Notes under the pieces: model-generated
What the model saw: the letters and a program-made list of their open reading frames with translations, nothing else
What the model was told of the DNA's origin: nothing
Database searches by the model: none
Program-made: the position numbers and the translations under genes
Part shown: positions 1 to 58,336 of the stretch, piece after piece
Layout: each line of letters opens with the position of its first letter
Numbering within the stretch: the first letter of the stretch is position 1
From: Bacteroidaceae bacterium
GTDB lineage: Bacteria > Bacteroidota > Bacteroidia > Bacteroidales > Bacteroidaceae
Assembly: GCA_017650045.1 (NCBI GenBank)
Contig: JAGCFP010000034.1
Coordinates: 1-58,336 of the forward strand
Length of the DNA stretch: 58,336 nt
Direction of reading: 5' to 3'

Positions 1-858
1 CATACCGATAGCCCAGAAGAAAGAGAGACGTGGTGCAAAGGCATCGACGTCGATTCCTGCGTTAACACCGGTACGGAGGTAGTCCATACCGTCAGCAAGG
101 GTATAAGCCAATTCGATATCGGCTGTAGCACCTGCTTCCTGCATGTGGTAGCCTGAGATAGAGATAGAGTTGAACTTAGGCATGTTCTGCGATGTGTACT
201 CGAATATATCAGCAATAATCTTCATTGAGAATGCAGGTGGGTAAATATAGGTATTACGCACCATGAACTCCTTCAAGATATCATTCTGGATAGTACCAGC
301 CATTTCCTCAAGCTTAGCACCCTGCTCCAGACCTGCGTTTATGTAGAATGCCATAACAGGCAGCACACCACCGTTCATAGTCATAGACACAGACATTTTG
401 TTCAATGGAATACCGTTGAAGAGGACCTTCATGTTCTCCAATGAGCAGATAGACACACCGGCCTTACCCACATCACCCACTACGCGGGCGTTATCTGGGT
501 CGTAACCACGGTGAGTAGGAAGGTCGAAGGCCACAGACAAACCCTTCTGACCTGATGCCAAGTTACGGCGATAGAATGCGTTAGACTCCTCAGCGGTAGA
601 GAAACCAGCGTACTGACGGATTGTCCAAGGACGCAAAGGATACATGGCTGAGTACGGACCGCGCAGATAAGGAGGAATACCTGATACGAAATTCAGGTGC
701 TCCATGCCTTCCAAATCTTCTTTGGTATAAACAGGCTTAACATGAATGTGCTCAGGAGTTTCCCAATTGAACTCATTGCCATTAGCCTTCTGCCAAGCCT
801 TACCATCGGCAGGCTTCAAAGCAGCATAGATATCTATATTTTTAAAATCTTTTCTCAT
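1..858 (-). CDS. mutB: Methylmalonyl-CoA mutase large (catalytic) subunit, N-terminal part, cut by window edge
   Basis: Catalyses the adenosylcobalamin-dependent interconversion of succinyl-CoA and methylmalonyl-CoA in the propionate/succinate branch. Only the first 286 codons are inside the window; the frame is open to base 1, so the rest of the barrel and the C-terminal B12-binding domain lie outside. Visible are the conserved segments [18 protein letters not shown] (about residues 76-93), [11 protein letters not shown] (112-122) and [10 protein letters not shown] (235-244). If the offset to the Propionibacterium enzyme is constant, Y83, R201 and H238 match its active-site Tyr89, Arg207 and His244 (from memory, not aligned). 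The ATG at 858-856 overlaps the TGA of the small-subunit gene by 4 bp (ATGA), so the pair is translationally coupled with the small subunit first. Identity is very likely; the symbol follows the mutA-small, mutB-large convention. Confidence 0.95.
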
Positions 859-2702
859 TTCTTCAAAAGTTTAGCGTTGTACTCTTTCATTGTCTCCAAT
901 ACGTTGCACCTCACATGGATGAAGTTCTCAATGCCAGCAGCCTTGAGATCGTCCATGCAAGCAGGAGCACCAGCTACGATGAACATGGCACGTCCGTTCA
1001 GATATTGGAATGCAGGAACTGCATACTCTGCATATTCGTCATCGCTTGAGCAGAGTACCACGATATCAGCATTAGCAGCCAGAGCAGCATCTACACCTTC
1101 TTCTACAGTCTTGAATCCAAGGTTGTCGATTACCTTGTATCCTGCGGTAGCAAGGAAGTTGCAAGAGAACTGAGCACGAGCCTGACGCATAGCCAAGTTA
1201 CCAATAGTAAGCATGAATGCGATAGGAGTCTTCTCGGCAGCCTCAGTCTCCAGACGCAAATCCTCAAACTCACTGGCAGCGCGGTCGAACTTCAGAGTAG
1301 GAATCTCTGTTTCACCACCACAGTTGCAGCAGGTTGCTACAGGACGCTTGCCATTACTGGTCTCAGTGAAGTTAGGATACTGGTTTGTACCCACGAGGAT
1401 TTCCTTACGCTTAGCCACGTTTGCATGGCGGGTCTTGGTGCTCTCGGCAATGGCGGCCTGAACTTTTCCAGCCTTTACCTGAGCATAGAAACCACCATCT
1501 TCCTCAACGGCAAGGAACAACTTCCAAGCCTGCTCTGCGATAGAAACCGTCAGAGTCTCAATGTAATAAGAACCGCCAGGAATATCCACCACGCTACCGA
1601 AGTGGCTCTCTTCCTTCAGCAGGAGCTGCTGGTTGCGTGCCAGACGCTCTGAGAAATCAGATGCCTCTTCATAAGTTACATTAAACGGCGTCACAGTCAT
1701 GGAGTCTACACCACCCAGTGCGGCACTCATGGCCTGAGTCTGCGTACGCAGCAGGTTCATGTGAGCATCGAATACGGAAAGATTATAAGTAGAGGTAGTA
1801 GCATGTACGTGAATCTGGCAAGCCTCCTTATTATCGGTGTACTGAGCCATGATATCTGCCCAAAGCATACGTACGGCACGGAACTTGGCAATCTCCATGA
1901 AGTAGTTCAAGCTGATACCCAGGTTGAAACGCAACTTCTGGTTGGCTGTCTCTGCAGGAACACCGGCTTCTACCAACTTGCTGATATACTCATTACCCCA
2001 AGCCAGTACATAACCCAGCTCTTGATAAATAAATGAACCAGCATCGGTCAGCGTCACACCATTCACACTCACTACCTGGAACTGTGGCAGCTCTGCTGTA
2101 GCCTCGATGAGTTCCTTAGCTACCTCAACACCATTCTGCAGCTCATGGCCGCGAACCATCATCTTATTGATGAAGTCGAAGTCGATAGAACCTTTCAGCT
2201 TCTCCAATGGATAACCCTGCTTCTTGAAGTAAGCCACCAATGCCTTAGCCAACTCTACTGCATGCTTCTGGCAGCCATAGAAATTGAGTTCTACACACTC
2301 AGGCTGGATGCCCTGGAGCAATGTCTCCAGATAAGCCTCGGTGATGTCTGCACGACCTACGTGGAATGACAGAGAGTCGATACCGCGATTCAGGATGTCG
2401 AGTGCCTTCTTATTAGCCTCAGCAGGATCCTCAACCTTAATTTCCTGACGAATCAGCCAGTTGTTCTCAGACTTTTTCTTACCTCTCAAGTAAGGGAACT
2501 CACCTGGCAGGGAGTTCACAGTCTTCAAGTCTTTCAAATCTTCGAGACGATAGAAGGGCTGAACATTGAATCCTTCGTTCGTTCTCCAAACCAATTTCTT
2601 CTCAAACGGAGCACCTTTCAAGTCAGCGGTGATTTTGTCAATCCACTGCTGCGTGGTGGTAGGCTCAAATTCTGAGAAGAGTCTTTCCTTAATTTCTGCC
2701 AT
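855..2702 (-). CDS. mutA: Methylmalonyl-CoA mutase small subunit
   Basis: Non-catalytic partner of the heterodimeric mutase, 615 residues, the usual size for this subunit. It keeps the mutase-like barrel in the N-terminal two thirds and a flavodoxin-like C-terminal domain (about residues 480-615). In that domain the DxHxxG cobalamin-binding signature is missing: the equivalent place after TAGYKVID reads [10 protein letters not shown]. This fits the known inability of small subunits to bind B12. The gene is first in the operon and its TGA overlaps the ATG of the large subunit. A TAACTTTG -7 element lies about 40 bp upstream. Nothing suggests a frameshift or truncation. Confidence 0.95.
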
Positions 2703-2740
2703 AATTTATTTGATTAAAAATAGTTACATTAATAGCAGCG

Positions 2741-2748
2741 CAAAGTTA
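2741..2748 (-). promoter_or_regulatory. Bacteroidetes -7 box upstream of mutA
   Basis: On the minus strand the bases read TAACTTTG, a match to the TAnnTTTG -7 element of the Bacteroidetes primary sigma factor. It lies 38 bp before the mutA start. No clear TTTG -33 box is seen at the usual 19-21 bp spacing. Confidence 0.5.
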
Positions 2749-2789
2749 CATATTTTGCTGCATATTTTAATAGAAAATGCAAAAAATAT

Positions 2790-2821
2790 GCACAAAAGTG
2801 TCCGTTAAGCCACTTTTGTGC
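2790..2821. terminator. 11-bp perfect inverted repeat between the cytidylate-kinase gene and mutA
   Basis: Arms GCACAAAAGTG (2790-2800) and CACTTTTGTGC (2811-2821) flank a 10-nt loop. Read on the minus strand the stem is followed by ATATTTTTTGC, so it can end transcription of the upstream kinase gene (3517-2891). Its position just upstream of the mutA promoter also allows an operator role. Confidence 0.5.
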
Positions 2822-2890
2822 TCCAAGATTGCGCCAATTGACAGGCACAGTTTCTATTTCCACATGTAATAATGGGAAACAGGCACTAAT

Positions 2891-3517
2891 TTAGATGCTC
2901 AGTTTCCTTCGGATAAATGACTCTAAGAAGTCCACAGTTCCATCGATTCCCAGTTGTGAGGAATTGATGCAGAGATGGTACGATTTCGCAATGCCCCATT
3001 TCTTGTTGGTATAATAGTTGTAATACTCTGCACGCTTCTTCTCACCCTTCTCCATAAACTCCTCTGCCTGCTCCGCAGTAAAGTTGTGGAGTTCCATCAG
3101 TCGCTTGATGCGGTCATCCTTGTCGGCAGTGACGAATACGCTTACGCAACGAGGGTTATCACGCAGGATATAGTCAGCGCAACGTCCCATGAAGAGACAC
3201 GATTTCTCTTCGGCCAAGCGACGGATTACATCGCTCTGCACCTTGAACAGAGCATCATTACTTAGGCTATTCATGGCTGGAATACTACCCTCCGAAATGA
3301 AAGGGAAGCGAATGCTGAAGAGGCCTCGTGGTCCAGATTGAGCCTGCTCGTCGGCACGCTCGAAAAACTCGGCACACAATCCGCTCTCTTCCGATGCCAA
3401 GTTGATAAGTTCCTTGTCATAGAAGTCAACACCTAATCTGGCTGCCAGTTTTTCTCCCACGGCACGGCCACCGCTACCTAACTGTCGGCCTACGCTTACA
3501 ACAAATTTCTCAGTCAT
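2891..3517 (-). CDS. Cytidylate kinase-like family protein
   Basis: 208-residue P-loop kinase-like protein of the cytidylate-kinase-like (AAA_26) family common in Bacteroidales and Firmicutes. The N-terminus VSVGRQLGSGGRAVGEKLA (about residues 6-24) is the atypical phosphate-binding loop of this family, followed by FYDKELI. The middle carries GRCADYILRD and the end a basic helix (SFIRRKLS). The substrate is not known for most of these proteins, so I do not call it cmk. The start was placed at 3517 because the longer frame adds a hydrophobic tail that covers the likely promoter (TATATTTG at 3553-3546). The inverted repeat at 2790-2821 probably ends the transcript. Confidence 0.8.
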   Translation of the reverse strand: MTEKFVVSVGRQLGSGGRAVGEKLAARLGVDFYDKELINLASEESGLCAEFFERADEQAQSGPRGLFSIRFPFISEGSIPAMNSLSNDALFKVQSDVIRRLAEEKSCLFMGRCADYILRDNPRCVSVFVTADKDDRIKRLMELHNFTAEQAEEFMEKGEKKRAEYYNYYTNKKWGIAKSYHLCINSSQLGIDGTVDFLESFIRRKLSI

Positions 3518-3545
3518 TTTCAGTGTTTTAAGGTTATTATCCGAG

Positions 3546-3553
3546 CAAATATA
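3546..3553 (-). promoter_or_regulatory. Candidate -7 box for the cytidylate-kinase-like gene
   Basis: The minus strand reads TATATTTG, 28 bp before the chosen start at 3517. It overlaps the longer reading frame, which argues for the shorter start. Confidence 0.4.
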
Positions 3554-3644
3554 AATCAAATAATCTACAAAACGAAAGAAAAACAACTATTTTTTCATTT
3601 TGTAACAAAAATTTTACATCAGGCCATAAAGAATGTCTTGAATC

Positions 3645-4265
3645 CTACTCCAAAAGCATACGGAGTCTCTCCGTCCAGTCTTCTCCCTCACGAGGCTGGT
3701 ATGTCTGGATGCCGAGGGAGGCAGCCACTTCCACATTGCGAAGTCCGTCATCGAGGAATAGTGTTTCCGAAGGTTTGATTTGCTCTTTCTCCAGCATCAG
3801 TTGGAAAATGGCAGGATCAGGCTTCATAATGCCACATTGATAACTCAAGTAGCAGGCATCGAAATAGTCGCTCAGTGCATGACCATCACCGCTGAATTCA
3901 GGACTCATGGCCCAAGACATCATATAGGGATTGGTGTTCGAAAGCAGAATCAAGCGAAAGCCTTTCTGACGTAGGGCTACTAGGGTATCGAGGTTGCAGC
4001 GTGGCACACTCTGTACGAAGCCCTTCCAGGCATGGAGGCAGTCGGCAGGGGTAAGGTTGCATCCTGCCAAGGCACTCAGTTGTTCACGGAATTCTTCCGC
4101 CGAAATTCTTCCACTCTCCAAATCACCGAAGATGCCCGATTGTGCAAAAGGGTCCAGATAGGTGCGGATATTCTTCACACCCATGTCATAGAACCGGCGT
4201 ACGGCCTGCTCGAAATCCAATGTGATGACAACGCCTCCTAAATCAAATACTAGATTCTGTATCAT
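3645..4265 (-). CDS. HAD-superfamily phosphatase (subfamily IA, YihX-like)
   Basis: 206 residues with the HAD motifs in order: motif I VFDLGGVV with nucleophile D8, motif II LLSNTNP, motif III lysine in MKPDPAIF, and motif IV FLDDGLRNVEVA. The second Asp of the usual DxD is replaced by Gly, as is normal in the FDLGGV subgroup that includes the sugar-phosphate phosphatase YihX. The small cap (residues about 15-90) gives no safe substrate. The ATG at 4265 overlaps the end of the MATE gene by 23 bp, so the two are co-transcribed and probably coupled. A longer start at 4304 would lie deeper in the MATE gene and is less likely. Confidence 0.85.
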   Translation of the reverse strand: MIQNLVFDLGGVVITLDFEQAVRRFYDMGVKNIRTYLDPFAQSGIFGDLESGRISAEEFREQLSALAGCNLTPADCLHAWKGFVQSVPRCNLDTLVALRQKGFRLILLSNTNPYMMSWAMSPEFSGDGHALSDYFDACYLSYQCGIMKPDPAIFQLMLEKEQIKPSETLFLDDGLRNVEVAASLGIQTYQPREGEDWTERLRMLLE

Positions 4266-5607
4266 GATGTTTAAATTTTCTGAATTGCCACCATAGCATC
4301 GCACCTGCTACGATGGTGGAAATAAGGTCACTGATAGGCATGCTGTACCACACACCGTTTTCGCCATAGATTTCAGGCAGGATCAAGATGCACGGCAGCA
4401 AGAAGAGCAACTGGCGCGTCAGGCTCAGGAAGATGGCCTTCGGTGCCATACCAATACTCTGAAAGAAGTTGGTAGTCACCATCTGGAACCCGATTAGAGG
4501 GAAGAAGACGACCACGATACGCAATGCCTTTACTGAAATGCGAATCAGTTCTTCATCGGTCGTAAAGATACGGATCAGTACCTCTGGAACCAACTCGCCT
4601 AAAACAAAGGCAGTGGTAGTGACCAGTGTAGCCCAGAATATCGTGATTTTCAGCACCTCCGTCACACGGTGATAAAGTTTGGCACCATAGTTATAACCTG
4701 CAATAGGCTGCATGCCCTGATTAAGGCCCACGCACACCATGATAGCCACAAAGACCAGACGGTTTACCAATCCATAAGCACCGATGGCATAGTCGCCACC
4801 CGTACGCATCAAGGCCTTATTGATAAGAATCACCACCAAGCAGGCAGCAAGGTTCATGAGGAACGGCGCCATGCCAATGGAGAGAGAGGCGGTCACAATG
4901 CGTTTCTTCAGGCGGAAGATGCCACGACTGAAGTGCAGCAATTCGTTCTTGTTGGAAAACAACTTGATCTGCCACATCAGCGAGAGACTCTGTGCTATGA
5001 CCGTAGCCACAGCCGCACCACGGATACCCATATCCAGTCCGAAGATGAAGATAGGGTCGAGAATGATGTTTACCACCACTGTGGCGATGGTAGCATACAT
5101 GGAGTCCTTAGGATGTCCCGACGCACGCAGCAGGGCGTTCATGCCAAAGTAGAGGTGCGTGATGACATTACCCAAGAGGATGATCTGCATATAGTCGCGT
5201 GCATAGGGGATGGTGTTCTCACTGGCACCGAAGAAATAGAGGATAGGATCCAGAAAGGCCAGCGCCACCACCGTGAGCAGCAAACCCAAACCGATGTTCA
5301 GGTCCACCACATTACCAAGCACATGACGTGCCGTGTCATAGTCTTTCTGTCCCAGTTTCACGGACACCAGCGTAGAGGCACCCACACCCACCAACGAGCC
5401 GAAAGCTCCTGCCACGTTCATCAGCGGAAAGGTAATGGCAATACCGGAGATAGCCATGGCACCCACGCCCTGACCGATGAAGATGCTGTCCACCATGTTA
5501 TAAAGCGAAGAGGCCGTCATGGCAATAATGGCAGGAATGGCATATTGCGCCAACAGTTTACTAACTTTTTCTGTACCCAGCGCAGTAGGTATTTTTTGTT
5601 GTGTCAT
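4243..5607 (-). CDS. MATE-family multidrug exporter (MepA-like)
   Basis: 454-residue inner-membrane protein with about 12 hydrophobic segments in two halves, the normal MATE size. The N-terminal part carries ASSLYNMVDSIFIGQGVG (about residues 32-49) and ISGIAITFPLMN (58-69), typical of the MepA/DinF-like branch. The second half repeats the pattern (VGLNQGMQPIAGYNYGAK). It should exchange Na+ or H+ for cationic compounds; the substrate cannot be read from sequence. It is the first gene of a two-gene unit with the HAD phosphatase. A TACCTTTG -7 box lies just upstream, divergent from lysS. The opposite strand is also open over most of this gene, but that frame is a shadow. Confidence 0.9.
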   Translation of the reverse strand: MTQQKIPTALGTEKVSKLLAQYAIPAIIAMTASSLYNMVDSIFIGQGVGAMAISGIAITFPLMNVAGAFGSLVGVGASTLVSVKLGQKDYDTARHVLGNVVDLNIGLGLLLTVVALAFLDPILYFFGASENTIPYARDYMQIILLGNVITHLYFGMNALLRASGHPKDSMYATIATVVVNIILDPIFIFGLDMGIRGAAVATVIAQSLSLMWQIKLFSNKNELLHFSRGIFRLKKRIVTASLSIGMAPFLMNLAACLVVILINKALMRTGGDYAIGAYGLVNRLVFVAIMVCVGLNQGMQPIAGYNYGAKLYHRVTEVLKITIFWATLVTTTAFVLGELVPEVLIRIFTTDEELIRISVKALRIVVVFFPLIGFQMVTTNFFQSIGMAPKAIFLSLTRQLLFLLPCILILPEIYGENGVWYSMPISDLISTIVAGAMLWWQFRKFKHHDTESSI

Positions 5608-5631
5608 AAATATCTCCTAATAAATCGGAGG

Positions 5632-5691
5632 CAAAGGTACGCATTTTCTCTATACAAAATAGGGTAATCTGAAAAATTCTCCGTAACTTTG
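5632..5691. promoter_or_regulatory. Divergent promoters between the MATE gene and lysS
   Basis: TACCTTTG on the minus strand (5639-5632) points to the MATE gene and TAACTTTG on the plus strand (5684-5691) points to lysS. Both match TAnnTTTG. The intergenic space is only 111 bp. No good -33 box is seen for either. Confidence 0.5.
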
Positions 5692-5718
5692 CCCGTAATT
5701 TGAGAAGAATGTTGTTTT

Positions 5719-7446
5719 ATGAACGTTTTAGAATTAAGCGAACAAGAAATTATACGCAGGCAAAGTCTGCAAGAATTACGTAATATGGGTATTGACCCTT
5801 ACCCAGCTGCCGAGTTTCCTACAAATGCCTTTAGCACTGATATCCGTGCTGAGTTTAAGGATGATGAGGAGCAGAAACGTGAGGTGATGATAGCGGGTCG
5901 TTTGATGAGCCGTCGCGTAATGGGCAAGGCAAGTTTCGCAGAGTTGCAAGATTCCAAAGGGCGCATCCAGGTGTACGTCACCCGTGATGATATCTGCCCA
6001 GATGAAAATAAAGACCTTTATAACATAGTATTCAAGCGCCTTTTAGACATTGGTGATTTCATCGGTGTAACGGGGTTCGTGTTCCGCACACAGACGGGTG
6101 AGATTTCTGTACATGCAAAGAGTCTTACCTTGCTTTCCAAGAGTTTGAAACCACTCCCCATCGTAAAGTATAAGGATGGCGTGGCTTACGATAAGTTTGA
6201 GGATCCAGAGCTACGTTACCGTCAGCGCTATGTGGACTTGGTGGTGAACGATGGTGTGAAGGAGACCTTCTTACAGCGTGCCACTGTGATCCGCACCATG
6301 CGCCGCGTGCTCGACGAGGCTGGCTATACCGAGGTAGAGACTCCTACCCTGCAAGCCATTGCCGGTGGTGCCAGTGCCCGTCCGTTCATCACACACTTCA
6401 ATGCTTTGAATACCGACATGTATATGCGCATCGCCACGGAGCTTTACCTGAAGCGTCTCATCGTGGGTGGTTTCGAAGGTGTGTATGAGATTGGAAAGAA
6501 TTTCCGCAATGAAGGTATGGATCGCAACCACAACCCTGAGTTCACTTGCATGGAGCTGTATGTGCAGTATAAGGATTACAACTGGATGATGTCTTTCACG
6601 GAGAAATTGCTGGAAACCATTTGTATCGCGGTCAATGGCAAGCCTGAGCGTGAGGTAGACGGACAGATCATCAGTTTCAAGGCACCTTATCGCCGTTTGC
6701 CAATCCTCGATGCCATCAAGGAAAAGACAGGCTTCGACTGTGAAGGCAAGACGGAAGAAGAGATACGTGCTTTCTGTCTCTCTAAAGGCATGGAAGTGGA
6801 TGAAACCATGGGAAAAGGCAAGTTGATCGACGAGCTTTTCGGTGAATTCTGCGAAGGCACATTCATACAGCCAACCTTCATTACCGACTATCCAGTAGAG
6901 ATGTCACCGCTGACTAAGATGCATCGCAGCAAACCTGGACTTACCGAACGCTTTGAACTGATGGTCAACGGTAAAGAACTTGCCAATGCCTATTCAGAGT
7001 TGAATGATCCTATCGACCAAGAGGAACGCTTCAAGGAGCAGATGAAGCTCGCCGACAAGGGAGACGACGAGGCCATGATCATCGACCAAGACTTCTTGAG
7101 GGCATTGCAATATGGCATGCCTCCTACAAGTGGTATCGGCATCGGTATCGACCGTCTGGTGATGCTCATGACTGGCAAGACCTTCATTCAGGAAGTGCTC
7201 TTCTTCCCACAGATGAAGCCAGAAAAGAGTGCGCCAAAAGACCCTGTAGCTAAGTACACCGCCCTGGGCATCGACGAAGCGTGGGTTCCTGTGATCCAGA
7301 AAGCTGGCTATAACGTCGTGGAAAGCATGAAAGAAGTGAATCCCCAGAAACTCCACATGGAAATCTGCGGAATCAACAAGAAATACAAACTGGAGTTACC
7401 AAACCCAAGCGTAGCCGACGTGCAAGCGTGGATTGAGAAAATCTAA
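5719..7446 (+). CDS. lysS: Lysyl-tRNA synthetase, class II
   Basis: Charges tRNA-Lys with lysine in the cytoplasm. 575 residues. The N-terminal OB-fold (about 55-150, with MIAGRLMSRRVMGKASFAEL) binds the anticodon. The class II catalytic core follows, with motif 2 FRNEGMDRNHNPEFT (about 262-276) and motif 3 GIGIGIDRLVML (about 474-485). The C-terminal extension of about 70 residues after the motif 3 region (KPEKSAPKDP and on) is longer than in E. coli LysS and is usual in Bacteroidales. It is first in a plus-strand run with gpsA 11 bp downstream. The TAACTTTG box at 5684 gives a leader of roughly 25 nt. Confidence 0.97.
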   Translation: MNVLELSEQEIIRRQSLQELRNMGIDPYPAAEFPTNAFSTDIRAEFKDDEEQKREVMIAGRLMSRRVMGKASFAELQDSKGRIQVYVTRDDICPDENKDLYNIVFKRLLDIGDFIGVTGFVFRTQTGEISVHAKSLTLLSKSLKPLPIVKYKDGVAYDKFEDPELRYRQRYVDLVVNDGVKETFLQRATVIRTMRRVLDEAGYTEVETPTLQAIAGGASARPFITHFNALNTDMYMRIATELYLKRLIVGGFEGVYEIGKNFRNEGMDRNHNPEFTCMELYVQYKDYNWMMSFTEKLLETICIAVNGKPEREVDGQIISFKAPYRRLPILDAIKEKTGFDCEGKTEEEIRAFCLSKGMEVDETMGKGKLIDELFGEFCEGTFIQPTFITDYPVEMSPLTKMHRSKPGLTERFELMVNGKELANAYSELNDPIDQEERFKEQMKLADKGDDEAMIIDQDFLRALQYGMPPTSGIGIGIDRLVMLMTGKTFIQEVLFFPQMKPEKSAPKDPVAKYTALGIDEAWVPVIQKAGYNVVESMKEVNPQKLHMEICGINKKYKLELPNPSVADVQAWIEKI

Positions 7447-7457
7447 AGCAAGCTGAG

Positions 7458-8453
7458 ATGAATTCATTAGGAAGGATAGCAATCATGGGCGGAGGTAGCT
7501 GGGCCACAGCCATTGCCAAAATGGTGTTGGCACATCAGCCCTACATCAACTGGTACATGCGGCGCGAAGACCGCATTGCCGAATTCCTTCGTCTTGGACA
7601 CAACCCTGCTTACCTTACCGACGTACAGTTTGACATCGACCGTATTCACTTCAGCAGTGATATAAATAAGGTAGTGGAAGAATCAGATACCTTGATCTTC
7701 GTCACGCCTTCCCCTTACTTGAAGAGTCACCTTACCAAGCTCACTGCCGATGTCAGCAATAAGTTCATCATCTCGGCCATCAAGGGTATCGTGCCAGATG
7801 AGAACGTCATCGTTTCTGAATATTTTCAGAAAGTCTATGGCGTACCTGAGGAGAACTTTGCAGTCATTGCCGGACCTTGTCATGCAGAGGAGGTAGCTTT
7901 CGAGCGTCTGTCTTACCTTACCACCGCCTGTGCCGACATCAACAAAGCGCACATGGTGGCACAGTTGGTAACATGCCCGTACATTAAAGCCTCCATCAGT
8001 CGTGATGTGGCAGGCATAGAGTATGCCTGTGTGCTGAAGAATATCTATGCCATCGCATCAGGCATCAGTATCGGATTGAAGTACGGAGATAACTTCCAAG
8101 CAGTGCTTATCAGCAGTGCCAGTAGGGAACTGGAACACTTCTTGGAGGTTGTTCATCCTTTCAAGCGCAACGTGAAAGACTCCGTTTACTTGGGTGACTT
8201 GATGGTAACTGCCTACTCTAAGTTCTCAAGGAACCGTTCTTTCGGAACCATGATCGGACAAGGTTACTCTGTCAAGAGCGCACAAATAGAAATGCAGATG
8301 ATTGCTGAAGGTTATTACGGCACCCGTTGCATCACCTTGAAAAACATGGAATGCAATGCTGAGATTCCTATTGTAAACGCCGTGTACAACATACTTTACA
8401 AGCAGGCATCCCCCTTGGCTGAGTTCAAGCGACTCATTGAGGTACTGAAGTAA
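7458..8453 (+). CDS. gpsA: NAD(P)H-dependent glycerol-3-phosphate dehydrogenase
   Basis: Makes sn-glycerol 3-phosphate from dihydroxyacetone phosphate for phospholipid synthesis. 331 residues, the usual length. The Rossmann motif is AIMGGGSWATAIAK (about 8-21). IAGPCHAEEVA (about 138-148) and the catalytic-lysine segment ACVLKNIYAIASGI (K194) follow, then the C-terminal helical domain with SRNRSFG and EMQMIAEGYYG. It sits between lysS and pgi, and its stop is followed within a few bases by an AT-rich heptamer array. Confidence 0.95.
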   Translation: MNSLGRIAIMGGGSWATAIAKMVLAHQPYINWYMRREDRIAEFLRLGHNPAYLTDVQFDIDRIHFSSDINKVVEESDTLIFVTPSPYLKSHLTKLTADVSNKFIISAIKGIVPDENVIVSEYFQKVYGVPEENFAVIAGPCHAEEVAFERLSYLTTACADINKAHMVAQLVTCPYIKASISRDVAGIEYACVLKNIYAIASGISIGLKYGDNFQAVLISSASRELEHFLEVVHPFKRNVKDSVYLGDLMVTAYSKFSRNRSFGTMIGQGYSVKSAQIEMQMIAEGYYGTRCITLKNMECNAEIPIVNAVYNILYKQASPLAEFKRLIEVLK

Positions 8454-8456
8454 GAA

Positions 8457-8491
8457 AATTAATAATTTATAATTTATAATTCATAATTCAA
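8457..8491 (+). repeat. AT-rich heptamer array (AATTTAT type) between gpsA and pgi
   Basis: Five 7-bp units: AATTAAT, AATTTAT, AATTTAT, AATTCAT, AATTCAA. They fill almost the whole 42-bp gap between the gpsA stop and the pgi start and end 4 bp before the pgi ATG. It belongs to the junction repeat family described in the findings. Confidence 0.75.
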
Positions 8492-8495
8492 AAGT

Positions 8496-9836
8496 ATGAT
8501 TAAGTTAGACATTGAAAAGACATTTGGATTTGTATCCAAGGAAAGTGTATATGCTTATGCTCCAAAGGCAAAAGCTGCTGCAGAAGCATTGGAAAATGGT
8601 ACTGGTTTAGGTAACGACTTTTTGGGATGGCTTCACCTGCCTTCTTCCATCACTAAGGAAGTGCTCGATGATATCAACGCTACCGCAAAGGTGCTGCGCG
8701 ACAACTGTGAAGTAGTGATCGTTGCAGGTATCGGTGGCAGTTATCTTGGTGCCCGTGCCGTGATTGAGACCTTGAGCAATAGTTTTGAGTGGCTGAAGGA
8801 AAAGAAAGAGAATCCAGTGATTCTTTATGCAGGCAACAACATCAGTGAAGATTACCTCTATGAACTTACCGAATATCTGAAGACCAAGAAGTTCGGTGTG
8901 ATTAATATCTCCAAGTCAGGTACTACTACAGAAACCGCTTTGGCATTCCGTCTGCTGAAGAAGCAGTGCGAAGACCAGCGTGGCAAGGAAATGGCACGCA
9001 AGGTCATCGTAGCCATCACCGATGCCAAGAAGGGTGCAGCCCGCGTTACTGCCGACAATGAAGGCTACAAGTCATTTGTTATTCCAGACAATGTAGGTGG
9101 TCGTTTCTCCGTACTCACTCCAGTTGGTTTGCTGCCTATCGCAGTTGCAGGCTTCGACATTGAGAAGTTTGTAGCAGGAGCTGTAAAGATGGAGAAGGCT
9201 TGTGGTGTAGATGTTCCATTCGAGGAGAATCCAGCCATGATTTATGCAGCCGTGCGCAACGAGCTCTATAAGGGTGGCAAGAAAATCGAGATTCTGGTGA
9301 ACTTCTGTCCGAAACTGCACTTTGTCAGTGAGTGGTGGAAGCAGCTCTACGGAGAGAGCGAGGGTAAGGACAATCTGGGTATCTTCCCAGCCAGCGTAGA
9401 TTTCACTACCGACCTTCACTCCATGGGTCAGTGGATTCAGGAAGGCGAGCGCAGCATCTTCGAGACCGTGCTCTCTGTAGATAACGTCAACTACAGCCTG
9501 TCTGTTCCAAGTGATGCAGAGAACCTCGATGGTCTGAACTTCTTAGCAGGCAAGCGTGTAGATCAGGTCAACAAGATGGCAGAACTGGGCACCCAGTTGG
9601 CACACGTTGACGGTGGTGTTCCAAACATCCGCATCTGCATCGACCGTCTGGATGAAGAAAACATCGGTGAATTGCTCTACTTCTTCGAGAAAGCCTGTGG
9701 CGTGAGTGGCTATGTACTGGGTGTGAATCCATTCAATCAGCCAGGTGTAGAGGCCTACAAGAAGAACATGTTCGCCCTGCTCAACAAGCCTGGTTATGAG
9801 GCAGAGTCAAAGGCTATCCAAGCCCGTCTGAAATGA
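8496..9836 (+). CDS. pgi: Glucose-6-phosphate isomerase
   Basis: Interconverts glucose 6-phosphate and fructose 6-phosphate. 446 residues, matching the short PGI form of Bacteroidetes and Firmicutes. Phosphate- and substrate-binding segments are [12 protein letters not shown] (about 80-91), [11 protein letters not shown] (about 138-148) and the family signature region [18 protein letters not shown] with the catalytic Glu. The downstream [14 protein letters not shown] carries the conserved lysine. It ends in an ATGA overlap with the next HAD gene. Translation starts 4 bp after the heptamer array. Confidence 0.97.
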
Positions 9837-10567
9837 TAGACATTCAAGCATCTATAGCCCGCTATCTTCGTGATAGCGGGCATTCTTTTATCCATCTTAA
9901 GGCAGTGCTCTTCGACATGGATGGCGTGCTTTTTGACTCCATGCCCTATCATGCCGATGCGTGGGTAGCCTCCATGGCCAAGTTCCATCTGCCCATGACG
10001 CGAGAAGTAGCCTTCCTCAATGAGGGGCGCACAGGCATGAACACCATCGCCATGATCTATAAGGAGAAATACGGCGTGGAGCCCAGCAAAGAGCTGGTTG
10101 ATCGCATCTATGAAGACAAGTGCCAAGAATTCTCCAAGCATCCAGAGCCCGATCGCATGCCAGGCGCCTACGAGCTCATCCAGCAGTTGCAAGCCGATGG
10201 CATCACCCCTGTCTTAGTGACAGGTAGTGGTCAGTACTCCCTCTTTGAGCGCATAGACCGCGTCTATTCTGGCATGTTCGCCCACGATAAGATGGTCACC
10301 GCCTACGATGTGCACCACGGCAAGCCCAATCCAGAGCCCTACCTCATGGGCCTTCAGAAAGCAGGCGTTTGTGCCAATGAGGCCATCGTGATAGAGAATG
10401 CCCCCATCGGCGTACAGGCAGGTGTGGCTGCAGATATCTTCACCATTGCCGTCAATACCGGTCCCTTGAACCCCGAAGTCCTTCTCAACGAGGGCGCCAA
10501 CCTACTCTACCCCTCTATGCAAGCCCTTTGCGACGGGTGGCAGGAGCTGAAGAAAGCACTACTATGA
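9833..10567 (+). CDS. HAD-superfamily hydrolase, beta-phosphoglucomutase-like
   Basis: 244 residues. Motif I is [21 protein letters not shown] with both catalytic Asp residues (about 28 and 30). VLVTGSG is motif [12 protein letters not shown] holds the motif III Lys, and [12 protein letters not shown] is motif IV. The cap and motif order fit the beta-phosphoglucomutase/sugar-phosphatase group; the substrate is unknown. The ATG overlaps the pgi TGA by 4 bp. About 22 residues precede motif I, and part of this stretch is encoded by a perfect 10-bp GC-rich hairpin (9857-9881) that resembles a terminator. I keep the long start because of the ATGA coupling and because related proteins often carry such an N-terminal extension, but there is no good ATG nearer to motif I. 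Confidence 0.85.
9857..9881 (+). terminator. Terminator-like hairpin inside the 5' end of the HAD gene downstream of pgi
   Basis: Perfect 10-bp arms GCCCGCTATC (9857-9866) and GATAGCGGGC (9872-9881) around a 5-nt loop TTCGT, followed by ATTCTTTTATCC. By shape it is an intrinsic terminator 20 bp after the pgi stop, but it lies within codons 9-17 of the next gene. It may attenuate HAD expression relative to pgi. Confidence 0.55.
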
Positions 10568-10988
10568 ATTAAAACGTTACCTTTAAACACGTATAAATAT
10601 GCAATGTCCTCTGTGGAAATGCATAAAAATCTCTGGAGCGTAAATTCAGCCTCCCTCACGAGGGAGTTTTTACGCCCTCACGAGGGAGGTCAAATTTTAG
10701 AGTAAGGTAGAGGGTCCTCTCCCTTCTTTTCTTGCATATTTATGCAATGAAGCGTGTCTCGTATTCATTTATTTCATTTCAGTTTATTCAAAAAATACAC
10801 ACGCACTTCAATACCATCCTGAACCTGTAAATAGAATTTACTAAAATAAAACTTCGTTCTAAGCCTTAATGTATATGTGTGCACTAAAAATATAAAATAA
10901 TTGAAATGAAATAAAAGCCATCAAGCCTTATTGACTTAAATAACTAAAGTCATCGCTTTATTAGTTTACGTAAACATACTCAAATCTA
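10568..10988. other. 421-bp intergenic region with nested inverted repeats, between convergent genes
   Basis: No convincing gene. It holds a 12-bp inverted repeat (ATAAATATGCAA at 10593-10604 with its complement at 10732-10743). The right arm is part of a palindrome, TTGCATA-TT-TATGCAA (10732-10747). Between them are two copies of CCCTCACGAGGGAG (about 10653-10688), the first forming a 7-bp stem at 10651-10666. Outside is a 14-bp perfect inverted repeat, TTTATTTCATTTCA (10768-10781) with its complement (10902-10915). It separates the ends of the pgi-HAD and umuDC units, so bidirectional termination is one role; a decayed mobile repeat or a structured RNA are alternatives. Confidence 0.5.
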
Positions 10989-12284
10989 TTACACTAATTT
11001 GATAATTTCACTCCAACGTGTAGTAGAATTTTTACTTCGGAAGTCGTGCTTAATGGCATTGGCAAATACCTCGGCCTTGCCTTGCCCATTCTTCTGCTGG
11101 TACTGCTGGGCACCTAAGACCACGGTCTCTGTGCCCTGTGTGCGGTTGATATGGTCTATCACGGCATCGAGTCGCCGCATGCGCTGTATGGACTCGGCAT
11201 TGATGTCAAAAAGATCGGTCTGCAAGGGGGCTGTGGGCTGTATGCCCATCACAATCACGCCTGCCTTCTTGTAACGGTAGCCTGGTCGGTAGATCTTCTC
11301 TAATACTTCATGCGCTGCCTGAACTATCTGTATGGTGCTATTGGTGGGAGTGAGGAGTCGGGTTTCTTGCATGTTGCCGTATTGCAAAAGGTCCTCACGG
11401 AAGGGGTTGGTATGCAGGAACACGCTCACGATGCTTGCCACCGTGTTCTGCCTACGCAGTTTCTCGGCACAGCGTGCTGCATAATTGGCCACATGTGTGC
11501 GAAGGCTTTCTATGTCGTCCACCATGCCGTTGAAGCTACGACTGGTACAGATGCTTTTCTTGTCGCACAACTGCTCATTGGGCACGGCATCGGTACCATT
11601 CAGTTCTTTCCAGATGCGCAGGATGACGATGTTATTGAAGGTGGCATTCACCCATGTTTCTGACTTGTCTGCAAAGTCCAATGCCGTTTTTACGCCCAGT
11701 CCTTCCAGTCGGGATGCATACCTGCGGCCAATGCCCCACACGTCGCCAATGGGAAAGAGGCTCAGCGCCTTGCGCCTTTTCTCAGGAGTATCTATCACGC
11801 AACAATGACGGTATCCGCTATGCTTCTTGGAGAAATGACTGGCGACCTTCGCCAGCGTCTTGGTGGGTGCGATACCTATGCTGACGGGCATGCCCACCCC
11901 TTGTCTGATCTTCTGGTGCAGCGCCTCACCCCATTGCTTGTAATAGCTGCCACTAAAGCCTGAGAAATAGACGAAGCACTCATCTATGGAGTAGCGGAAG
12001 AAGGCAGGAGCGTCCTTGGCAATGAGACTCATTACCCTGCCCGTAAGCTCCCCATACAACTCGTAGTTGGAGGAGAACACGACGATCTTTTCATCGGGAA
12101 ACAATTCTGCCAACTGGTAGTATGGGGTGCCAGCCTTGATACCCAGAGCCTTCGCCTCGTTGCTACGCGCCACTACACAACCATCGTTGTTACTCAGCAC
12201 TACAACAGGCTTGCCTTCAAGGTCGGGGCGGAACACCCGTTCGCAGCTCACGTAACAGTTGTCACAGTCCACGATGCCATACAT
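10989..12284 (-). CDS. umuC: Y-family DNA polymerase, UmuC-like
   Basis: Error-prone translesion DNA polymerase subunit. 431 residues from the ATG at 12284, which lies 2 bp after the umuD stop. The catalytic acidic residues are visible: D6 in [17 protein letters not shown] and D101/E102 in [28 protein letters not shown] (31-45) is typical of UmuC. Helix-hairpin-helix ([19 protein letters not shown]) and little-finger regions follow, ending in a UmuC-type C-terminus. A longer frame (to 12329) overlaps umuD and is rejected. Together with UmuD it should form Pol V; activity would need RecA. Confidence 0.92.
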
Positions 12285-12286
12285 AC

Positions 12287-12730
12287 TCAGTGCCTCCACA
12301 TCTTGATGCTCCATATCACGACCCCCCACACGATAAAATTATCGCCAGCCTCGATGCGTATGGGCTGAAAATCACGGTTGGCTGGGCGCAACTCTATATA
12401 ACCCTCGGCCTTATGGCTGCGGTCAAGGTACTTGATGGTAAAGCCATCGTTCACCCATGCCACGACGATGTCGCCGTCCTCTGCCACTAATGAACGGTCG
12501 ATGACGATGAGGTCGCCTTCCCGTATGCCCGCCTCTATCATCGAGTCGCCTGCAATGCGCCCATAGAAGGTGGACTCCGGATGACGGAGCAGGTCTTTCA
12601 GATCGAGGCTCTCATGCATGTAATCATCTGCAGGACTGGGGAATCCTGCCATTATTTCTGTAGCCAACTGCAGCTCCATCTGGCTGAAGTCGGGCTTATA
12701 GAGAATTACTTCGGGGGTCTTGGTATCCAT
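12287..12730 (-). CDS. umuD: UmuD-like S24 peptidase (SOS mutagenesis accessory protein)
   Basis: 147 residues, the size of UmuD. The self-cleavage site is A28-G29 in [12 protein letters not shown], corresponding to Cys24-Gly25 of E. coli UmuD. The Ser-Lys dyad is S63 in [12 protein letters not shown] and K100 in GFTIKYLDR. RecA-stimulated self-cleavage would give active UmuD'. The gene starts only 48 bp after the tRNA-Arg gene on the same strand, with a hairpin between them. That leaves little room for a separate promoter, and I see no clear SOS box. Confidence 0.92.
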
Positions 12731-12746
12731 ATCCTTCTATTTGAAT

Positions 12747-12773
12747 AAAGGAGCTGCCTAAACAGCTCCTTTT
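12747..12773 (-). terminator. Hairpin between tRNA-Arg and umuD
   Basis: Perfect 10-bp arms AAAGGAGCTG (12747-12756) and CAGCTCCTTT (12763-12772) with a 6-nt loop. On the minus strand it follows the tRNA 3' end directly and is followed by ATTC rather than a long T run, so it may terminate the tRNA transcript only partly. Confidence 0.6.
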
Positions 12774-12778
12774 ATGAG

Positions 12779-12852
12779 TGACCCGGGCGGGATTCAAACC
12801 CGCGACCTTCAGAACCGGAATCTGACGCTCTATTCAGCTAAGCTACCAGGCC
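12779..12852 (-). tRNA. tRNA-Arg (anticodon CCG)
   Basis: 74 nt on the minus strand folding as a cloverleaf. The acceptor stem GGCCTGG pairs with CCGGGTC (two G-U pairs). The D arm contains AGCTTAGCTGAATAGAGC. The anticodon stem is TCAGA/TCTGA with loop TTCCGGT, giving CCG, which reads the Arg codon CGG. The T stem GCGGG/CCCGC holds loop TTTGAAT. The discriminator base is A at 12779. The 3' CCA is not encoded. A strong promoter lies just upstream. Confidence 0.96.
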
Positions 12853-12871
12853 ATAAACGGTGATCTGCGCA

Positions 12872-12903
12872 CAAAGATATACAAAAGAAGAGAAACAGAC
12901 AAA
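12872..12903 (-). promoter_or_regulatory. Promoter of tRNA-Arg
   Basis: On the minus strand TTTG (12903-12900) is followed after 20 bp by TATCTTTG (12879-12872), an excellent match to the Bacteroidetes -33/-7 pair. Transcription should start about 15 nt before the mature tRNA. Confidence 0.75.
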
Positions 12904-13021
12904 TGTTAAGGAGTTATATTATTGAGCGCATAATCTGTTATTTTGAACAGACTTATACAAAATACGCATGCAAAATGTCAAAATATTCCTCATTTTTGTG
13001 TCACTATAAATAAAAAAGCGC

Positions 13022-13029
13022 TATCTTTG
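13022..13029 (+). promoter_or_regulatory. -7 box of asnA
   Basis: TATCTTTG, a match to TAnnTTTG, 25 bp before the asnA ATG. A TTTTTG at 12993-12998 is a possible -33 box with a slightly long spacing (23 bp). Confidence 0.6.
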
Positions 13030-13054
13030 CAAACAAAATTGAAATATTATTGAC

Positions 13055-14089
13055 ATGCATCTAATTAAACCTGAACATTATGAACCACTGCTTGGCTTGA
13101 AGCAAACAGAACAAGGCATCAAGCAGATCAAGGATTTCTTCCAAGTGAATCTCTCTACGGAATTAAGGTTGCGCCGTGTAACTGCCCCACTTTTTGTATT
13201 GCAAGGAACCGGTCTGAATGACGACCTGAACGGTATAGAACGTGCGGTGTCTTTCCCCATCAAAGATATGGATGGAGCCATAGCGGAGGTAGTACATTCA
13301 CTGGCAAAATGGAAACGTGTGACTTTGGCAGAATATCATATAGAACCTGGCTATGGCATCTACACAGACATGAATGCCATACGGGCCGACGAGGAACTGG
13401 ATAACCTCCACTCTCTTTATGTGGATCAATGGGACTGGGAAAGAGTCATCACTCCTGAAGACCGCAACGTGGAGTTCCTGAAGCGTACAGTGTGTCGTAT
13501 CTATGCCGCTATGCTGCGTACAGAGTTTATGGTGTATGAGCTTTATCCACAGATGAAACCTTGCCTCCCTCGCACCATCCACTTCATCCATGCTGAGGAA
13601 CTGCGACAGCTTTATCCGCATTTGGATGCCAAGGAACGTGAGGATGCCATCACCAAAAAGCATGGCGCCGTGTTTATCATCGGTATAGGTTGCAAGTTGG
13701 GCGATGGGAAAAAACACGATGGGCGTGCCCCTGATTATGATGACTATACCACCCCTGGACTCAACGGGTTGCCTGGACTTAATGGCGACTTGTTGCTGTG
13801 GAATCCAGTATTAGACAGATCGATGGAGCTTTCTTCCATGGGTATCAGAGTTAATAAGGAGGTGATGCTCCAGCAACTGAAGGAAGAAGGTCAGGAGAAC
13901 CGTCTGCAGTATTATTTCCACAAACGACTGGTGGAAGGTACACTTCCACTGACCATTGGTGGTGGTATCGGACAGAGTCGCTTGTGTATGTACTACCTGA
14001 GAAAGGCACATATCGGTGAGATTCAAGCCAGCATCTGGCCAGAAGCCATGAGACAGGAATGTGAGGCGCTCAATATACACCTTATATAA
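13055..14089 (+). CDS. asnA: Aspartate-ammonia ligase (asparagine synthetase A)
   Basis: ATP-dependent synthesis of asparagine from aspartate and ammonia, forming AMP. 344 residues, the typical AsnA length. It has the class II synthetase-like core: LRLRRVTAPLFVLQGTGLND (about 32-51), GIYTDMNAIR (about 107-116), the Gly-rich GLNGLPGLNGDLLLWNP (about 234-250) and the C-terminal GGGIGQSRLCMYYL (about 309-322). It is divergent from the tRNA-Arg gene and 9 bp upstream of ung, so the two are probably one transcript. Confidence 0.96.
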   Translation: MHLIKPEHYEPLLGLKQTEQGIKQIKDFFQVNLSTELRLRRVTAPLFVLQGTGLNDDLNGIERAVSFPIKDMDGAIAEVVHSLAKWKRVTLAEYHIEPGYGIYTDMNAIRADEELDNLHSLYVDQWDWERVITPEDRNVEFLKRTVCRIYAAMLRTEFMVYELYPQMKPCLPRTIHFIHAEELRQLYPHLDAKEREDAITKKHGAVFIIGIGCKLGDGKKHDGRAPDYDDYTTPGLNGLPGLNGDLLLWNPVLDRSMELSSMGIRVNKEVMLQQLKEEGQENRLQYYFHKRLVEGTLPLTIGGGIGQSRLCMYYLRKAHIGEIQASIWPEAMRQECEALNIHLI

Positions 14090-14098
14090 TATATAGGC

Positions 14099-14761
14099 AT
14101 GAACGTACAGATAGAAGAGAGTTGGAAGCAGCGCCTGCAAACGGAATTTGATAAGCCCTACTTTGAGGCACTGACATCCTTTGTGCGTGAGGAATACGGT
14201 AAGGGACGCTGCTATCCACCCGGAAAACTGATCTTCAACGCCTTCAACCTCTGTCCGTTCGACCAAGTAAAAGTGGTGCTTATCGGCCAGGATCCTTACC
14301 ATGAGCCCGGACAAGCCATGGGACTATGTTTCTCGGTAAATGACGGTATCCTATTCCCTCCTTCCTTGCAGAATATCTTCAAGGAAATAGCAGACGATAT
14401 AGGTACACCCATTCCTACAAGTGGTGACTTGACACGATGGGCCAAGCAAGGAGTGATGCTGCTGAATGCCACACTAACCGTACGTGAGCATCAGGCAGGT
14501 TCGCATCAAGGAAGAGGCTGGGAGACGTTTACGGATGCTGTGATACAAACTTTGGCACGTGAAAGAGAACATTTGGTATTTATCCTTTGGGGTAGCTATG
14601 CCCAGAAAAAGGGAGCATTCATCGACAAAAGCAAACACCTGATACTCACCTCTGCACATCCATCTCCCCTCTCTGCTTATAGAGGGTTTTTCGGGAATAA
14701 GCATTTTTCTCAAGCAAATGCTTATCTTCAGGCAAACGGAATAGAACCAATTCATTGGTAA
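14099..14761 (+). CDS. ung: Uracil-DNA glycosylase
   Basis: Removes uracil from DNA, the first step of base-excision repair. 220 residues, standard family 1 length. The water-activating loop is VLIGQDPYHEPGQAMGLCFS with catalytic D65. The leucine-loop motif is SAHPSPLSAYRGFFGNKHFS with H187. LLNATLTVR (121-129) is the third conserved element. It lies directly after asnA and is followed by a structured intergenic element facing lptD. Confidence 0.97.
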   Translation: MNVQIEESWKQRLQTEFDKPYFEALTSFVREEYGKGRCYPPGKLIFNAFNLCPFDQVKVVLIGQDPYHEPGQAMGLCFSVNDGILFPPSLQNIFKEIADDIGTPIPTSGDLTRWAKQGVMLLNATLTVREHQAGSHQGRGWETFTDAVIQTLAREREHLVFILWGSYAQKKGAFIDKSKHLILTSAHPSPLSAYRGFFGNKHFSQANAYLQANGIEPIHW

Positions 14762-14985
14762 CAAGCAACGAGCGAAGCGATGTTGCGCCAAGAACCCGAC
14801 CTCATTTTTGGAGCGTTAAAAAAATCAGGAAAGTTTTTCGTTAAAAAGCGCGGGCTGTTTGAGCAAGCGAAGCTTGCGAGTTTTCGCGCTTTAGAAAAAC
14901 GTGAGTGATTTTTAGTGGAAAAAATGCAGTCGGCGTGTTTTCTTTGGTTCGTTTCTTTTGCACGAGCAAAAGAAATGAACAGTCA
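14762..14985. repeat. Structured intergenic element between convergent ung and lptD
   Basis: 224 bp with three nested or tandem hairpins. An outer pair AAAGCGCG/CGCGCTTT (14845-14852/14885-14892) encloses a perfect GCAAGC-GAA-GCTTGC (14863-14877). A 15-bp stem with one G-T pair (14947-14961 with 14966-14980, loop ACGA) ends next to the lptD stop. The last can serve as a bidirectional terminator for both genes. The base composition and motifs such as CGAGCGAAGCGA look like a dispersed extragenic element of this group, but no second copy is in the window. Confidence 0.5.
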
Positions 14986-17760
14986 TCAATACCACCGAAT
15001 ATTACTTTGCGTCTGACTACGCTGATCCCATTTCAAGTCTTGCAGGATGTTGGCAGTAGCACGGATGGTAAAGTTGTAATACTTATAGACACCAAAGGGA
15101 GAGATACTGGCAGTCATGGTGAAGCAGTGAAGATCACGCGACAAGTTGAAAGCAGTTTGTATCACCTTCTTGTTCTCAAAGTCGTAACCCGAATTGAACG
15201 ACATGGCCCACTTATTAGAGAATCTCACATTACCATTGATGTTGAGTGAATTCAGCTTAAAGCTATAAGGATAGCGCATGTTGTGCGGATTGATGGGCTT
15301 GGTGCGGTCCTCAGAGATATTAAAGCCCGTACTCAAATTCACGTTCCACTGAAGGTTATATGCCTGATAACCATCAGCACCTGCTTCTGCCTTAACTTTC
15401 TTCTTTTGTGGAGGATTGTTAGGATCTGCAGGTGGAGTTTCACCCTCCTGTCCATCGCCGTTCTGTGCAGTATCACCTTCTGCCTCTTCTTTCTTTCCCG
15501 TAAAGAAGGCAACGATTTTCTTCCACGTCTGATTATTAAGGTTATAATTGAAAGAGGTACCATAACCTTGGAAACGGCCAAAACGGCCATACGACCACTC
15601 CGTACGGTCACCTACTACAACATTACCGTTCTTGTCGAACTCATACGCATAAGTGGCAAAGACGGCACTCATACTGAACGTATAGCTCTTGGTAAGCTTG
15701 AGACGCAAGTTCATGTTCAAATTGCTCCATGGCTGTTTCTTCGCAGCCAAGTTGTAAGAGATAGAAGCACCCAATTCATCGATCAAGCTGACTTTATGGA
15801 TAGAGTCGTTCTTGTCGCGGTATTTCATCTCCAAATTGTTCGACAGCGACATATTGACACTACCGCTCTTTCCTGAAAAGCTGGGACTGAACAACTGGCC
15901 GTCATAATAGGAATAACGCACGGTATCCATCTGTCCTGTCATATTGGGCTTATAATAAGTACCATAATACCCGAAAAAGTCGGACGTGAAATCAGGAGTG
16001 GCGCTCAAGCTGACATTGGGTGTCATGATATGCCTAATCTGTATATCCCGCTTCTTCATGATAATAGGTTTATACATCGCATAAACCTTGGTGTTCACTC
16101 CTAAGGTAACATTAAAGTCGTACACACGATTGAAGCCATAAACGGTGTCTTTCTTCAAGACATTATTTTCCCTATCCCAATCTTGTTCCACCTTATGTGT
16201 ATACCATCGTTCGGTGTAATTGACGGTCGGAGTGACATTGAAGTACCTGAAAAGCGTAAAAGTGGCACTGACTGGTACGATATGCTGCATACCGTTCTGC
16301 CAATCCCTCACCAGATTCTGCTTAAACAGCAAGTTGTCCTTCGTCTTGATGCTATTGGAAAGACGACCGCTATAACGCACGTTGATCTTCTCATACCAGC
16401 GTTCATTTCCCACAGCACGCTTGCGCTTAAAGGGGAAGATCGTACTCAAAGAGATGTTCAAATCTGGCAAAGTCATAGCGATGGAAGAATCTCGCATGGT
16501 TTGCGCGATGTTCATCGTGGCAGAGATATTCAATTTCTGATCAGGGAAATTGCGCGAATAGCTCACACTGGAAGTCTTGGTATTCTGCGACATCGCCTGC
16601 GCATTATACAAGTTGCCAATATTTGTACGCTCATAGCTGCTGGTGGAGAAGTTCACACTGGCAGTAAAGGTAGAGTTTGGATTGGCCTTAGCATCCTGAC
16701 GATGTGACCACACAATCTTGAAGTCCTTGGTTTCAGAAAAGTCGGGCAACCCCTTATCACCAGTCTTTGTCACCTGATAGTCGGCCTGTATGGTACCCGA
16801 ATAGCGATAGCGCTTCACATAGTTAGAGGCGGCACTAAGCGACCAAGATCCTTTCGTAAAGATATTACCCGTAAGCCTAAGGTCCATCTTATCGCTGATG
16901 GCAAAGTAATAACCACCATCCGTCAGACCGAAACCTCGATTGGAATCATCCATATAGGTTGGCATGATGAAACCCGAGGAATAACTGCTATTGAACGGGA
17001 AGAAAAAGAACGGCACCGCAATGGGGAGAGGAACATCTTCCACCACCAAATAAGCGGGGCCTGTCACCACGTTCTTCTTAGGTCTGACCTTCGCATACGT
17101 CAACTGCAGATAGAAATGCGGATGCTCATGATTGTCGCATGTGGTATAGCGACCATCTTTCAGATAAATCTCATTACCACTACCCTTCTTTGCATTGTTG
17201 CCTATCACATAACCTTCGCCTTGCTGACTCTCGATATTGGCGATGATACCCTTCTTGCTATTGAAATTGTAACGGATTGTTTGGGTTTCATAGGAGGTAT
17301 CACCTTCCTTGAAGATTGGGATACCTTTGGAAACGCCTGTAGAATCAGAAACACCATGCGCAAACACCGTACTACTGTCCATGTTCATCGTGATGACATC
17401 GGCAGAAAGTTCGATCTGCTGATAATTGATTTTTCCACTTCCATACAAGTGTGCGAATCCTCCTTGCGTGAATGTCACGGAATCGTTGGCTTCATACGTA
17501 ACAGGGGCTTCCAACTGGTCTTTCTTCGTAATGGTGGTATCTGGTCTGACGGTCAGAGAGTCGGTAAGCGGTAGTGTCAAAGAATCGGGTGCTGCGGTAT
17601 TGATGGAATCATTCAATGTAGGAGGAGTCGCATTACGATCCCTTCTACGTTGCGCCATAGCATCATTGCTTACTACAGCGAGTAGTAAGAACAACAGAAA
17701 CAATATGAATATCTTTGACTTCAAATATTCCAAAACAAACAATTTGCCATTAAGCGACAA
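14986..17760 (-). CDS. lptD: LptD-like LPS-assembly outer-membrane protein
   Basis: 924 residues. A signal peptide spans about residues 16-36 (hydrophobic run, then AMAQ). It is followed by a Ser/Thr/Asp-rich linker, an OstA-like periplasmic region (about 85-230, with LYGSGKINYQQIELSADVI and RYTTCDNHEHPHFYLQ) and a large beta-barrel (about 250-924) ending in the aromatic residues IRWY. In Bacteroidetes this is the translocon that places LPS/LOS in the outer leaflet. The low-complexity stretch near residues 770-800 (acidic, then PADPNNPPQKKKVKAE) looks like a loop insertion. It follows the HD gene by 51 bp on the same strand. Family assignment is confident; the exact partner LptE is not seen here. 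Confidence 0.85.
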   Translation of the reverse strand: MSLNGKLFVLEYLKSKIFILFLLFLLLAVVSNDAMAQRRRDRNATPPTLNDSINTAAPDSLTLPLTDSLTVRPDTTITKKDQLEAPVTYEANDSVTFTQGGFAHLYGSGKINYQQIELSADVITMNMDSSTVFAHGVSDSTGVSKGIPIFKEGDTSYETQTIRYNFNSKKGIIANIESQQGEGYVIGNNAKKGSGNEIYLKDGRYTTCDNHEHPHFYLQLTYAKVRPKKNVVTGPAYLVVEDVPLPIAVPFFFFPFNSSYSSGFIMPTYMDDSNRGFGLTDGGYYFAISDKMDLRLTGNIFTKGSWSLSAASNYVKRYRYSGTIQADYQVTKTGDKGLPDFSETKDFKIVWSHRQDAKANPNSTFTASVNFSTSSYERTNIGNLYNAQAMSQNTKTSSVSYSRNFPDQKLNISATMNIAQTMRDSSIAMTLPDLNISLSTIFPFKRKRAVGNERWYEKINVRYSGRLSNSIKTKDNLLFKQNLVRDWQNGMQHIVPVSATFTLFRYFNVTPTVNYTERWYTHKVEQDWDRENNVLKKDTVYGFNRVYDFNVTLGVNTKVYAMYKPIIMKKRDIQIRHIMTPNVSLSATPDFTSDFFGYYGTYYKPNMTGQMDTVRYSYYDGQLFSPSFSGKSGSVNMSLSNNLEMKYRDKNDSIHKVSLIDELGASISYNLAAKKQPWSNLNMNLRLKLTKSYTFSMSAVFATYAYEFDKNGNVVVGDRTEWSYGRFGRFQGYGTSFNYNLNNQTWKKIVAFFTGKKEEAEGDTAQNGDGQEGETPPADPNNPPQKKKVKAEAGADGYQAYNLQWNVNLSTGFNISEDRTKPINPHNMRYPYSFKLNSLNINGNVRFSNKWAMSFNSGYDFENKKVIQTAFNLSRDLHCFTMTASISPFGVYKYYNFTIRATANILQDLKWDQRSQTQSNIRWY

Positions 17761-17811
17761 AAATACGCATTTTAGCTGTATTATCAGTCTTTTTAAACCA
17801 AATTTAGCACT

Positions 17812-18348
17812 CTAAAGGAAGTCTTTGCACCATTTATCAAATCTTTCCAAGCCATCATCCCCAAATTTCAACAGACTCCGACGTGCCTCTTCCACCGTTT
17901 TCTCATGTTCCAGACGAGTCTTGGAAAAGAACTTATCTGCAAAACAGATGACCTGTTCTTCTAAGGAAACTGGCAGCATATCCCGTTGTGATAAGGGTAA
18001 TCTCTGCTGATTTATATTGGCTAAAGAAATACCTGCTCCCGTATGTCGCTCACAAACCAATGCATGAAGAGGAAAACCTTCCTTACGAACCAATTCTGCA
18101 CCCAAAAGCCCATGACGAATATATGGCTCTGTTCCGAAACAATAGATACGAGGAGCATCTGTCAGAAAGATACCAATGTCATGAAGCATGGATGCTTCGT
18201 ACAAGAAAGATTCATCAAGACGAAACTCTGGATGAGCTTTAGCAATGGCAAGTGCCTTTTCTGCCACTTTCTGACTATGTATCAAAAGGATGTTTTTCAG
18301 TTCGTTCTCCTCTGGATAATAGATATTTATCAAATCTAATGGATTCAT
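17812..18348 (-). CDS. HD-domain phosphohydrolase
   Basis: 178 residues with a metal-binding HD domain: H25 in LLIHSQKVA, H56-D57 in MLHDIG, and D138 in CFADKFFSKT. IRHGLLGAELVRKEGFP and CERHTGAG are typical of small, uncharacterised HDIG proteins of Bacteroidales. The substrate is unknown; nucleotides or phosphoester metabolites are possible. It precedes lptD on the same strand and is probably co-transcribed with it. A TATCTTCG -7-like element (18375-18368) lies about 20 bp upstream, divergent from the amidase promoter. Confidence 0.85.
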   Translation of the reverse strand: MNPLDLINIYYPEENELKNILLIHSQKVAEKALAIAKAHPEFRLDESFLYEASMLHDIGIFLTDAPRIYCFGTEPYIRHGLLGAELVRKEGFPLHALVCERHTGAGISLANINQQRLPLSQRDMLPVSLEEQVICFADKFFSKTRLEHEKTVEEARRSLLKFGDDGLERFDKWCKDFL

Positions 18349-18367
18349 TCTTCATACAATTTTAGTG

Positions 18368-18419
18368 CGAAGATACAAAGTTTTCATGAATTTGCACTAT
18401 CTTTGTAGTGCTTAAGCAC
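18368..18419. promoter_or_regulatory. Divergent promoters with two overlapping palindromes before the amidase gene
   Basis: TATCTTCG on the minus strand (18375-18368) serves the HD gene and TATCTTTG on the plus strand (18398-18405) serves the amidase gene. The plus -7 box sits inside GCACTA-TCTTTG-TAGTGC (18394-18411). A perfect 12-bp palindrome GTGCTTAAGCAC (18408-18419) overlaps it and covers the expected start site. An operator or a leader hairpin is possible. Confidence 0.5.
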
Positions 18420-18430
18420 GAGAAAGATTA

Positions 18431-19609
18431 ATGACTGCCAGTAAAAAGAGCTTTTTGCGCATCGTATTGCTGCTTTGCACGATGTGTTTCAGCATCAGCT
18501 ATATAGTTGAAGCTCAAGACTTTGTGCTAGTCATTGATGCCGGACATGGAGGGCATGATCCTGGCGCCATAGGTAAGAAAGCCAAGGAGAAGGACATTAA
18601 TCTGAACGTGGCATTGAAACTGGGGAAAATGGTACAGGAGAACTGTCCTGATGTGAAAGTGATTTACACAAGGTCCAAGGATGTCTTTGTCTCACTGAAC
18701 AGAAGGGCAGAAATTGCCAATAATGCGAAGGCCGATTTATTCCTCTCTATCCATACCAATTCTGTGGCAGGAAGCAAAACGGTAATGGGTGCTTCTACAT
18801 GGACATTGGGATTGGCAAAGAGTGATGCAAATCTGGATGTTGCAAAGCGAGAGAATTCCGTGATTCTCTATGAAGATGATTACAAAACCAGCTATGCGGG
18901 TTTTGATCCGAACAGTGCGGAATCATATATCATCTTTGAGTTCATGCAGGACAACTACATGTCGCAAAGTGTACATCTGGCATCATTGGTACAAAACGAA
19001 CTTAAGAACACCAGCAAACGTAGGGACCAAGGTGTGCATCAAGCGGGATTCTTGGTACTGAAAGCCAGTGCGATGCCTAGTATCTTAGTGGAACTCGGTT
19101 TTATCTCCACACCGGCAGAAGAGCTGTTCTTGGCTTCGGAAGCGGGGGCCACGACGATGGCAAAGGGTATCTTCCGTGCTTTTCAGACATACAAACGTGA
19201 ACAGGAAACCAAGCAAGGAGGAACTGCGACGCAACAGACAAAAAATACTTCTCTAACTACGGAAAAAAATTTTTCTAGTCAGGAAGATAAAAAAGTAGAA
19301 CAATCTACTGCAAAGGGAGTCACTCAGACAAGCGATGGTTCGAAGCCTGTCTTTAAGATTCAATTCCTCACCGCAGGAAGGAAATTGGCCAACAACGACC
19401 GTCGGCTTTCCGGACTTCCTGAAGTGGATTTCTTTGTGGAGAATGGTACCTATAAGTACACTTGTGGAGCATCAACCGACTATAATAAGGTGAAGGCCAC
19501 TCTCAAGGATGTGACGAAGCGCTATAAAGATGCCTTTATCATTGCCTTCAGAGAAGAGAAAAAGATCAATGTGAATGACGCAATAAAAGAATTTAGTGCA
19601 AATAAATAG
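18431..19609 (+). CDS. N-acetylmuramoyl-L-alanine amidase (Amidase_3) with C-terminal SPOR-like domain
   Basis: Cleaves the amide bond between muramic acid and the stem peptide. 392 residues. The signal peptide is residues 1-28 (ends VEAQ). The zinc amidase domain spans about 31-245 with VIDAGHGGHDPG (H39), E53, LFLSIHTNS (H108) and the catalytic Glu in SILVELGFIS. A low-complexity Gln/Thr/Ser linker follows (about 255-300). The C-terminal domain (about 308-392, FKIQFLTAGRKL to EEKKINVNDAIKEF) looks SPOR-like and would bind denuded glycan at the septum. mlaD starts 5 bp after the stop. Confidence 0.92.
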   Translation: MTASKKSFLRIVLLLCTMCFSISYIVEAQDFVLVIDAGHGGHDPGAIGKKAKEKDINLNVALKLGKMVQENCPDVKVIYTRSKDVFVSLNRRAEIANNAKADLFLSIHTNSVAGSKTVMGASTWTLGLAKSDANLDVAKRENSVILYEDDYKTSYAGFDPNSAESYIIFEFMQDNYMSQSVHLASLVQNELKNTSKRRDQGVHQAGFLVLKASAMPSILVELGFISTPAEELFLASEAGATTMAKGIFRAFQTYKREQETKQGGTATQQTKNTSLTTEKNFSSQEDKKVEQSTAKGVTQTSDGSKPVFKIQFLTAGRKLANNDRRLSGLPEVDFFVENGTYKYTCGASTDYNKVKATLKDVTKRYKDAFIIAFREEKKINVNDAIKEFSANK

Positions 19610-19614
19610 AGTAT

Positions 19615-20520
19615 ATGAGAATTACTAAGGAAATCAAGATAGGATTGGCAGGAGTTGTTGCTTTAGCCTTGCTCGTTATCGGCATCAACTATTTTAAGGG
19701 AGTCAATCTTTTCCAATCGACTGCCAGCTATTATATCAAGTTTACCGATATTAATGGACTCGCCAAATCGAGTCCGATCTTTGCAGATGGTTATAGAGTT
19801 GGTGTAGTGAGCGACATCAACTACGATTATGCCAACGCTGGCAATGTGGTGGTACGCATTGATGTGGATCCTTCACTTCGCATTCCGAAAGGAAGTACTG
19901 CAGAGTTAACGTCCGACTTTCTCGGTGCTGTGAGAATGAGTTTGTTGCTCGCCAACAATCCACGTGAAAAGCAGATACCTGGCGACACTATCAATGGAAG
20001 CGTCAATGCCGGACTGATGGGTAAGGCTGCGAACATGGTACCACAGTTGGAGCAAATGCTTCCAAAACTCGACTCTATCCTTATCGCACTGAATACGCTG
20101 CTCAATAATCCCACCATTCCTGCCACCTTGCAGAATGTGGAAAGCCTCACCGCGAGCCTTAATGCCAATAGCCGTCAGTTGGAAAGCCTGATGAAGAACG
20201 AGGTGCCTCAACTGACTTCCAAGCTTAACGAGATAGGCGACAACTTTGCGGTCATCAGTGCTAATCTAAAAGAAATAGATTACGCTACGACCATGAATAA
20301 AGTGGATGCTACCCTTGCCAATGTGAAAAGCATTACCGACAAATTGGAGCAAAATGACAATACCGTGGGGCTGTTGCTGAATGATCCTACCTTATATAAT
20401 AACCTGACGGAAACGACAGCAAATGCAGCCAATCTTTTAGAAGATTTGCAACGCCATCCGAAGCGTTATGTACACTTCTCCATCTTCGGTAAGAAGGACA
20501 AAACAAATGAGCTTAAATAG
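19615..20520 (+). CDS. MlaD-family (MCE) lipid-transport protein
   Basis: 301 residues. One N-terminal membrane segment (about 9-26, IGLAGVVALALLVIGINY) is followed by an MCE domain (about 38-120, with FTDINGLAKSSPIFADGYRVG and ELTSDFLGAVRMSLL). A helical tail with coiled-coil character follows (about 135-265). MCE proteins hold phospholipids in the periplasm for transport between membranes together with an ABC transporter, which is not in this window. The 5-bp spacing to the amidase gene puts both in one transcript. Confidence 0.88.
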   Translation: MRITKEIKIGLAGVVALALLVIGINYFKGVNLFQSTASYYIKFTDINGLAKSSPIFADGYRVGVVSDINYDYANAGNVVVRIDVDPSLRIPKGSTAELTSDFLGAVRMSLLLANNPREKQIPGDTINGSVNAGLMGKAANMVPQLEQMLPKLDSILIALNTLLNNPTIPATLQNVESLTASLNANSRQLESLMKNEVPQLTSKLNEIGDNFAVISANLKEIDYATTMNKVDATLANVKSITDKLEQNDNTVGLLLNDPTLYNNLTETTANAANLLEDLQRHPKRYVHFSIFGKKDKTNELK

Positions 20521-20835
20521 AAAGATTCTAAAATGCAAAGAAAGTGAAAGGTGTGCCTAGACTTCCCATAAATTCAGAGAAATAAAGAGGCTTTACATCA
20601 TTGCATGAAAATAAAGTTTCCATGCAAAAGAATTTGGAAACGCCTATTACATAAGCACTTTAAAACCACAAAACCAAGCCTTAGGAAGCTGTCAAATGCC
20701 CAATTTCGTAAATGCCTGAAAACAAGGGTCTTTATTTTCAAACGAAAAAAACAAGAAAAAAATGCACTTGTTTTTTTCATTTAAGATTACCAAATTTGCA
20801 ACACTATTCGTAAAAGCAAAAAAAGTAACTAATAA
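20521..20835. other. Intergenic region upstream of dnaA with hairpin and promoter
   Basis: 315 bp without a gene. The main structure is a perfect 12-bp inverted repeat GAAAAAAACAAG (20744-20755) / CTTGTTTTTTTC (20767-20778). The dnaA promoter is probably TTG (20768-20770), 20 bp, then CAAATTTG (20791-20798), so the -33 box lies in the right arm. No DnaA box (TTATCCACA) is recognisable. Confidence 0.5.
20768..20798 (+). promoter_or_regulatory. Probable dnaA promoter
   Basis: TTG at 20768-20770 and CAAATTTG at 20791-20798 with 20 bp between them, one base off TAnnTTTG in the -7 box. The leader would be about 30 nt. It overlaps the 12-bp inverted repeat, a possible site of control. Confidence 0.45.
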
Positions 20836-22215
20836 ATGAAAAACGGTAAAGCTGAGTATATCGGCCTGTGGAAGTGTTGCCTCGACATTATCCGTGACAA
20901 CATTACAAAAGAAGCGTACAATACGTGGTTCGCTCCCATTGTACCGCTTTCATACAAGGAAGGAAAACTGACCATCCAAGTTCCCTCCCGTTTTTACATT
21001 GAATTCCTTGAAGACAAATACCTGGACATCATCAAAAGCACACTTTATAAGGTCTTCGGTGAAGGAACGACCTTAAGTTACACCATTCAGATGGCTGGTG
21101 CCTCTATCGAATATCCAGTTGCTGAAGGAAAACAAAACCAGAAAGCCGTGGAGGAGAAGAACATTCCTTCTGCCCCTGTTTCTGAACTTGATGCCCACCT
21201 GAATCCTTCTTATATTTTTGAGACCTTCCTCGAAGGGAATAGCAACAAGCTTTCCAGAAGCGTTGGTGAAGCCGTTGCACAAAACCCAGGAAAGACCATT
21301 TTTAATCCTTTGTTTATCTTTGGTCCATCAGGTGTAGGAAAAACCCATTTGGCAAATGCCATAGGCGCTAAGATTAAGGAATTGTACCCTTCTAAGCGTG
21401 TACTCTACGTATCGGCACACTTGTTCCAAGTACAATATACCGACTCTGTGCGCAACAATACCACCAATGATTTCATTAATTTCTATCAGACAATAGATAC
21501 ACTGATTATTGATGACATCCAGGAATTTGCAGGTGCAACAAAGACACAAAACACTTTTTTTCATATTTTCAATCAGTTACACCTTAACGGGAAGCAACTG
21601 ATTATGACTTCCGATCGTTCTCCCGTGCTTTTACAAGGCATGGAAGAACGATTAATTACCCGTTTCAAATGGGGCATGGTGGCAGAATTAGAAAAGCCAT
21701 CGCTGGATTTACGCAAAGACATTCTGCGGTATAAGACTAAACGTGACGGTGTGAAACTAACTGATGAGATCATCGACTATATCGCAGAAAATGTTAGCGA
21801 CAGTATCAGAGACTTGGAAGGTATTGTGGCATCCATCCTTGCCTACTCTACCATCTACAATGAGGAAGTTGATCTGGATTTGACAAAGCGCACTGTAAAG
21901 AAATTTATCAATTTCGAGACGAAGCCAATAACGGTAGAGGACATCATTAATACCGTATGTGCGCATTTTGGCATTGATACTTCTGTGGTTTTCTCAAAGT
22001 CGCGTAAGCGTGATGCCGTTCTTGCAAGACAGGTATCCATGTTCTTTGCTAAAAAGTATACGGATCTGTCCAATGCCAAAATCGGTGCTCAGATTGGAAA
22101 TAAAGACCATGCGACGGTCATCCATGCCTGCAAGACCATCGAAGACATGCAGGAAACGGATAAACGATTCAATGAATCACTCCATGAGATCCAAACAGAG
22201 TTGAAGAAGAGATAA
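20836..22215 (+). CDS. dnaA: Chromosomal replication initiator DnaA
   Basis: Binds DnaA boxes and opens the origin in its ATP form. 459 residues. Domain I is residues about 1-90 ([17 protein letters not shown] and on), followed by a short linker domain II. The AAA+ domain has Walker [17 protein letters not shown] (about 157-172) and Walker [12 protein letters not shown] (about 220-230). The C-terminal DNA-binding domain carries the signature [20 protein letters not shown] (about 418-437). It stands alone between the amidase-mlaD pair and nrdJ, and a good terminator follows 2 bp after the stop. Confidence 0.98.
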
Positions 22216-22217
22216 GT

Positions 22218-22245
22218 AAAGGCTGCCATTATGGCAGCCTTTTGT
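22218..22245 (+). terminator. Terminator of dnaA
   Basis: Perfect 11-bp arms AAAGGCTGCCA (22218-22228) and TGGCAGCCTTT (22232-22242) around a TTA loop, followed by TGTTTT. Confidence 0.85.
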
Positions 22246-22667
22246 TTTCCAACTTATAATTAAAAGCCTTAACTACGAATAGAATCTTTCCTCACGAATC
22301 CTAATCGTCATTAATCTATTCATTATACTTTACCTATTCCAAGTGCAAATATAAGCAAAGTAAAACAAAAAAGAAAGGATTACCTCAGAAATATTTGCAA
22401 TTATATTATAAAACATATTTTTTGTACCATCACCAAAAGGAGAGGTTTTCTTTTTGGAAAACTTTTGCAGGTATCGCATTTTAGCAACACGCTAATTTTC
22501 AGAGTTTTATATTTTCAAAATGGAAAACTTCTGCTTTTCGCAAAAATAGTTGGATGAATATTTTGTTATATCAATAATCATCTGTAGCTTTGCAAAGTAT
22601 TTGCTATTTTTTGTTTTTACCACCTTGTATATTGAATTATTAACTGATAAAATATATTTAAATTATA
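22246..22667 (+). promoter_or_regulatory. nrdJ upstream region with 14-bp direct repeats and promoter
   Basis: About 420 bp, very AT-rich, no gene. TGGAAAACTTTTGC (22455-22468) recurs as TGGAAAACTTCTGC (22521-22534), 66 bp apart, both upstream of the promoter. The promoter is TTTG (22562-22565), 19 bp, TAGCTTTG (22585-22592), leaving a leader of about 70 nt. No cobalamin riboswitch core or NrdR-box pair is recognisable. Confidence 0.55.
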
Positions 22668-25208
22668 ATGGAAAACACTAAGACCTACAGTTATGATGAA
22701 GCATTTGAGGCGTCACTCAAATACTTCGAAGGCGATGAACTGGCTGCACGCGTATGGGTAAACAAGTATGCCGTGAAAGACTCATTCGGAAACATTTATG
22801 AGAAATCTCCAGAGGACATGCATTGGCGCATTGCCAATGAAGTGGCTCGCGTAGAGAAAAAGTATCCCAATCCGCTAAGTGCCCAAGATCTTTATAATCT
22901 GATGGATCATTTCAGATACATCGTTCCACAAGGTAGTCCGATGACAGGTATTGGCAACAATTTCCAAATTGCCTCTCTTTCCAACTGCTTTGTGATTGGT
23001 GTAGATGGAGAAGCCGATTCTTATGGGGCCATCTTTAAGATCGACGAGGAACAAGTGCAACTGATGAAGCGTCGTGGAGGTGTAGGTCACGATCTTTCTC
23101 ACATCCGTCCGAAAGGTTCTCCTGTAAAGAACTCTGCTCTTACTTCCACAGGATTGGTTCCTTTCATGGAACGCTATTCCAACTCTACGCGTGAGGTTGC
23201 TCAAGACGGACGTAGAGGTGCTTTGATGTTGACGGTTTCCATCAAGCATCCAGATTCTGAAGCCTTCATTGACGCAAAGATGGAAGAAGGCAAGGTTACA
23301 GGTGCCAATGTTTCTGTCAAGATTGACGATGAATTCATGCAAGCAGCTATTGAAGGGAAGGACTATGTTCAGCAATATCCGCTGAATAGTGAGAATCCTA
23401 TTTATAAGAAAGAAATCAAGGCATCTGATCTTTGGAAGAAGATTGTTCACAATGCCTGGAAATCTGCGGAACCAGGTGTACTATTCTGGGATACTATCCT
23501 GCGTGAATCTGTTCCTGATTGTTATGCCGATTTAGGTTTCCGTACGGTAGCAACCAACCCTTGTGGCGAGATTCCTCTCTGTCCGTATGATTCCTGCCGT
23601 CTTCTGGCAATCAACCTTTATTCTTATGTTGTGAATCCTTTCACTAAGGAGGCTTATTTCGACTTCGACTTGTTCAAGAAGCATGTAGCATTGGCACAGC
23701 GCATTATGGACGATATCATTGATTTGGAACAAGAGAAGATTGAACTTATTCTGAAAAAGATAGAGACCGACCCTGAAGATGAAGATGTAAAGCATACGGA
23801 ACGTGAGCTTTGGCAGAAGATCAGTAAGAAGACAGGTATGGGACGACGTACGGGTGTGGGTATCACCGCTGAAGGCGATATGATTGCAGCACTCGGACTG
23901 AGATATGGAACAGAAGAGGCCACTACCTTCTCTGAGCAAATCCACAAGACCATTGCACTGACAGCTTACCGTGCTTCTACGGAGATGGCCAAGGAACGTG
24001 GCGCATTTGAGGTTTATGATGCCGAACGTGAGAAGAACAATCCGTTTATCCTTCGTCTGAAAGAGGCAGATGCGGATCTGTACGAGCAAATGGTGAAATA
24101 TGGCCGTAGAAACATTGCCTGTCTTACCATTGCACCAACAGGAACAACGAGCTTAATGACACAAACTACTTCTGGTATTGAGCCTGTATTCTTACCTGTC
24201 TATAAGCGCAGACGCAAAGTAAACCCCAATGATACCAATGTGCACATCGACTTTGTGGATAATACGGGGGATGCTTTCGAAGAGTACATCGTTTTCCATC
24301 CTAAATTCAAGACTTGGATGAAGGTCAACGGCTATGACTTAGACAAACGCTATTCTCAAGAAGAGCTGGATGCCTTAGTAGCTAAATCACCTTATTTCAA
24401 GGCAACTTCCAACGATGTGGATTGGCTGATGAAAGTCAAGATGCAGGGACGTATCCAGAAATGGGTAGATCATAGCATCAGTGTGACCATCAACCTGCCT
24501 AACAACGTAGATGAAGAACTAGTCAACAAGCTCTACGTAGAAGCATGGCGTTCTGGTTGTAAGGGTTGCACCGTTTATCGCGACGGTTCTCGTGCAGGTG
24601 TACTTATCGCTGCCACTCCAGAGAAAAAGCCAGAAGTACCTATCTGCCAACCTCCTTCCGTAGTGGAAGTCCGTCCGAAAGTGCTTGAAGCCGATGTGGT
24701 ACGCTTCCAGAACAACAAGGAGAAATGGGTGGCTTTCGTAGGTCTGCTCGACGGCTATCCTTACGAGATCTTCACTGGTGTACTCGATGACGATGAGGGG
24801 ATTATCCTGCCTAAGAATATCACTCGCGGACACATCATCAAGAATACGGATGATAACGGTGTCAAGCGCTACGATTTCCAATTTGAGAACAAGCGTGGCT
24901 ATAAGGTAACCATTGAAGGCCTCTCTGAGAAATTCAACAAGGAGTATTGGAACTACGCAAAACTGATTTCCAGTGTCTTGCGTTACCGTATGCCTATCGA
25001 CCGTGTTATCCGTCTGGTAGGACAGTTGGAGCTTGATAGTGAGAGCATCAACACTTGGAAGAATGGTGTAGAACGTGCACTGAAGAAATACGTGGTGGAT
25101 GGAACAGCTGCTAAAGGACAGAAATGTCCGAATTGCGGTAATGAAACTTTGGTCTATCAAGAAGGTTGTCTCATCTGTACCACTTGTGGAACTTCCCGTT
25201 GTGGATAA
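22668..25208 (+). CDS. nrdJ: Adenosylcobalamin-dependent ribonucleotide reductase (class II)
   Basis: Makes deoxyribonucleotides with a B12-derived radical, without oxygen dependence. 846 residues. SLSNCFVIG (about 103-111) holds one active-site Cys of the redox pair. NPCGEIPLCPYDSCRL (about 297-312) holds the radical Cys and the glutamate of the NxCxE motif. APTGTTSLMTQTTSGIEP (about 489-506) is a phosphate-binding loop. The C-terminus has a zinc-ribbon-like CPNCG...CTTCGTSRCG (about 824-846) that should re-reduce the active site. The extra domain at about 660-815 is usual for this vitamin B12-dependent subgroup. malQ follows after 16 bp. Confidence 0.95.
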   Translation: MENTKTYSYDEAFEASLKYFEGDELAARVWVNKYAVKDSFGNIYEKSPEDMHWRIANEVARVEKKYPNPLSAQDLYNLMDHFRYIVPQGSPMTGIGNNFQIASLSNCFVIGVDGEADSYGAIFKIDEEQVQLMKRRGGVGHDLSHIRPKGSPVKNSALTSTGLVPFMERYSNSTREVAQDGRRGALMLTVSIKHPDSEAFIDAKMEEGKVTGANVSVKIDDEFMQAAIEGKDYVQQYPLNSENPIYKKEIKASDLWKKIVHNAWKSAEPGVLFWDTILRESVPDCYADLGFRTVATNPCGEIPLCPYDSCRLLAINLYSYVVNPFTKEAYFDFDLFKKHVALAQRIMDDIIDLEQEKIELILKKIETDPEDEDVKHTERELWQKISKKTGMGRRTGVGITAEGDMIAALGLRYGTEEATTFSEQIHKTIALTAYRASTEMAKERGAFEVYDAEREKNNPFILRLKEADADLYEQMVKYGRRNIACLTIAPTGTTSLMTQTTSGIEPVFLPVYKRRRKVNPNDTNVHIDFVDNTGDAFEEYIVFHPKFKTWMKVNGYDLDKRYSQEELDALVAKSPYFKATSNDVDWLMKVKMQGRIQKWVDHSISVTINLPNNVDEELVNKLYVEAWRSGCKGCTVYRDGSRAGVLIAATPEKKPEVPICQPPSVVEVRPKVLEADVVRFQNNKEKWVAFVGLLDGYPYEIFTGVLDDDEGIILPKNITRGHIIKNTDDNGVKRYDFQFENKRGYKVTIEGLSEKFNKEYWNYAKLISSVLRYRMPIDRVIRLVGQLELDSESINTWKNGVERALKKYVVDGTAAKGQKCPNCGNETLVYQEGCLICTTCGTSRCG

Positions 25209-25224
25209 TTAAAAACATTAATCT

Positions 25225-27915
25225 ATGAAGCTGATTTTTAATATTGAATACCGCACCCATTGGGGTGAAGATGTGAGGGTAATGGGCTCTGTACCTGAAC
25301 TGGGAAACCAGTTGGTACAGTCAGCCTTTCCCCTGCAGACTCTTGATGGCATTCATTGGACTGCCGAGGTAAACATAAAGGTACCTGCAAACAAGACGAT
25401 TCAATACAGCTATCACATTTATAACAACGGCAAACTTACCCGCTCTGAATGGAATAGCATTCCTCGTACGTTGCATGTACCTAACAGCAAGAAGAAAGTT
25501 TTTAGGTTGCAAGATTATTGGAAAGACCTTCCTGAGGACTTAGCACTCTATTCTTCTGCTTTTAGTGAATCACTGATGGCTCATGCCAAACGTACGGCTG
25601 CGCCAACCAATAGTTCAAGTGGTTTGTTGATTAAGGCTTATGCCCCATGCGATGCGGACCATGTATTGGGCATCTGTGGAAACCAACCAGCTTTGGGATG
25701 TTGGGATCCTAGTAAGGCCGTCCTGATGAGCAATGCTTCTTACCCCGAATGGCAAGTGAGTCTGGATGCTTCTTCCTTGGCTTTTCCTTTGGAATATAAG
25801 TTCGTTTTATATAATAAGGTAAAACAATGTGTGGTGGCTTGGGAAACCAACCCAAACCGTTACATCCCTAATCCAGGATTGTCTGAAGATGAAACAATAG
25901 TCATCGGAGATCGCTTTGCGCACTTTTGTCTTCCAGATTGGAAAGGAGCTGGTGTAGCTATCCCTGTTTTCTCCTTACGCAGTGAAGAGAGTTTTGGTGT
26001 TGGTGATTTCGGCGACCTGAAGAAGTTTGTTGGATGGGCTGCTGCTACAGGACAGAAAGTGGTTCAAATTCTGCCTATCAACGACACAAACATTACTCAT
26101 ACTTGGGTGGATTCCTACCCTTACAGCAGCATCTCTATCTATGCCTTCCACCCTATGTATCTAGATTTAAAGCAACTAGGTACACTGAAGGACAAGAAGC
26201 AAATGGCACGTTTCAGTAAGTTGCAAAAAGAGTTGAATGCTTTTCCCCAACTTGACTATGAACGTGTAAATAAAGGTAAGTGGGAATACCTGCGCCTTAT
26301 CTTCCATCAAGACGGAGCCGAAACTTTGGCATCCGAAGGATTCAAACATTTCTTTGAAGAGAACAAGGAGTGGTTGCAGCCTTATGCTGCTTTCAGTTAT
26401 CTACGCGACCTGAACGGTACGCCAGATTTCCATCTTTGGAAACAGTATTCTGTGTACAATCCTTCAGAGATTGAGGCGTTGTGTCATGAAGGATCTAAGA
26501 TCTATCCTGAGATTGCCATCTATTACTATATACAGTACCACCTGCACCTGCAACTTACTGCAGTAACCGATTATGCTCGTCCACTGGGAGTCGTGTTGAA
26601 AGGAGACATCCCTATCGGTATCAACAGATGTAGTGTAGAGGCTTGGAAAGAACCCTATTATTTCAACATGAACGGACAAGCAGGTGCTCCTCCTGATGAC
26701 TTCTCGGCTAATGGTCAGAACTGGGGTTTCCCCACCTATAATTGGGAAGTGATGGAGAAAGATGGTTATGCCTGGTGGATGCGTCGCTTTGGAAAAATGG
26801 CAGAACATTTTGATGCTTATCGTATTGACCATATTCTGGGCTTTTTCCGCATCTGGGAGATTCCTATGCATTCTGTACATGGTTTGCTTGGTCAGTTTGT
26901 ACCTTCATTGCCTATGAGCAAGGAGGAGATAGAGCGTTTCGGACTGACTTTCCGTGAAGACTTCTACACACAGCCATTTATCCATGAATATATGTTGCCC
27001 GAATTGTTCGGAGCGAAAGCCGCCTTTGTAAAGCAACATTTTCTCATGCCTGCTGAAGATGGTTTTGAACTCTATCGCATGCGCCCTGAATTTGACACGC
27101 AGCGTAAAGTGGAAGCTTACTTTGCAGGAAAGACTGACGAAGAGAATGTCAGTATCCGTGAAGGTCTTTACAGCCTCATCAGTGATGTACTTTTCATACG
27201 TGATCGCGATCATGACGACCTCTATCATCCCCGTATCACCGTACAGACAGATTATGTGTTCCAAGCACTGACGGACGGAGAAAAAGAAGCTTTCAATCGC
27301 TTGTACCAGCATTACTACTACGAGCGCCACAATGAATTCTGGCGTGACCAAGCCATGAAGAAACTCCCACAGCTAACGAGTGCAACCCGCATGCTGGTTT
27401 GTGGAGAAGACTTGGGTATGATACCGAGCTGTGTGCCTCAAGTAATGAACGATCTGCGCATCCTTTCTTTGGAGATACAACGCATGCCAAAGGACTTGGG
27501 TGTAGATTTTGCAGATCCCGCACGTTACCCTTATCGCTCTATTTGCACCATTTCTACGCACGACATGAGTACCCTGCGTGGATGGTGGGAAGAAGATGCA
27601 GAACTGACGCAGCGTTTTTACAAGGAGGTGCTGCACCATGAGGGAGATGCTCCTGCTAAGGCTACACCTGAACTCTGCGAAGAGGTGCTGAAACAACATC
27701 TACAAGGAGCTTCCATGCTCTGCATCCCATCATTCCAAGATTGGCTATCCATAGATGGAGAAGTACGCAATCCTGACAGTGACGAACGCATCAACATCCC
27801 AGCCAACCCTCGCCATTACTGGCGTTGGCGCATGCATCTCACCATCGAGCAACTGATGAAGCAAGAGGAGTTGAACGACAAGATCAGAAGTCTGATTAAG
27901 GAGAGTGGAAGATGA
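25225..27915 (+). CDS. malQ: 4-alpha-glucanotransferase (amylomaltase, GH77) with two N-terminal CBM20 domains
   Basis: Transfers alpha-1,4-glucan segments in cytoplasmic glycogen/maltodextrin metabolism. 896 residues. Two starch-binding CBM20-like domains come first (about 1-100 with VRVMGSVPELGNQ, and about 130-235 with LGICGNQPALGCWDP). The GH77 catalytic barrel follows, with the nucleophile Asp in FDAYRIDHILGF (about 533), the acid/base Glu in VCGEDLGMIP (about 728) and the third Asp in ISTHDMSTLRGWW (about 777). There is no signal peptide. The domain order matches the Bacteroidales and plant DPE2-like form. It ends in a 4-bp ATGA overlap with folB. Confidence 0.95.
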   Translation: MKLIFNIEYRTHWGEDVRVMGSVPELGNQLVQSAFPLQTLDGIHWTAEVNIKVPANKTIQYSYHIYNNGKLTRSEWNSIPRTLHVPNSKKKVFRLQDYWKDLPEDLALYSSAFSESLMAHAKRTAAPTNSSSGLLIKAYAPCDADHVLGICGNQPALGCWDPSKAVLMSNASYPEWQVSLDASSLAFPLEYKFVLYNKVKQCVVAWETNPNRYIPNPGLSEDETIVIGDRFAHFCLPDWKGAGVAIPVFSLRSEESFGVGDFGDLKKFVGWAAATGQKVVQILPINDTNITHTWVDSYPYSSISIYAFHPMYLDLKQLGTLKDKKQMARFSKLQKELNAFPQLDYERVNKGKWEYLRLIFHQDGAETLASEGFKHFFEENKEWLQPYAAFSYLRDLNGTPDFHLWKQYSVYNPSEIEALCHEGSKIYPEIAIYYYIQYHLHLQLTAVTDYARPLGVVLKGDIPIGINRCSVEAWKEPYYFNMNGQAGAPPDDFSANGQNWGFPTYNWEVMEKDGYAWWMRRFGKMAEHFDAYRIDHILGFFRIWEIPMHSVHGLLGQFVPSLPMSKEEIERFGLTFREDFYTQPFIHEYMLPELFGAKAAFVKQHFLMPAEDGFELYRMRPEFDTQRKVEAYFAGKTDEENVSIREGLYSLISDVLFIRDRDHDDLYHPRITVQTDYVFQALTDGEKEAFNRLYQHYYYERHNEFWRDQAMKKLPQLTSATRMLVCGEDLGMIPSCVPQVMNDLRILSLEIQRMPKDLGVDFADPARYPYRSICTISTHDMSTLRGWWEEDAELTQRFYKEVLHHEGDAPAKATPELCEEVLKQHLQGASMLCIPSFQDWLSIDGEVRNPDSDERINIPANPRHYWRWRMHLTIEQLMKQEELNDKIRSLIKESGR

Positions 27916-28280
27916 TGAAGAGTTGGATTTCATTGAACGACCTACAGCTACATGCCCATCACGGTGTATTGGAACATGAGCGGATATGTGGAAACAAGTT
28001 CACCATCAATCTGTGTATGAAAGTGGATATCACTTCTGCTGCAGAGACTGATGATATCCGCGATACTCTGAATTATGCCGAGGTCTATGAGGCAGTGAAG
28101 GAAGAGATGGGCATTCCTTCACGCTTGTTGGAACACGTTGCCATGCGCATCATTCAACGCCTCTTCCATGATTTCCCTCAGATAGAAGCCCTGAAACTGA
28201 AACTGGAAAAGCATCACCCTCCTATGAATGCCGATATCAAATCGGCTTCCATAGAAATTGAGATGGAAAGACAAGCATAG
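27912..28280 (+). CDS. folB: Dihydroneopterin aldolase
   Basis: Folate pathway enzyme that splits 7,8-dihydroneopterin to 6-hydroxymethyl-dihydropterin and glycolaldehyde. 122 residues, the usual length. LNDLQLHAHHGVLEHERICGNKF (residues about 7-29) and DTLNYAEVY with the conserved Tyr (about 50-58) are typical. LLEHVAMRII and the catalytic Lys region KLEKHHPP (about 98-105) follow. The two ATG codons at the start allow a one-codon choice; the first overlaps the malQ stop. It runs into convergent xth with 13 bp between stops. Confidence 0.93.
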   Translation: MMKSWISLNDLQLHAHHGVLEHERICGNKFTINLCMKVDITSAAETDDIRDTLNYAEVYEAVKEEMGIPSRLLEHVAMRIIQRLFHDFPQIEALKLKLEKHHPPMNADIKSASIEIEMERQA

Positions 28281-28293
28281 CGTTCGCGTGACG

Positions 28294-29049
28294 TTACATC
28301 AGATCCAGTTCAACAGGACAATGGTCGGAGCCAAAGATATTCGTATGAATTTTGGCATCCGCTAATCTGTTATCCAATACTTTTGAAGTCAGGAAGTAGT
28401 CGATTCGCCACCCTGTATTCTTCTCGCGCGCATGGAAACGATAGCTCCACCAGGAATACACATCCGTCTGATGCGGATAGAAGTAGCGAAAAGTATCAGT
28501 AAATCCTGATTTCAAAAGGAGGGTCATTTTCTCGCGTTCTTCGTCCGTAAAGCCCGCATTCCTACGATTGGTCTTAGGGTTCTTAATATCTATTTCTTCA
28601 TGCGCCACATTCATGTCCCCGCAAACAATCACAGGTTTCTTAGCAGCCAACTGGTTTAGGAAACTGCGGAAGTCATCTTCCCACCTCATGCGATAATCCA
28701 AGCGACGAAGTTCGTCCTGCGAGTTGGGTGTATAGACCGTAATCAAGAAGAAATCTTCCATTTCCAGTGTGATAATACGCCCTTCATGGTCATGTTCCTC
28801 TATTCCCATACCATAAGTCACTGACAAAGGGGTATGACGTGTATAGATGGCAGTTCCAGAATAGCCTTTCTTTTCGGCATAGTTCCAATAAGACTGGTAC
28901 CCAAGAAACGACAAATCGAGTTGTCCTTCTTGCATCTTGGTTTCTTGAAGGCAGAAGAAATCTGCATCCAAAGCATTAAACACTTCGGCAAACCCCTTGC
29001 CTGCACAAGCCCGAAGACCATTGACGTTCCACGAAATAAATTTCAGCAT
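28294..29049 (-). CDS. xth: Exodeoxyribonuclease III (AP endonuclease)
   Basis: Cuts DNA at abasic sites in base-excision repair. 251 residues from the ATG at 29049. The endonuclease/exonuclease/phosphatase fold shows WNVNGLRACAGKGF, LQETKM with the metal-binding Glu, VYTPNSQDELRRLDYR, CGDMNVAHEEIDI, WRIDYFLTS and the terminal SDHCPVELDL. The longer frame to 29094 overlaps the Lrp gene by 35 bp and lacks homology. Convergent with folB and co-directional with the Lrp gene upstream. Confidence 0.95.
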   Translation of the reverse strand: MLKFISWNVNGLRACAGKGFAEVFNALDADFFCLQETKMQEGQLDLSFLGYQSYWNYAEKKGYSGTAIYTRHTPLSVTYGMGIEEHDHEGRIITLEMEDFFLITVYTPNSQDELRRLDYRMRWEDDFRSFLNQLAAKKPVIVCGDMNVAHEEIDIKNPKTNRRNAGFTDEEREKMTLLLKSGFTDTFRYFYPHQTDVYSWWSYRFHAREKNTGWRIDYFLTSKVLDNRLADAKIHTNIFGSDHCPVELDLM

Positions 29050-29059
29050 AACCACGTAT

Positions 29060-29521
29060 TTAGAAATGAATACCATATTGATGTTTAACCTCATCCATTA
29101 CGAAGGTGCTCTCTACAGAACCCAGACTTTCTATCTTCCCCAATACATTGATAAGAAACTCTTGATAAGCTTTCATGTCATGCGCATGGATTTTCAGCAG
29201 ATAGTCGTAAGAACCTGAGGTATTATAGCATTCCGTGACCTCTGGGATCTCCTGTACTATTCGGGTGAAATCCAATGCAATCTCCCTATTCATCCTACGT
29301 AGCTTCACCTTGCAGAATACCACGAAGCCTTGATTCAGTTTCTCAGCATCAATTACAGCCATGTATTTCTTGATATAACCTTGTGCTTCCAAGCGTTTCA
29401 GTCTTTCAAAGACAGGTGTAGAAGACAAGTTCACCCGTGCTGCGAGTTCTTTGGTTGTCAGACGGGCATTCTCCTGAAGTGTACGGAGAATCTGAAGGTC
29501 GGTCTTATCCAATGTATCCAT
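29060..29521 (-). CDS. Lrp/AsnC-family transcriptional regulator
   Basis: 153 residues. The N-terminal winged helix-turn-helix (about 1-60) begins LDKTDLQILRTLQENARLT with recognition helix region STPVFERLKRL. The C-terminal RAM ligand-binding domain (about 65-150) has TECYNTSGSYDYLLKIHAHD and LGKIESLGSVESTFVMDE. It is divergent from metY with a 180-bp shared control region, so a role in methionine/cysteine gene control is possible but is inference. It reads toward xth, 10 bp apart. Confidence 0.92.
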   Translation of the reverse strand: MDTLDKTDLQILRTLQENARLTTKELAARVNLSSTPVFERLKRLEAQGYIKKYMAVIDAEKLNQGFVVFCKVKLRRMNREIALDFTRIVQEIPEVTECYNTSGSYDYLLKIHAHDMKAYQEFLINVLGKIESLGSVESTFVMDEVKHQYGIHF

Positions 29522-29590
29522 AGAAGAATATTATTCTGTTTGACATTCTGTTTACAAATCCTTTTAGAATATCTATTCGATTATTCGGCA

Positions 29591-29657
29591 CAAATATAGG
29601 GATATTTTCTGTATTTTCTCCAAATCTTGTAGGAAAAATCTACATCCTTTAACTTTG
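29591..29657. promoter_or_regulatory. Divergent promoters between lrp-like gene and metY
   Basis: TATATTTG on the minus strand (29598-29591) for the regulator and TAACTTTG on the plus strand (29650-29657) for metY. Both match TAnnTTTG. No SAM-riboswitch-like fold is apparent in the short metY leader (about 40 nt). Confidence 0.55.
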
Positions 29658-29701
29658 CACCATCAAAACAACGAAATGTATAACTAATAATAATAAAGAC
29701 T

Positions 29702-30991
29702 ATGGCAACGAAAAAATTACACTTTGAGACGCTTCAACTGCATGTAGGTCAAGAACAGCCCGACCCAGCTACTGATGCACGTGCGGTACCTATTTATCAG
29801 ACTACCTCCTACGTTTTTCGTAACTCACAACATGCCGCAGACCGTTTTGGCCTTCGTGATGCAGGCAATATATATGGTCGTCTGACCAATTCCACTCAGG
29901 GTGTATTTGAAGAGCGCATTGCCGCCCTTGAAGGAGGAACAGCCGGTCTTGCAGTTGCCAGTGGGGCTGCAGCCATTACCTATGCATTGCAGAACATTGC
30001 ACGCAATGGCGACCATATCATCGCTGCCAACAACCTATATGGAGGAACTTACAACCTCATAGAGCATACTCTTACTACACAAGGAGTGACTACCACAATC
30101 GTAGATCCCAGCAATCTTCAGGAGGTGGATGCCGCTTTCTTATCCAACACAAAAGCCGTGATAGTGGAAACCTTTGGCAATCCAAATGCCAGTGTAACGG
30201 ATATAGAAAAGATTGCAGAAATCGCCCATCGGCATCACACCATCCTGATTGTGGATAATACCTTTGCGACGCCTTACATCTTCCGCCCATTGGAGCACGG
30301 AGCAGATGTGGTGATAGAGAGTGCCACGAAATTTATTGGCGGACATGGGAGTACTTTGGGAGGAGTAATTGTAGAAGCTGGACGTTTTGATTGGAAGGCC
30401 AATGCAGACAAGTACCCTTCACTGGCTAAACCTGATCCAAGCTACCATGGAGCTGTTTTTGCAGATGTAGCAGGTCCTGCTGCCTTTGTTACCCGTATCC
30501 GTGCTGTCATACTTCGTGATACTGGATCATGTATCGCCCCTATCAGTGCTTGGATACTGCTGCAAAGTCTGGAAACCCTTTCTTTGCGCGTAGAGCGTCA
30601 CGTTTATAATTCGCTGAAGGTTGTTGATTTCCTCTCAAAGCATCCTAAAGTGGCAAAAGTAAACCATCCCTCATTGACAGAACATCCAGATCATGCCCTG
30701 TATGAGCAGTTGTTTCCAAATGGTGCGGGCTCCATCTTCACCTTTGAGATTAAGGGCGGACAAGAAGAGGCCTGGCGTTTCATCGACCAGTTGAAGATCT
30801 TCTCACTGCTTGCTAATGTAGCGGATGTCAAGAGCCTGGTGATACATCCAGCCACTACCACACACTCCCAACTTTCTCCTGAGGAACTGGAGGAACAGCA
30901 TATTTATCCCTCCACGATCCGCCTTAGTATAGGTACAGAGCACATCGATGATATCATTGATGATTTGGCACAGGCATTAGAAGCCGTATAA
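29702..30991 (+). CDS. metY: O-acetylhomoserine aminocarboxypropyltransferase (sulfhydrylase)
   Basis: PLP enzyme making homocysteine from O-acetylhomoserine and sulfide. 429 residues, the length of the MetY branch and longer than cystathionine gamma-synthases. YQTTSYVFRNSQHAADRFGL, IYGRLTNSTQGVFEERIAALEGG and GNPNASVTDIE are typical. The PLP lysine is K210 in ESATKFIGGHGSTLGG. FSLLANVADVKSLVIHPATTTHSQL near the end is conserved. It stands alone, divergent from the Lrp-type regulator, and ends in a strong terminator. Confidence 0.93.
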   Translation: MATKKLHFETLQLHVGQEQPDPATDARAVPIYQTTSYVFRNSQHAADRFGLRDAGNIYGRLTNSTQGVFEERIAALEGGTAGLAVASGAAAITYALQNIARNGDHIIAANNLYGGTYNLIEHTLTTQGVTTTIVDPSNLQEVDAAFLSNTKAVIVETFGNPNASVTDIEKIAEIAHRHHTILIVDNTFATPYIFRPLEHGADVVIESATKFIGGHGSTLGGVIVEAGRFDWKANADKYPSLAKPDPSYHGAVFADVAGPAAFVTRIRAVILRDTGSCIAPISAWILLQSLETLSLRVERHVYNSLKVVDFLSKHPKVAKVNHPSLTEHPDHALYEQLFPNGAGSIFTFEIKGGQEEAWRFIDQLKIFSLLANVADVKSLVIHPATTTHSQLSPEELEEQHIYPSTIRLSIGTEHIDDIIDDLAQALEAV

Positions 30992-31022
30992 ACGGCACAC
31001 AAACATAAGCACGACAAAACGG

Positions 31023-31060
31023 ATTCCCTGCTTCGCGATGAAGCGGGGAATTTCTTTATT
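31023..31060 (+). terminator. Terminator of metY
   Basis: 12-bp arms (31023-31034 and 31040-31051, one G-T pair) around GCGAT, followed by TTCTTTATT. It also overlaps the end of the convergent GH3 gene, so it can serve both. Confidence 0.85.
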
Positions 31061-34000
31061 CAATGGCTTGGTAGAGCACATCCTGAATACGCGTACGGAT
31101 ATTCAGTGTTGAAAGCTTATTTGGCCAGCGATGTGGATAGACTCGGTTGCTGATGAAGACATATACCAGTTGATTATCTGGATCTACCCAGGCACAAGTA
31201 CCAGTGAAACCCGTGTGACCATAGACTGAGGCAGGAGCCAATTCCCCACAATTGCTCTTGTCAAGATCTTTGATATTCGGTTTATCGAATCCCAATCCTC
31301 TATGACTGATGGAAGAAGTCGTTGTTGTGAAAAGTCTTACGGTTGCTTCCCCAATATAACGTTTACCCTTATAGGTTCCTCCATTTAAGAGCATCTGATA
31401 GATTTGCACCACTTCCTCGGCATTGGAGAACAGGCCTGCATTGCCTGAGACACCTCCTTGGAAAGCTGCCGATTCATCATGTACATAACCTTGGAGCAAT
31501 TGCTTACGCAGGAATCCGTCTTCTTCCGTAGGAACAATCTGTTCCTTAGGCCATCTACGTAGTGGAAGGAATAAGGTGTGCGTCAGCCCCATCGGACCAT
31601 AGAACGTCTCCTCTACGTATTCATCCAGTCGTTTCCCTGTCACAGCCTCTACCACTTGCTGCAGCAAGATAAAACTAATGTCACTGTAACGATAAGTACG
31701 ACTCAACAAGTTACCTTCAATAATGCGTTTCTGATAGGCCTCTGTCCTGAAAGAGTTATCGAGCCAGAAGTTCTCTGCCACTTGCAATGTATGCTTCTCT
31801 GTCTTTGTTTCAGAAGTCAGTCCCTTCAGATATTTGAAATTCGGATTTACCCATGTGCGAGGATCATACTGCACAGGGTGGCGACGGTCACGCTTATTGC
31901 TCAAGATCTGACCACTGTAACTGTCATCATCGATGGCCAAGCGGTAGAACGACAAGCCCGAAGGCAAGCCCGACTCATGAAAGAGCAGACTCCTAAGCGT
32001 GATGTTCTGCTTGTTGGAGCCCTTCAGATAAGGCAGGTACTTCGACAAGGGGTCGGAAAGATTGATTCGCTGTTCGTCATAGAGCTTCATTACTGCCAGC
32101 AAGGTCGCAGTGGTTTTCGTCAGTGAAGCAATGTCGTAGATATCCGAAGACTTCACAGGCAACGGATTACCAGGAGTTGCACCAACCTCTTTCCCATCGT
32201 ACGTATGATGACCAAACACCTTATTATAAATCTCATGTCCGTTCTTCCACACCACAATCTGGCAACCTGGATAAGCCTGTTCCTTGATACCCTCCAGCGC
32301 AATCTCATCCACCTTCGACAATATCTGTTCATTGATGCGATAGTCTTCTGGGACCACCTTGCTCTCAGAGGCAGGAGTGACATCCGTTCCAGCATTCACA
32401 GGGAAGACATTGCCTAAACTGGTGGACAAACGTCCTGTCGCAGAAGCTTTTCCATACACCACGTCTGCCACATGTGCCTGAACTTCCGCATCTGCCACAT
32501 GGGCTAATATCACTGCATCAGAAGCCTTCACAGCTTCAGGTAATTGTTCTATTCCCTTGCCCACCGTAAAGAAGGTGGTCACCACGGGCACCTTGTGTTG
32601 ATAGTTCGTAAAGAAGGACTTGTAGGCAGACGCATTTTGAGACATCACACATACCAAGACACGCTGAAAACCTTCCAACTTCTCTTGGAGCGCCTTGATT
32701 TGTGCAGCCGTTTGTCCTGCAGCAAGATTGATCAACTCAGGCTCAGCATAAGTCTTCAGTTGCTTTACAAAAGCATTGAGCGCCTGCGCATTGCCACCCA
32801 CATTCACAACAGCCACCTTATGAGCCACAGTATCAAAAGGCAATACAGCAGGTTCATTACCCAGCACCGTCACAGCCGCCTTGTTCAGTTTACTCAACAT
32901 CTCTGTAGCCCTGACGTCATTGATGCGCTGCTCTAAACCACTGATCTGTATATGTTGCTTCTCATACAAGCCTAAGGCATACTTATACGTCAGCACCTTA
33001 CGACACTTCGCATCAATCACTTCCTTAGAAAGCTGCCCTTTCTTCACGGCCTGAACCACTGCGCGGAACTCCCCACGGATACCCATAGGCACCAGCAACA
33101 AGTCGGCTCCTGCCTGCAACGCTTGCAGACAAGTGGTACCTTCTGCGCTAGCCACGCCCTTCATCTCTAAGGCATCTGTAAATATCAATCCCTCGAAGCC
33201 CAGTTCTTCCTGCAGCAAGTCAGTTACAATGTTGTGTGAGAGGCTGGAAGGGAGTCCCTTCCTTTCAGAAAGCTGAGGTACATCTAAGTGTCCCACCATC
33301 ACACCATCGAGGCCAGCTCTGATCACCTGCTTGAAAGGATAAAGCTCGATGCTGTCCATGCGAGCCCGCGTAAAGTTCAGCGTAGGCAGAGCCTGGTGTG
33401 AATCCACATCCGTATCTCCATGTCCTGGGAAGTGTTTGGCAGTTGCCACCACGCCTCCTGCCTGCAATCCCTGCGTGTAGGCAATCACCTTTCGCGCCAC
33501 ATTCGCAGGATCCTCTCCAAAAGAGCGTGTATTGATGACAGGATTCCGAGGATTGTTGTCCACATCTGCCACAGGAGCGAAGTTAACTGTAATGTTCATC
33601 TCCCTCATCTGACGGGCAGTTTCCAATCCATACGCATAAATCAGCGAATCATCCTGTATGCATCCCAAGACACGGTTACGTGGATAAGACACAGCATCCG
33701 TCATTCGCATGCCCAATCCCCATTCCCCATCGCAGGTAATCATCATAGGGATGTCTGTCAATTCTTGAGCCAGATTGATGACAGAAGCCTGTCCTTGGAG
33801 TTGTCCACCAGAGAAAAGCAGTCCCCCGATGTGATAATTCTTTACCAATGAATTCAGCAGATTACGATTGGCCTTGGTCAACTGTGGAGTGAGTTTATAG
33901 ACCATTAGCTGACCTATTTTCTCCTCCAGCGACAGGCGATTCATCTGTTCCTCTACCCAGCGTTGGCAAGCCTCATTCCCCACCACCGATGTACCAATGA

Positions 34001-34115
34001 GAGGTTTAATGACAGGGTCGACTATTTCTAGAGGAGCAGGTCGGAAACCAGCCTCCGTATTGAGGTTCCAGCACCAGCAGGTAAGCAGGGCCAATAACGC
34101 AATCAGCTTCTTCAT
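31056..34115 (-). CDS. Fusion of glycoside hydrolase family 3 (beta-N-acetylhexosaminidase type) and serine beta-lactamase-like domain
   Basis: 1019 residues with an N-terminal signal peptide (about 1-22). The GH3 domain (about 45-400) has the NagZ-like KHFPGHGDTDVDSHQALP and the nucleophile Asp in GLIFTDALEMKGV (about 313). A GH3 C-terminal-like alpha/beta domain follows (about 430-600). The last 400 residues form a class C beta-lactamase/esterase-like domain with SxxK in DIASLTKTTA, YSD as the YxN motif (YRYSDISFILLQQVVE) and HTG in place of KTG (VYGHTGFTGT). This fusion is known in Bacteroidetes. A periplasmic role in muropeptide turnover is plausible; the substrate of the second domain is unknown. 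Confidence 0.9.
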   Translation of the reverse strand: MKKLIALLALLTCWCWNLNTEAGFRPAPLEIVDPVIKPLIGTSVVGNEACQRWVEEQMNRLSLEEKIGQLMVYKLTPQLTKANRNLLNSLVKNYHIGGLLFSGGQLQGQASVINLAQELTDIPMMITCDGEWGLGMRMTDAVSYPRNRVLGCIQDDSLIYAYGLETARQMREMNITVNFAPVADVDNNPRNPVINTRSFGEDPANVARKVIAYTQGLQAGGVVATAKHFPGHGDTDVDSHQALPTLNFTRARMDSIELYPFKQVIRAGLDGVMVGHLDVPQLSERKGLPSSLSHNIVTDLLQEELGFEGLIFTDALEMKGVASAEGTTCLQALQAGADLLLVPMGIRGEFRAVVQAVKKGQLSKEVIDAKCRKVLTYKYALGLYEKQHIQISGLEQRINDVRATEMLSKLNKAAVTVLGNEPAVLPFDTVAHKVAVVNVGGNAQALNAFVKQLKTYAEPELINLAAGQTAAQIKALQEKLEGFQRVLVCVMSQNASAYKSFFTNYQHKVPVVTTFFTVGKGIEQLPEAVKASDAVILAHVADAEVQAHVADVVYGKASATGRLSTSLGNVFPVNAGTDVTPASESKVVPEDYRINEQILSKVDEIALEGIKEQAYPGCQIVVWKNGHEIYNKVFGHHTYDGKEVGATPGNPLPVKSSDIYDIASLTKTTATLLAVMKLYDEQRINLSDPLSKYLPYLKGSNKQNITLRSLLFHESGLPSGLSFYRLAIDDDSYSGQILSNKRDRRHPVQYDPRTWVNPNFKYLKGLTSETKTEKHTLQVAENFWLDNSFRTEAYQKRIIEGNLLSRTYRYSDISFILLQQVVEAVTGKRLDEYVEETFYGPMGLTHTLFLPLRRWPKEQIVPTEEDGFLRKQLLQGYVHDESAAFQGGVSGNAGLFSNAEEVVQIYQMLLNGGTYKGKRYIGEATVRLFTTTTSSISHRGLGFDKPNIKDLDKSNCGELAPASVYGHTGFTGTCAWVDPDNQLVYVFISNRVYPHRWPNKLSTLNIRTRIQDVLYQAIE

Positions 34116-34130
34116 AGATGTGTCGTTCTT

Positions 34131-34979
34131 TTATTTCTTGGTTAATGTCATTTCATACGTTCCCACGAAGGTACCATTTCTCCCCGTGTGGAACAGGGTC
34201 ACTGTCTTTCCATCGGCATCCTTCAGATACACAGGCGCTTCCATGTAGCTATGGGAATGTCCGCCCAGCACCAAATCTATGCCATGTGTCTTCGTGAAGA
34301 CCACATTGTCGGAGTATTGCTCTGGTTGGTCACTGTAGTCGTACCCCAAGTGTGAAAGGCAGATCACCACGTCACATTTCTTTTTGTCACGCAGAATCTT
34401 CACCATCTCGTTGGCTGTAGTTGCAGGATCCTTGAAAACCACTCCTGGACAGTTGGCCTCACGTACCAGTCCTTCCAATTCAGGCGAAAGTCCGAAGATG
34501 CCTATCTTCATGCCATCGCGTTTCAAGATGATATAAGGCTGTACCAACTTTTCCAGAGCCGTACCCTTGAAGTTGTAATTAGAGCAGACAATAGGGAAAT
34601 TAGCCATCTTGAAGATACGCACCATATTGTCCATTCCGAAATCAAACTCATGGTTGCCTATCGTCATGGCATCATAGCCCATCAGATTCATGCATTTGAT
34701 TTCCAACTCCCCTTGGAATATATTATAATAAGGAGTACCTTGTGAAATGTCACCACAATCCAGCAGGAGCAGATTCGGATGCAACTCGCGCATCTGCTTG
34801 ATGTAGGCAGAGCGACGAGCCACTCCACCCATGCCTCTATAACGGTCGGCTGAAGTAGGTTCCAACGGTTCTATGCGACTATGCGTGTCACTGGTATGAA
34901 GCACGAAAAGTTCTTTCTGTTGGGCACTTGCCACGCTCACTGTGAGCAGCAGCATCAGTATCATATACACTTTTCTCAT
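34131..34979 (-). CDS. Metallophosphoesterase, 5'-nucleotidase N-terminal-type domain protein
   Basis: 282 residues. The signal peptide MRKVYMILMLLLTVSVASAQ starts at the ATG at 34979, which has GGAGG 7-8 nt upstream, so I prefer it to the ATGs at 34997/34994 that overlap the previous stop. Metal ligands of the calcineurin-like fold are visible: LHTSDTHSRIEP, LLLDCGDISQGTPYYN, IGNHEFDFG, VICLSHLG and LVLGGHSHSY. It corresponds to the N-terminal half of UshA-type 5'-nucleotidases; the substrate-binding half is encoded by the gene just upstream, so the two probably act together in the periplasm. Confidence 0.88.
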   Translation of the reverse strand: MRKVYMILMLLLTVSVASAQQKELFVLHTSDTHSRIEPLEPTSADRYRGMGGVARRSAYIKQMRELHPNLLLLDCGDISQGTPYYNIFQGELEIKCMNLMGYDAMTIGNHEFDFGMDNMVRIFKMANFPIVCSNYNFKGTALEKLVQPYIILKRDGMKIGIFGLSPELEGLVREANCPGVVFKDPATTANEMVKILRDKKKCDVVICLSHLGYDYSDQPEQYSDNVVFTKTHGIDLVLGGHSHSYMEAPVYLKDADGKTVTLFHTGRNGTFVGTYEMTLTKK

Positions 34980-34993
34980 TGTTCCGTCCTCCA

Positions 34994-35752
34994 TCATTTA
35001 ACCGTTACACGTCCTTCCAGCTTTGAAGTCAACTTCTCCCCTCTGGCCGTGCATTGTTTCACATAGTCCATAAACACATCCCTCAGCACAGAGTTCTCTG
35101 GTTCCTGCTTGCTCTCCACCTCACGCAGAGCCGTCATACCATCGTTTCCTTCAGCCAGATAGTCGATGGTAGCCAGTGTATAGATACGATTGTCATCGAT
35201 AGGCTGTCCACCAACCTCAGCACTCAGTAGCTCGCCCTTAGAGATTTCAATACGTGCCCCACTGATGGCCTCGCCACCACGACCAGCCACCTGTGCGAAC
35301 AGTTTCCGCAACTGACTGCCCTTAATCCGTACCACGCAGAGGGCATTCTCAAAAGGCAGGATCTCGAACACGTTACCTATAGTAATATTCCCTTCCGTCA
35401 GCACGTTACGGATACCACCCATGTTCATCAGCCCCACTTCTGCAGGTTGAGGAAGCACCCTTGTAGCAGCCTGTCGCAACACATCAGCGATAAGGTTCCC
35501 CAGCAAGTCCTCCGGACGATTCCTGTCCATCGACACGGCTGCCTCTCCTATCACGCTGTTCATGGTTCCCTCCAACTGCATCTTGTAAGGAGTAATCAGG
35601 GCCACTGCCTCTGGGTCTTGCACTGCCTCAAACTGCTCGTTTATAGAGGTACGCGATACCTTGATGCTGGTCACTCCATAATGACTGCTGCCACACGAGG
35701 TACACATCAGGGCGACGCCCACCAGCATACTTATCACAAATTTCCTTTTCAT
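34994..35752 (-). CDS. 5'-nucleotidase C-terminal-domain lipoprotein
   Basis: 252 residues. Lipoprotein signal with lipobox MCTSC (Cys20). The body matches the UshA-type 5'_nucleotid_C domain: EDLLGNLIADVLR, VGLMNMGGIRNVL, ITIGNVFEILPFENALCVVRIKG and TLATIDYLAEGNDGM. It has no catalytic metallophosphatase domain; that is encoded by the next gene, whose possible first ATG overlaps this stop (ATGA). The usual single 5'-nucleotidase is thus split into two proteins with gene order C-half then N-half. A clear promoter lies upstream. Confidence 0.87.
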   Translation of the reverse strand: MKRKFVISMLVGVALMCTSCGSSHYGVTSIKVSRTSINEQFEAVQDPEAVALITPYKMQLEGTMNSVIGEAAVSMDRNRPEDLLGNLIADVLRQAATRVLPQPAEVGLMNMGGIRNVLTEGNITIGNVFEILPFENALCVVRIKGSQLRKLFAQVAGRGGEAISGARIEISKGELLSAEVGGQPIDDNRIYTLATIDYLAEGNDGMTALREVESKQEPENSVLRDVFMDYVKQCTARGEKLTSKLEGRVTVK

Positions 35753-35780
35753 ACGTTATTTTTAGCTTTTTAACTAGACA

Positions 35781-35811
35781 CAAAGATATAGAAAAAAGTG
35801 TGGTTGCCAAA
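35781..35811 (-). promoter_or_regulatory. Promoter of the split 5'-nucleotidase operon
   Basis: On the minus strand TTTG (35811-35808), 19 bp, TATCTTTG (35788-35781); start codon about 28 bp downstream. Confidence 0.7.
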
Positions 35812-35839
35812 GTAATTGTACTAAAAATGCACAAAAACA

Positions 35840-35871
35840 TTTGCTTTATTCGTGGAAAAGTTGTTACTTTG
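35840..35871 (+). promoter_or_regulatory. Promoter of rplS
   Basis: TTTG (35840-35843), 20 bp, TTACTTTG (35864-35871), one base off TAnnTTTG. It leaves a leader of roughly 75-80 nt before the rplS ATG, long enough for control by structure, though I cannot define one. Confidence 0.65.
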
Positions 35872-35955
35872 CACCGCTTTTGCGCAATCGCTGTCAGGAT
35901 AAAGTAGAGAGAGAAGCCTGGTATGTTGCGTAGTTACTATAAAAATTATACGAAA

Positions 35956-36330
35956 ATGGATTTGATTAAAGTTGCTGAAGAAGCATTTGCTACTGGCAAG
36001 ACATTCCCAAAGTTCAAGGCTGGTGACACCGTAACCGTTGCTTACCGCATCGTCGAGGGTAACAAGGAGCGCGTACAGATGTACCGTGGTGTTGTGATTA
36101 AGATTGTAGGTCATCAGGACAAGCGTCGTTTCACCGTTCGCAAGATGTCAGGTACCGTTGGTGTTGAGCGTATCTTCCCTATCGAGTCTCCGCACATCGA
36201 CAGCATCACCGTGAACAAGGTTGGTAAAGTTCGTCGCGCTAAGCTCTACTATCTGCGCAAGCTCACTGGTAAGAAGGCTCGCATCAAGGAGAAGAGAGTT
36301 AACTTGGCAGAGATCAACAAGGTTGATTAA
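35956..36330 (+). CDS. rplS: 50S ribosomal protein L19
   Basis: Component of the large subunit near the 30S interface. 124 residues from the ATG at 35956, giving the usual N-terminus [11 protein letters not shown]; an upstream in-frame ATG at 35923 adds 11 unconserved residues and is rejected. [22 protein letters not shown] and the L19 signature region [17 protein letters not shown] with [18 protein letters not shown] are intact. It stands alone with its own promoter and terminator. Confidence 0.97.
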
Positions 36331-36352
36331 TCATCTAACAAGAAAGCATAAG

Positions 36353-36382
36353 AAAGGGAGGTCGTTCAGACTTCCCTTTTTT
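36353..36382 (+). terminator. Terminator of rplS
   Basis: 11-bp arms AAAGGGAGGTC (36353-36363) and GACTTCCCTTT (36369-36379, one G-T pair) around GTTCA, ending in six T. Confidence 0.9.
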
Positions 36383-36410
36383 AGTTGCCCACCATGCCCA
36401 TTTTTACGCT

Positions 36411-36540
36411 TGCGCACAGAAAAATTTGCGCGTGTGCGTAGAAACAAAATTTTCTGTGCATAGCAGCAAATTCTCTCTAGTTAGGAAAATATTTTTTCTT
36501 AGTTAGGAAAATAATTTTCTGCAGTTGCGAAATAAAGATT
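36411..36540. repeat. Degenerate 22-bp tandem repeat with phased A/T tracts, copy 1
   Basis: About five to six units of 22 bp. The clearest are 36479-36500 (AGTTAGGAAAATATTTTTTC and 2 more) and 36501-36522 (AGTTAGGAAAATAATTTTCT and 2 more). More diverged units lie before (36435-36456, 36457-36478) and after (from 36523). The array ends in the copA promoter. The same 22-bp unit occurs at 49184-49249. Confidence 0.65.
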
Positions 36541-36547
36541 ACTTTTG
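36540..36547 (+). promoter_or_regulatory. -7 box of copA
   Basis: TACTTTTG, an exact TAnnTTTG match. The expected start site near 36553 lies after an in-frame ATG at 36545 and before the ATG at 36566, which decides the start of the ATPase gene. Confidence 0.6.
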
Positions 36548-36565
36548 TATAGTTATAGCAGGATT

Positions 36566-39049
36566 ATGGCAGCAGACCAGAACATCATCAAGGAGAGTTT
36601 TCCCGTCATAGGCATGAGTTGTGCCTCTTGTGCGACAAGGGTGGATAAGACCCTCAACCGTCAGGTAGGCGTGAAGCAGGCGACAGTGAACTATGCTTCT
36701 GCAATGGCGATGGTGGAGTACGACTGCCAAATTACCAATCCTGCCACACTGCAGAAAGCTGTACAAGAGGCTGGATACGACCTCTACATCGCTCAAGAGG
36801 ATGCAGTAGATGAAGTGGAGAAAGCACAGCATGAGCATTATGAATCTCTGAAGCGCAGAGCCATTTGGGCATTGGGCATCTCACTAGTACTCATGCTGAT
36901 AAGCATGCTCTTCATGCACCATCCTGCTGCTAAGTATGCGATGTGGCTGCTTGCTACCCCTGTGGTTTTTTGGTTGGGAAGGGATTTCTTCCGCAATGCC
37001 TGGAAGCAACTGAAGCATGGGGCAGCCAACATGGATACACTGGTGGCACTAAGTACAGGCATCGCCTATCTGTTCAGCGTTTTCAACCTCTTCTTTCCAG
37101 AGGTCTGGACCAGTCGTGGCATCACGCCACACGTCTATTTCGAGAGTGCTGCCATGATCATTGGCTTCATCTTGCTGGGCAGAGCATTGGAGGCGCGGGC
37201 GAAAAGTCAGACGAACACAGCCATTAAGAAACTGATGGGACTGCAACCTCAGACAGTCACTGTTTTGAAGGACGGACAGACGAAGGTAATTCCCATCGCT
37301 GAGATCGTAAAGGGTGACAGCATCATCGTAAAACCTGGCGAGCGTATTGCTGTAGATGGCACGGTGACTGAGGGCAGCTCTTATGTGGATGAAAGCATGC
37401 TGAGTGGAGAGCCTGTGCCTGTAGGCAAAACACCTGGTTCCAAGGTCTTTGCAGGTACCATCAATCAGAAAGGAGTTTTCAGATTCCATGCAGAACGTGT
37501 GGGCAGCGACACGCTCTTGGCACACATCATCTATCTGGTGCAAGAGGCGCAAGGTAGCAAGGCACCCATTCAGAAGTTGGTAGATAAGGTAGCAGCCATC
37601 TTCGTGCCAGTCATCATCGGCATTGCCGTGTTGGCATTTGTGGCTTGGCTGTTACTCGATCCTTCCAATGGCTTCACACACGGCTTGCTGGCACTAGTCA
37701 CAGTGCTTATCATTGCCTGTCCTTGTGCCCTTGGATTGGCTACGCCCACTGCCCTTATGGTGGGCATTGGACGAGGAGCAGAGCAAGCTATCCTTATCAA
37801 AGACGCGGAGAGTCTGGAAACAGCTCGTAACATTGATACCATCATACTCGACAAGACTGGTACCATCACAGAGGGAAAGCCTGTGGTGAATGCCTTGATA
37901 TGGGAGGATTCCATCTCTGATACTGCGGACTATCAAGCTATCTTCTGCTCATTGGAAAAGCTTTCTGAGCATCCATTGGCAGAGGCGATCGTGCAGCACT
38001 TAGGCGCTACTGAAATGGAGATTACTTCTTTTGAGAGTCTTACAGGTATGGGAGTGAAGGGCATTCATAAAGGCATTACTTATCTGACTGGGAATCAGCG
38101 CCTCATGGAACGCTATAACTTAGCTGCTTCTGATTTACTGAAAGCCAAAGCATCACAAATGGCAACTGAGGCTCAAACAGTGATCTGGTTTGCTTCTGAG
38201 CATCAAGTACTGGCTGTGGCTGGCATCTCCGACCCCATTAAGCCTACCTCACAGGCAGCCATTGAGACTTTACAGCAACAAGGCATCAGTGTCTATTTGC
38301 TGACAGGCGATAATGAAGCCACTGCACAGAGCATTGCCACAAAACTAGGCTTGCAACACTACAAGGCGAAGGTGCTTCCACAAGAAAAAGCAGCCATTAT
38401 CCAAGCTTTGCAGCAAGAAGGACATGTAGTAGCGATGGTGGGCGATGGCATCAACGACAGTGCAGCCTTGGCACAAGCCGACCTCAGTATCGCCATGGGT
38501 AGTGGAAGCGACATTGCTATGGAAGTGGCAGGAATGACCATCATATCGAGCGACTTGCAAAAGATTCCTGCAGCCTTGACGCTCTCGAAGCTCACAGTGC
38601 GCACCATCCGTCAGAACTTATTTTGGGCATTTATCTACAACCTCATCAGTGTGCCCATTGCAGCAGGTGTGCTCTATCCCATCAATGGCTTCCTACTCAA
38701 TCCTATGATAGGAGGAGCAGCGATGGCACTGAGCAGTGTGAGTGTAGTGAGCAACAGTCTGCTACTAAAACGCAAACGCATCGAACCAGAAAGAGATACA
38801 GAACCAATCATAGAACCTCTAAAAGAAGAAAAGAGAATGAAAAAGACATTTAAAGTCAGTGGCATGATGTGCCAGAACTGTCGCAAGCATGTGGAGAAGG
38901 CACTCAACAGCATCGAGGGCGTAAGTGCCATTGTCACGCTGGATCCACCTGTGGCAGAAGTGGAGTTCACAGATGCAGAGCTCACCCTTGAAGAACTGCA
39001 AAACGTTGTAACAGAGGAAGCTGGCGACTACACATTGAGTGAGGCATGA
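36566..39049 (+). CDS. copA: Cu+/Ag+-transporting P1B-type ATPase with N- and C-terminal HMA domains
   Basis: 827-residue inner-membrane copper exporter. N-terminal heavy-metal domain with GMSCASC (C19, C22). CPC in IACPCALGLATPT (C385, C387), phosphorylation site DKTGT (D429) and GDGINDSAAL are present. YN(x4)P in FIYNLISVP and MxxSS in AMALSSVSV are the membrane signature for Cu+ specificity. Unusually, a 70-residue HMA domain is fused at the C-terminus (758-827, GMMCQNC with C769 and C772). It begins with its own Met after a purine-rich AAAGAAGAAAAGAGA and is the size of free CopZ. The stop overlaps the ATG of the next HAD gene (ATGA). Confidence 0.94.
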   Translation: MAADQNIIKESFPVIGMSCASCATRVDKTLNRQVGVKQATVNYASAMAMVEYDCQITNPATLQKAVQEAGYDLYIAQEDAVDEVEKAQHEHYESLKRRAIWALGISLVLMLISMLFMHHPAAKYAMWLLATPVVFWLGRDFFRNAWKQLKHGAANMDTLVALSTGIAYLFSVFNLFFPEVWTSRGITPHVYFESAAMIIGFILLGRALEARAKSQTNTAIKKLMGLQPQTVTVLKDGQTKVIPIAEIVKGDSIIVKPGERIAVDGTVTEGSSYVDESMLSGEPVPVGKTPGSKVFAGTINQKGVFRFHAERVGSDTLLAHIIYLVQEAQGSKAPIQKLVDKVAAIFVPVIIGIAVLAFVAWLLLDPSNGFTHGLLALVTVLIIACPCALGLATPTALMVGIGRGAEQAILIKDAESLETARNIDTIILDKTGTITEGKPVVNALIWEDSISDTADYQAIFCSLEKLSEHPLAEAIVQHLGATEMEITSFESLTGMGVKGIHKGITYLTGNQRLMERYNLAASDLLKAKASQMATEAQTVIWFASEHQVLAVAGISDPIKPTSQAAIETLQQQGISVYLLTGDNEATAQSIATKLGLQHYKAKVLPQEKAAIIQALQQEGHVVAMVGDGINDSAALAQADLSIAMGSGSDIAMEVAGMTIISSDLQKIPAALTLSKLTVRTIRQNLFWAFIYNLISVPIAAGVLYPINGFLLNPMIGGAAMALSSVSVVSNSLLLKRKRIEPERDTEPIIEPLKEEKRMKKTFKVSGMMCQNCRKHVEKALNSIEGVSAIVTLDPPVAEVEFTDAELTLEELQNVVTEEAGDYTLSEA

Positions 39050-39690
39050 GCACATTCATACTCGATTTCGATGGCACCATCGCTGACACCCAGTCGTTCA
39101 TCGTGCATGTGATGCAGCTCACCTTGAGCAGGATGGGTGCTGAGCCTCGCACTACAGCACAGTGTGCAGCCACCATTGGCTTGCCCCTCACGCAGTGCTT
39201 CGAGGCACTTCTTGGTATCCAGACTGCTGAGGCGCAGCCCTATGCAGATACTTATCGTCGCATCTTCGACGAGGAGCGCAAGCCTGGGGCTGTAAAAACC
39301 TTTCCACATGTCATCGAAACCATCAAAGCACTGCATGAAGCTGGGCATCAAGTGACCATTGCCACCAGTCGTGGTCGTGAATCACTGCAGCATTTTCTCG
39401 ATGATTTCGAACTGAATCCCTACATCTCTTTCACTGTCTGCGTAGGTGAGACAGAACATGCCAAGCCTCATCCTGAGCCTGTGCTGAAGACGTTGGAATA
39501 CCTTCATGAGCAGCCTGAGAATGCATTGGTAGTTGGCGACACCACCTTCGACATTGCCATGGGACAAGGCGCCAATTGCCTCACCTGTGCAGTGACCTAT
39601 GGCAACCAAACTCGCACCCAACTGGAACCACAGCACCCCACCTATCTTATAGATGACTTCGCTGAGTTGCTGACGCTTGGCTCAGAGTAA
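39046..39690 (+). CDS. HAD hydrolase, phosphoglycolate-phosphatase-like
   Basis: 214 residues. Motif I is FILDFDGTIADTQS with both Asp residues, motif II TIATSRG, motif III KPHPEPVL, and motif IV VVGDTTFDIAMGQGA. An alpha-helical cap lies between motifs I and II. The Gph/PgmB-like group is clear; the substrate is not. It overlaps the copper ATPase gene by 4 bp and is therefore co-expressed with it. A functional link to copper is not evident. It ends only 2 bp from the stop of the convergent exporter permease. Confidence 0.87.
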   Translation: MSTFILDFDGTIADTQSFIVHVMQLTLSRMGAEPRTTAQCAATIGLPLTQCFEALLGIQTAEAQPYADTYRRIFDEERKPGAVKTFPHVIETIKALHEAGHQVTIATSRGRESLQHFLDDFELNPYISFTVCVGETEHAKPHPEPVLKTLEYLHEQPENALVVGDTTFDIAMGQGANCLTCAVTYGNQTRTQLEPQHPTYLIDDFAELLTLGSE

Positions 39691-39692
39691 TA

Positions 39693-40790
39693 TCAACTGT
39701 TCTTCTTATAACTCCATACGGCCCAAATGCCCATGACAGTCCCAAAACAGCAGAGAGCCAGCACTTGATGGGCGACACTACTGAAACCACCTCCACGCAC
39801 AAAGACAGTACGCACAGCATCAATGAAGTAGTGCATGGGATTGACATAAGTGGTGAGGTAAGCCCAATGAGGCATGGAACGTGTAGGGGTGAAGAGTCCG
39901 CTGAGCAACATGAGACACACCACAAAGAACCACATTACGAAGATGGCTTGCTGCATGGTGTCTGAATAGTTGGACACCAAGAGGCCGAAACTGCTGAAGA
40001 AGATGGCTAAGAGCATGGCCAAGGCATAGACAAGCCAAAGGGGACCTTGGCAGGTGATGCCATAGACCAGCCACGACAGCAAGAGGCAGACCGTAATGAT
40101 GAAAAGTGCGATAAGCCAATAGGGAATGAGCTTAGCTAGGATGAACGACCATTTGGATACTGGCGTCACATTTATTTGCTCGATGGTGCCTGCCTCTTTC
40201 TCACTTACGATGTTGAGCGCAGGAAGGAAACCTGTCATCAACATCATGACGATAGCAAAGAGGGCAGGAATCATGAAAAGTTTGTAGTTCTGCTGCTTGT
40301 TGTAGAGGTTGAGTGTGGAAAGCTTAGAGTTCAGAGTTAAGGATTTAGAGTTTAGTGCAGCACGCGGAGAGGTACTGGTGATGATCTGTGTCAGATAAGC
40401 ACTACCCATAGCTCCCTTGGTACCATTGACAGCATTGGCAGCTACCAAGATTTGTGGAGACTCACCACGCACCAAGTCGCGCTCATACTGAGGAGGAATG
40501 ACCATAATCACATCTGCATCACCTCGCTCCACCTCTGCCAATGCTTCATCGTATGACGCCTTCTGTCCCCCAAACAAGAAATAATTGGATGCCTCTACCT
40601 GGTGAACCAGTTGTTGGGAAGCTGTAGAGCGGTCACCATCCACCACATCCACCACGATGTTCTTTACTTCCATACTCACCACCCACGGCATGACGCACAT
40701 GATGACAATGGGGAACATCAAGATCAGACGGGGCAGGAAGCTGTTTCGCCGAATCTGCAGGAACTCCTTTTGTATTAAGAACTTTATCAT
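39693..40790 (-). CDS. ABC-2 type exporter permease (YbhR/YhhJ-like), with heptad insert
   Basis: 365 residues. One membrane segment near the N-terminus (about 20-40), a periplasmic domain (about 45-165), then five C-terminal membrane segments. VSEKEAGTIEQINVTPVSKW (about 203-222) and the PTRSMPHWAYLTTYVNPMHY region are typical of ABC-2 drug-exporter permeases. Just before the second membrane segment (residues about 146-161) is a low-complexity stretch LNSKSLTLNSKLSTLN with a 7-residue period, encoded by TTAGAGT-type heptamers. The sister permease has a similar insert at the same place. It is the last gene of the five-gene exporter operon. Confidence 0.92.
   Translation of the reverse strand: MIKFLIQKEFLQIRRNSFLPRLILMFPIVIMCVMPWVVSMEVKNIVVDVVDGDRSTASQQLVHQVEASNYFLFGGQKASYDEALAEVERGDADVIMVIPPQYERDLVRGESPQILVAANAVNGTKGAMGSAYLTQIITSTSPRAALNSKSLTLNSKLSTLNLYNKQQNYKLFMIPALFAIVMMLMTGFLPALNIVSEKEAGTIEQINVTPVSKWSFILAKLIPYWLIALFIITVCLLLSWLVYGITCQGPLWLVYALAMLLAIFFSSFGLLVSNYSDTMQQAIFVMWFFVVCLMLLSGLFTPTRSMPHWAYLTTYVNPMHYFIDAVRTVFVRGGGFSSVAHQVLALCCFGTVMGIWAVWSYKKNS
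40308..40358. repeat. TTAGAGT heptamer array inside the permease gene
   Basis: On the plus strand 40324-40358 reads TTAGAGT, TCAGAGT, TAAGGAT, TTAGAGT, TTAGTGC, with a diverged extension to 40308. The gene runs on the minus strand and the array is translated as a 7-residue repeat. A perfect array would give stop codons in this orientation; substitutions remove them. Confidence 0.75.
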
Positions 40791-40814
40791 GATTGAGAAT
40801 TAAAATTGAGAATT
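40791..40814. repeat. Imperfect GAGAATT heptamers at the junction of the two permease genes
   Basis: GATTGAG, AATTAAA, then ATTGAGAATT on the plus strand. They fill the 22-bp gap, begin directly before the ATG (minus) of the downstream permease, and reach into the TAA stop of the upstream permease. Confidence 0.6.
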
Positions 40815-41916
40815 ACTCCAGGCGTTTCTTGAAAGTCTTTAAGGCAATAGCCAGCAAAAGGACTGTCATGCCTATAAGGATCAGCATTTCACGCATCACA
40901 TGTTCCACACCCACGCCCATAATCATTAGCTTGCGCATGGCAGCGATGTAGTAGCGAGGGGGGATGACAGCAGAGACATATTGCAAGATCTTAGGCATGC
41001 TTTCGATGGGGAAGAGCATGCCAGAGAGCATCACAATGGGCATCAGCAACACCATGGCCGACATGAGCAGAGCCACCAACTGCGTCTGGGCAACATTGCT
41101 TATTAGCAGACCAAGCGACAGCGCCAGCAAGATATAAATGCCCGATAACACAAAAATCCAGAACAGCGAACCTGCCAATGGTACCTCCAGCACAAAGTAG
41201 GACATGAGCAAGATCACAATCAGTATCACAAATGCCAGCACCAAGTAAGGTACAGCCTTGGCGATAATCACCATCAGTGGCTTCACAGGGCTGACCAGAA
41301 GTACTTCCATAGTGCCACGCTCTTTCTCCCTGACGATGGAGATAGAGGTCATCATGGCACAGATAAGCATCAGCAGCATACCCATAATGGCAGGCACGAA
41401 GTTGTATGCACTGCGCATCTGTGGGTTATAGAGCATCTTGGTATTAACCGTAGGTAATTGAGAATTGAGGATAGAGGTTTGAGAATTACCTTCGGAAGCT
41501 AATAATTCTTGCTGGATGATGGCCTGCGCATAGACAGCCCACTGCTGCGACATGTTGGGGTCTGCGGCATCCACGATGAGCTGCACTCCTGAATGAGAAG
41601 AAGCGAAGTTTTTTCCAAACACGATAGCCATATCTGCTTTCTGACTGCGGATGATGCGTTCTGCTTCTGCTGTCGTAGGAGCTGTCTGCACCAAGTTGAA
41701 ATACTCCGAAGCTCCCAGACGCTCGATGATGCGCTGCGTCTGATGGTCCTGTGACGTCGTGACCACCACTGTCCGCACATTCTGCACATCGGTAGAGATG
41801 GCAAAGCCGAACAGCAGCATCAGCACCACTGGCATGCCGAAGAGTATCAGCATCGTGCGTTTGTCACGCAAGATGTGCTTCGCTTCCTTCTGTACAAATG
41901 ACCAAAACTCTTTCAT
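40813..41916 (-). CDS. ABC-2 type exporter permease (YbhS-like), with heptad insert
   Basis: 367 residues with one N-terminal membrane segment (about 21-41), a periplasmic domain (about 45-165) and five C-terminal membrane segments. SIVREKERGTMEVLLVSPVKP (about 190-210) and PRYYIAAMRKLMI near the end are family signatures. Residues about 143-157 read EGNSQTSILNSQLPTVN, encoded by an AATTGAG-type heptamer array (41456-41490). It sits just before the second membrane segment, at the same place as the insert in the partner permease. Forms the export channel with it. Confidence 0.93.
   Translation of the reverse strand: MKEFWSFVQKEAKHILRDKRTMLILFGMPVVLMLLFGFAISTDVQNVRTVVVTTSQDHQTQRIIERLGASEYFNLVQTAPTTAEAERIIRSQKADMAIVFGKNFASSHSGVQLIVDAADPNMSQQWAVYAQAIIQQELLASEGNSQTSILNSQLPTVNTKMLYNPQMRSAYNFVPAIMGMLLMLICAMMTSISIVREKERGTMEVLLVSPVKPLMVIIAKAVPYLVLAFVILIVILLMSYFVLEVPLAGSLFWIFVLSGIYILLALSLGLLISNVAQTQLVALLMSAMVLLMPIVMLSGMLFPIESMPKILQYVSAVIPPRYYIAAMRKLMIMGVGVEHVMREMLILIGMTVLLLAIALKTFKKRLE
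41456..41490. repeat. AATTGAG heptamer array inside the permease gene
   Basis: Five units on the plus strand: AATTGAG, AATTGAG, GATAGAG, GTTTGAG, AATTACC. Translated on the minus strand as NSQTSILNSQ. In this orientation the array is free of stop codons in all frames. Confidence 0.75.
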
Positions 41917-41937
41917 CCTCTAAAAGCTCTAAACCAA

Positions 41938-43443
41938 TCAATCACTGCTGCGTGTTGCTTGCCTTGCTAGGTAAGTAAACACATGATCCATATCGGGTTG
42001 TCCGTAGTTTCGTTTCAGTTCTTCAGGACTACCTATCGCCTTAATCTTACCATCCACCATAATGGAGATGCGGTCGCAATACTCTGCCTCATCCATGTAG
42101 TGGGTAGTGACAAAGACCGTGATACCCCTGCCTGCTGCTTCGTAGATCAGTTCCCAGAACTGACGACGGGTGGCGGGATCTACACCTCCTGTAGGTTCAT
42201 CGAGAAACACTACCCCAGGCTCATGGAAGATACTGACGCTGAATGCCAACTTCTGTTTCCATCCCAGAGGAAGCGACTTCACGATGTCATTTCCATGCGC
42301 AGTAAACTTCAGGCGTTCCAACAACTCGTCTGTCTTACGGGCTATCTCCCCCTCCTTTATGCCATAGATGCCTGCAAACAGACGGATATTCTCACGTACC
42401 GTTAGATCCTCATAGAGTGAGAAGCGCTGACTCATATAGCCTATGTGCTTCTTGATTTCCTCATACTGCGTACAGATATCGTAACCCACCACTGTACCAG
42501 TCCCACTTGTAGGCTGGTTCAGTCCTGTGAGCATGTGCATAGCTGTGGTCTTGCCTGCGCCATTGGCTCCTAAGAAACCGAATATCTCCCCACGTTTCAC
42601 GGAGAAGGAAATATCATCTACTGCGTGGAAGTTGCCAAAGGCCTTAACCAGGTGCTCCACCTCAATAACATTGTCTGAACATTGAGAATTGAGAATTGGG
42701 AATTGAGAATTATCTGCTGGAAATTGGGTATCAGCCTTTGTCTTTCTTTCTATCCCTGGAGGATTGAAAACATCCTTGAAGCGCTCCAAAATCTCTTCTG
42801 GTTCTCCAATGCCCCTAAGGCACCCTTGATCTAAGAATGCTACCCGCTCACAACGGCGCACCTCATCTAAATATGGAGTGGCAGCCACGATGGTGATGCC
42901 TTGTTCCTTTAGTGTACCCAGCATCTCCCAGAACTCCTTGCGTGAAACAGGATCGACACCTGTGGTAGGTTCATCAAGGAAAAGCACGCTGGGTTTATGT
43001 ACCAGGGCACAACTCAATGCCAGTTTCTGCTTCATTCCTCCAGAAAGGGCACCAGCCCGCCTGTCCTTGAAACGCTCTATCTGCGAATAGATGGCCTTGA
43101 TGGTATCATATCCTTCTTCTACTGTGGTGCCAAAGAGCGTGGCAAAGAAGGTCAGGTTTTCCTCCACAGTGAGGTCCAGATAGAGCGAGAATTTACCAGG
43201 CATATACCCTACCCGCTTTCTGATTTCTGTCATCTGCCCTACAGTGTCGTAGCCATCAACCAAAGCCTGTCCTTCATCTGGGAGCAGTAAGGTGGCCAGA
43301 ACGCGGAACAGCGTAGTCTTACCTGCGCCGTCAGGACCAATCAAACCAAAGACCTCGCCCTGTTCTACAGAGAAAGAAACGTCTTGTAAGGCCTGCACCT
43401 TCCCGTAACTCTTTGAGATATGTTGAACCTCAATGGAGTTCAT
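41938..43443 (-). CDS. ABC transporter ATPase with two fused nucleotide-binding domains (YbhF-like)
   Basis: 501 residues. NBD1 (about 1-225) has Walker A GPDGAGKTTL, signature LSGGMKQKL and Walker B LFLDEPTTGVDP. NBD2 (about 255-490) has Walker A GANGAGKTTA and Walker B VFLDEPTGGVDP, but its signature reads LPLGWKQKL, a known variant in this family. The linker between the domains contains DNSQFPILNSQ, encoded by a heptamer array at 42682-42716. It powers the two permeases encoded downstream. Its ATG is formed within a junction heptamer array that also gives the stop of the adaptor gene. Confidence 0.95.
   Translation of the reverse strand: MNSIEVQHISKSYGKVQALQDVSFSVEQGEVFGLIGPDGAGKTTLFRVLATLLLPDEGQALVDGYDTVGQMTEIRKRVGYMPGKFSLYLDLTVEENLTFFATLFGTTVEEGYDTIKAIYSQIERFKDRRAGALSGGMKQKLALSCALVHKPSVLFLDEPTTGVDPVSRKEFWEMLGTLKEQGITIVAATPYLDEVRRCERVAFLDQGCLRGIGEPEEILERFKDVFNPPGIERKTKADTQFPADNSQFPILNSQCSDNVIEVEHLVKAFGNFHAVDDISFSVKRGEIFGFLGANGAGKTTAMHMLTGLNQPTSGTGTVVGYDICTQYEEIKKHIGYMSQRFSLYEDLTVRENIRLFAGIYGIKEGEIARKTDELLERLKFTAHGNDIVKSLPLGWKQKLAFSVSIFHEPGVVFLDEPTGGVDPATRRQFWELIYEAAGRGITVFVTTHYMDEAEYCDRISIMVDGKIKAIGSPEELKRNYGQPDMDHVFTYLARQATRSSD
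42682..42716. repeat. TTGAGAA heptamer array inside the ATPase gene (inter-domain linker)
   Basis: Units on the plus strand: TTGAGAA, TTGAGAA, TTGGGAA, TTGAGAA, then diverged TTATCTG. On the minus strand it encodes NSQFPILNSQ between the two nucleotide-binding domains. Confidence 0.8.
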
Positions 43444-43471
43444 AATTATGAATTATGAATTTTCAATGTTC
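43441..43471. repeat. AATTATG heptamers at the adaptor-ATPase gene junction
   Basis: Units AATTATG, AATTATG, AATTTTC, AATGTTC (43444-43471, plus strand). On the minus strand they encode the last residues (KIHNS) and the TAA stop of the adaptor, and the next bases give the ATG of the ATPase 2 bp later. Confidence 0.75.
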
Positions 43472-44360
43472 CGTACATCCCTATTTTGATGAACCCATCG
43501 TTCTCTACTGCCACCTTGACAGCATATACCAAATCAGCACGTTCATCGTTGGTAAGGATAGTCTTGGGAGTAAACTCAGAGGTATCGGAAATCCACGTAA
43601 CCTTTCCCTCGTAGGTCTTCCCCTTACCATCGCCATAGTCGGTCATGACAGTTACTGATTGCCCCACTTTCACCTGCTCCAGTTGGGAAGAGGTGACGTA
43701 GGCCCTAAGATACATGTGGCGAATGTCTGCCACCTTAAACAGAGGTTTGCCCACCACGGCAAACTCTCCTGCCTCTGTATATTTCTCCAGCACAGTGCCT
43801 TGGATGGGCGACGAGATGTAGCACTTACTCAGTTGGTCAAGCACCTGTGCCCGTTGTATGTCTGCAGCACTCATTTGGCTGTTCAGACTGCGGGTACTGT
43901 TGCCCAAGTTGGAAAGCTGTGCATCCAGTTGCTTCTTCAGCACCTGCACTTGGCTACGCACGTCGTCCAACTGCTTCTGATTGGCAGAGCCATCCTTTAC
44001 CAAAGCCTCAAAACGCCGTTGCTCCATCTCTGCCTTGTCCAACTGCTCTCGCAAGCTGGCCACCTGCTTCTGCACATCAGGACGCTGGTTGGCAATGCTC
44101 TCTTTCGTTGCTCCCAAAAGCCGTGCCTGAAGGGCAAGTTGCACAGTATCTATCAGTCCTACCTGTTGGTACGCCTCCACCTCCATGCCCTCTTGCACAT
44201 TGAAAGAAAGCAGTCGTCCATTCTGCTCTGCAGAAATGGTAATCTCCGTAGCCTCAAAAGTACCTGTGGCATCATAGGCTTTATTATCTCCACTGCATGC
44301 CGATAATAAAGCAATGCAAAGATTGAAAAATGCAAAGATGCAAATATTATTCCTTCTCAT
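43446..44360 (-). CDS. HlyD-family periplasmic adaptor lipoprotein of the ABC exporter (YbhG-like)
   Basis: 304 residues. Lipoprotein signal with lipobox LLSAC (Cys22). Biotinyl-lipoyl halves flank a coiled-coil hairpin: GRLLSFNVQEGMEVEAYQQVGLID (first half, about 48-72), a long helical hairpin (about 80-165), then ISSPIQGTVLEKYTEAGEFAVVGKPLF (second half). The beta-barrel region has VTWISDTSEFTPKTI. It links the inner-membrane ABC complex to the TolC-type channel encoded just upstream. The C-terminus is encoded by junction heptamers. Confidence 0.92.
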   Translation of the reverse strand: MRRNNICIFAFFNLCIALLSACSGDNKAYDATGTFEATEITISAEQNGRLLSFNVQEGMEVEAYQQVGLIDTVQLALQARLLGATKESIANQRPDVQKQVASLREQLDKAEMEQRRFEALVKDGSANQKQLDDVRSQVQVLKKQLDAQLSNLGNSTRSLNSQMSAADIQRAQVLDQLSKCYISSPIQGTVLEKYTEAGEFAVVGKPLFKVADIRHMYLRAYVTSSQLEQVKVGQSVTVMTDYGDGKGKTYEGKVTWISDTSEFTPKTILTNDERADLVYAVKVAVENDGFIKIGMYGTLKIHNS

Positions 44361-44364
44361 AATC

Positions 44365-44413
44365 TCTAAACTTTAAACTCTTAATTCTAAACCCTAAACT
44401 CTAAGCTCTAATT
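44365..44413. repeat. TCTAAAC heptamer array at the TolC-adaptor gene junction
   Basis: Seven units on the plus strand: TCTAAAC, TTTAAAC, TCTTAAT, TCTAAAC, CCTAAAC, TCTAAGC, TCTAATT. The complement is the same TTAGAGT unit found inside the downstream permease gene. The array overlaps the stop codon of the TolC-like gene (44408-44410) and fills the 47-bp gap. Confidence 0.8.
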
Positions 44414-45652
44414 ATTATATAGGTGTTTCATTCGATATATCTCCTGCAAGAGCTGAATTTCGTGGAGCGCCTGTGTCTGACGTGCCTCACTCACAGCATT
44501 GATCTCACGCAGCATCTCGTTCACAGTCTCTATGCCGTTCTCTACACGACGCTGAGCCCTATCGCGAATGCCCTCGCGCAAGGTCACGATCTCTGCATCC
44601 TGTGCCAACTGTGCCTTCAGGTCCTGAATCACGCCATCGGAACTTTCGCTCTGCAACTGCGTGTTGAAGAGGAAGGTTTCCCTTGTGACTCCGATCTGCC
44701 TCCGTTGCAACTCCAATTTCTGAAGGTCTGTCTTACGGGTATAAAGCGCTCCCAGATTCCAGCTAAGAGAGATACCTCCCAGCAGCAAACCGCTGTTCAC
44801 AAGATCTGTCACCTTGCTATGCAACATGCCAGTGGCAAAAGCCCCCAGTTTGGGGCGAAGCTGAGCATCGAGCATTTTCTTCTGAGCATCGAGCAACTGG
44901 CTTTGTGCTGTGTACAGATTCAATTCTGGACGATAGTTGTTCCTGTCCAACTCACTTCCAGAAGTAGCAGGCTTCACCAGTGTAGTCTCCTCACCTAATT
45001 TCTGATTGATGAACGTGCCAAGCATCAGCAGGTAGGTGCGCTTTAAGGTACGCAAACTTCCCACACGCTGGTTGGCCTTGATCTGCTCCACACGCACAGC
45101 ATCCACATCGCTCTGGTTGGCCAGTCCCCCACGCATCAGTCCTTCCACCGTCTGAAGACTCAGTTTCAGGTCATCTTCAAGCAACAAAGTCTGCTTCAGT
45201 TGCTCTTCTATGGAGAGTACCCCGAAGTAGAGCTGGTCAATACGCTGGCGCACATCGTACATCGACACCTCGACCTGTCCTTTCTCTACCTCAGCCTCTG
45301 CCTTTGCCAATCCCCTACGGGCAGCAATCGCTCCGCCATCGTAGATGCTCTGGTTCACTGTGACACTGGCACTGAGCAGGTGGTTCTCCATCCCTCCAGC
45401 GACCTGACCCAACTGTGCAGGCATGTCCAGAATATCCGTGAAGGCATAGGCACCAGCAGACAAGCCTATCTGAGGCAGATAGCCCTTCGAAGCATTGGAG
45501 AGGTTGAACTCACGACTCTGCTCCACCAGTCCGTATTGCTTAATCAGCGGATAGTTGGCCTCAGCACGCTCATAGCATTCCTCCAGCGTCAGTTGCGCCT
45601 TGCCAAGCAGAGCCCACCCCATCAGCACAAAAAGTAAGCCTATTCGTTTCAT
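44408..45652 (-). CDS. TolC-family outer-membrane efflux channel of the ABC exporter
   Basis: 414 residues from the ATG at 45652; the signal peptide is MKRIGLLFVLMGWALLGKAQ. Two tandem helical hairpin halves of the outer-membrane efflux protein fold are seen (about 22-210 and 225-414, with QLTLEECYERAEANYPLIKQY, VNQSIYDGGAIAARRGLAKAE and ISLSWNLGALYTRKTDLQKL). First gene of the five-gene exporter operon TolC-HlyD-ATPase-permease-permease, divergent from the AraC regulator. A TACCTTTG -7 box lies about 28 bp upstream. The stop codon is part of a heptamer array. Confidence 0.9.
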   Translation of the reverse strand: MKRIGLLFVLMGWALLGKAQLTLEECYERAEANYPLIKQYGLVEQSREFNLSNASKGYLPQIGLSAGAYAFTDILDMPAQLGQVAGGMENHLLSASVTVNQSIYDGGAIAARRGLAKAEAEVEKGQVEVSMYDVRQRIDQLYFGVLSIEEQLKQTLLLEDDLKLSLQTVEGLMRGGLANQSDVDAVRVEQIKANQRVGSLRTLKRTYLLMLGTFINQKLGEETTLVKPATSGSELDRNNYRPELNLYTAQSQLLDAQKKMLDAQLRPKLGAFATGMLHSKVTDLVNSGLLLGGISLSWNLGALYTRKTDLQKLELQRRQIGVTRETFLFNTQLQSESSDGVIQDLKAQLAQDAEIVTLREGIRDRAQRRVENGIETVNEMLREINAVSEARQTQALHEIQLLQEIYRMKHLYNN

Positions 45653-45679
45653 ATCGTAGTTAATTATCATTTTGTAGGC

Positions 45680-45790
45680 AAAGGTATAATATTTCTTCCA
45701 TATCCCTATTACCTATAGCAACAAAGATATGTCCTTTTTGTACAAAACGCCCTTTATTTTATTATTTTTGAGCATAAAACATTATCTTTG
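45680..45790. promoter_or_regulatory. Divergent control region between the ABC exporter and its AraC regulator
   Basis: TACCTTTG on the minus strand (45687-45680) serves the exporter. A second TATCTTTG on the same strand lies at 45729-45722. TATCTTTG on the plus strand (45783-45790) serves the regulator. Between them is a perfect 12-bp palindrome TTTTGTACAAAA (45736-45747), a candidate operator. Confidence 0.55.
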
Positions 45791-45813
45791 TAGCAGAAAC
45801 AACAAAAGAAGCC

Positions 45814-46713
45814 ATGACACAGAAATCTATAGAAGAACTTACCTTCGAGAAAATGCGCGAAATCCTATCAGGTGGGGATAGCATGCCCAATGATGCCATT
45901 TTCCTCGGAGATGACTTTGCCTTGCTGAGTGGTGAACCTTCACATTTCAAGCGCCTGCTGCCAGTGGACACCCCTTTTCGTATAGACGACATCCGCATTG
46001 GTCTCATTAAGCAAGGAGAGCTGAAGAATGAGGTCAACCTGCAAGCCCACCACCTGCATAAAAACACCATCGCCTTCATGGGAAAGGGAAGCATCATCGA
46101 ACTGCGTGAAGCTTCAGCCGATCTGTCGATTATTGGCGTTGCCTTCCAGGACCACTATTTAGGCTCCATCAACAATCTGCCTGTTCCCCTCAATGGCGAG
46201 GTACGCGACCTCTTCATAGAAGATGCTACAGATGAAGAGGTAATCATGTTGGAGCAACTTCTGCAAACCACACGCAAACTGGTGCATCAGCCACGCATCA
46301 GCAAAGAGGCTGTAGGTGGTATGGTGAAAGCCATCGTGCATTATGTGGCAGGGCTGTGCAGGGAAAGACAGATGGGCAGCAAACAGGCCAAGGATAACGA
46401 CCGTGACATCTTCGAACGTTTCATCCGTTTAGTCAACCTATATTGTCGCACAGAACATCAGATTGCATTCTATGCGGAGAAACTTTTCCTTAGTCCCCGT
46501 TATGTCAGTCAGGTGGTGAAACAGGTAAGCGGCCTCAGCGCCAAGGACTGGATTGACCGTGCCCTTATCACAGAAGCCAAGGTGATGCTGAAGCACACTC
46601 CCATGCGAGCCGTGCAGATCTCCTACGAACTGAACTTCCCTAATCCCAGTTTCTTCAGCAAGTTCTTCAAGCAGCATACGGGCATCACCCCAGAGGAGTA
46701 TCGTAAAGGATGA
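45814..46713 (+). CDS. AraC-family transcriptional regulator
   Basis: 299 residues. The N-terminal region (about 1-165) looks like a cupin-type sensor domain (DTPFRIDDIRIGLIKQGEL, FMGKGSIIELREAS). The C-terminal region (about 195-299) holds two helix-turn-helix motifs, with AEKLFLSPRYVSQVVKQVSG and MRAVQISYELNFPNPSFFSKFFKQHTGITPEEYRK, the usual AraC end. It is divergent from the five-gene ABC exporter and probably regulates it in response to an exported compound. That regulatory link is inference from position. Confidence 0.9.
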   Translation: MTQKSIEELTFEKMREILSGGDSMPNDAIFLGDDFALLSGEPSHFKRLLPVDTPFRIDDIRIGLIKQGELKNEVNLQAHHLHKNTIAFMGKGSIIELREASADLSIIGVAFQDHYLGSINNLPVPLNGEVRDLFIEDATDEEVIMLEQLLQTTRKLVHQPRISKEAVGGMVKAIVHYVAGLCRERQMGSKQAKDNDRDIFERFIRLVNLYCRTEHQIAFYAEKLFLSPRYVSQVVKQVSGLSAKDWIDRALITEAKVMLKHTPMRAVQISYELNFPNPSFFSKFFKQHTGITPEEYRKG

Positions 46714-46754
46714 AATTTTGCCAAAAACTGATGTGATAATCGAGAATTTCTTTG

Positions 46755-46762
46755 TATGTTTG
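46755..46762 (+). promoter_or_regulatory. -7 box of pyrH
   Basis: TATGTTTG, a match to TAnnTTTG, 28 bp before the pyrH ATG. Confidence 0.55.
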
Positions 46763-46790
46763 CAAAAGCAATAAATAAAAACAGGTAATT

Positions 46791-47501
46791 ATGGCATTAT
46801 TCAACAGAATCTTACTGAAGCTCAGTGGCGAGAGCCTGATGGGCGAAAAACAATATGGCATTGACGAGAAGCGACTGGGCGAATATGCTGCCCAGATCAA
46901 AGAGATACACGATATGGGCGTGCAGATTGGCATCGTGATTGGTGGTGGCAACATCTTCCGTGGACTGAGTGGTTCACAGAAGGGCTTCGACCGTGTGAAG
47001 GGCGACCAGATGGGTATGTTGGCCACAGTGATCAACAGTCTGGCACTGAGCTCTGCCCTCACCGCTGCTGGTGTGAAAAACCGTGTGCTGACAGCCATCC
47101 GCATGGAGCCTATAGGTGAGTTCTACAACAAGTGGCGCGCCATAGAGTGCCTGGAGGCTGGCGAGGTGGTTATCTTCTCTGCAGGTACTGGCAGTCCTTA
47201 CTTCACCACTGACACGGGCAGCAGCTTGCGTGGCATCGAGATAGAAGCTGATGTGATGCTGAAAGGCACACGCGTGGATGGCGTCTATACGGCCGACCCA
47301 GAGAAAGATCCTACTGCCACGAAGTTCTCTGAAATCACCTACGATGAGGTTTTGGCACGAAATTTGAAGGTAATGGATCTGTCGGCCATCTGCATGTGCA
47401 AGGACAACGGACTGCCAATCATCGTGTTCAACATGGATGTGGTGGGCAACCTGAAGAAAGTGCTGAGTGGCGAAGACATCGGGACTGTGGTACACCCTTG
47501 A
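46791..47501 (+). CDS. pyrH: Uridylate kinase
   Basis: Phosphorylates UMP to UDP. 236 residues, the bacterial hexameric amino-acid-kinase-fold type. ILLKLSGESLMG (about 5-16) and IGIVIGGGNIFRG (about 45-57) bind nucleotide; GTGSPYFTTDTGSSLRGIEIEADVMLKGT (about 134-162) is the signature region, followed by VDGVYTADPEKDP. It begins the pyrH-frr-rsgA run, a common grouping of UMP kinase and ribosome recycling factor. Confidence 0.97.
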   Translation: MALFNRILLKLSGESLMGEKQYGIDEKRLGEYAAQIKEIHDMGVQIGIVIGGGNIFRGLSGSQKGFDRVKGDQMGMLATVINSLALSSALTAAGVKNRVLTAIRMEPIGEFYNKWRAIECLEAGEVVIFSAGTGSPYFTTDTGSSLRGIEIEADVMLKGTRVDGVYTADPEKDPTATKFSEITYDEVLARNLKVMDLSAICMCKDNGLPIIVFNMDVVGNLKKVLSGEDIGTVVHP

Positions 47502-47505
47502 TGCA

Positions 47506-47537
47506 AGATTAAAAGATTAAAAGATTGAAAAATTAAA
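47506..47537 (+). repeat. AGATTAAA octamer array between pyrH and frr
   Basis: Four 8-bp units: AGATTAAA, AGATTAAA, AGATTGAA, AAATTAAA. It fills most of the 47-bp gap and is an 8-bp cousin of the heptamer junction arrays. Confidence 0.65.
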
Positions 47538-47548
47538 ATAAGACTATT

Positions 47549-48109
47549 ATGAAAGACGTAAAGACTATCGTGAATGAAGTGTCTGAGCAGATGGATATGG
47601 CTATCCTATATCTGGAAGATACATTGACTCATATCCGTGCTGGCAAGGCTGATGTACGCTTGCTTGACGGTATTCGTGTAGATAATTACGGCGCTATGGT
47701 TCCTATCAACAACTGTGCTGCTGTGACTACCCCAGATGCACGCACTATCTCCATCAAGCCTTGGGACAAGAACATGTTCCGTGTGATAGAGAAGGCCATC
47801 ATCGACTCTAACTTGGGCATCACTCCAGAGAACAATGGCGAAATCATCCGCTTAGGCATCCCTCCATTGACAGAGGAGCGTCGTAAGCAACTGAGCAAGC
47901 AGTGCAAGGGTGAAGGTGAGAATGCCAAAGTAAGCATCCGCAATGCCCGTCGCGATGGCATTGATGAGCTGAAGAAAGCCGAGAAAGAAGGCATGTCCGA
48001 GGATTTCCGCAAAGACGGTGAAGAAGAGCTCAAGAAGGTGCACGACAAGTACATCAAGAAGGTAGAAGAGCTCTTGGCCAAGAAGGACAAGGAAATCATG
48101 ACGGTGTAA
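47549..48109 (+). CDS. frr: Ribosome recycling factor
   Basis: Splits post-termination ribosomes together with EF-G. 186 residues, standard length. ILYLEDTLTHIRAGKADVRLLDGIRVDNYGA (about 19-49), TISIKPWDKNMFRVIEKAI (about 72-90) and IRLGIPPLTEERRKQLSKQCK are typical, as is the three-helix C-terminal part. It is preceded by an octamer array and followed by an opposed pair of heptamer arrays before rsgA. Confidence 0.97.
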   Translation: MKDVKTIVNEVSEQMDMAILYLEDTLTHIRAGKADVRLLDGIRVDNYGAMVPINNCAAVTTPDARTISIKPWDKNMFRVIEKAIIDSNLGITPENNGEIIRLGIPPLTEERRKQLSKQCKGEGENAKVSIRNARRDGIDELKKAEKEGMSEDFRKDGEEELKKVHDKYIKKVEELLAKKDKEIMTV

Positions 48110-48113
48110 ATAA

Positions 48114-48205
48114 ATTGAACATTGAGGATTGAACATTGAGCATTATTACCATCCGGAAGGGATAGGCGCAGCTTAATGTTCAATGTTCAATGTTCAATGT
48201 TCAAT
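48114..48205 (+). repeat. Two opposed heptamer arrays forming a 31-bp hairpin between frr and rsgA
   Basis: The left arm (48114-48144) has units ATTGAAC, ATTGAGG, ATTGAAC, ATTGAGC plus ATT. The right arm (48175-48205) has four AATGTTC units plus AAT. The arms pair over 31 bp with one mismatch and two G-U pairs; the loop is 30 nt (48145-48174). The right arm ends 5 nt before the rsgA ATG, so the hairpin would sit over the ribosome-binding region. Confidence 0.85.
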
Positions 48206-48210
48206 AACAG

Positions 48211-49149
48211 ATGCGTGGTTTAGTCGTCAAGAACACGGGTAGTTGGTACTTAGTCAAGACCGACGAAGGGGATGCTGTGGAATGCAAGATCAAGGGAAAC
48301 TTCCGCTTGAAAGGCATTCGCAGCACTAACCCTGTGGCGGTAGGCGATTATGTACAGATTATCCGTAACCCCGAAGGCACAGCTTTTATCAGTGAGATAG
48401 AAGATCGCAAGAACTACATCATCCGCAAGGCATCCAACCTCTCAAAGCAGAGCCATATCATAGCGGCCAATCTGGACCAGTCCATGCTCATAGCCACAAT
48501 AAAGCATCCTGAGACCAGCACCATCTTCATCGACCGCTTTCTGGCTACTGCCGAAGCCTATCGTGTGCCCGTTATCCTATTATTTAATAAGATAGATCTG
48601 CTGGATGCTGAGGAGCATCACTACTTAGAGTCGCTGATACACCTCTACACCACCATTGGTTACCAATGCATGGAACTTTCTGCCTTGAAGGCAGAGGGGA
48701 TAGAGCAGGTGAAGGAAGCACTGAAGGGCAAGGTAACACTCTTCTCTGGCAATTCAGGCGTAGGTAAATCCACCCTCATCAATGCCCTGCTACCCCACTT
48801 AGACATTAAAGCCCGCACAGGGGTCATCTCCACTGCCCACGACAAGGGTATGCACACCACCACCTTCTCTGAAATGTACGAGGTACCTGGCGGAGGTTAC
48901 ATCATCGATACTCCAGGCATCAAAGGTTTTGGTACCTTCGACATGGAGGTGGAGGAGATAGGCCATTACTTCCCAGAGATTTTCCAATTCTCCCATCAGT
49001 GCAAGTATGGCAATTGCACCCATCGCACAGAGCCAGGCTGTGCCGTGCGTGAAGCTGTGGAGCAACATTATATCAGTCAGTCGCGCTACACCTCTTACCT
49101 CAATATGCTGGAAGATAAAGAGGAGAGCAAGTATCGACAAGGATATTGA
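48211..49149 (+). CDS. rsgA: Ribosome small-subunit maturation GTPase RsgA
   Basis: Late 30S assembly GTPase. 312 residues, with the circularly permuted G-motif order: G4 NKID (126-129), G1 GNSGVGKST (180-188), G3 DTPG (233-236). An N-terminal OB-fold (about 1-70) precedes the GTPase domain. The C-terminal zinc knuckle is C264, C269, H271 and C277 in [14 protein letters not shown]. Third gene of the pyrH-frr-rsgA run, but separated from frr by a strong hairpin that may tune its expression. Confidence 0.96.
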
Positions 49150-49183
49150 TGCGAAGCTCATAGGTGTGGGCATAAATGCTCAC

Positions 49184-49249
49184 AGTTAGAGCAAACTATT
49201 TTTCTAGTTAGAGAAATATTTTTTCCTAACTAGGAAAATAATATTTCAC
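49184..49249. repeat. 22-bp tandem repeat with phased A/T tracts, copy 2
   Basis: Three exact 22-bp units: 49184-49205 (AGTTAGAGCAAACTATTTTT and 2 more), 49206-49227 (AGTTAGAGAAATATTTTTTC and 2 more), 49228-49249 (AACTAGGAAAATAATATTTC and 2 more). CTAGTTAG (49205-49212) and CTAACTAG (49226-49233) also form an inverted repeat. Same family as 36411-36540. Confidence 0.75.
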
Positions 49250-49550
49250 TTCTATGTGCCGATTTTACACCTCACACTTCACAAACAGGCAATAAGCACA
49301 TATTAATCATTGGATAATTGGTGTGAAGAGTTGCATTTGACTCTTCACCACTCTTCACAGTATTCTCCTCTTTATTGACTCTGATAATTATAATGTGTGA
49401 AGTGTGGTGAAGTGTTTGCGAGCACTCTTCACGCTTATAAGAATCAAGCATTCAGCCGATTAGATGCCATCCGTGAAGTGTGAAGGGGAAAAGAGATACA
49501 TGGAGACTAAATTATGCAAAATTACATCATGCAGAATTGTATAATAATGA
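49250..49550. repeat. Intergenic region rich in GTGAAGTGT/ACACTTCAC-type decamers
   Basis: About 300 bp without a gene between rsgA and the glucokinase terminator. A decamer related to GTGAAG(A/T)GT occurs about seven times in both orientations: near 49273, 49323, 49340, 49350, 49395, 49406, 49423 and 49473. GTGAAGAGT (49323-49331) and ACTCTTCAC (49340-49348) form a perfect 9-bp hairpin with an 8-nt loop, and 49406-49432 forms a second, imperfect one. Confidence 0.55.
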
Positions 49551-49553
49551 AAA

Positions 49554-49581
49554 AATCCCCAAAGCAGGAGCCTTGGGGATT
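49554..49581 (-). terminator. Terminator of the glucokinase gene
   Basis: 9-bp arms AATCCCCAA (49554-49562) and TTGGGGATT (49573-49581) with a 10-nt loop. On the minus strand it is followed by TTTT-rich sequence; on the plus strand by CGTTTTTC, so it may act both ways. Confidence 0.8.
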
Positions 49582-49605
49582 CGTTTTTCATAGAGAACCT
49601 ACGAC

Positions 49606-50577
49606 TTAGATCTCCCAACCAAGAGCAGATGCACCCAGAACGGCAGCATCGGCATCCTTCAGCTCAGACATCAGCAGTTTGGTCTTGCCCTTGAAGATAG
49701 GCATCACGTTCTCATCGATGGTGCGCTGGATAGGCTCGAAGAGCAGGTCGCCAGCATGTGCCAGACCACCAAACAGCACGATAGCTTCTGGGCTGGTGAA
49801 GGCGATGAAGTCAGCGAAGGCCTCACCCAGAATCTTACCAGTGAATTCGAAGATGTCCTTAGCAATCTTGTCGCCAGCCTTGGCAGCATTGAACACGTCG
49901 AGAGAGGTAATTTCCTCTGCAGGAATGTCACGCAGCTTACTTGGCTCTGTGCTTGAGGTCAGGATCTCACGAGCAGAGCGAGCCACACCTGTAGCAGAAG
50001 CATAAGCCTCCAGACAGCCCTTGCGACCGCAACCGCAGAGACGACCGTTCTCGCGACGGATAGTCACGTGACCCAGCTCACCAGCGAAGCCATCGTGGCC
50101 ATAAACCAACTGGCCGTTGCAAACCACACCACTACCTACACCTGTACCCAGGGTAATCATGATGAAGTCCTTCATACCACGTGCAGCACCATAAGTCATT
50201 TCACCGATAGCAGCAGCATTGGCATCGTTGGTCAGTGCGCAAGGCACGCCCATCTTCTCAGAAATCAGGTTAGCCAATGGAATAACGCCCTTCCAAGGGA
50301 GGTTTGGTGCGAACTCAATCGTACCAGTATAGAAGTTGCCGTTAGGAGCACCTACACCGATACCCTTGATCTTACCTTCAGCATCGTTAGCCTTAATCAG
50401 CGCCTTCATGCCAGAAGTGAGGGCTTCTACATAGTCCTCTATCTTCTCATACTTCTGCGTCTTGATTTTATCTACTGCGAGCACGGTTCCACGTGCATCT
50501 ACGATACCGAACACTGAGTTTGTTCCACCAATGTCAATACCCATTACATAGGGCTTCTCTACATTTGTTGTTACCAT
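49606..50577 (-). CDS. ROK-family glucokinase
   Basis: Cytoplasmic ATP-dependent sugar kinase, most likely glucose. 323 residues. The phosphate loop is VMGIDIGGTNSVFGIVD (about 11-27). The catalytic Asp is D118 in CALTNDANAAAIGE. The ROK sugar/zinc region is E167, H170 and C181, C183, C188 in GELGHVTIRRENGRLCGCGRKGC (read in two parts). VLFGGLAHAGDL near the C-terminus is also conserved. It stands alone with its own terminator. No upstream TAnnTTTG is convincing. A mannokinase or other hexokinase role is possible. Confidence 0.9.
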   Translation of the reverse strand: MVTTNVEKPYVMGIDIGGTNSVFGIVDARGTVLAVDKIKTQKYEKIEDYVEALTSGMKALIKANDAEGKIKGIGVGAPNGNFYTGTIEFAPNLPWKGVIPLANLISEKMGVPCALTNDANAAAIGEMTYGAARGMKDFIMITLGTGVGSGVVCNGQLVYGHDGFAGELGHVTIRRENGRLCGCGRKGCLEAYASATGVARSAREILTSSTEPSKLRDIPAEEITSLDVFNAAKAGDKIAKDIFEFTGKILGEAFADFIAFTSPEAIVLFGGLAHAGDLLFEPIQRTIDENVMPIFKGKTKLLMSELKDADAAVLGASALGWEI

Positions 50578-50703
50578 GATATTAAATTGTATTAAGTTAA
50601 ATAGTTATTCTTATGCTGTTACAAATTACTTAAAGTTTTTTGACTTTTCAAAATTTTACATGCTAAAAAACGTATAAATGCAGAAAATAAAATTTTTTAT
50701 ACA

Positions 50704-50711
50704 TAAGTTTG
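50704..50711 (+). promoter_or_regulatory. -7 box of the MacB-type exporter operon
   Basis: TAAGTTTG, an exact TAnnTTTG match, about 53 bp before the first ATG of the operon. The upstream 100 bp is AT-rich with A and T runs; no clear operator. Confidence 0.55.
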
Positions 50712-50764
50712 CAACAAATCGCAAACTCTATGCGTCTAATGAGTAAATGTGAACAGACCTTTTT

Positions 50765-51481
50765 ATGATACATTTAAAAGACATTAACAAGACTTACTGG
50801 GGGAAAGCTCCACTACATGTGCTGAAAGGCATCGACCTGCACATAGGGAAGGGGGAATTTGTTTCCATCATGGGAGCGTCGGGTTCTGGTAAATCCACCT
50901 TATTAAATATATTGGGCATATTGGACAACTACGACAGTGGGGAGTACCTGCTGAATGGGACGCTGATCAAGGGACTGAGTGAAACCAAAGCGGCTGAATA
51001 CCGTAACCGCATGATAGGCTTTATCTTCCAGTCGTTCAACCTCATCAACTTTAAGGATGCTGTGGAGAACGTGGCCCTGCCACTGTTCTATCAAGGGGTG
51101 TCGCGTCGTAAACGCAATGCCTTGGCGCTGGAATATCTGGACAAGCTGGGACTGAAGGACTGGGCACATCACTTGCCCAATGAGATGAGTGGCGGACAGA
51201 AACAGCGTGTAGCCATAGCCCGTGCATTGATTACCAAGCCTCAGATTATATTGGCAGATGAGCCTACAGGTGCCCTCGACAGCAAGACTTCTGTGGAAGT
51301 GATGGAGATTCTGAAGGACCTGCATCGGGAAGGTATGACCATCATTGTGGTGACACATGAGAGTGGTGTGGCCAATCAGACTGACAAGATCATCCACTTG
51401 AAAGACGGAATCATTGAGAGTATAGAACAAAACCTGCACCACGACGCTTCTCCTTTCGGAGCAAACGGACTGATGAAATAG
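50765..51481 (+). CDS. MacB/LolD-type ABC transporter ATPase
   Basis: 238 residues, one nucleotide-binding domain. Walker A is MGASGSGKSTLLN (about 36-48), the Q-loop IFQSFNLI, signature MSGGQKQRVAIARAL (about 139-153), Walker B IILADEPTGALDS and the switch His in VVTHE. It powers the two FtsX-type permeases encoded downstream. It starts a five-gene operon ATPase-permease-permease-adaptor-TolC. The export substrate is unknown; macrolides, peptides or lipoprotein-like cargo are known for the family. Confidence 0.94.
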   Translation: MIHLKDINKTYWGKAPLHVLKGIDLHIGKGEFVSIMGASGSGKSTLLNILGILDNYDSGEYLLNGTLIKGLSETKAAEYRNRMIGFIFQSFNLINFKDAVENVALPLFYQGVSRRKRNALALEYLDKLGLKDWAHHLPNEMSGGQKQRVAIARALITKPQIILADEPTGALDSKTSVEVMEILKDLHREGMTIIVVTHESGVANQTDKIIHLKDGIIESIEQNLHHDASPFGANGLMK

Positions 51482-51487
51482 ACGGCT

Positions 51488-52741
51488 ATGAGAGACTTAC
51501 TACAGGAAATAGGTAATTCACTGAGCCAGAACAAGCTTCGCACCTCGCTGACAGGCTTTGCAGTGGCATGGGGCATCTTCATGCTCATCGTACTGCTGGG
51601 TGCTGGCAATGGCATCGTGCATACCTTCCAAGCAAATATGAACACCAATGCACTGAATACAGTAAGTGTGTATCCAGGTGTAACTACCACAGCTTATAAA
51701 GGCTATCAGGAAGGGCGCTATATCCAACTGGATAACCGTGACCTGGAAGCTACAGAGGACGATTTTCAAGAGAACATTCTCAGTGCTGGAGCCATGCTTA
51801 CCCAAGGGGGCATCACCCTGAGCTATGGGGCAGAGTATGTGAGCCTGCGCCTGAATGGGGTGCATCCCAACTATGCCCTTATCAATGCTTTGAAGATAGA
51901 CAAAGGTCGATTCATCAATACACTGGACATCCGCGAAAGGCGTAAAGCCATTGTATTGCATAAGAAAACAGCAGAGATTCTTTTCAAGCATACAGAACCT
52001 TTAGGGCAGTTTATCAAGGCTGGCGATGTGGTTTATCAGGTGGTAGGTATTTACAATGATCAAGGGAATGACCAAAGCAGTCCAGCCATCATTCCTTTTA
52101 CCACCTTACAGTTGATATACAACAGGGGCGATAAGTTGAATGTCATTATGACCACCACGCAAGGATTGGAGACGGAGGAAAAGTCGGATGCCTTCGAGAA
52201 GAATTACAGGAGAGCCTTGGCTGGCATCCATAGTTTCGACCCTGAAGACCAAAGTGCGATTTACATCAGCAACCGCTTCACTCAATACCAGCAGGTCATG
52301 ACGGCCATGAACCTACTGAGACTGAGCCTGTGGATCATCGGTATCTTCACCTTGCTAAGCGGCATCGTGGGTGTTTCAAACATCATGTTCATTACCGTCA
52401 AGGAGCGCACGCATGAGTTTGGTATCCGTAAGGCGTTGGGTGCTAAACCTCGCTCCATCTACAAACTGATTGTTGTGGAGAGCATCGCCATCACCACGCT
52501 GTTTGGCTACATCGGGATGCTTTGTGGAGTGGCAGCAACGGAATGGATAGATAAGACCTATGGTAGTACAACCATCAGCATTGGAGATGATAGTGCCACG
52601 CTCTTTGTCAATCCTACGGTGGATATGAGTATTGCCATCGGAGCTACGGTATTGCTGATTGTGGCAGGTATCTTGGCAGGACTCTTCCCTGCACGAAAAG
52701 CTGCCAACGTAAGGCCGATTGAGGCACTGAATGCAAGATGA
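51488..52741 (+). CDS. MacB/FtsX-type ABC permease (first)
   Basis: 417 residues. First membrane segment at about 17-40 (LTGFAVAWGIFMLIVLLGAGNGI), a large periplasmic domain (about 45-270) and three C-terminal membrane segments (about 278-400). GVSNIMFITVKERTHEFGIRKALGAKPRSI and PARKAANVRPIEALNAR at the end are family hallmarks. Adjacent to the ATPase gene (6-bp gap). The second permease follows after a heptamer array, suggesting a heterodimeric transmembrane pair. Confidence 0.93.
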   Translation: MRDLLQEIGNSLSQNKLRTSLTGFAVAWGIFMLIVLLGAGNGIVHTFQANMNTNALNTVSVYPGVTTTAYKGYQEGRYIQLDNRDLEATEDDFQENILSAGAMLTQGGITLSYGAEYVSLRLNGVHPNYALINALKIDKGRFINTLDIRERRKAIVLHKKTAEILFKHTEPLGQFIKAGDVVYQVVGIYNDQGNDQSSPAIIPFTTLQLIYNRGDKLNVIMTTTQGLETEEKSDAFEKNYRRALAGIHSFDPEDQSAIYISNRFTQYQQVMTAMNLLRLSLWIIGIFTLLSGIVGVSNIMFITVKERTHEFGIRKALGAKPRSIYKLIVVESIAITTLFGYIGMLCGVAATEWIDKTYGSTTISIGDDSATLFVNPTVDMSIAIGATVLLIVAGILAGLFPARKAANVRPIEALNAR

Positions 52742-52743
52742 TA

Positions 52744-52806
52744 ACAATTGAGAATTGAGAATTGAGAATTGACAATTGAGAATTGAGAATTGAGAATTGA
52801 GAATTA
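52744..52806 (+). repeat. Nine-unit AGAATTG heptamer array between the two permease genes
   Basis: Units of 7 bp: ACAATTG, AGAATTG three times, ACAATTG, AGAATTG four times minus the last base change (AGAATTA). It begins 3 bp after the stop of the first permease and ends 14 bp before the ATG of the second. The repetition of ACAATTG after four units suggests duplication of a block of four. Longest array in the window. Confidence 0.9.
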
Positions 52807-52820
52807 ATAATTCCAAAAGG

Positions 52821-54050
52821 ATGCGAATAGACAGAGACAACATAGAGGAAATACTGATTACCATCAGCAGGAACAAGACGCGAAGTCTGCTCACTGCCTT
52901 TGGTGTGTTCTGGGGCATCTTCATGCTGGTATTCATGCTGGGTGGAGGTCATGGTCTGAAGAACATGCTGATGACAGAACTGGCAGGCGTTGCCAACAAC
53001 TCAGGTTTTGTATTCTGTGATCGCACCTCCGTACCTTATAAGGGATTCCGTAAAGGACGCAGGTGGGAACTGGAAACGAAAGACCTGGAAGCCCTGAGAC
53101 AGATCAAGGAGCTGGAAGTGGTGGCAGCCAACAGCTCTCGATGGGGGAAGACCTTCATCTATGAAGACAAAAAGTATGACGATGGAAACTTGAGAGGCCT
53201 CACCCCTTCATTCGAGAAGATAGAGGACCAGAAAATCAAATATGGTAGGTTTATCAACGATGTGGATATCCGCGAGGAGCGTAAGGTATGCGTGATTGGC
53301 AAGGAAGTCTATCACAGGTTTTTCGATGAGGGCGTAGATCCATGCGGACACTTCGTGCAGGTGGATGGGGTGTATTACATGATCATAGGCGTGTCAACAA
53401 CCGATGGAAACTTCAACATCAACGGATGGCCACCAGAGAGCATTGTGATTCCGCTTAGCACCATGCAACGCATGTATAACATGGGAAACAGGTTGGAACT
53501 CATTGCCTTTACTATGAAGCCTGGCACTCATGTGAAAGACGTAGAACCTAAGATTAGTCAGATGATGAAAGAAAGGCATCTGATAGCTCCAGACGACAAA
53601 CAGGCCGTGCAATTTGTCAATGCGGAAAGCCTCTTCAAGATGGTCGATGACCTGATGAAAGGTATAGAAGTGCTGATATGGATGGTGGGCTTAGGCACAC
53701 TGCTGGCAGGTGCCATAGGGGTAAGTAACATCATGATGGTAACCGTAAAGGAGCGTACCACAGAAATAGGCATACGCAGAGCCATTGGGGCACGACCTCG
53801 TGACATCTTGCAACAGATCATGTCGGAGAGTATGATGCTCACCGTCGTAGCTGGCATGGGAGGCATCTGCTTTGGAGTCTTTCTGCTTGAGCTATTGGAA
53901 CAGGCCACTGGAGAAACGGGCTTACAAGTTTCTTTCTGGTTGGCCATAGGTACTTGCCTCATCCTGTTACTGCTAAGTATCCTGGCAGGACTGGCTCCCG
54001 CATATCGAGCCATGGCCATCAAACCTATTGATGCCATCAGAGACGAATGA
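52821..54050 (+). CDS. MacB/FtsX-type ABC permease (second)
   Basis: 409 residues from the ATG at 52821, preceded by AAAAGG. A possible TTG start 24 bp upstream lies inside the heptamer array and is rejected. First membrane segment at about 18-42 (LLTAFGVFWGIFMLVFMLGGG), a periplasmic domain (about 45-270), then three membrane segments. GVSNIMMVTVKERTTEIGIRRAIGARPRDI and PAYRAMAIKPIDAIRDE are typical. It resembles the first permease over its whole length, so the pair arose by duplication. Probable heterodimer in the exporter. Confidence 0.93.
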   Translation: MRIDRDNIEEILITISRNKTRSLLTAFGVFWGIFMLVFMLGGGHGLKNMLMTELAGVANNSGFVFCDRTSVPYKGFRKGRRWELETKDLEALRQIKELEVVAANSSRWGKTFIYEDKKYDDGNLRGLTPSFEKIEDQKIKYGRFINDVDIREERKVCVIGKEVYHRFFDEGVDPCGHFVQVDGVYYMIIGVSTTDGNFNINGWPPESIVIPLSTMQRMYNMGNRLELIAFTMKPGTHVKDVEPKISQMMKERHLIAPDDKQAVQFVNAESLFKMVDDLMKGIEVLIWMVGLGTLLAGAIGVSNIMMVTVKERTTEIGIRRAIGARPRDILQQIMSESMMLTVVAGMGGICFGVFLLELLEQATGETGLQVSFWLAIGTCLILLLLSILAGLAPAYRAMAIKPIDAIRDE

Positions 54051-54106
54051 TTGTGTAAGCACAATATTATAAATTAAAGGATAAAAAATAAAAAGATTAT
54101 ATCTCT

Positions 54107-55207
54107 ATGAAGAAGTTTGTGAAGTATGGAATAATGGCACTCATCGCCATCGTATTCATCGGAACATTTGTGTTCCTGTATCAAAAGTCACTGCCAAAAG
54201 TGACGGAGTATGAGATTCTTACCCCAGAACGTACCACCTTAGAGAAGACTACGGTGGCAACGGGCAAGATAGAACCTCGTGATGAGATTCTGATTAAGCC
54301 GCAGATATCAGGCATCATTTCTGAAGTGAATAAGGAAGCAGGAGAAATGGTGAAGTCGGGCGAGGTCATTGCCAAGGTGAAAGTGATTCCAGAGTTGGGA
54401 CAGTTGAACTCAGCAGAGAGTCGTGTGCGCCTGGCAGAGATGAATGCCAAGCAAGCGGAAAACGAGTTTGCACGCAACCAGCAACTTTTCAGGGATAATC
54501 TCATCAGTCGTGAGGAATACGAGAGGGCTGAGGTCTCAGTAAAGCAGGCTCGTGAGGAATTGCAGACCGCCAGTGACAACCTTCAAATCGTGAAGGAGGG
54601 TATCACGCAGAGCAGTGCGTCAATCAGTTCCACACTCATCCGCTCCACCATCGATGGTCTGATACTGGATGTACCTGTGAAGGTAGGAAACTCTGTGATT
54701 ATGAGTAATACCTTCAACGATGGTACCACCATCGCCAGCGTGGCCAATATGAACGACCTGATCTTCCGTGGCAAGATAGACGAGACAGAAGTGGGCAAGG
54801 TCTATGAGGGAATGCCTGTGAAGTTGACCATTGGTGCCTTGCAAAACCTCACGTTCGATGCCACCTTGGAATATATTTCTCCTAAGGCCACAGAGGAGAA
54901 CGGTGCCAACCAGTTTGAGATCAAGGCTGCCGTTAAAGCGCCAGAAGATGTAAAGATTCGCTCGGGTTATTCCGCCAATGCCGAGATTGTATTGGAACGA
55001 GCCGACAATGTATTGGCAGTCCCTGAGAGTGCCATCGAGTTCAGCGGAGACACCACCTTCGTCTATGTGCTCACTTCAGCAGGCAGGCCTCAGGTATTCC
55101 GTCGCCAGCAAGTGGAAGTTGGCATGAGCGACGGCATCAAGATAGCCATCAAGAGTGGCATCAGTGAGGAAGAGCAAGTCAGAGGTTTGGAAATTAATGA
55201 AGAATAA
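54107..55207 (+). CDS. MacA-type periplasmic adaptor (HlyD/RND family)
   Basis: 366 residues. N-terminal membrane anchor (about 7-27). Lipoyl halves in IKPQISGIISEVNKEAGEMVKSGEVIAKV (about 64-92) and STIDGLILDVPVKVGNSV flank a coiled-coil hairpin (about 100-175). The beta-barrel part follows (NDLIFRGKIDETEVGKVYEGM), then a membrane-proximal domain ending AIKSGISEEEQVRGLEI. It links the MacB-type pump to the TolC channel encoded next. Preceded by a short AT-rich gap after the second permease. Confidence 0.93.
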   Translation: MKKFVKYGIMALIAIVFIGTFVFLYQKSLPKVTEYEILTPERTTLEKTTVATGKIEPRDEILIKPQISGIISEVNKEAGEMVKSGEVIAKVKVIPELGQLNSAESRVRLAEMNAKQAENEFARNQQLFRDNLISREEYERAEVSVKQAREELQTASDNLQIVKEGITQSSASISSTLIRSTIDGLILDVPVKVGNSVIMSNTFNDGTTIASVANMNDLIFRGKIDETEVGKVYEGMPVKLTIGALQNLTFDATLEYISPKATEENGANQFEIKAAVKAPEDVKIRSGYSANAEIVLERADNVLAVPESAIEFSGDTTFVYVLTSAGRPQVFRRQQVEVGMSDGIKIAIKSGISEEEQVRGLEINEE

Positions 55208-55211
55208 GACA

Positions 55212-56540
55212 ATGAAAAAGACCATACTATTATCAGCCCTCATAGCATTGGGCATTCACGTTAATGCACAACAACGCTGGACACTCCGGGAGTGCATAGA
55301 CTATGCCATTGCACACAACGTGAACATTTTACAGGCAGAAATCTCAGCCAAGCAGAGTGAAGTAGATGCCAATACCGCAAAATGGGCACGACTGCCCAAC
55401 CTCAATGCTGGTGGTAATCAGAGCTTCAACTGGGGACGTACTCAAACTGCCATCAAGGATGAAGATACGGGCGACTATACCACTAAGTATGTAGATACCA
55501 GCAGTCGTGGTACCAACATGAGCCTCAGCACCAGCATCCCATTGTTCACTGGTTTTGAGATTCCCAATCAGTATGCCCTTTCTAAGTTGAACCTTAAAGC
55601 GGCGCTTGCCGACCTTCAGAAAGCGAAAGAGGACCTTGCCATTAACATCGCCTCAGCTTATCTGCAGGCGCTATATAATAAGGAGTTGCACCAAGTGGCA
55701 GTAAGTCAGGTTGAGTTGAGTAAAGAGCAGTACGACCGTATTGAATCGTTGGAGCGACTTGGAAAAGCTTCTGTTGCAGAAGTGGCTGAAGCAAAGTCCA
55801 GGGTGGCACAAGATGAATTGAACGTGGTTCAGACACGCAACAATTACAACCTCTCTATCCTCGACCTGACACAACTGATAGAATTGGAAACTCCTGAAGG
55901 TTTTGAGATAGAAGAACCAGACCAGGCTTTTGTATTGAATGTCCTCACTCCTCCAGATGAGATCTTCTCCACTGCCATGATGAATAAACCTGCCATCAAG
56001 GCTGCACAGGCCCGTTTGGAAGGTAGCAAACACAATATCAAGATAGCCCAGAGCGCCTACTATCCATCATTAAGTCTCAGTGGTAGTTTAGGAACCAGCT
56101 ACTACTCTACCCTTAATCGTACGTTCAGCGAACAGATGGGAGATAATCTTAGCAGGTATGTGGGGTTTAGTCTCAACATCCCCATCTTTAATCGCTTCGC
56201 TACCCGCAACCGTGTGCGTACTGCCAAGTTGCAACGTGACAATTATGCCTTACAGTTGGAAAATACCAAAAAGACGCTTTATAAGGAAATACAACAAGCC
56301 TGGTATAATGCTACAGCAGCAGAGAGTAAGTATGCCAGCAGTGAAGCTGCTACGGAGGCCAGCTTAGCTTCCTTTGAGCTTACCAGTAAGAAGTATGAGA
56401 ATGGCACTGCCACAGCTGTGGCCTACAATGAGGCAAAACAGAACCTGATGAAGGCTCAGAGTGATGAGCTCCAAGCCAAATATGAATACATCTTCCGTAC
56501 GAAGATTCTGGACTTTTATAAGGGAGAGGAGATACAATAG
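55212..56540 (+). CDS. TolC-family outer-membrane channel of the MacB-type exporter
   Basis: 442 residues from the ATG at 55212, which gives the signal peptide MKKTILLSALIALGIHVNAQ; in-frame ATGs upstream overlap the adaptor gene and would bury it. Two efflux-protein repeats are visible: WTLRECIDYAIAHNVNILQAE, SIPLFTGFEIPNQYALSKLN, then LEGSKHNIKIAQSAYYPSLSLSG and FSLNIPIFNRFATRNRVRTAK. The last gene of the operon. The stop codon lies inside a perfect palindrome (56535-56555). Confidence 0.92.
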   Translation: MKKTILLSALIALGIHVNAQQRWTLRECIDYAIAHNVNILQAEISAKQSEVDANTAKWARLPNLNAGGNQSFNWGRTQTAIKDEDTGDYTTKYVDTSSRGTNMSLSTSIPLFTGFEIPNQYALSKLNLKAALADLQKAKEDLAINIASAYLQALYNKELHQVAVSQVELSKEQYDRIESLERLGKASVAEVAEAKSRVAQDELNVVQTRNNYNLSILDLTQLIELETPEGFEIEEPDQAFVLNVLTPPDEIFSTAMMNKPAIKAAQARLEGSKHNIKIAQSAYYPSLSLSGSLGTSYYSTLNRTFSEQMGDNLSRYVGFSLNIPIFNRFATRNRVRTAKLQRDNYALQLENTKKTLYKEIQQAWYNATAAESKYASSEAATEASLASFELTSKKYENGTATAVAYNEAKQNLMKAQSDELQAKYEYIFRTKILDFYKGEEIQ

Positions 56541-56555
56541 GTCCGGGACCTATTG
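56535..56555 (+). terminator. Perfect 10-bp palindrome at the stop of the MacB-type operon
   Basis: Arms CAATAGGTCC (56535-56544) and GGACCTATTG (56546-56555) around a single G. The TAG stop is in the left arm. It is followed by an A-rich stretch, not a T run, so it is not a classical terminator on the plus strand; an RNA-stabilising hairpin or a protein site is possible. Confidence 0.45.
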
Positions 56556-56637
56556 AAAATTAAAAAATTAAAAGATAAAATAATTAAAAAAGGCTCTTTC
56601 CTAACAACCAAAGTTCACCTTATAATATTATAATGCT
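56556..56637. other. A-rich intergenic stretch between convergent genes
   Basis: Loose AAATTAAA/AAGATAAA repeats (56559-56590), then AAAAAGGCTCTTTCC and an AT-rich end. A weak member of the junction-repeat class. No gene. Confidence 0.4.
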
Positions 56638-57486
56638 TTAATGTTCATCCTTCAGTCTGATTCCATCTGGCTGAAGGATGATCAGCCTCATCTTGTAAAG
56701 CTCTCCTACAGCCTTCTTGAAGGTTTTCTTGCTTACTCCGAAGGTTTCATAGATTTCTTCGGCATCACTTTTATCATTGAAAGAGGTAAAGCCTTTATGG
56801 TCACGGATATATTTCAGTAACGTCTCTGCAAAGTCATCCACTTTACGGGGTCCAGCTTGTTGAAGTATCAAGTCTATCTTCCCATCTTCACGCACCTGCT
56901 TCACGAAAGCCTTCAGTCGCATACCTGTATGCAAGGGTTGGAAAATCTCACTATTGTAAAGCAAGGCAGCAAACTTGTTTTCCACAATGGCTTTAAAGCC
57001 CAGATCAGTCTTTTGCCAGATAAGTATATCGACCTCCTGCCCTTCCTGATAAGGAGGCATTTCATTGGAGAGAAACTTATTCACTTTCGCGGAAGCCATA
57101 AGACGATAGCTTTCTTTGTCTTGATAGCAATAAACAATGTAACTCTTCCCTTGTATCATGCGCATCTTCTGTTCACGGAAAGGCACGAAGAGGTCTTTCA
57201 TCAACCCCCAATTCAGGAAAGCACCGTACTTATTCACCCAATTCACTTCGAGGAAAGCAAATTCTCCAACTTGTACCAAAGGTGTCTGAGTAGTGGCAAC
57301 AAGTCGTTCCTCATTGTCCAAATACAGAAAGACATTCAGTTCATCACCCTCCTTCACTCCTTCAGGCACATAACGCAGAGGGAGCAGAATCTCCCCATCG
57401 TCTCCACCATCCAGATAAAGTCCGAAATCCACGAACTTCACCACCTTCAGTTGGTTGAATTTTCCTAATTCGATACTCATTGCCAT
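56638..57486 (-). CDS. CvfB-like S1-domain RNA-binding protein
   Basis: 282 residues. Tandem S1/OB domains (about 5-65 with VVKFVDFGLYLDGGDDGEILLP, 70-135 with AFLEVNWVNKYGAFLNWGLMKDLFVPF, and 150-215 with KTDLGFKAIVENKFAALLY) are followed by a winged-helix end (about 225-282, FETFGVSKKTFKKAVGELYKMRLI, read in parts). This is the order of CvfB of Gram-positive bacteria, which influences gene expression through RNA. Exact targets here are unknown. It follows the barrel-protein gene by 6 bp on the same strand. Confidence 0.88.
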   Translation of the reverse strand: MAMSIELGKFNQLKVVKFVDFGLYLDGGDDGEILLPLRYVPEGVKEGDELNVFLYLDNEERLVATTQTPLVQVGEFAFLEVNWVNKYGAFLNWGLMKDLFVPFREQKMRMIQGKSYIVYCYQDKESYRLMASAKVNKFLSNEMPPYQEGQEVDILIWQKTDLGFKAIVENKFAALLYNSEIFQPLHTGMRLKAFVKQVREDGKIDLILQQAGPRKVDDFAETLLKYIRDHKGFTSFNDKSDAEEIYETFGVSKKTFKKAVGELYKMRLIILQPDGIRLKDEH

Positions 57487-57492
57487 CCGTTT

Positions 57493-58209
57493 TTAGAATT
57501 GATAACCCAAGGTCAGATGGATAGCCAAGTTGGTCAAGTCACCTTTCAACGCTACATTATTGAACAGGCCATCGGTGACTGGCAGCAAACCCCATGAGCA
57601 ATCCACACCTACCAGATAATGCTGATACCTGAAATCCGCACCGAATGCCACACCAGCATCCAAGTTCTTATAGGCTTTGGATCCTGCTACATAAGTGGTC
57701 CCCGATTTGGTGTTCAGCATAGTAAGTCCGTCATAATCACAGCCATCAGTAAAGAGTTCTCCCACAAAGGTGCGATGAAAGTCCATATCATCTGCACTGA
57801 CGTGCGCCTTTCCCACTACCCCCCAGGCGACATAAGGACCAGCCTTAAATGTCAGTTGCATTTCATCACTGAGATCCAACTTAAATGCCCCATAGACAGG
57901 AAGCTCAAAGTAGCTCAGTCTGTTATCCAAGGTTACTGGCACGATCATCTCTCTACCATATTCACCCTTGAAGTTAGAGCCCTTCTGCACATAGTACAAG
58001 GCTGGCTGCACTGCCCAATGACCAGAGACTGGAATATTGACAGTCAATCCCAACTTATAAGAAAGGCGATTCTCCATGAGTGACAATCCTTGGAGTTTAG
58101 ATATACCAGCCCCTGCTCGCACTTGCAATGATACCTGGGCTTGAGCTGTGCTTATCGTCATCATGCCGATGAATGCCATCCACATGAAAAAGAGTTTTCT
58201 ACTATTCAT
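57493..58209 (-). CDS. PorT-like outer-membrane beta-barrel protein
   Basis: 238 residues from the ATG at 58209; the signal peptide runs to about residue 23 (TISTAQAQ). The body has alternating hydrophobic strands of a small outer-membrane barrel (GAGISKLQGL, WAVQPALYYVQKGSNF, YFELPVYGAFKLDL, LTFKAGPYVAWG) and ends in the typical aromatic residue (LGYQF). This matches the Bacteroidetes PorT/OMP_b-brl_2 families. Function unknown. A TAAATTTG -7 box lies about 34 bp upstream. The longer frame to 58245 would start upstream of that leader and is rejected. Confidence 0.85.
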   Translation of the reverse strand: MNSRKLFFMWMAFIGMMTISTAQAQVSLQVRAGAGISKLQGLSLMENRLSYKLGLTVNIPVSGHWAVQPALYYVQKGSNFKGEYGREMIVPVTLDNRLSYFELPVYGAFKLDLSDEMQLTFKAGPYVAWGVVGKAHVSADDMDFHRTFVGELFTDGCDYDGLTMLNTKSGTTYVAGSKAYKNLDAGVAFGADFRYQHYLVGVDCSWGLLPVTDGLFNNVALKGDLTNLAIHLTLGYQF

Positions 58210-58242
58210 ATACACATTCGTATTAGTCCGTGATATTAAATG

Positions 58243-58250
58243 CAAATTTA
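58243..58250 (-). promoter_or_regulatory. -7 box of the barrel-protein gene
   Basis: The minus strand reads TAAATTTG, an exact TAnnTTTG match, 34 bp before the ATG at 58209. Confidence 0.5.
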
Positions 58251-58289
58251 CACAAAACCTTGCATGGATTGAAGAAAAAAGGCAAATAT

Positions 58290-58321
58290 TTTGCTTTTTC
58301 GCTCAGATTGCACTACCTTCG
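58290..58321 (+). promoter_or_regulatory. Promoter pointing out of the right edge
   Basis: TTTG (58290-58293), 20 bp, TACCTTCG (58314-58321), one base off the consensus, with the same spacing as the tRNA and rplS promoters. It predicts a plus-strand gene beginning just beyond the window. Confidence 0.55.
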
Positions 58322-58336
58322 CACCCGCAAAATCAA

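Follow-up and report, generated by a model that had tools for sequence, protein, structure and literature searches.

Heptamer repeat arrays at gene junctions and inside protein linkers of an ABC exporter operon in Bacteroidaceae

Introduction

Heptanucleotide repeats comparable to those considered here are known from cyanobacteria as STRR heptamers. In work on long simple sequence repeats (Mrazek 2007, as summarised in PMC4679880), heptanucleotides were the most abundant class in most repeat-rich genomes, and multiples of three were the likeliest repeat periods in coding regions. For the heptamer TAACTGA, MacGregor (2015, PMC4679880) describes mostly intergenic arrays in Beggiatoaceae, cyanobacteria and some Bacteroidetes, with stops in all frames on one strand and the peptide LSVISYQ on the other. 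These arrays also occur in 11 ORFs, in the open orientation and reportedly mainly at the protein periphery, and they differ by indels in 7-nt steps between two cyanobacterial strains (PMC4679880).

Rickettsia palindromic elements (RPEs) are described as small dispersed repeats that lie both between genes and, in frame, within conserved proteins that remain unbroken (PMC2229807, PMC3767692); close to one such site, the orthologue may have an RPE of another group instead, for which hotspots are one possible reading (PMC3767692). The BrickBuilt MITE of Porphyromonas gingivalis is reported as tandem repeats within an inverted-repeat element (PMC4596501). Here we describe arrays of 7-bp units in a Bacteroidaceae draft genome, where they populate gene junctions and the coding sequence of an exporter operon, and compare them across relatives.

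Results

The window (58,336 nucleotides) corresponds to contig C38 of G000, a bacterial draft genome of 2.27 Mb (76.6% complete, 93 contigs). Exporter operons of the YbhF/RbbA-type ABC-2 class comprise a double ATPase, two ABC-2 permeases and an HlyD-type fusion protein, and the window encodes all of these on the minus strand: a double ABC ATPase of 501 aa (41938..43443; Pfam ABC_tran twice, RbbA-like), permease 1 of 367 aa (40813..41916) and permease 2 of 365 aa (ORF 39693..40790), both matching Pfam ABC2_membrane_3, and an adjoining HlyD-type membrane fusion gene recognised by family match (43446..44360). An ORF on the same strand (44408-45670) resembles an outer-membrane factor, as judged by eye from its sequence. 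All RbbA scores were below the equivalog cut-off of 1050 bits, which was made for one long fused protein, and the best-matching named records were mostly rumen Prevotella and Bacteroidales metagenome genomes. No Rfam family reached its gathering threshold within positions 38000-54000 of the window.

Each of the three exporter genes carries an array with a period of seven in an unconserved linker. Tandem Repeats Finder placed the ATPase array at 42681..42711 (91% matches; (AATTCTC)n on the coding strand, peptide NSQFPILNSQ), the permease 1 array at 41456..41487 (76% matches; NSQTSILNSQ) and a degenerate permease 2 array at 40324..40355 (72% matches; LNSKSLTLNSK), all on the minus strand, and together with the ORFs this confirmed the arrays and peptides reported by the first-pass annotation. 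That annotation had taken AATTCTC as its example; the ATPase and permease 1 arrays are indeed of AATTGAG type, and permease 2 carries another unit, of TTAGAGT type. The ATPase array sits between the two ABC_tran (ATP-binding) domains, in the inter-domain linker as first described. In 5 of 20 relatives each half of the ATPase has an ORF of its own, which makes the array-bearing linker the point of fusion.

The lag-7 score of each gene was then compared with 1000 codon shuffles under two scorings. With matches and mismatches at +1/-2, the observed score was reached by none of the shuffles for the ATPase and permease 1 and by 185 for permease 2, whose array in the window is thus a weak one; under the softer +1/-1 scoring it was reached by 0 of 1000 shuffles for each of the three genes. 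The permease 2 array is clear in the nearest relative found (L094), with a lag-7 score of 30 vs. 6 in the window and a length difference of +21 bp, exactly one heptad. Copy number, which the earlier note had supposed to vary perhaps between strains, thus differs between related species, the level at which all of our comparisons were made. An assembly artefact is something a fragmentary draft of a metagenome-assembled genome might produce, and here it is extremely improbable, as L094 is a separate record with arrays at all three sites and substitutions of its own, and the reading frames are intact.

The frame and strand properties of the unit are those expected from the first description: (AATTCTC)3 is open and translates as NSQFSIL, whereas the complementary strand reads EN*ELRI. 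Across relatives, however, the linkers use 16 different units, and the notion of a single unit shared by all linkers was therefore rejected. As read, 14 of the 16 are stop-free, and 13 of these 14 carry a stop on the opposite strand, vs. a background in which 73% of all heptamers that are stop-free on one strand are stop-free on both (a comparison among units that are related to one another, with base composition unmatched). TCA is present on the coding strand of 13 of the 16 units, which gives TGA on the other. Nonetheless, the earlier statement that all inserts lie in the tolerated orientation holds only in part, as coding DNA also contains the stop-bearing orientation, in units that have diverged such that no stop is read: KSEELxVKSEE-like peptides in the ATPase linkers of four relatives (L116, L126, L155, L160) and ENGKLKIEN in L249. 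The rule is thus a strong tendency rather than a law.

Arrays of this kind are widespread in the genome. The sequence AATTGAGAATTGAG was found at 57 (partly overlapping) places in G000 vs. 0 for the reversed control, and within the genus it is present in 38 of the 99 genomes. A period census over 444 kb of G000 gave 24 strong lag-7 arrays, of which 17 were intergenic, 3 at ORF edges and 4 mid-gene (one of the latter in an ORF that matched no Pfam family), with 5 arrays at lag 8, 8 in total at lags 6, 9, 10 and 12, and 17 at lag 14 as an echo of lag 7. In a sample of a sister genome (G123, 384 kb) there were 66 lag-7 arrays (47 intergenic, 7 ORF-edge, 12 mid-gene), a density biased upwards since these stretches were mostly picked near known matches. 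The sister sample also contained 38 lag-8 arrays, of which 34 were intergenic. The repeats within the exporter genes accordingly belong to the type that occupies gene junctions, as had been proposed from the window sequence.

A period-7 repeat search located further heptamer arrays at four sites of the window. A short AATTATG array lies directly upstream of the ATPase start (43444..43461), and an intergenic TAAACTC-type array resembling the permease 2 insert unit follows at 44360..44411, in a junction of 93 bp here vs. 441 bp of other repeats in the sister genome. Two opposed intergenic arrays (ATTGAAC/ATTGAGC and AATGTTC) surround a short core at 48114..48205, where the stretch with the second array is equally long in the sister genome but built of other units. 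The longest AATTGAG array of the window (52746..52812) is likewise intergenic, and the sister genome's version of this stretch is 28 bp shorter. Ten junctions or sites were matched between G000 and the sister genome in all: some carry quite different repeat blocks, and one junction has equal length and register with different units. The two genomes also differ by +3 bp in permease 1 and -27 bp in an HI0933-like gene and are equal in length at three sites, which counts against the reading favoured in the Discussion.

Beyond the exporter, 7 of 40 distinct AATTGAG-type arrays examined in G000 fall in family-recognised genes, all seven in the stop-free orientation and reading NSQFSIL (this set of 40 omits at least 2 exact 14-mer places outside the loci examined). 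Besides the ATPase and permease 1, the genes concerned are five, encoding topoisomerase III, a FAD-oxidase/iron-sulphur protein, threonine synthase, an HI0933-like FAD enzyme and a BT4734-like protein. The exporter is accordingly not a special target, and targeting specific to it was rejected. Orthologues were compared for four of these five genes, and in all four the array sits where orthologues vary in length. Loop positions, here as in the exporter, are based on alignments and, for threonine synthase, also on a solved relative compared by sequence. Heptad-like segments occur in 3 of 9 threonine synthase orthologues (L175, L176, L181), the E. coli enzyme having 7 residues fewer at this position; heptads are recognisable, partly degenerate, in 5 close ones of 13 topoisomerase III orthologues; 4 of 13 HI0933-like orthologues are heptad-like, among them L213 with an ACTCTTC-type peptide (NSSFFTLHSS); and none of 7 FAD-oxidase orthologues has heptads, one (L230) carrying a palindrome-like insert.

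To follow the exporter linkers across relatives, we used 80 loci from genome contigs and 20 from a genome search; orthologues covering no more than 85% of the query were dropped, which leaves broken copies invisible, L134 was removed from the permease 2 set as misaligned, and L063 and L095, apparently the same contig, were both counted in the linker sets. Linker length covers a wide range at each of the three sites (90, 100 and 98 orthologues), in agreement with the proposal that these sites tolerate added residues. The ATPase segment has 28-29 residues in most orthologues and 44 in the window and L094; the window's linker is 13-16 residues longer than in 15 fused orthologues. For permease 1, a pure insertion was rejected: its segment has 53 residues in the window and most commonly 38, but in 46 of 55 linkers with 14 residues and no repeats, Asn is already present at the two heptad-recurring positions, and the arrays of L119 and L151 occur at the commonest linker length. 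Distant relatives have a permease 1 segment of similar length (49 residues) without repeats. The permease 2 segment has 37 residues most commonly (40 of 99 rows), 42 in the window and 49 in L094.

Strong lag-7 runs were detected in 10 of 91 ATPase, 13 of 101 permease 1 and 9 of 98 permease 2 linkers (the window's own permease 2 lies outside these nine), and other lags from 4 to 15, except 14, gave strong runs in 0-2 linkers each. Runs in coding inserts are mostly 20-60 bp. Inserts that look palindromic by eye occupy the linkers of several relatives, e.g., PSPLGEGPGVR in permease 1 of L108, with similar ones in L152 and L156; a strict pattern of this insert type matched 2 of 80 loci, had 22 matches in the sister sample (reversed control 2) and none in the G000 sample. 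Such inserts fit linker tolerance as the common factor.

At least one linker array was present in 18 of 81 operons, window included. On a quick tree of these 81 operons, built with linkers excluded and with 38 of 78 inner branches well supported, the trait of having any linker array requires at least 12 changes, and AATTCTC in permease 1 (window, L126, L133) at least 3, gains and losses being counted together in both cases. The window's permease 2 was scored by hand as bearing an array for the tree, which leaves the count of 18 unaffected. Linker arrays accompanied arrays elsewhere in the locus in 12 of 17 cases vs. 18 of 63 loci lacking a linker array (p = 0.004, kinship uncorrected), and on independent pairs this association was non-significant (~4.2 vs. 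0.2, median p = 0.125).

In favour of the heptads as a selected feature that tunes or phase-varies the exporter, all three subunits carry arrays at once in G000, with the presence of arrays in permease 1 and permease 2 correlated (Fisher p = 3e-7, with kinship uncorrected and the window's permease 2 set by hand). However, 63 of 81 operons are without arrays by the threshold used, such arrays are also found in unrelated enzymes, and the genome-wide array load could itself explain the correlation between permeases. We thus hold selection for exporter function to be very unlikely, and the exporter inserts are most likely neutral linker material rather than a functional part.

The units found in linkers were next compared with those dispersed in each genome, in a matrix of 28 hand-chosen genomes (G000, G028, 17 with linker arrays, the heptad-like but sub-threshold L104, and 8 without arrays), based on exact 14-mer counts that include the linker copies. 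For AATTCTC, the four linker carriers rank first to fourth of the 28 genomes (51, 50, 33 and 17), and ACTCGTC is found in 1 of 28 genomes, its linker carrier (5 places). ACTCTTC, in either orientation, is present in 6 of 8 linker carriers (L150 and L160 have no exact copy) and in 7 of the 20 genomes that lack this linker type, and ACCTGTC in four genomes, at 1-2 places each, which include both clear carriers. Conversely, the three exact 14-mer places of GGTTCAA in its carrier G028 all lie within the ATPase linker, and the genome richest in GGTTCAA (L150, 40 places) has a different unit in its linker. Unit dialect and linker hence often agree, with clear exceptions.

These exceptions bear on the possibility that slippage alone is responsible, i.e., that a chance heptamer was duplicated in place and that unit matches reflect base composition or polymerase bias. 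A unit private to the linker of G028 would allow local birth without a donor, the diversity of 16 linker units and the junction of equal length and register with different units in two species are in line with such an origin, and the native Asn spacing of permease 1 (46/55) could seed an array. It is harder to reconcile with AATTCTC at the same permease 1 site in three separate places of the tree, each time in an AATTCTC-rich genome, or with an ACTCGTC linker only where ACTCGTC is dispersed, and it does not lead one to expect the fixed order of opposed arrays described below. Purely local slippage is therefore a possible but rather unlikely origin. In the reading we favour, a coding array would usually stem from one already present elsewhere in its genome, copied by template switching, transposition or recombination, with slippage afterwards.

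Where neighbouring arrays no more than 250 bp apart are opposed, the G-rich array precedes the C-rich one in 28 of 29 pairs (13/14 in G000, 10/10 in the sister genome and 5/5 in 79 other loci), the sole exception being a GC-rich pair of another kind. Some opposed pairs are orthologous between G000 and the sister genome, and others lie inside coding DNA (the HI0933-like gene in two genomes; L237; L146). This order, the opposed pairs in coding DNA and the quite different repeat blocks that orthologous junctions can carry are in line with a small mobile, MITE-like element composed of array, core and inverted array, with coding inserts as its remnants, whole or half. Yet single and same-direction arrays occur as well, the latter in 8 of 37 neighbouring pairs overall and 4 of 9 in the other loci, and the short core motifs counted either have few copies or, in one of two samples, do not exceed their controls. 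Core modules as a firm family were rejected accordingly: CATCCGGA occurred 18 times vs. 4 for the reversed control in G000, but 8 vs. 18 in the sister sample, and four longer core motifs had 1-4 copies vs. 0 in the control. No common palindromic consensus was found among coding inserts and opposed pairs. We regard a mobile element of this type, too, as a possible but rather unlikely explanation.

The opposed order could also be read in terms of translation. The G-rich strand of three or more units would present TGA in every frame and the C-rich strand would be open in every frame, such that the observed order (28/29) would make translation from either side meet an all-frame stop first; selection would then keep junction arrays as translation stops that act in both directions, linkers would be their open face in coding DNA, and each genome would homogenise its own unit. 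Against this, intergenic arrays at tandem junctions show no clear orientation bias on the gene strand, with C-rich to G-rich ratios of 10:7 and 18:16 (opposed pairs contributing equally to both sides), and we consider this reading improbable.

Discussion

Taken together, we think it probable that coding DNA receives arrays from the repeats that populate gene junctions throughout the genome, and that these arrays survive there in length-tolerant loops, on the stop-free strand. Heptamer arrays, partly as inverted pairs round a short core, would reside mainly at gene junctions and turn over fast, and an occasional array would take hold in coding DNA. It would persist only where a loop or linker is free in length, the frame is kept and the units lack a stop; on their C-rich strand, most units are stop-free in all three frames. 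Once established, a coding array could change in unit number, by 21 bp (one heptad) at a time if whole units have to keep the frame.

Such a process would tie the expansion of protein loops, in core enzymes and transporters alike, to rapidly changing repeats between genes across a large group of gut bacteria. Since related species differ in unit and in copy number, these genomes offer a natural series for how non-coding repeats become protein. They also call for caution with alignments and gene calls in array-bearing genomes.

Among the literature matches listed, in a search with most subscription journals out of scope, there was no earlier report of these coding heptamers; nor did these matches include recurrence at fixed linkers, genome-specific units or a fixed pair order, which is not proof of absence. 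The long simple sequence repeats noted above, likeliest in coding regions at multiples of three, differ from the coding arrays here, which have a period of 7. BrickBuilt differs by its 23-nt unit and by being, according to its abstract, always intergenic (PMC4596501), whereas the present 7-bp units are also coding.

The closest analogues of these arrays appear to be the TAACTGA heptamers and the Rickettsia palindromic elements. With the former they share the heptamer array, stops on one strand and a period-7 peptide on the other; they differ in genera and in unit, TAACTGA being none of the 16 linker units, and the portion of PMC4679880 considered describes no matching of unit to genome, recurrence at fixed linkers or fixed pair order for TAACTGA. 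RPEs, as described, are palindromes of ~100-150 bp in defined families, whereas the arrays here are short, 7-bp tandem arrays whose unit differs by genome, and the coding inserts show no consensus of ~100-150 bp with terminal inverted repeats. As with RPEs, however, they are dispersed, they lie both between genes and inside conserved genes, and they keep the reading frame.

Arrays and other inserts within genes

The two halves of the double ABC ATPase are encoded by separate ORFs in five more distant relatives (L076-L080), which marks the array-bearing linker of the fused protein as the fusion point. In permease 1 of the same exporter operon, 46 of 55 repeat-free orthologues have Asn at both recurring positions of the linker; the array peptide thus resembles the native sequence, which may have acted as a seed for the array.

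Loops of this kind also hold inserts of another type. Palindrome-like inserts lie in the permease-1 linkers of four related loci (L108, L152, L156 and L163), in the loop that bears heptamers in other genomes, and likewise in an FAD-oxidase orthologue (L230), in a loop holding heptamers elsewhere. Their peptides read PSPLGEGPGVR or NPLPLERENG.

Mid-gene arrays are also found in the sister genome, as an opposed pair in a BT4734-like protein (L237) and as two arrays within a large ORF that encodes SSF and SpoIID domains (L252).

Intergenic arrays and further repeats

All 17 intergenic heptamer arrays in the sample of the window's own genome (444 kb) lie between genes of one strand, an arrangement found at 263 of 364 junctions overall. 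No same-strand excess was seen in the sister sample (384 kb, mostly chosen near known matches), with 34 of 47 intergenic heptamer arrays vs. 198 of 289 junctions.

Period-8 arrays form a second class, represented in the window by AAGATTAA and AAAATTAA (47505-47538 and 56556-56591), and are frequent in the sister sample, where they are for the most part intergenic. At two places in the window (36469-36526 and 49184-49228) there are tandem repeats whose 22-bp units, built around AGTTAGAGAAAA/TTTTCCT, are alike.

The array-bearing junction at 48147-48225 and its orthologue in the sister genome (L246) are equal in length and array register, and differ in their heptamer unit (AATGTTC vs. AATTCTC/AATCCTC). 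The units look as if they had been replaced in concert.
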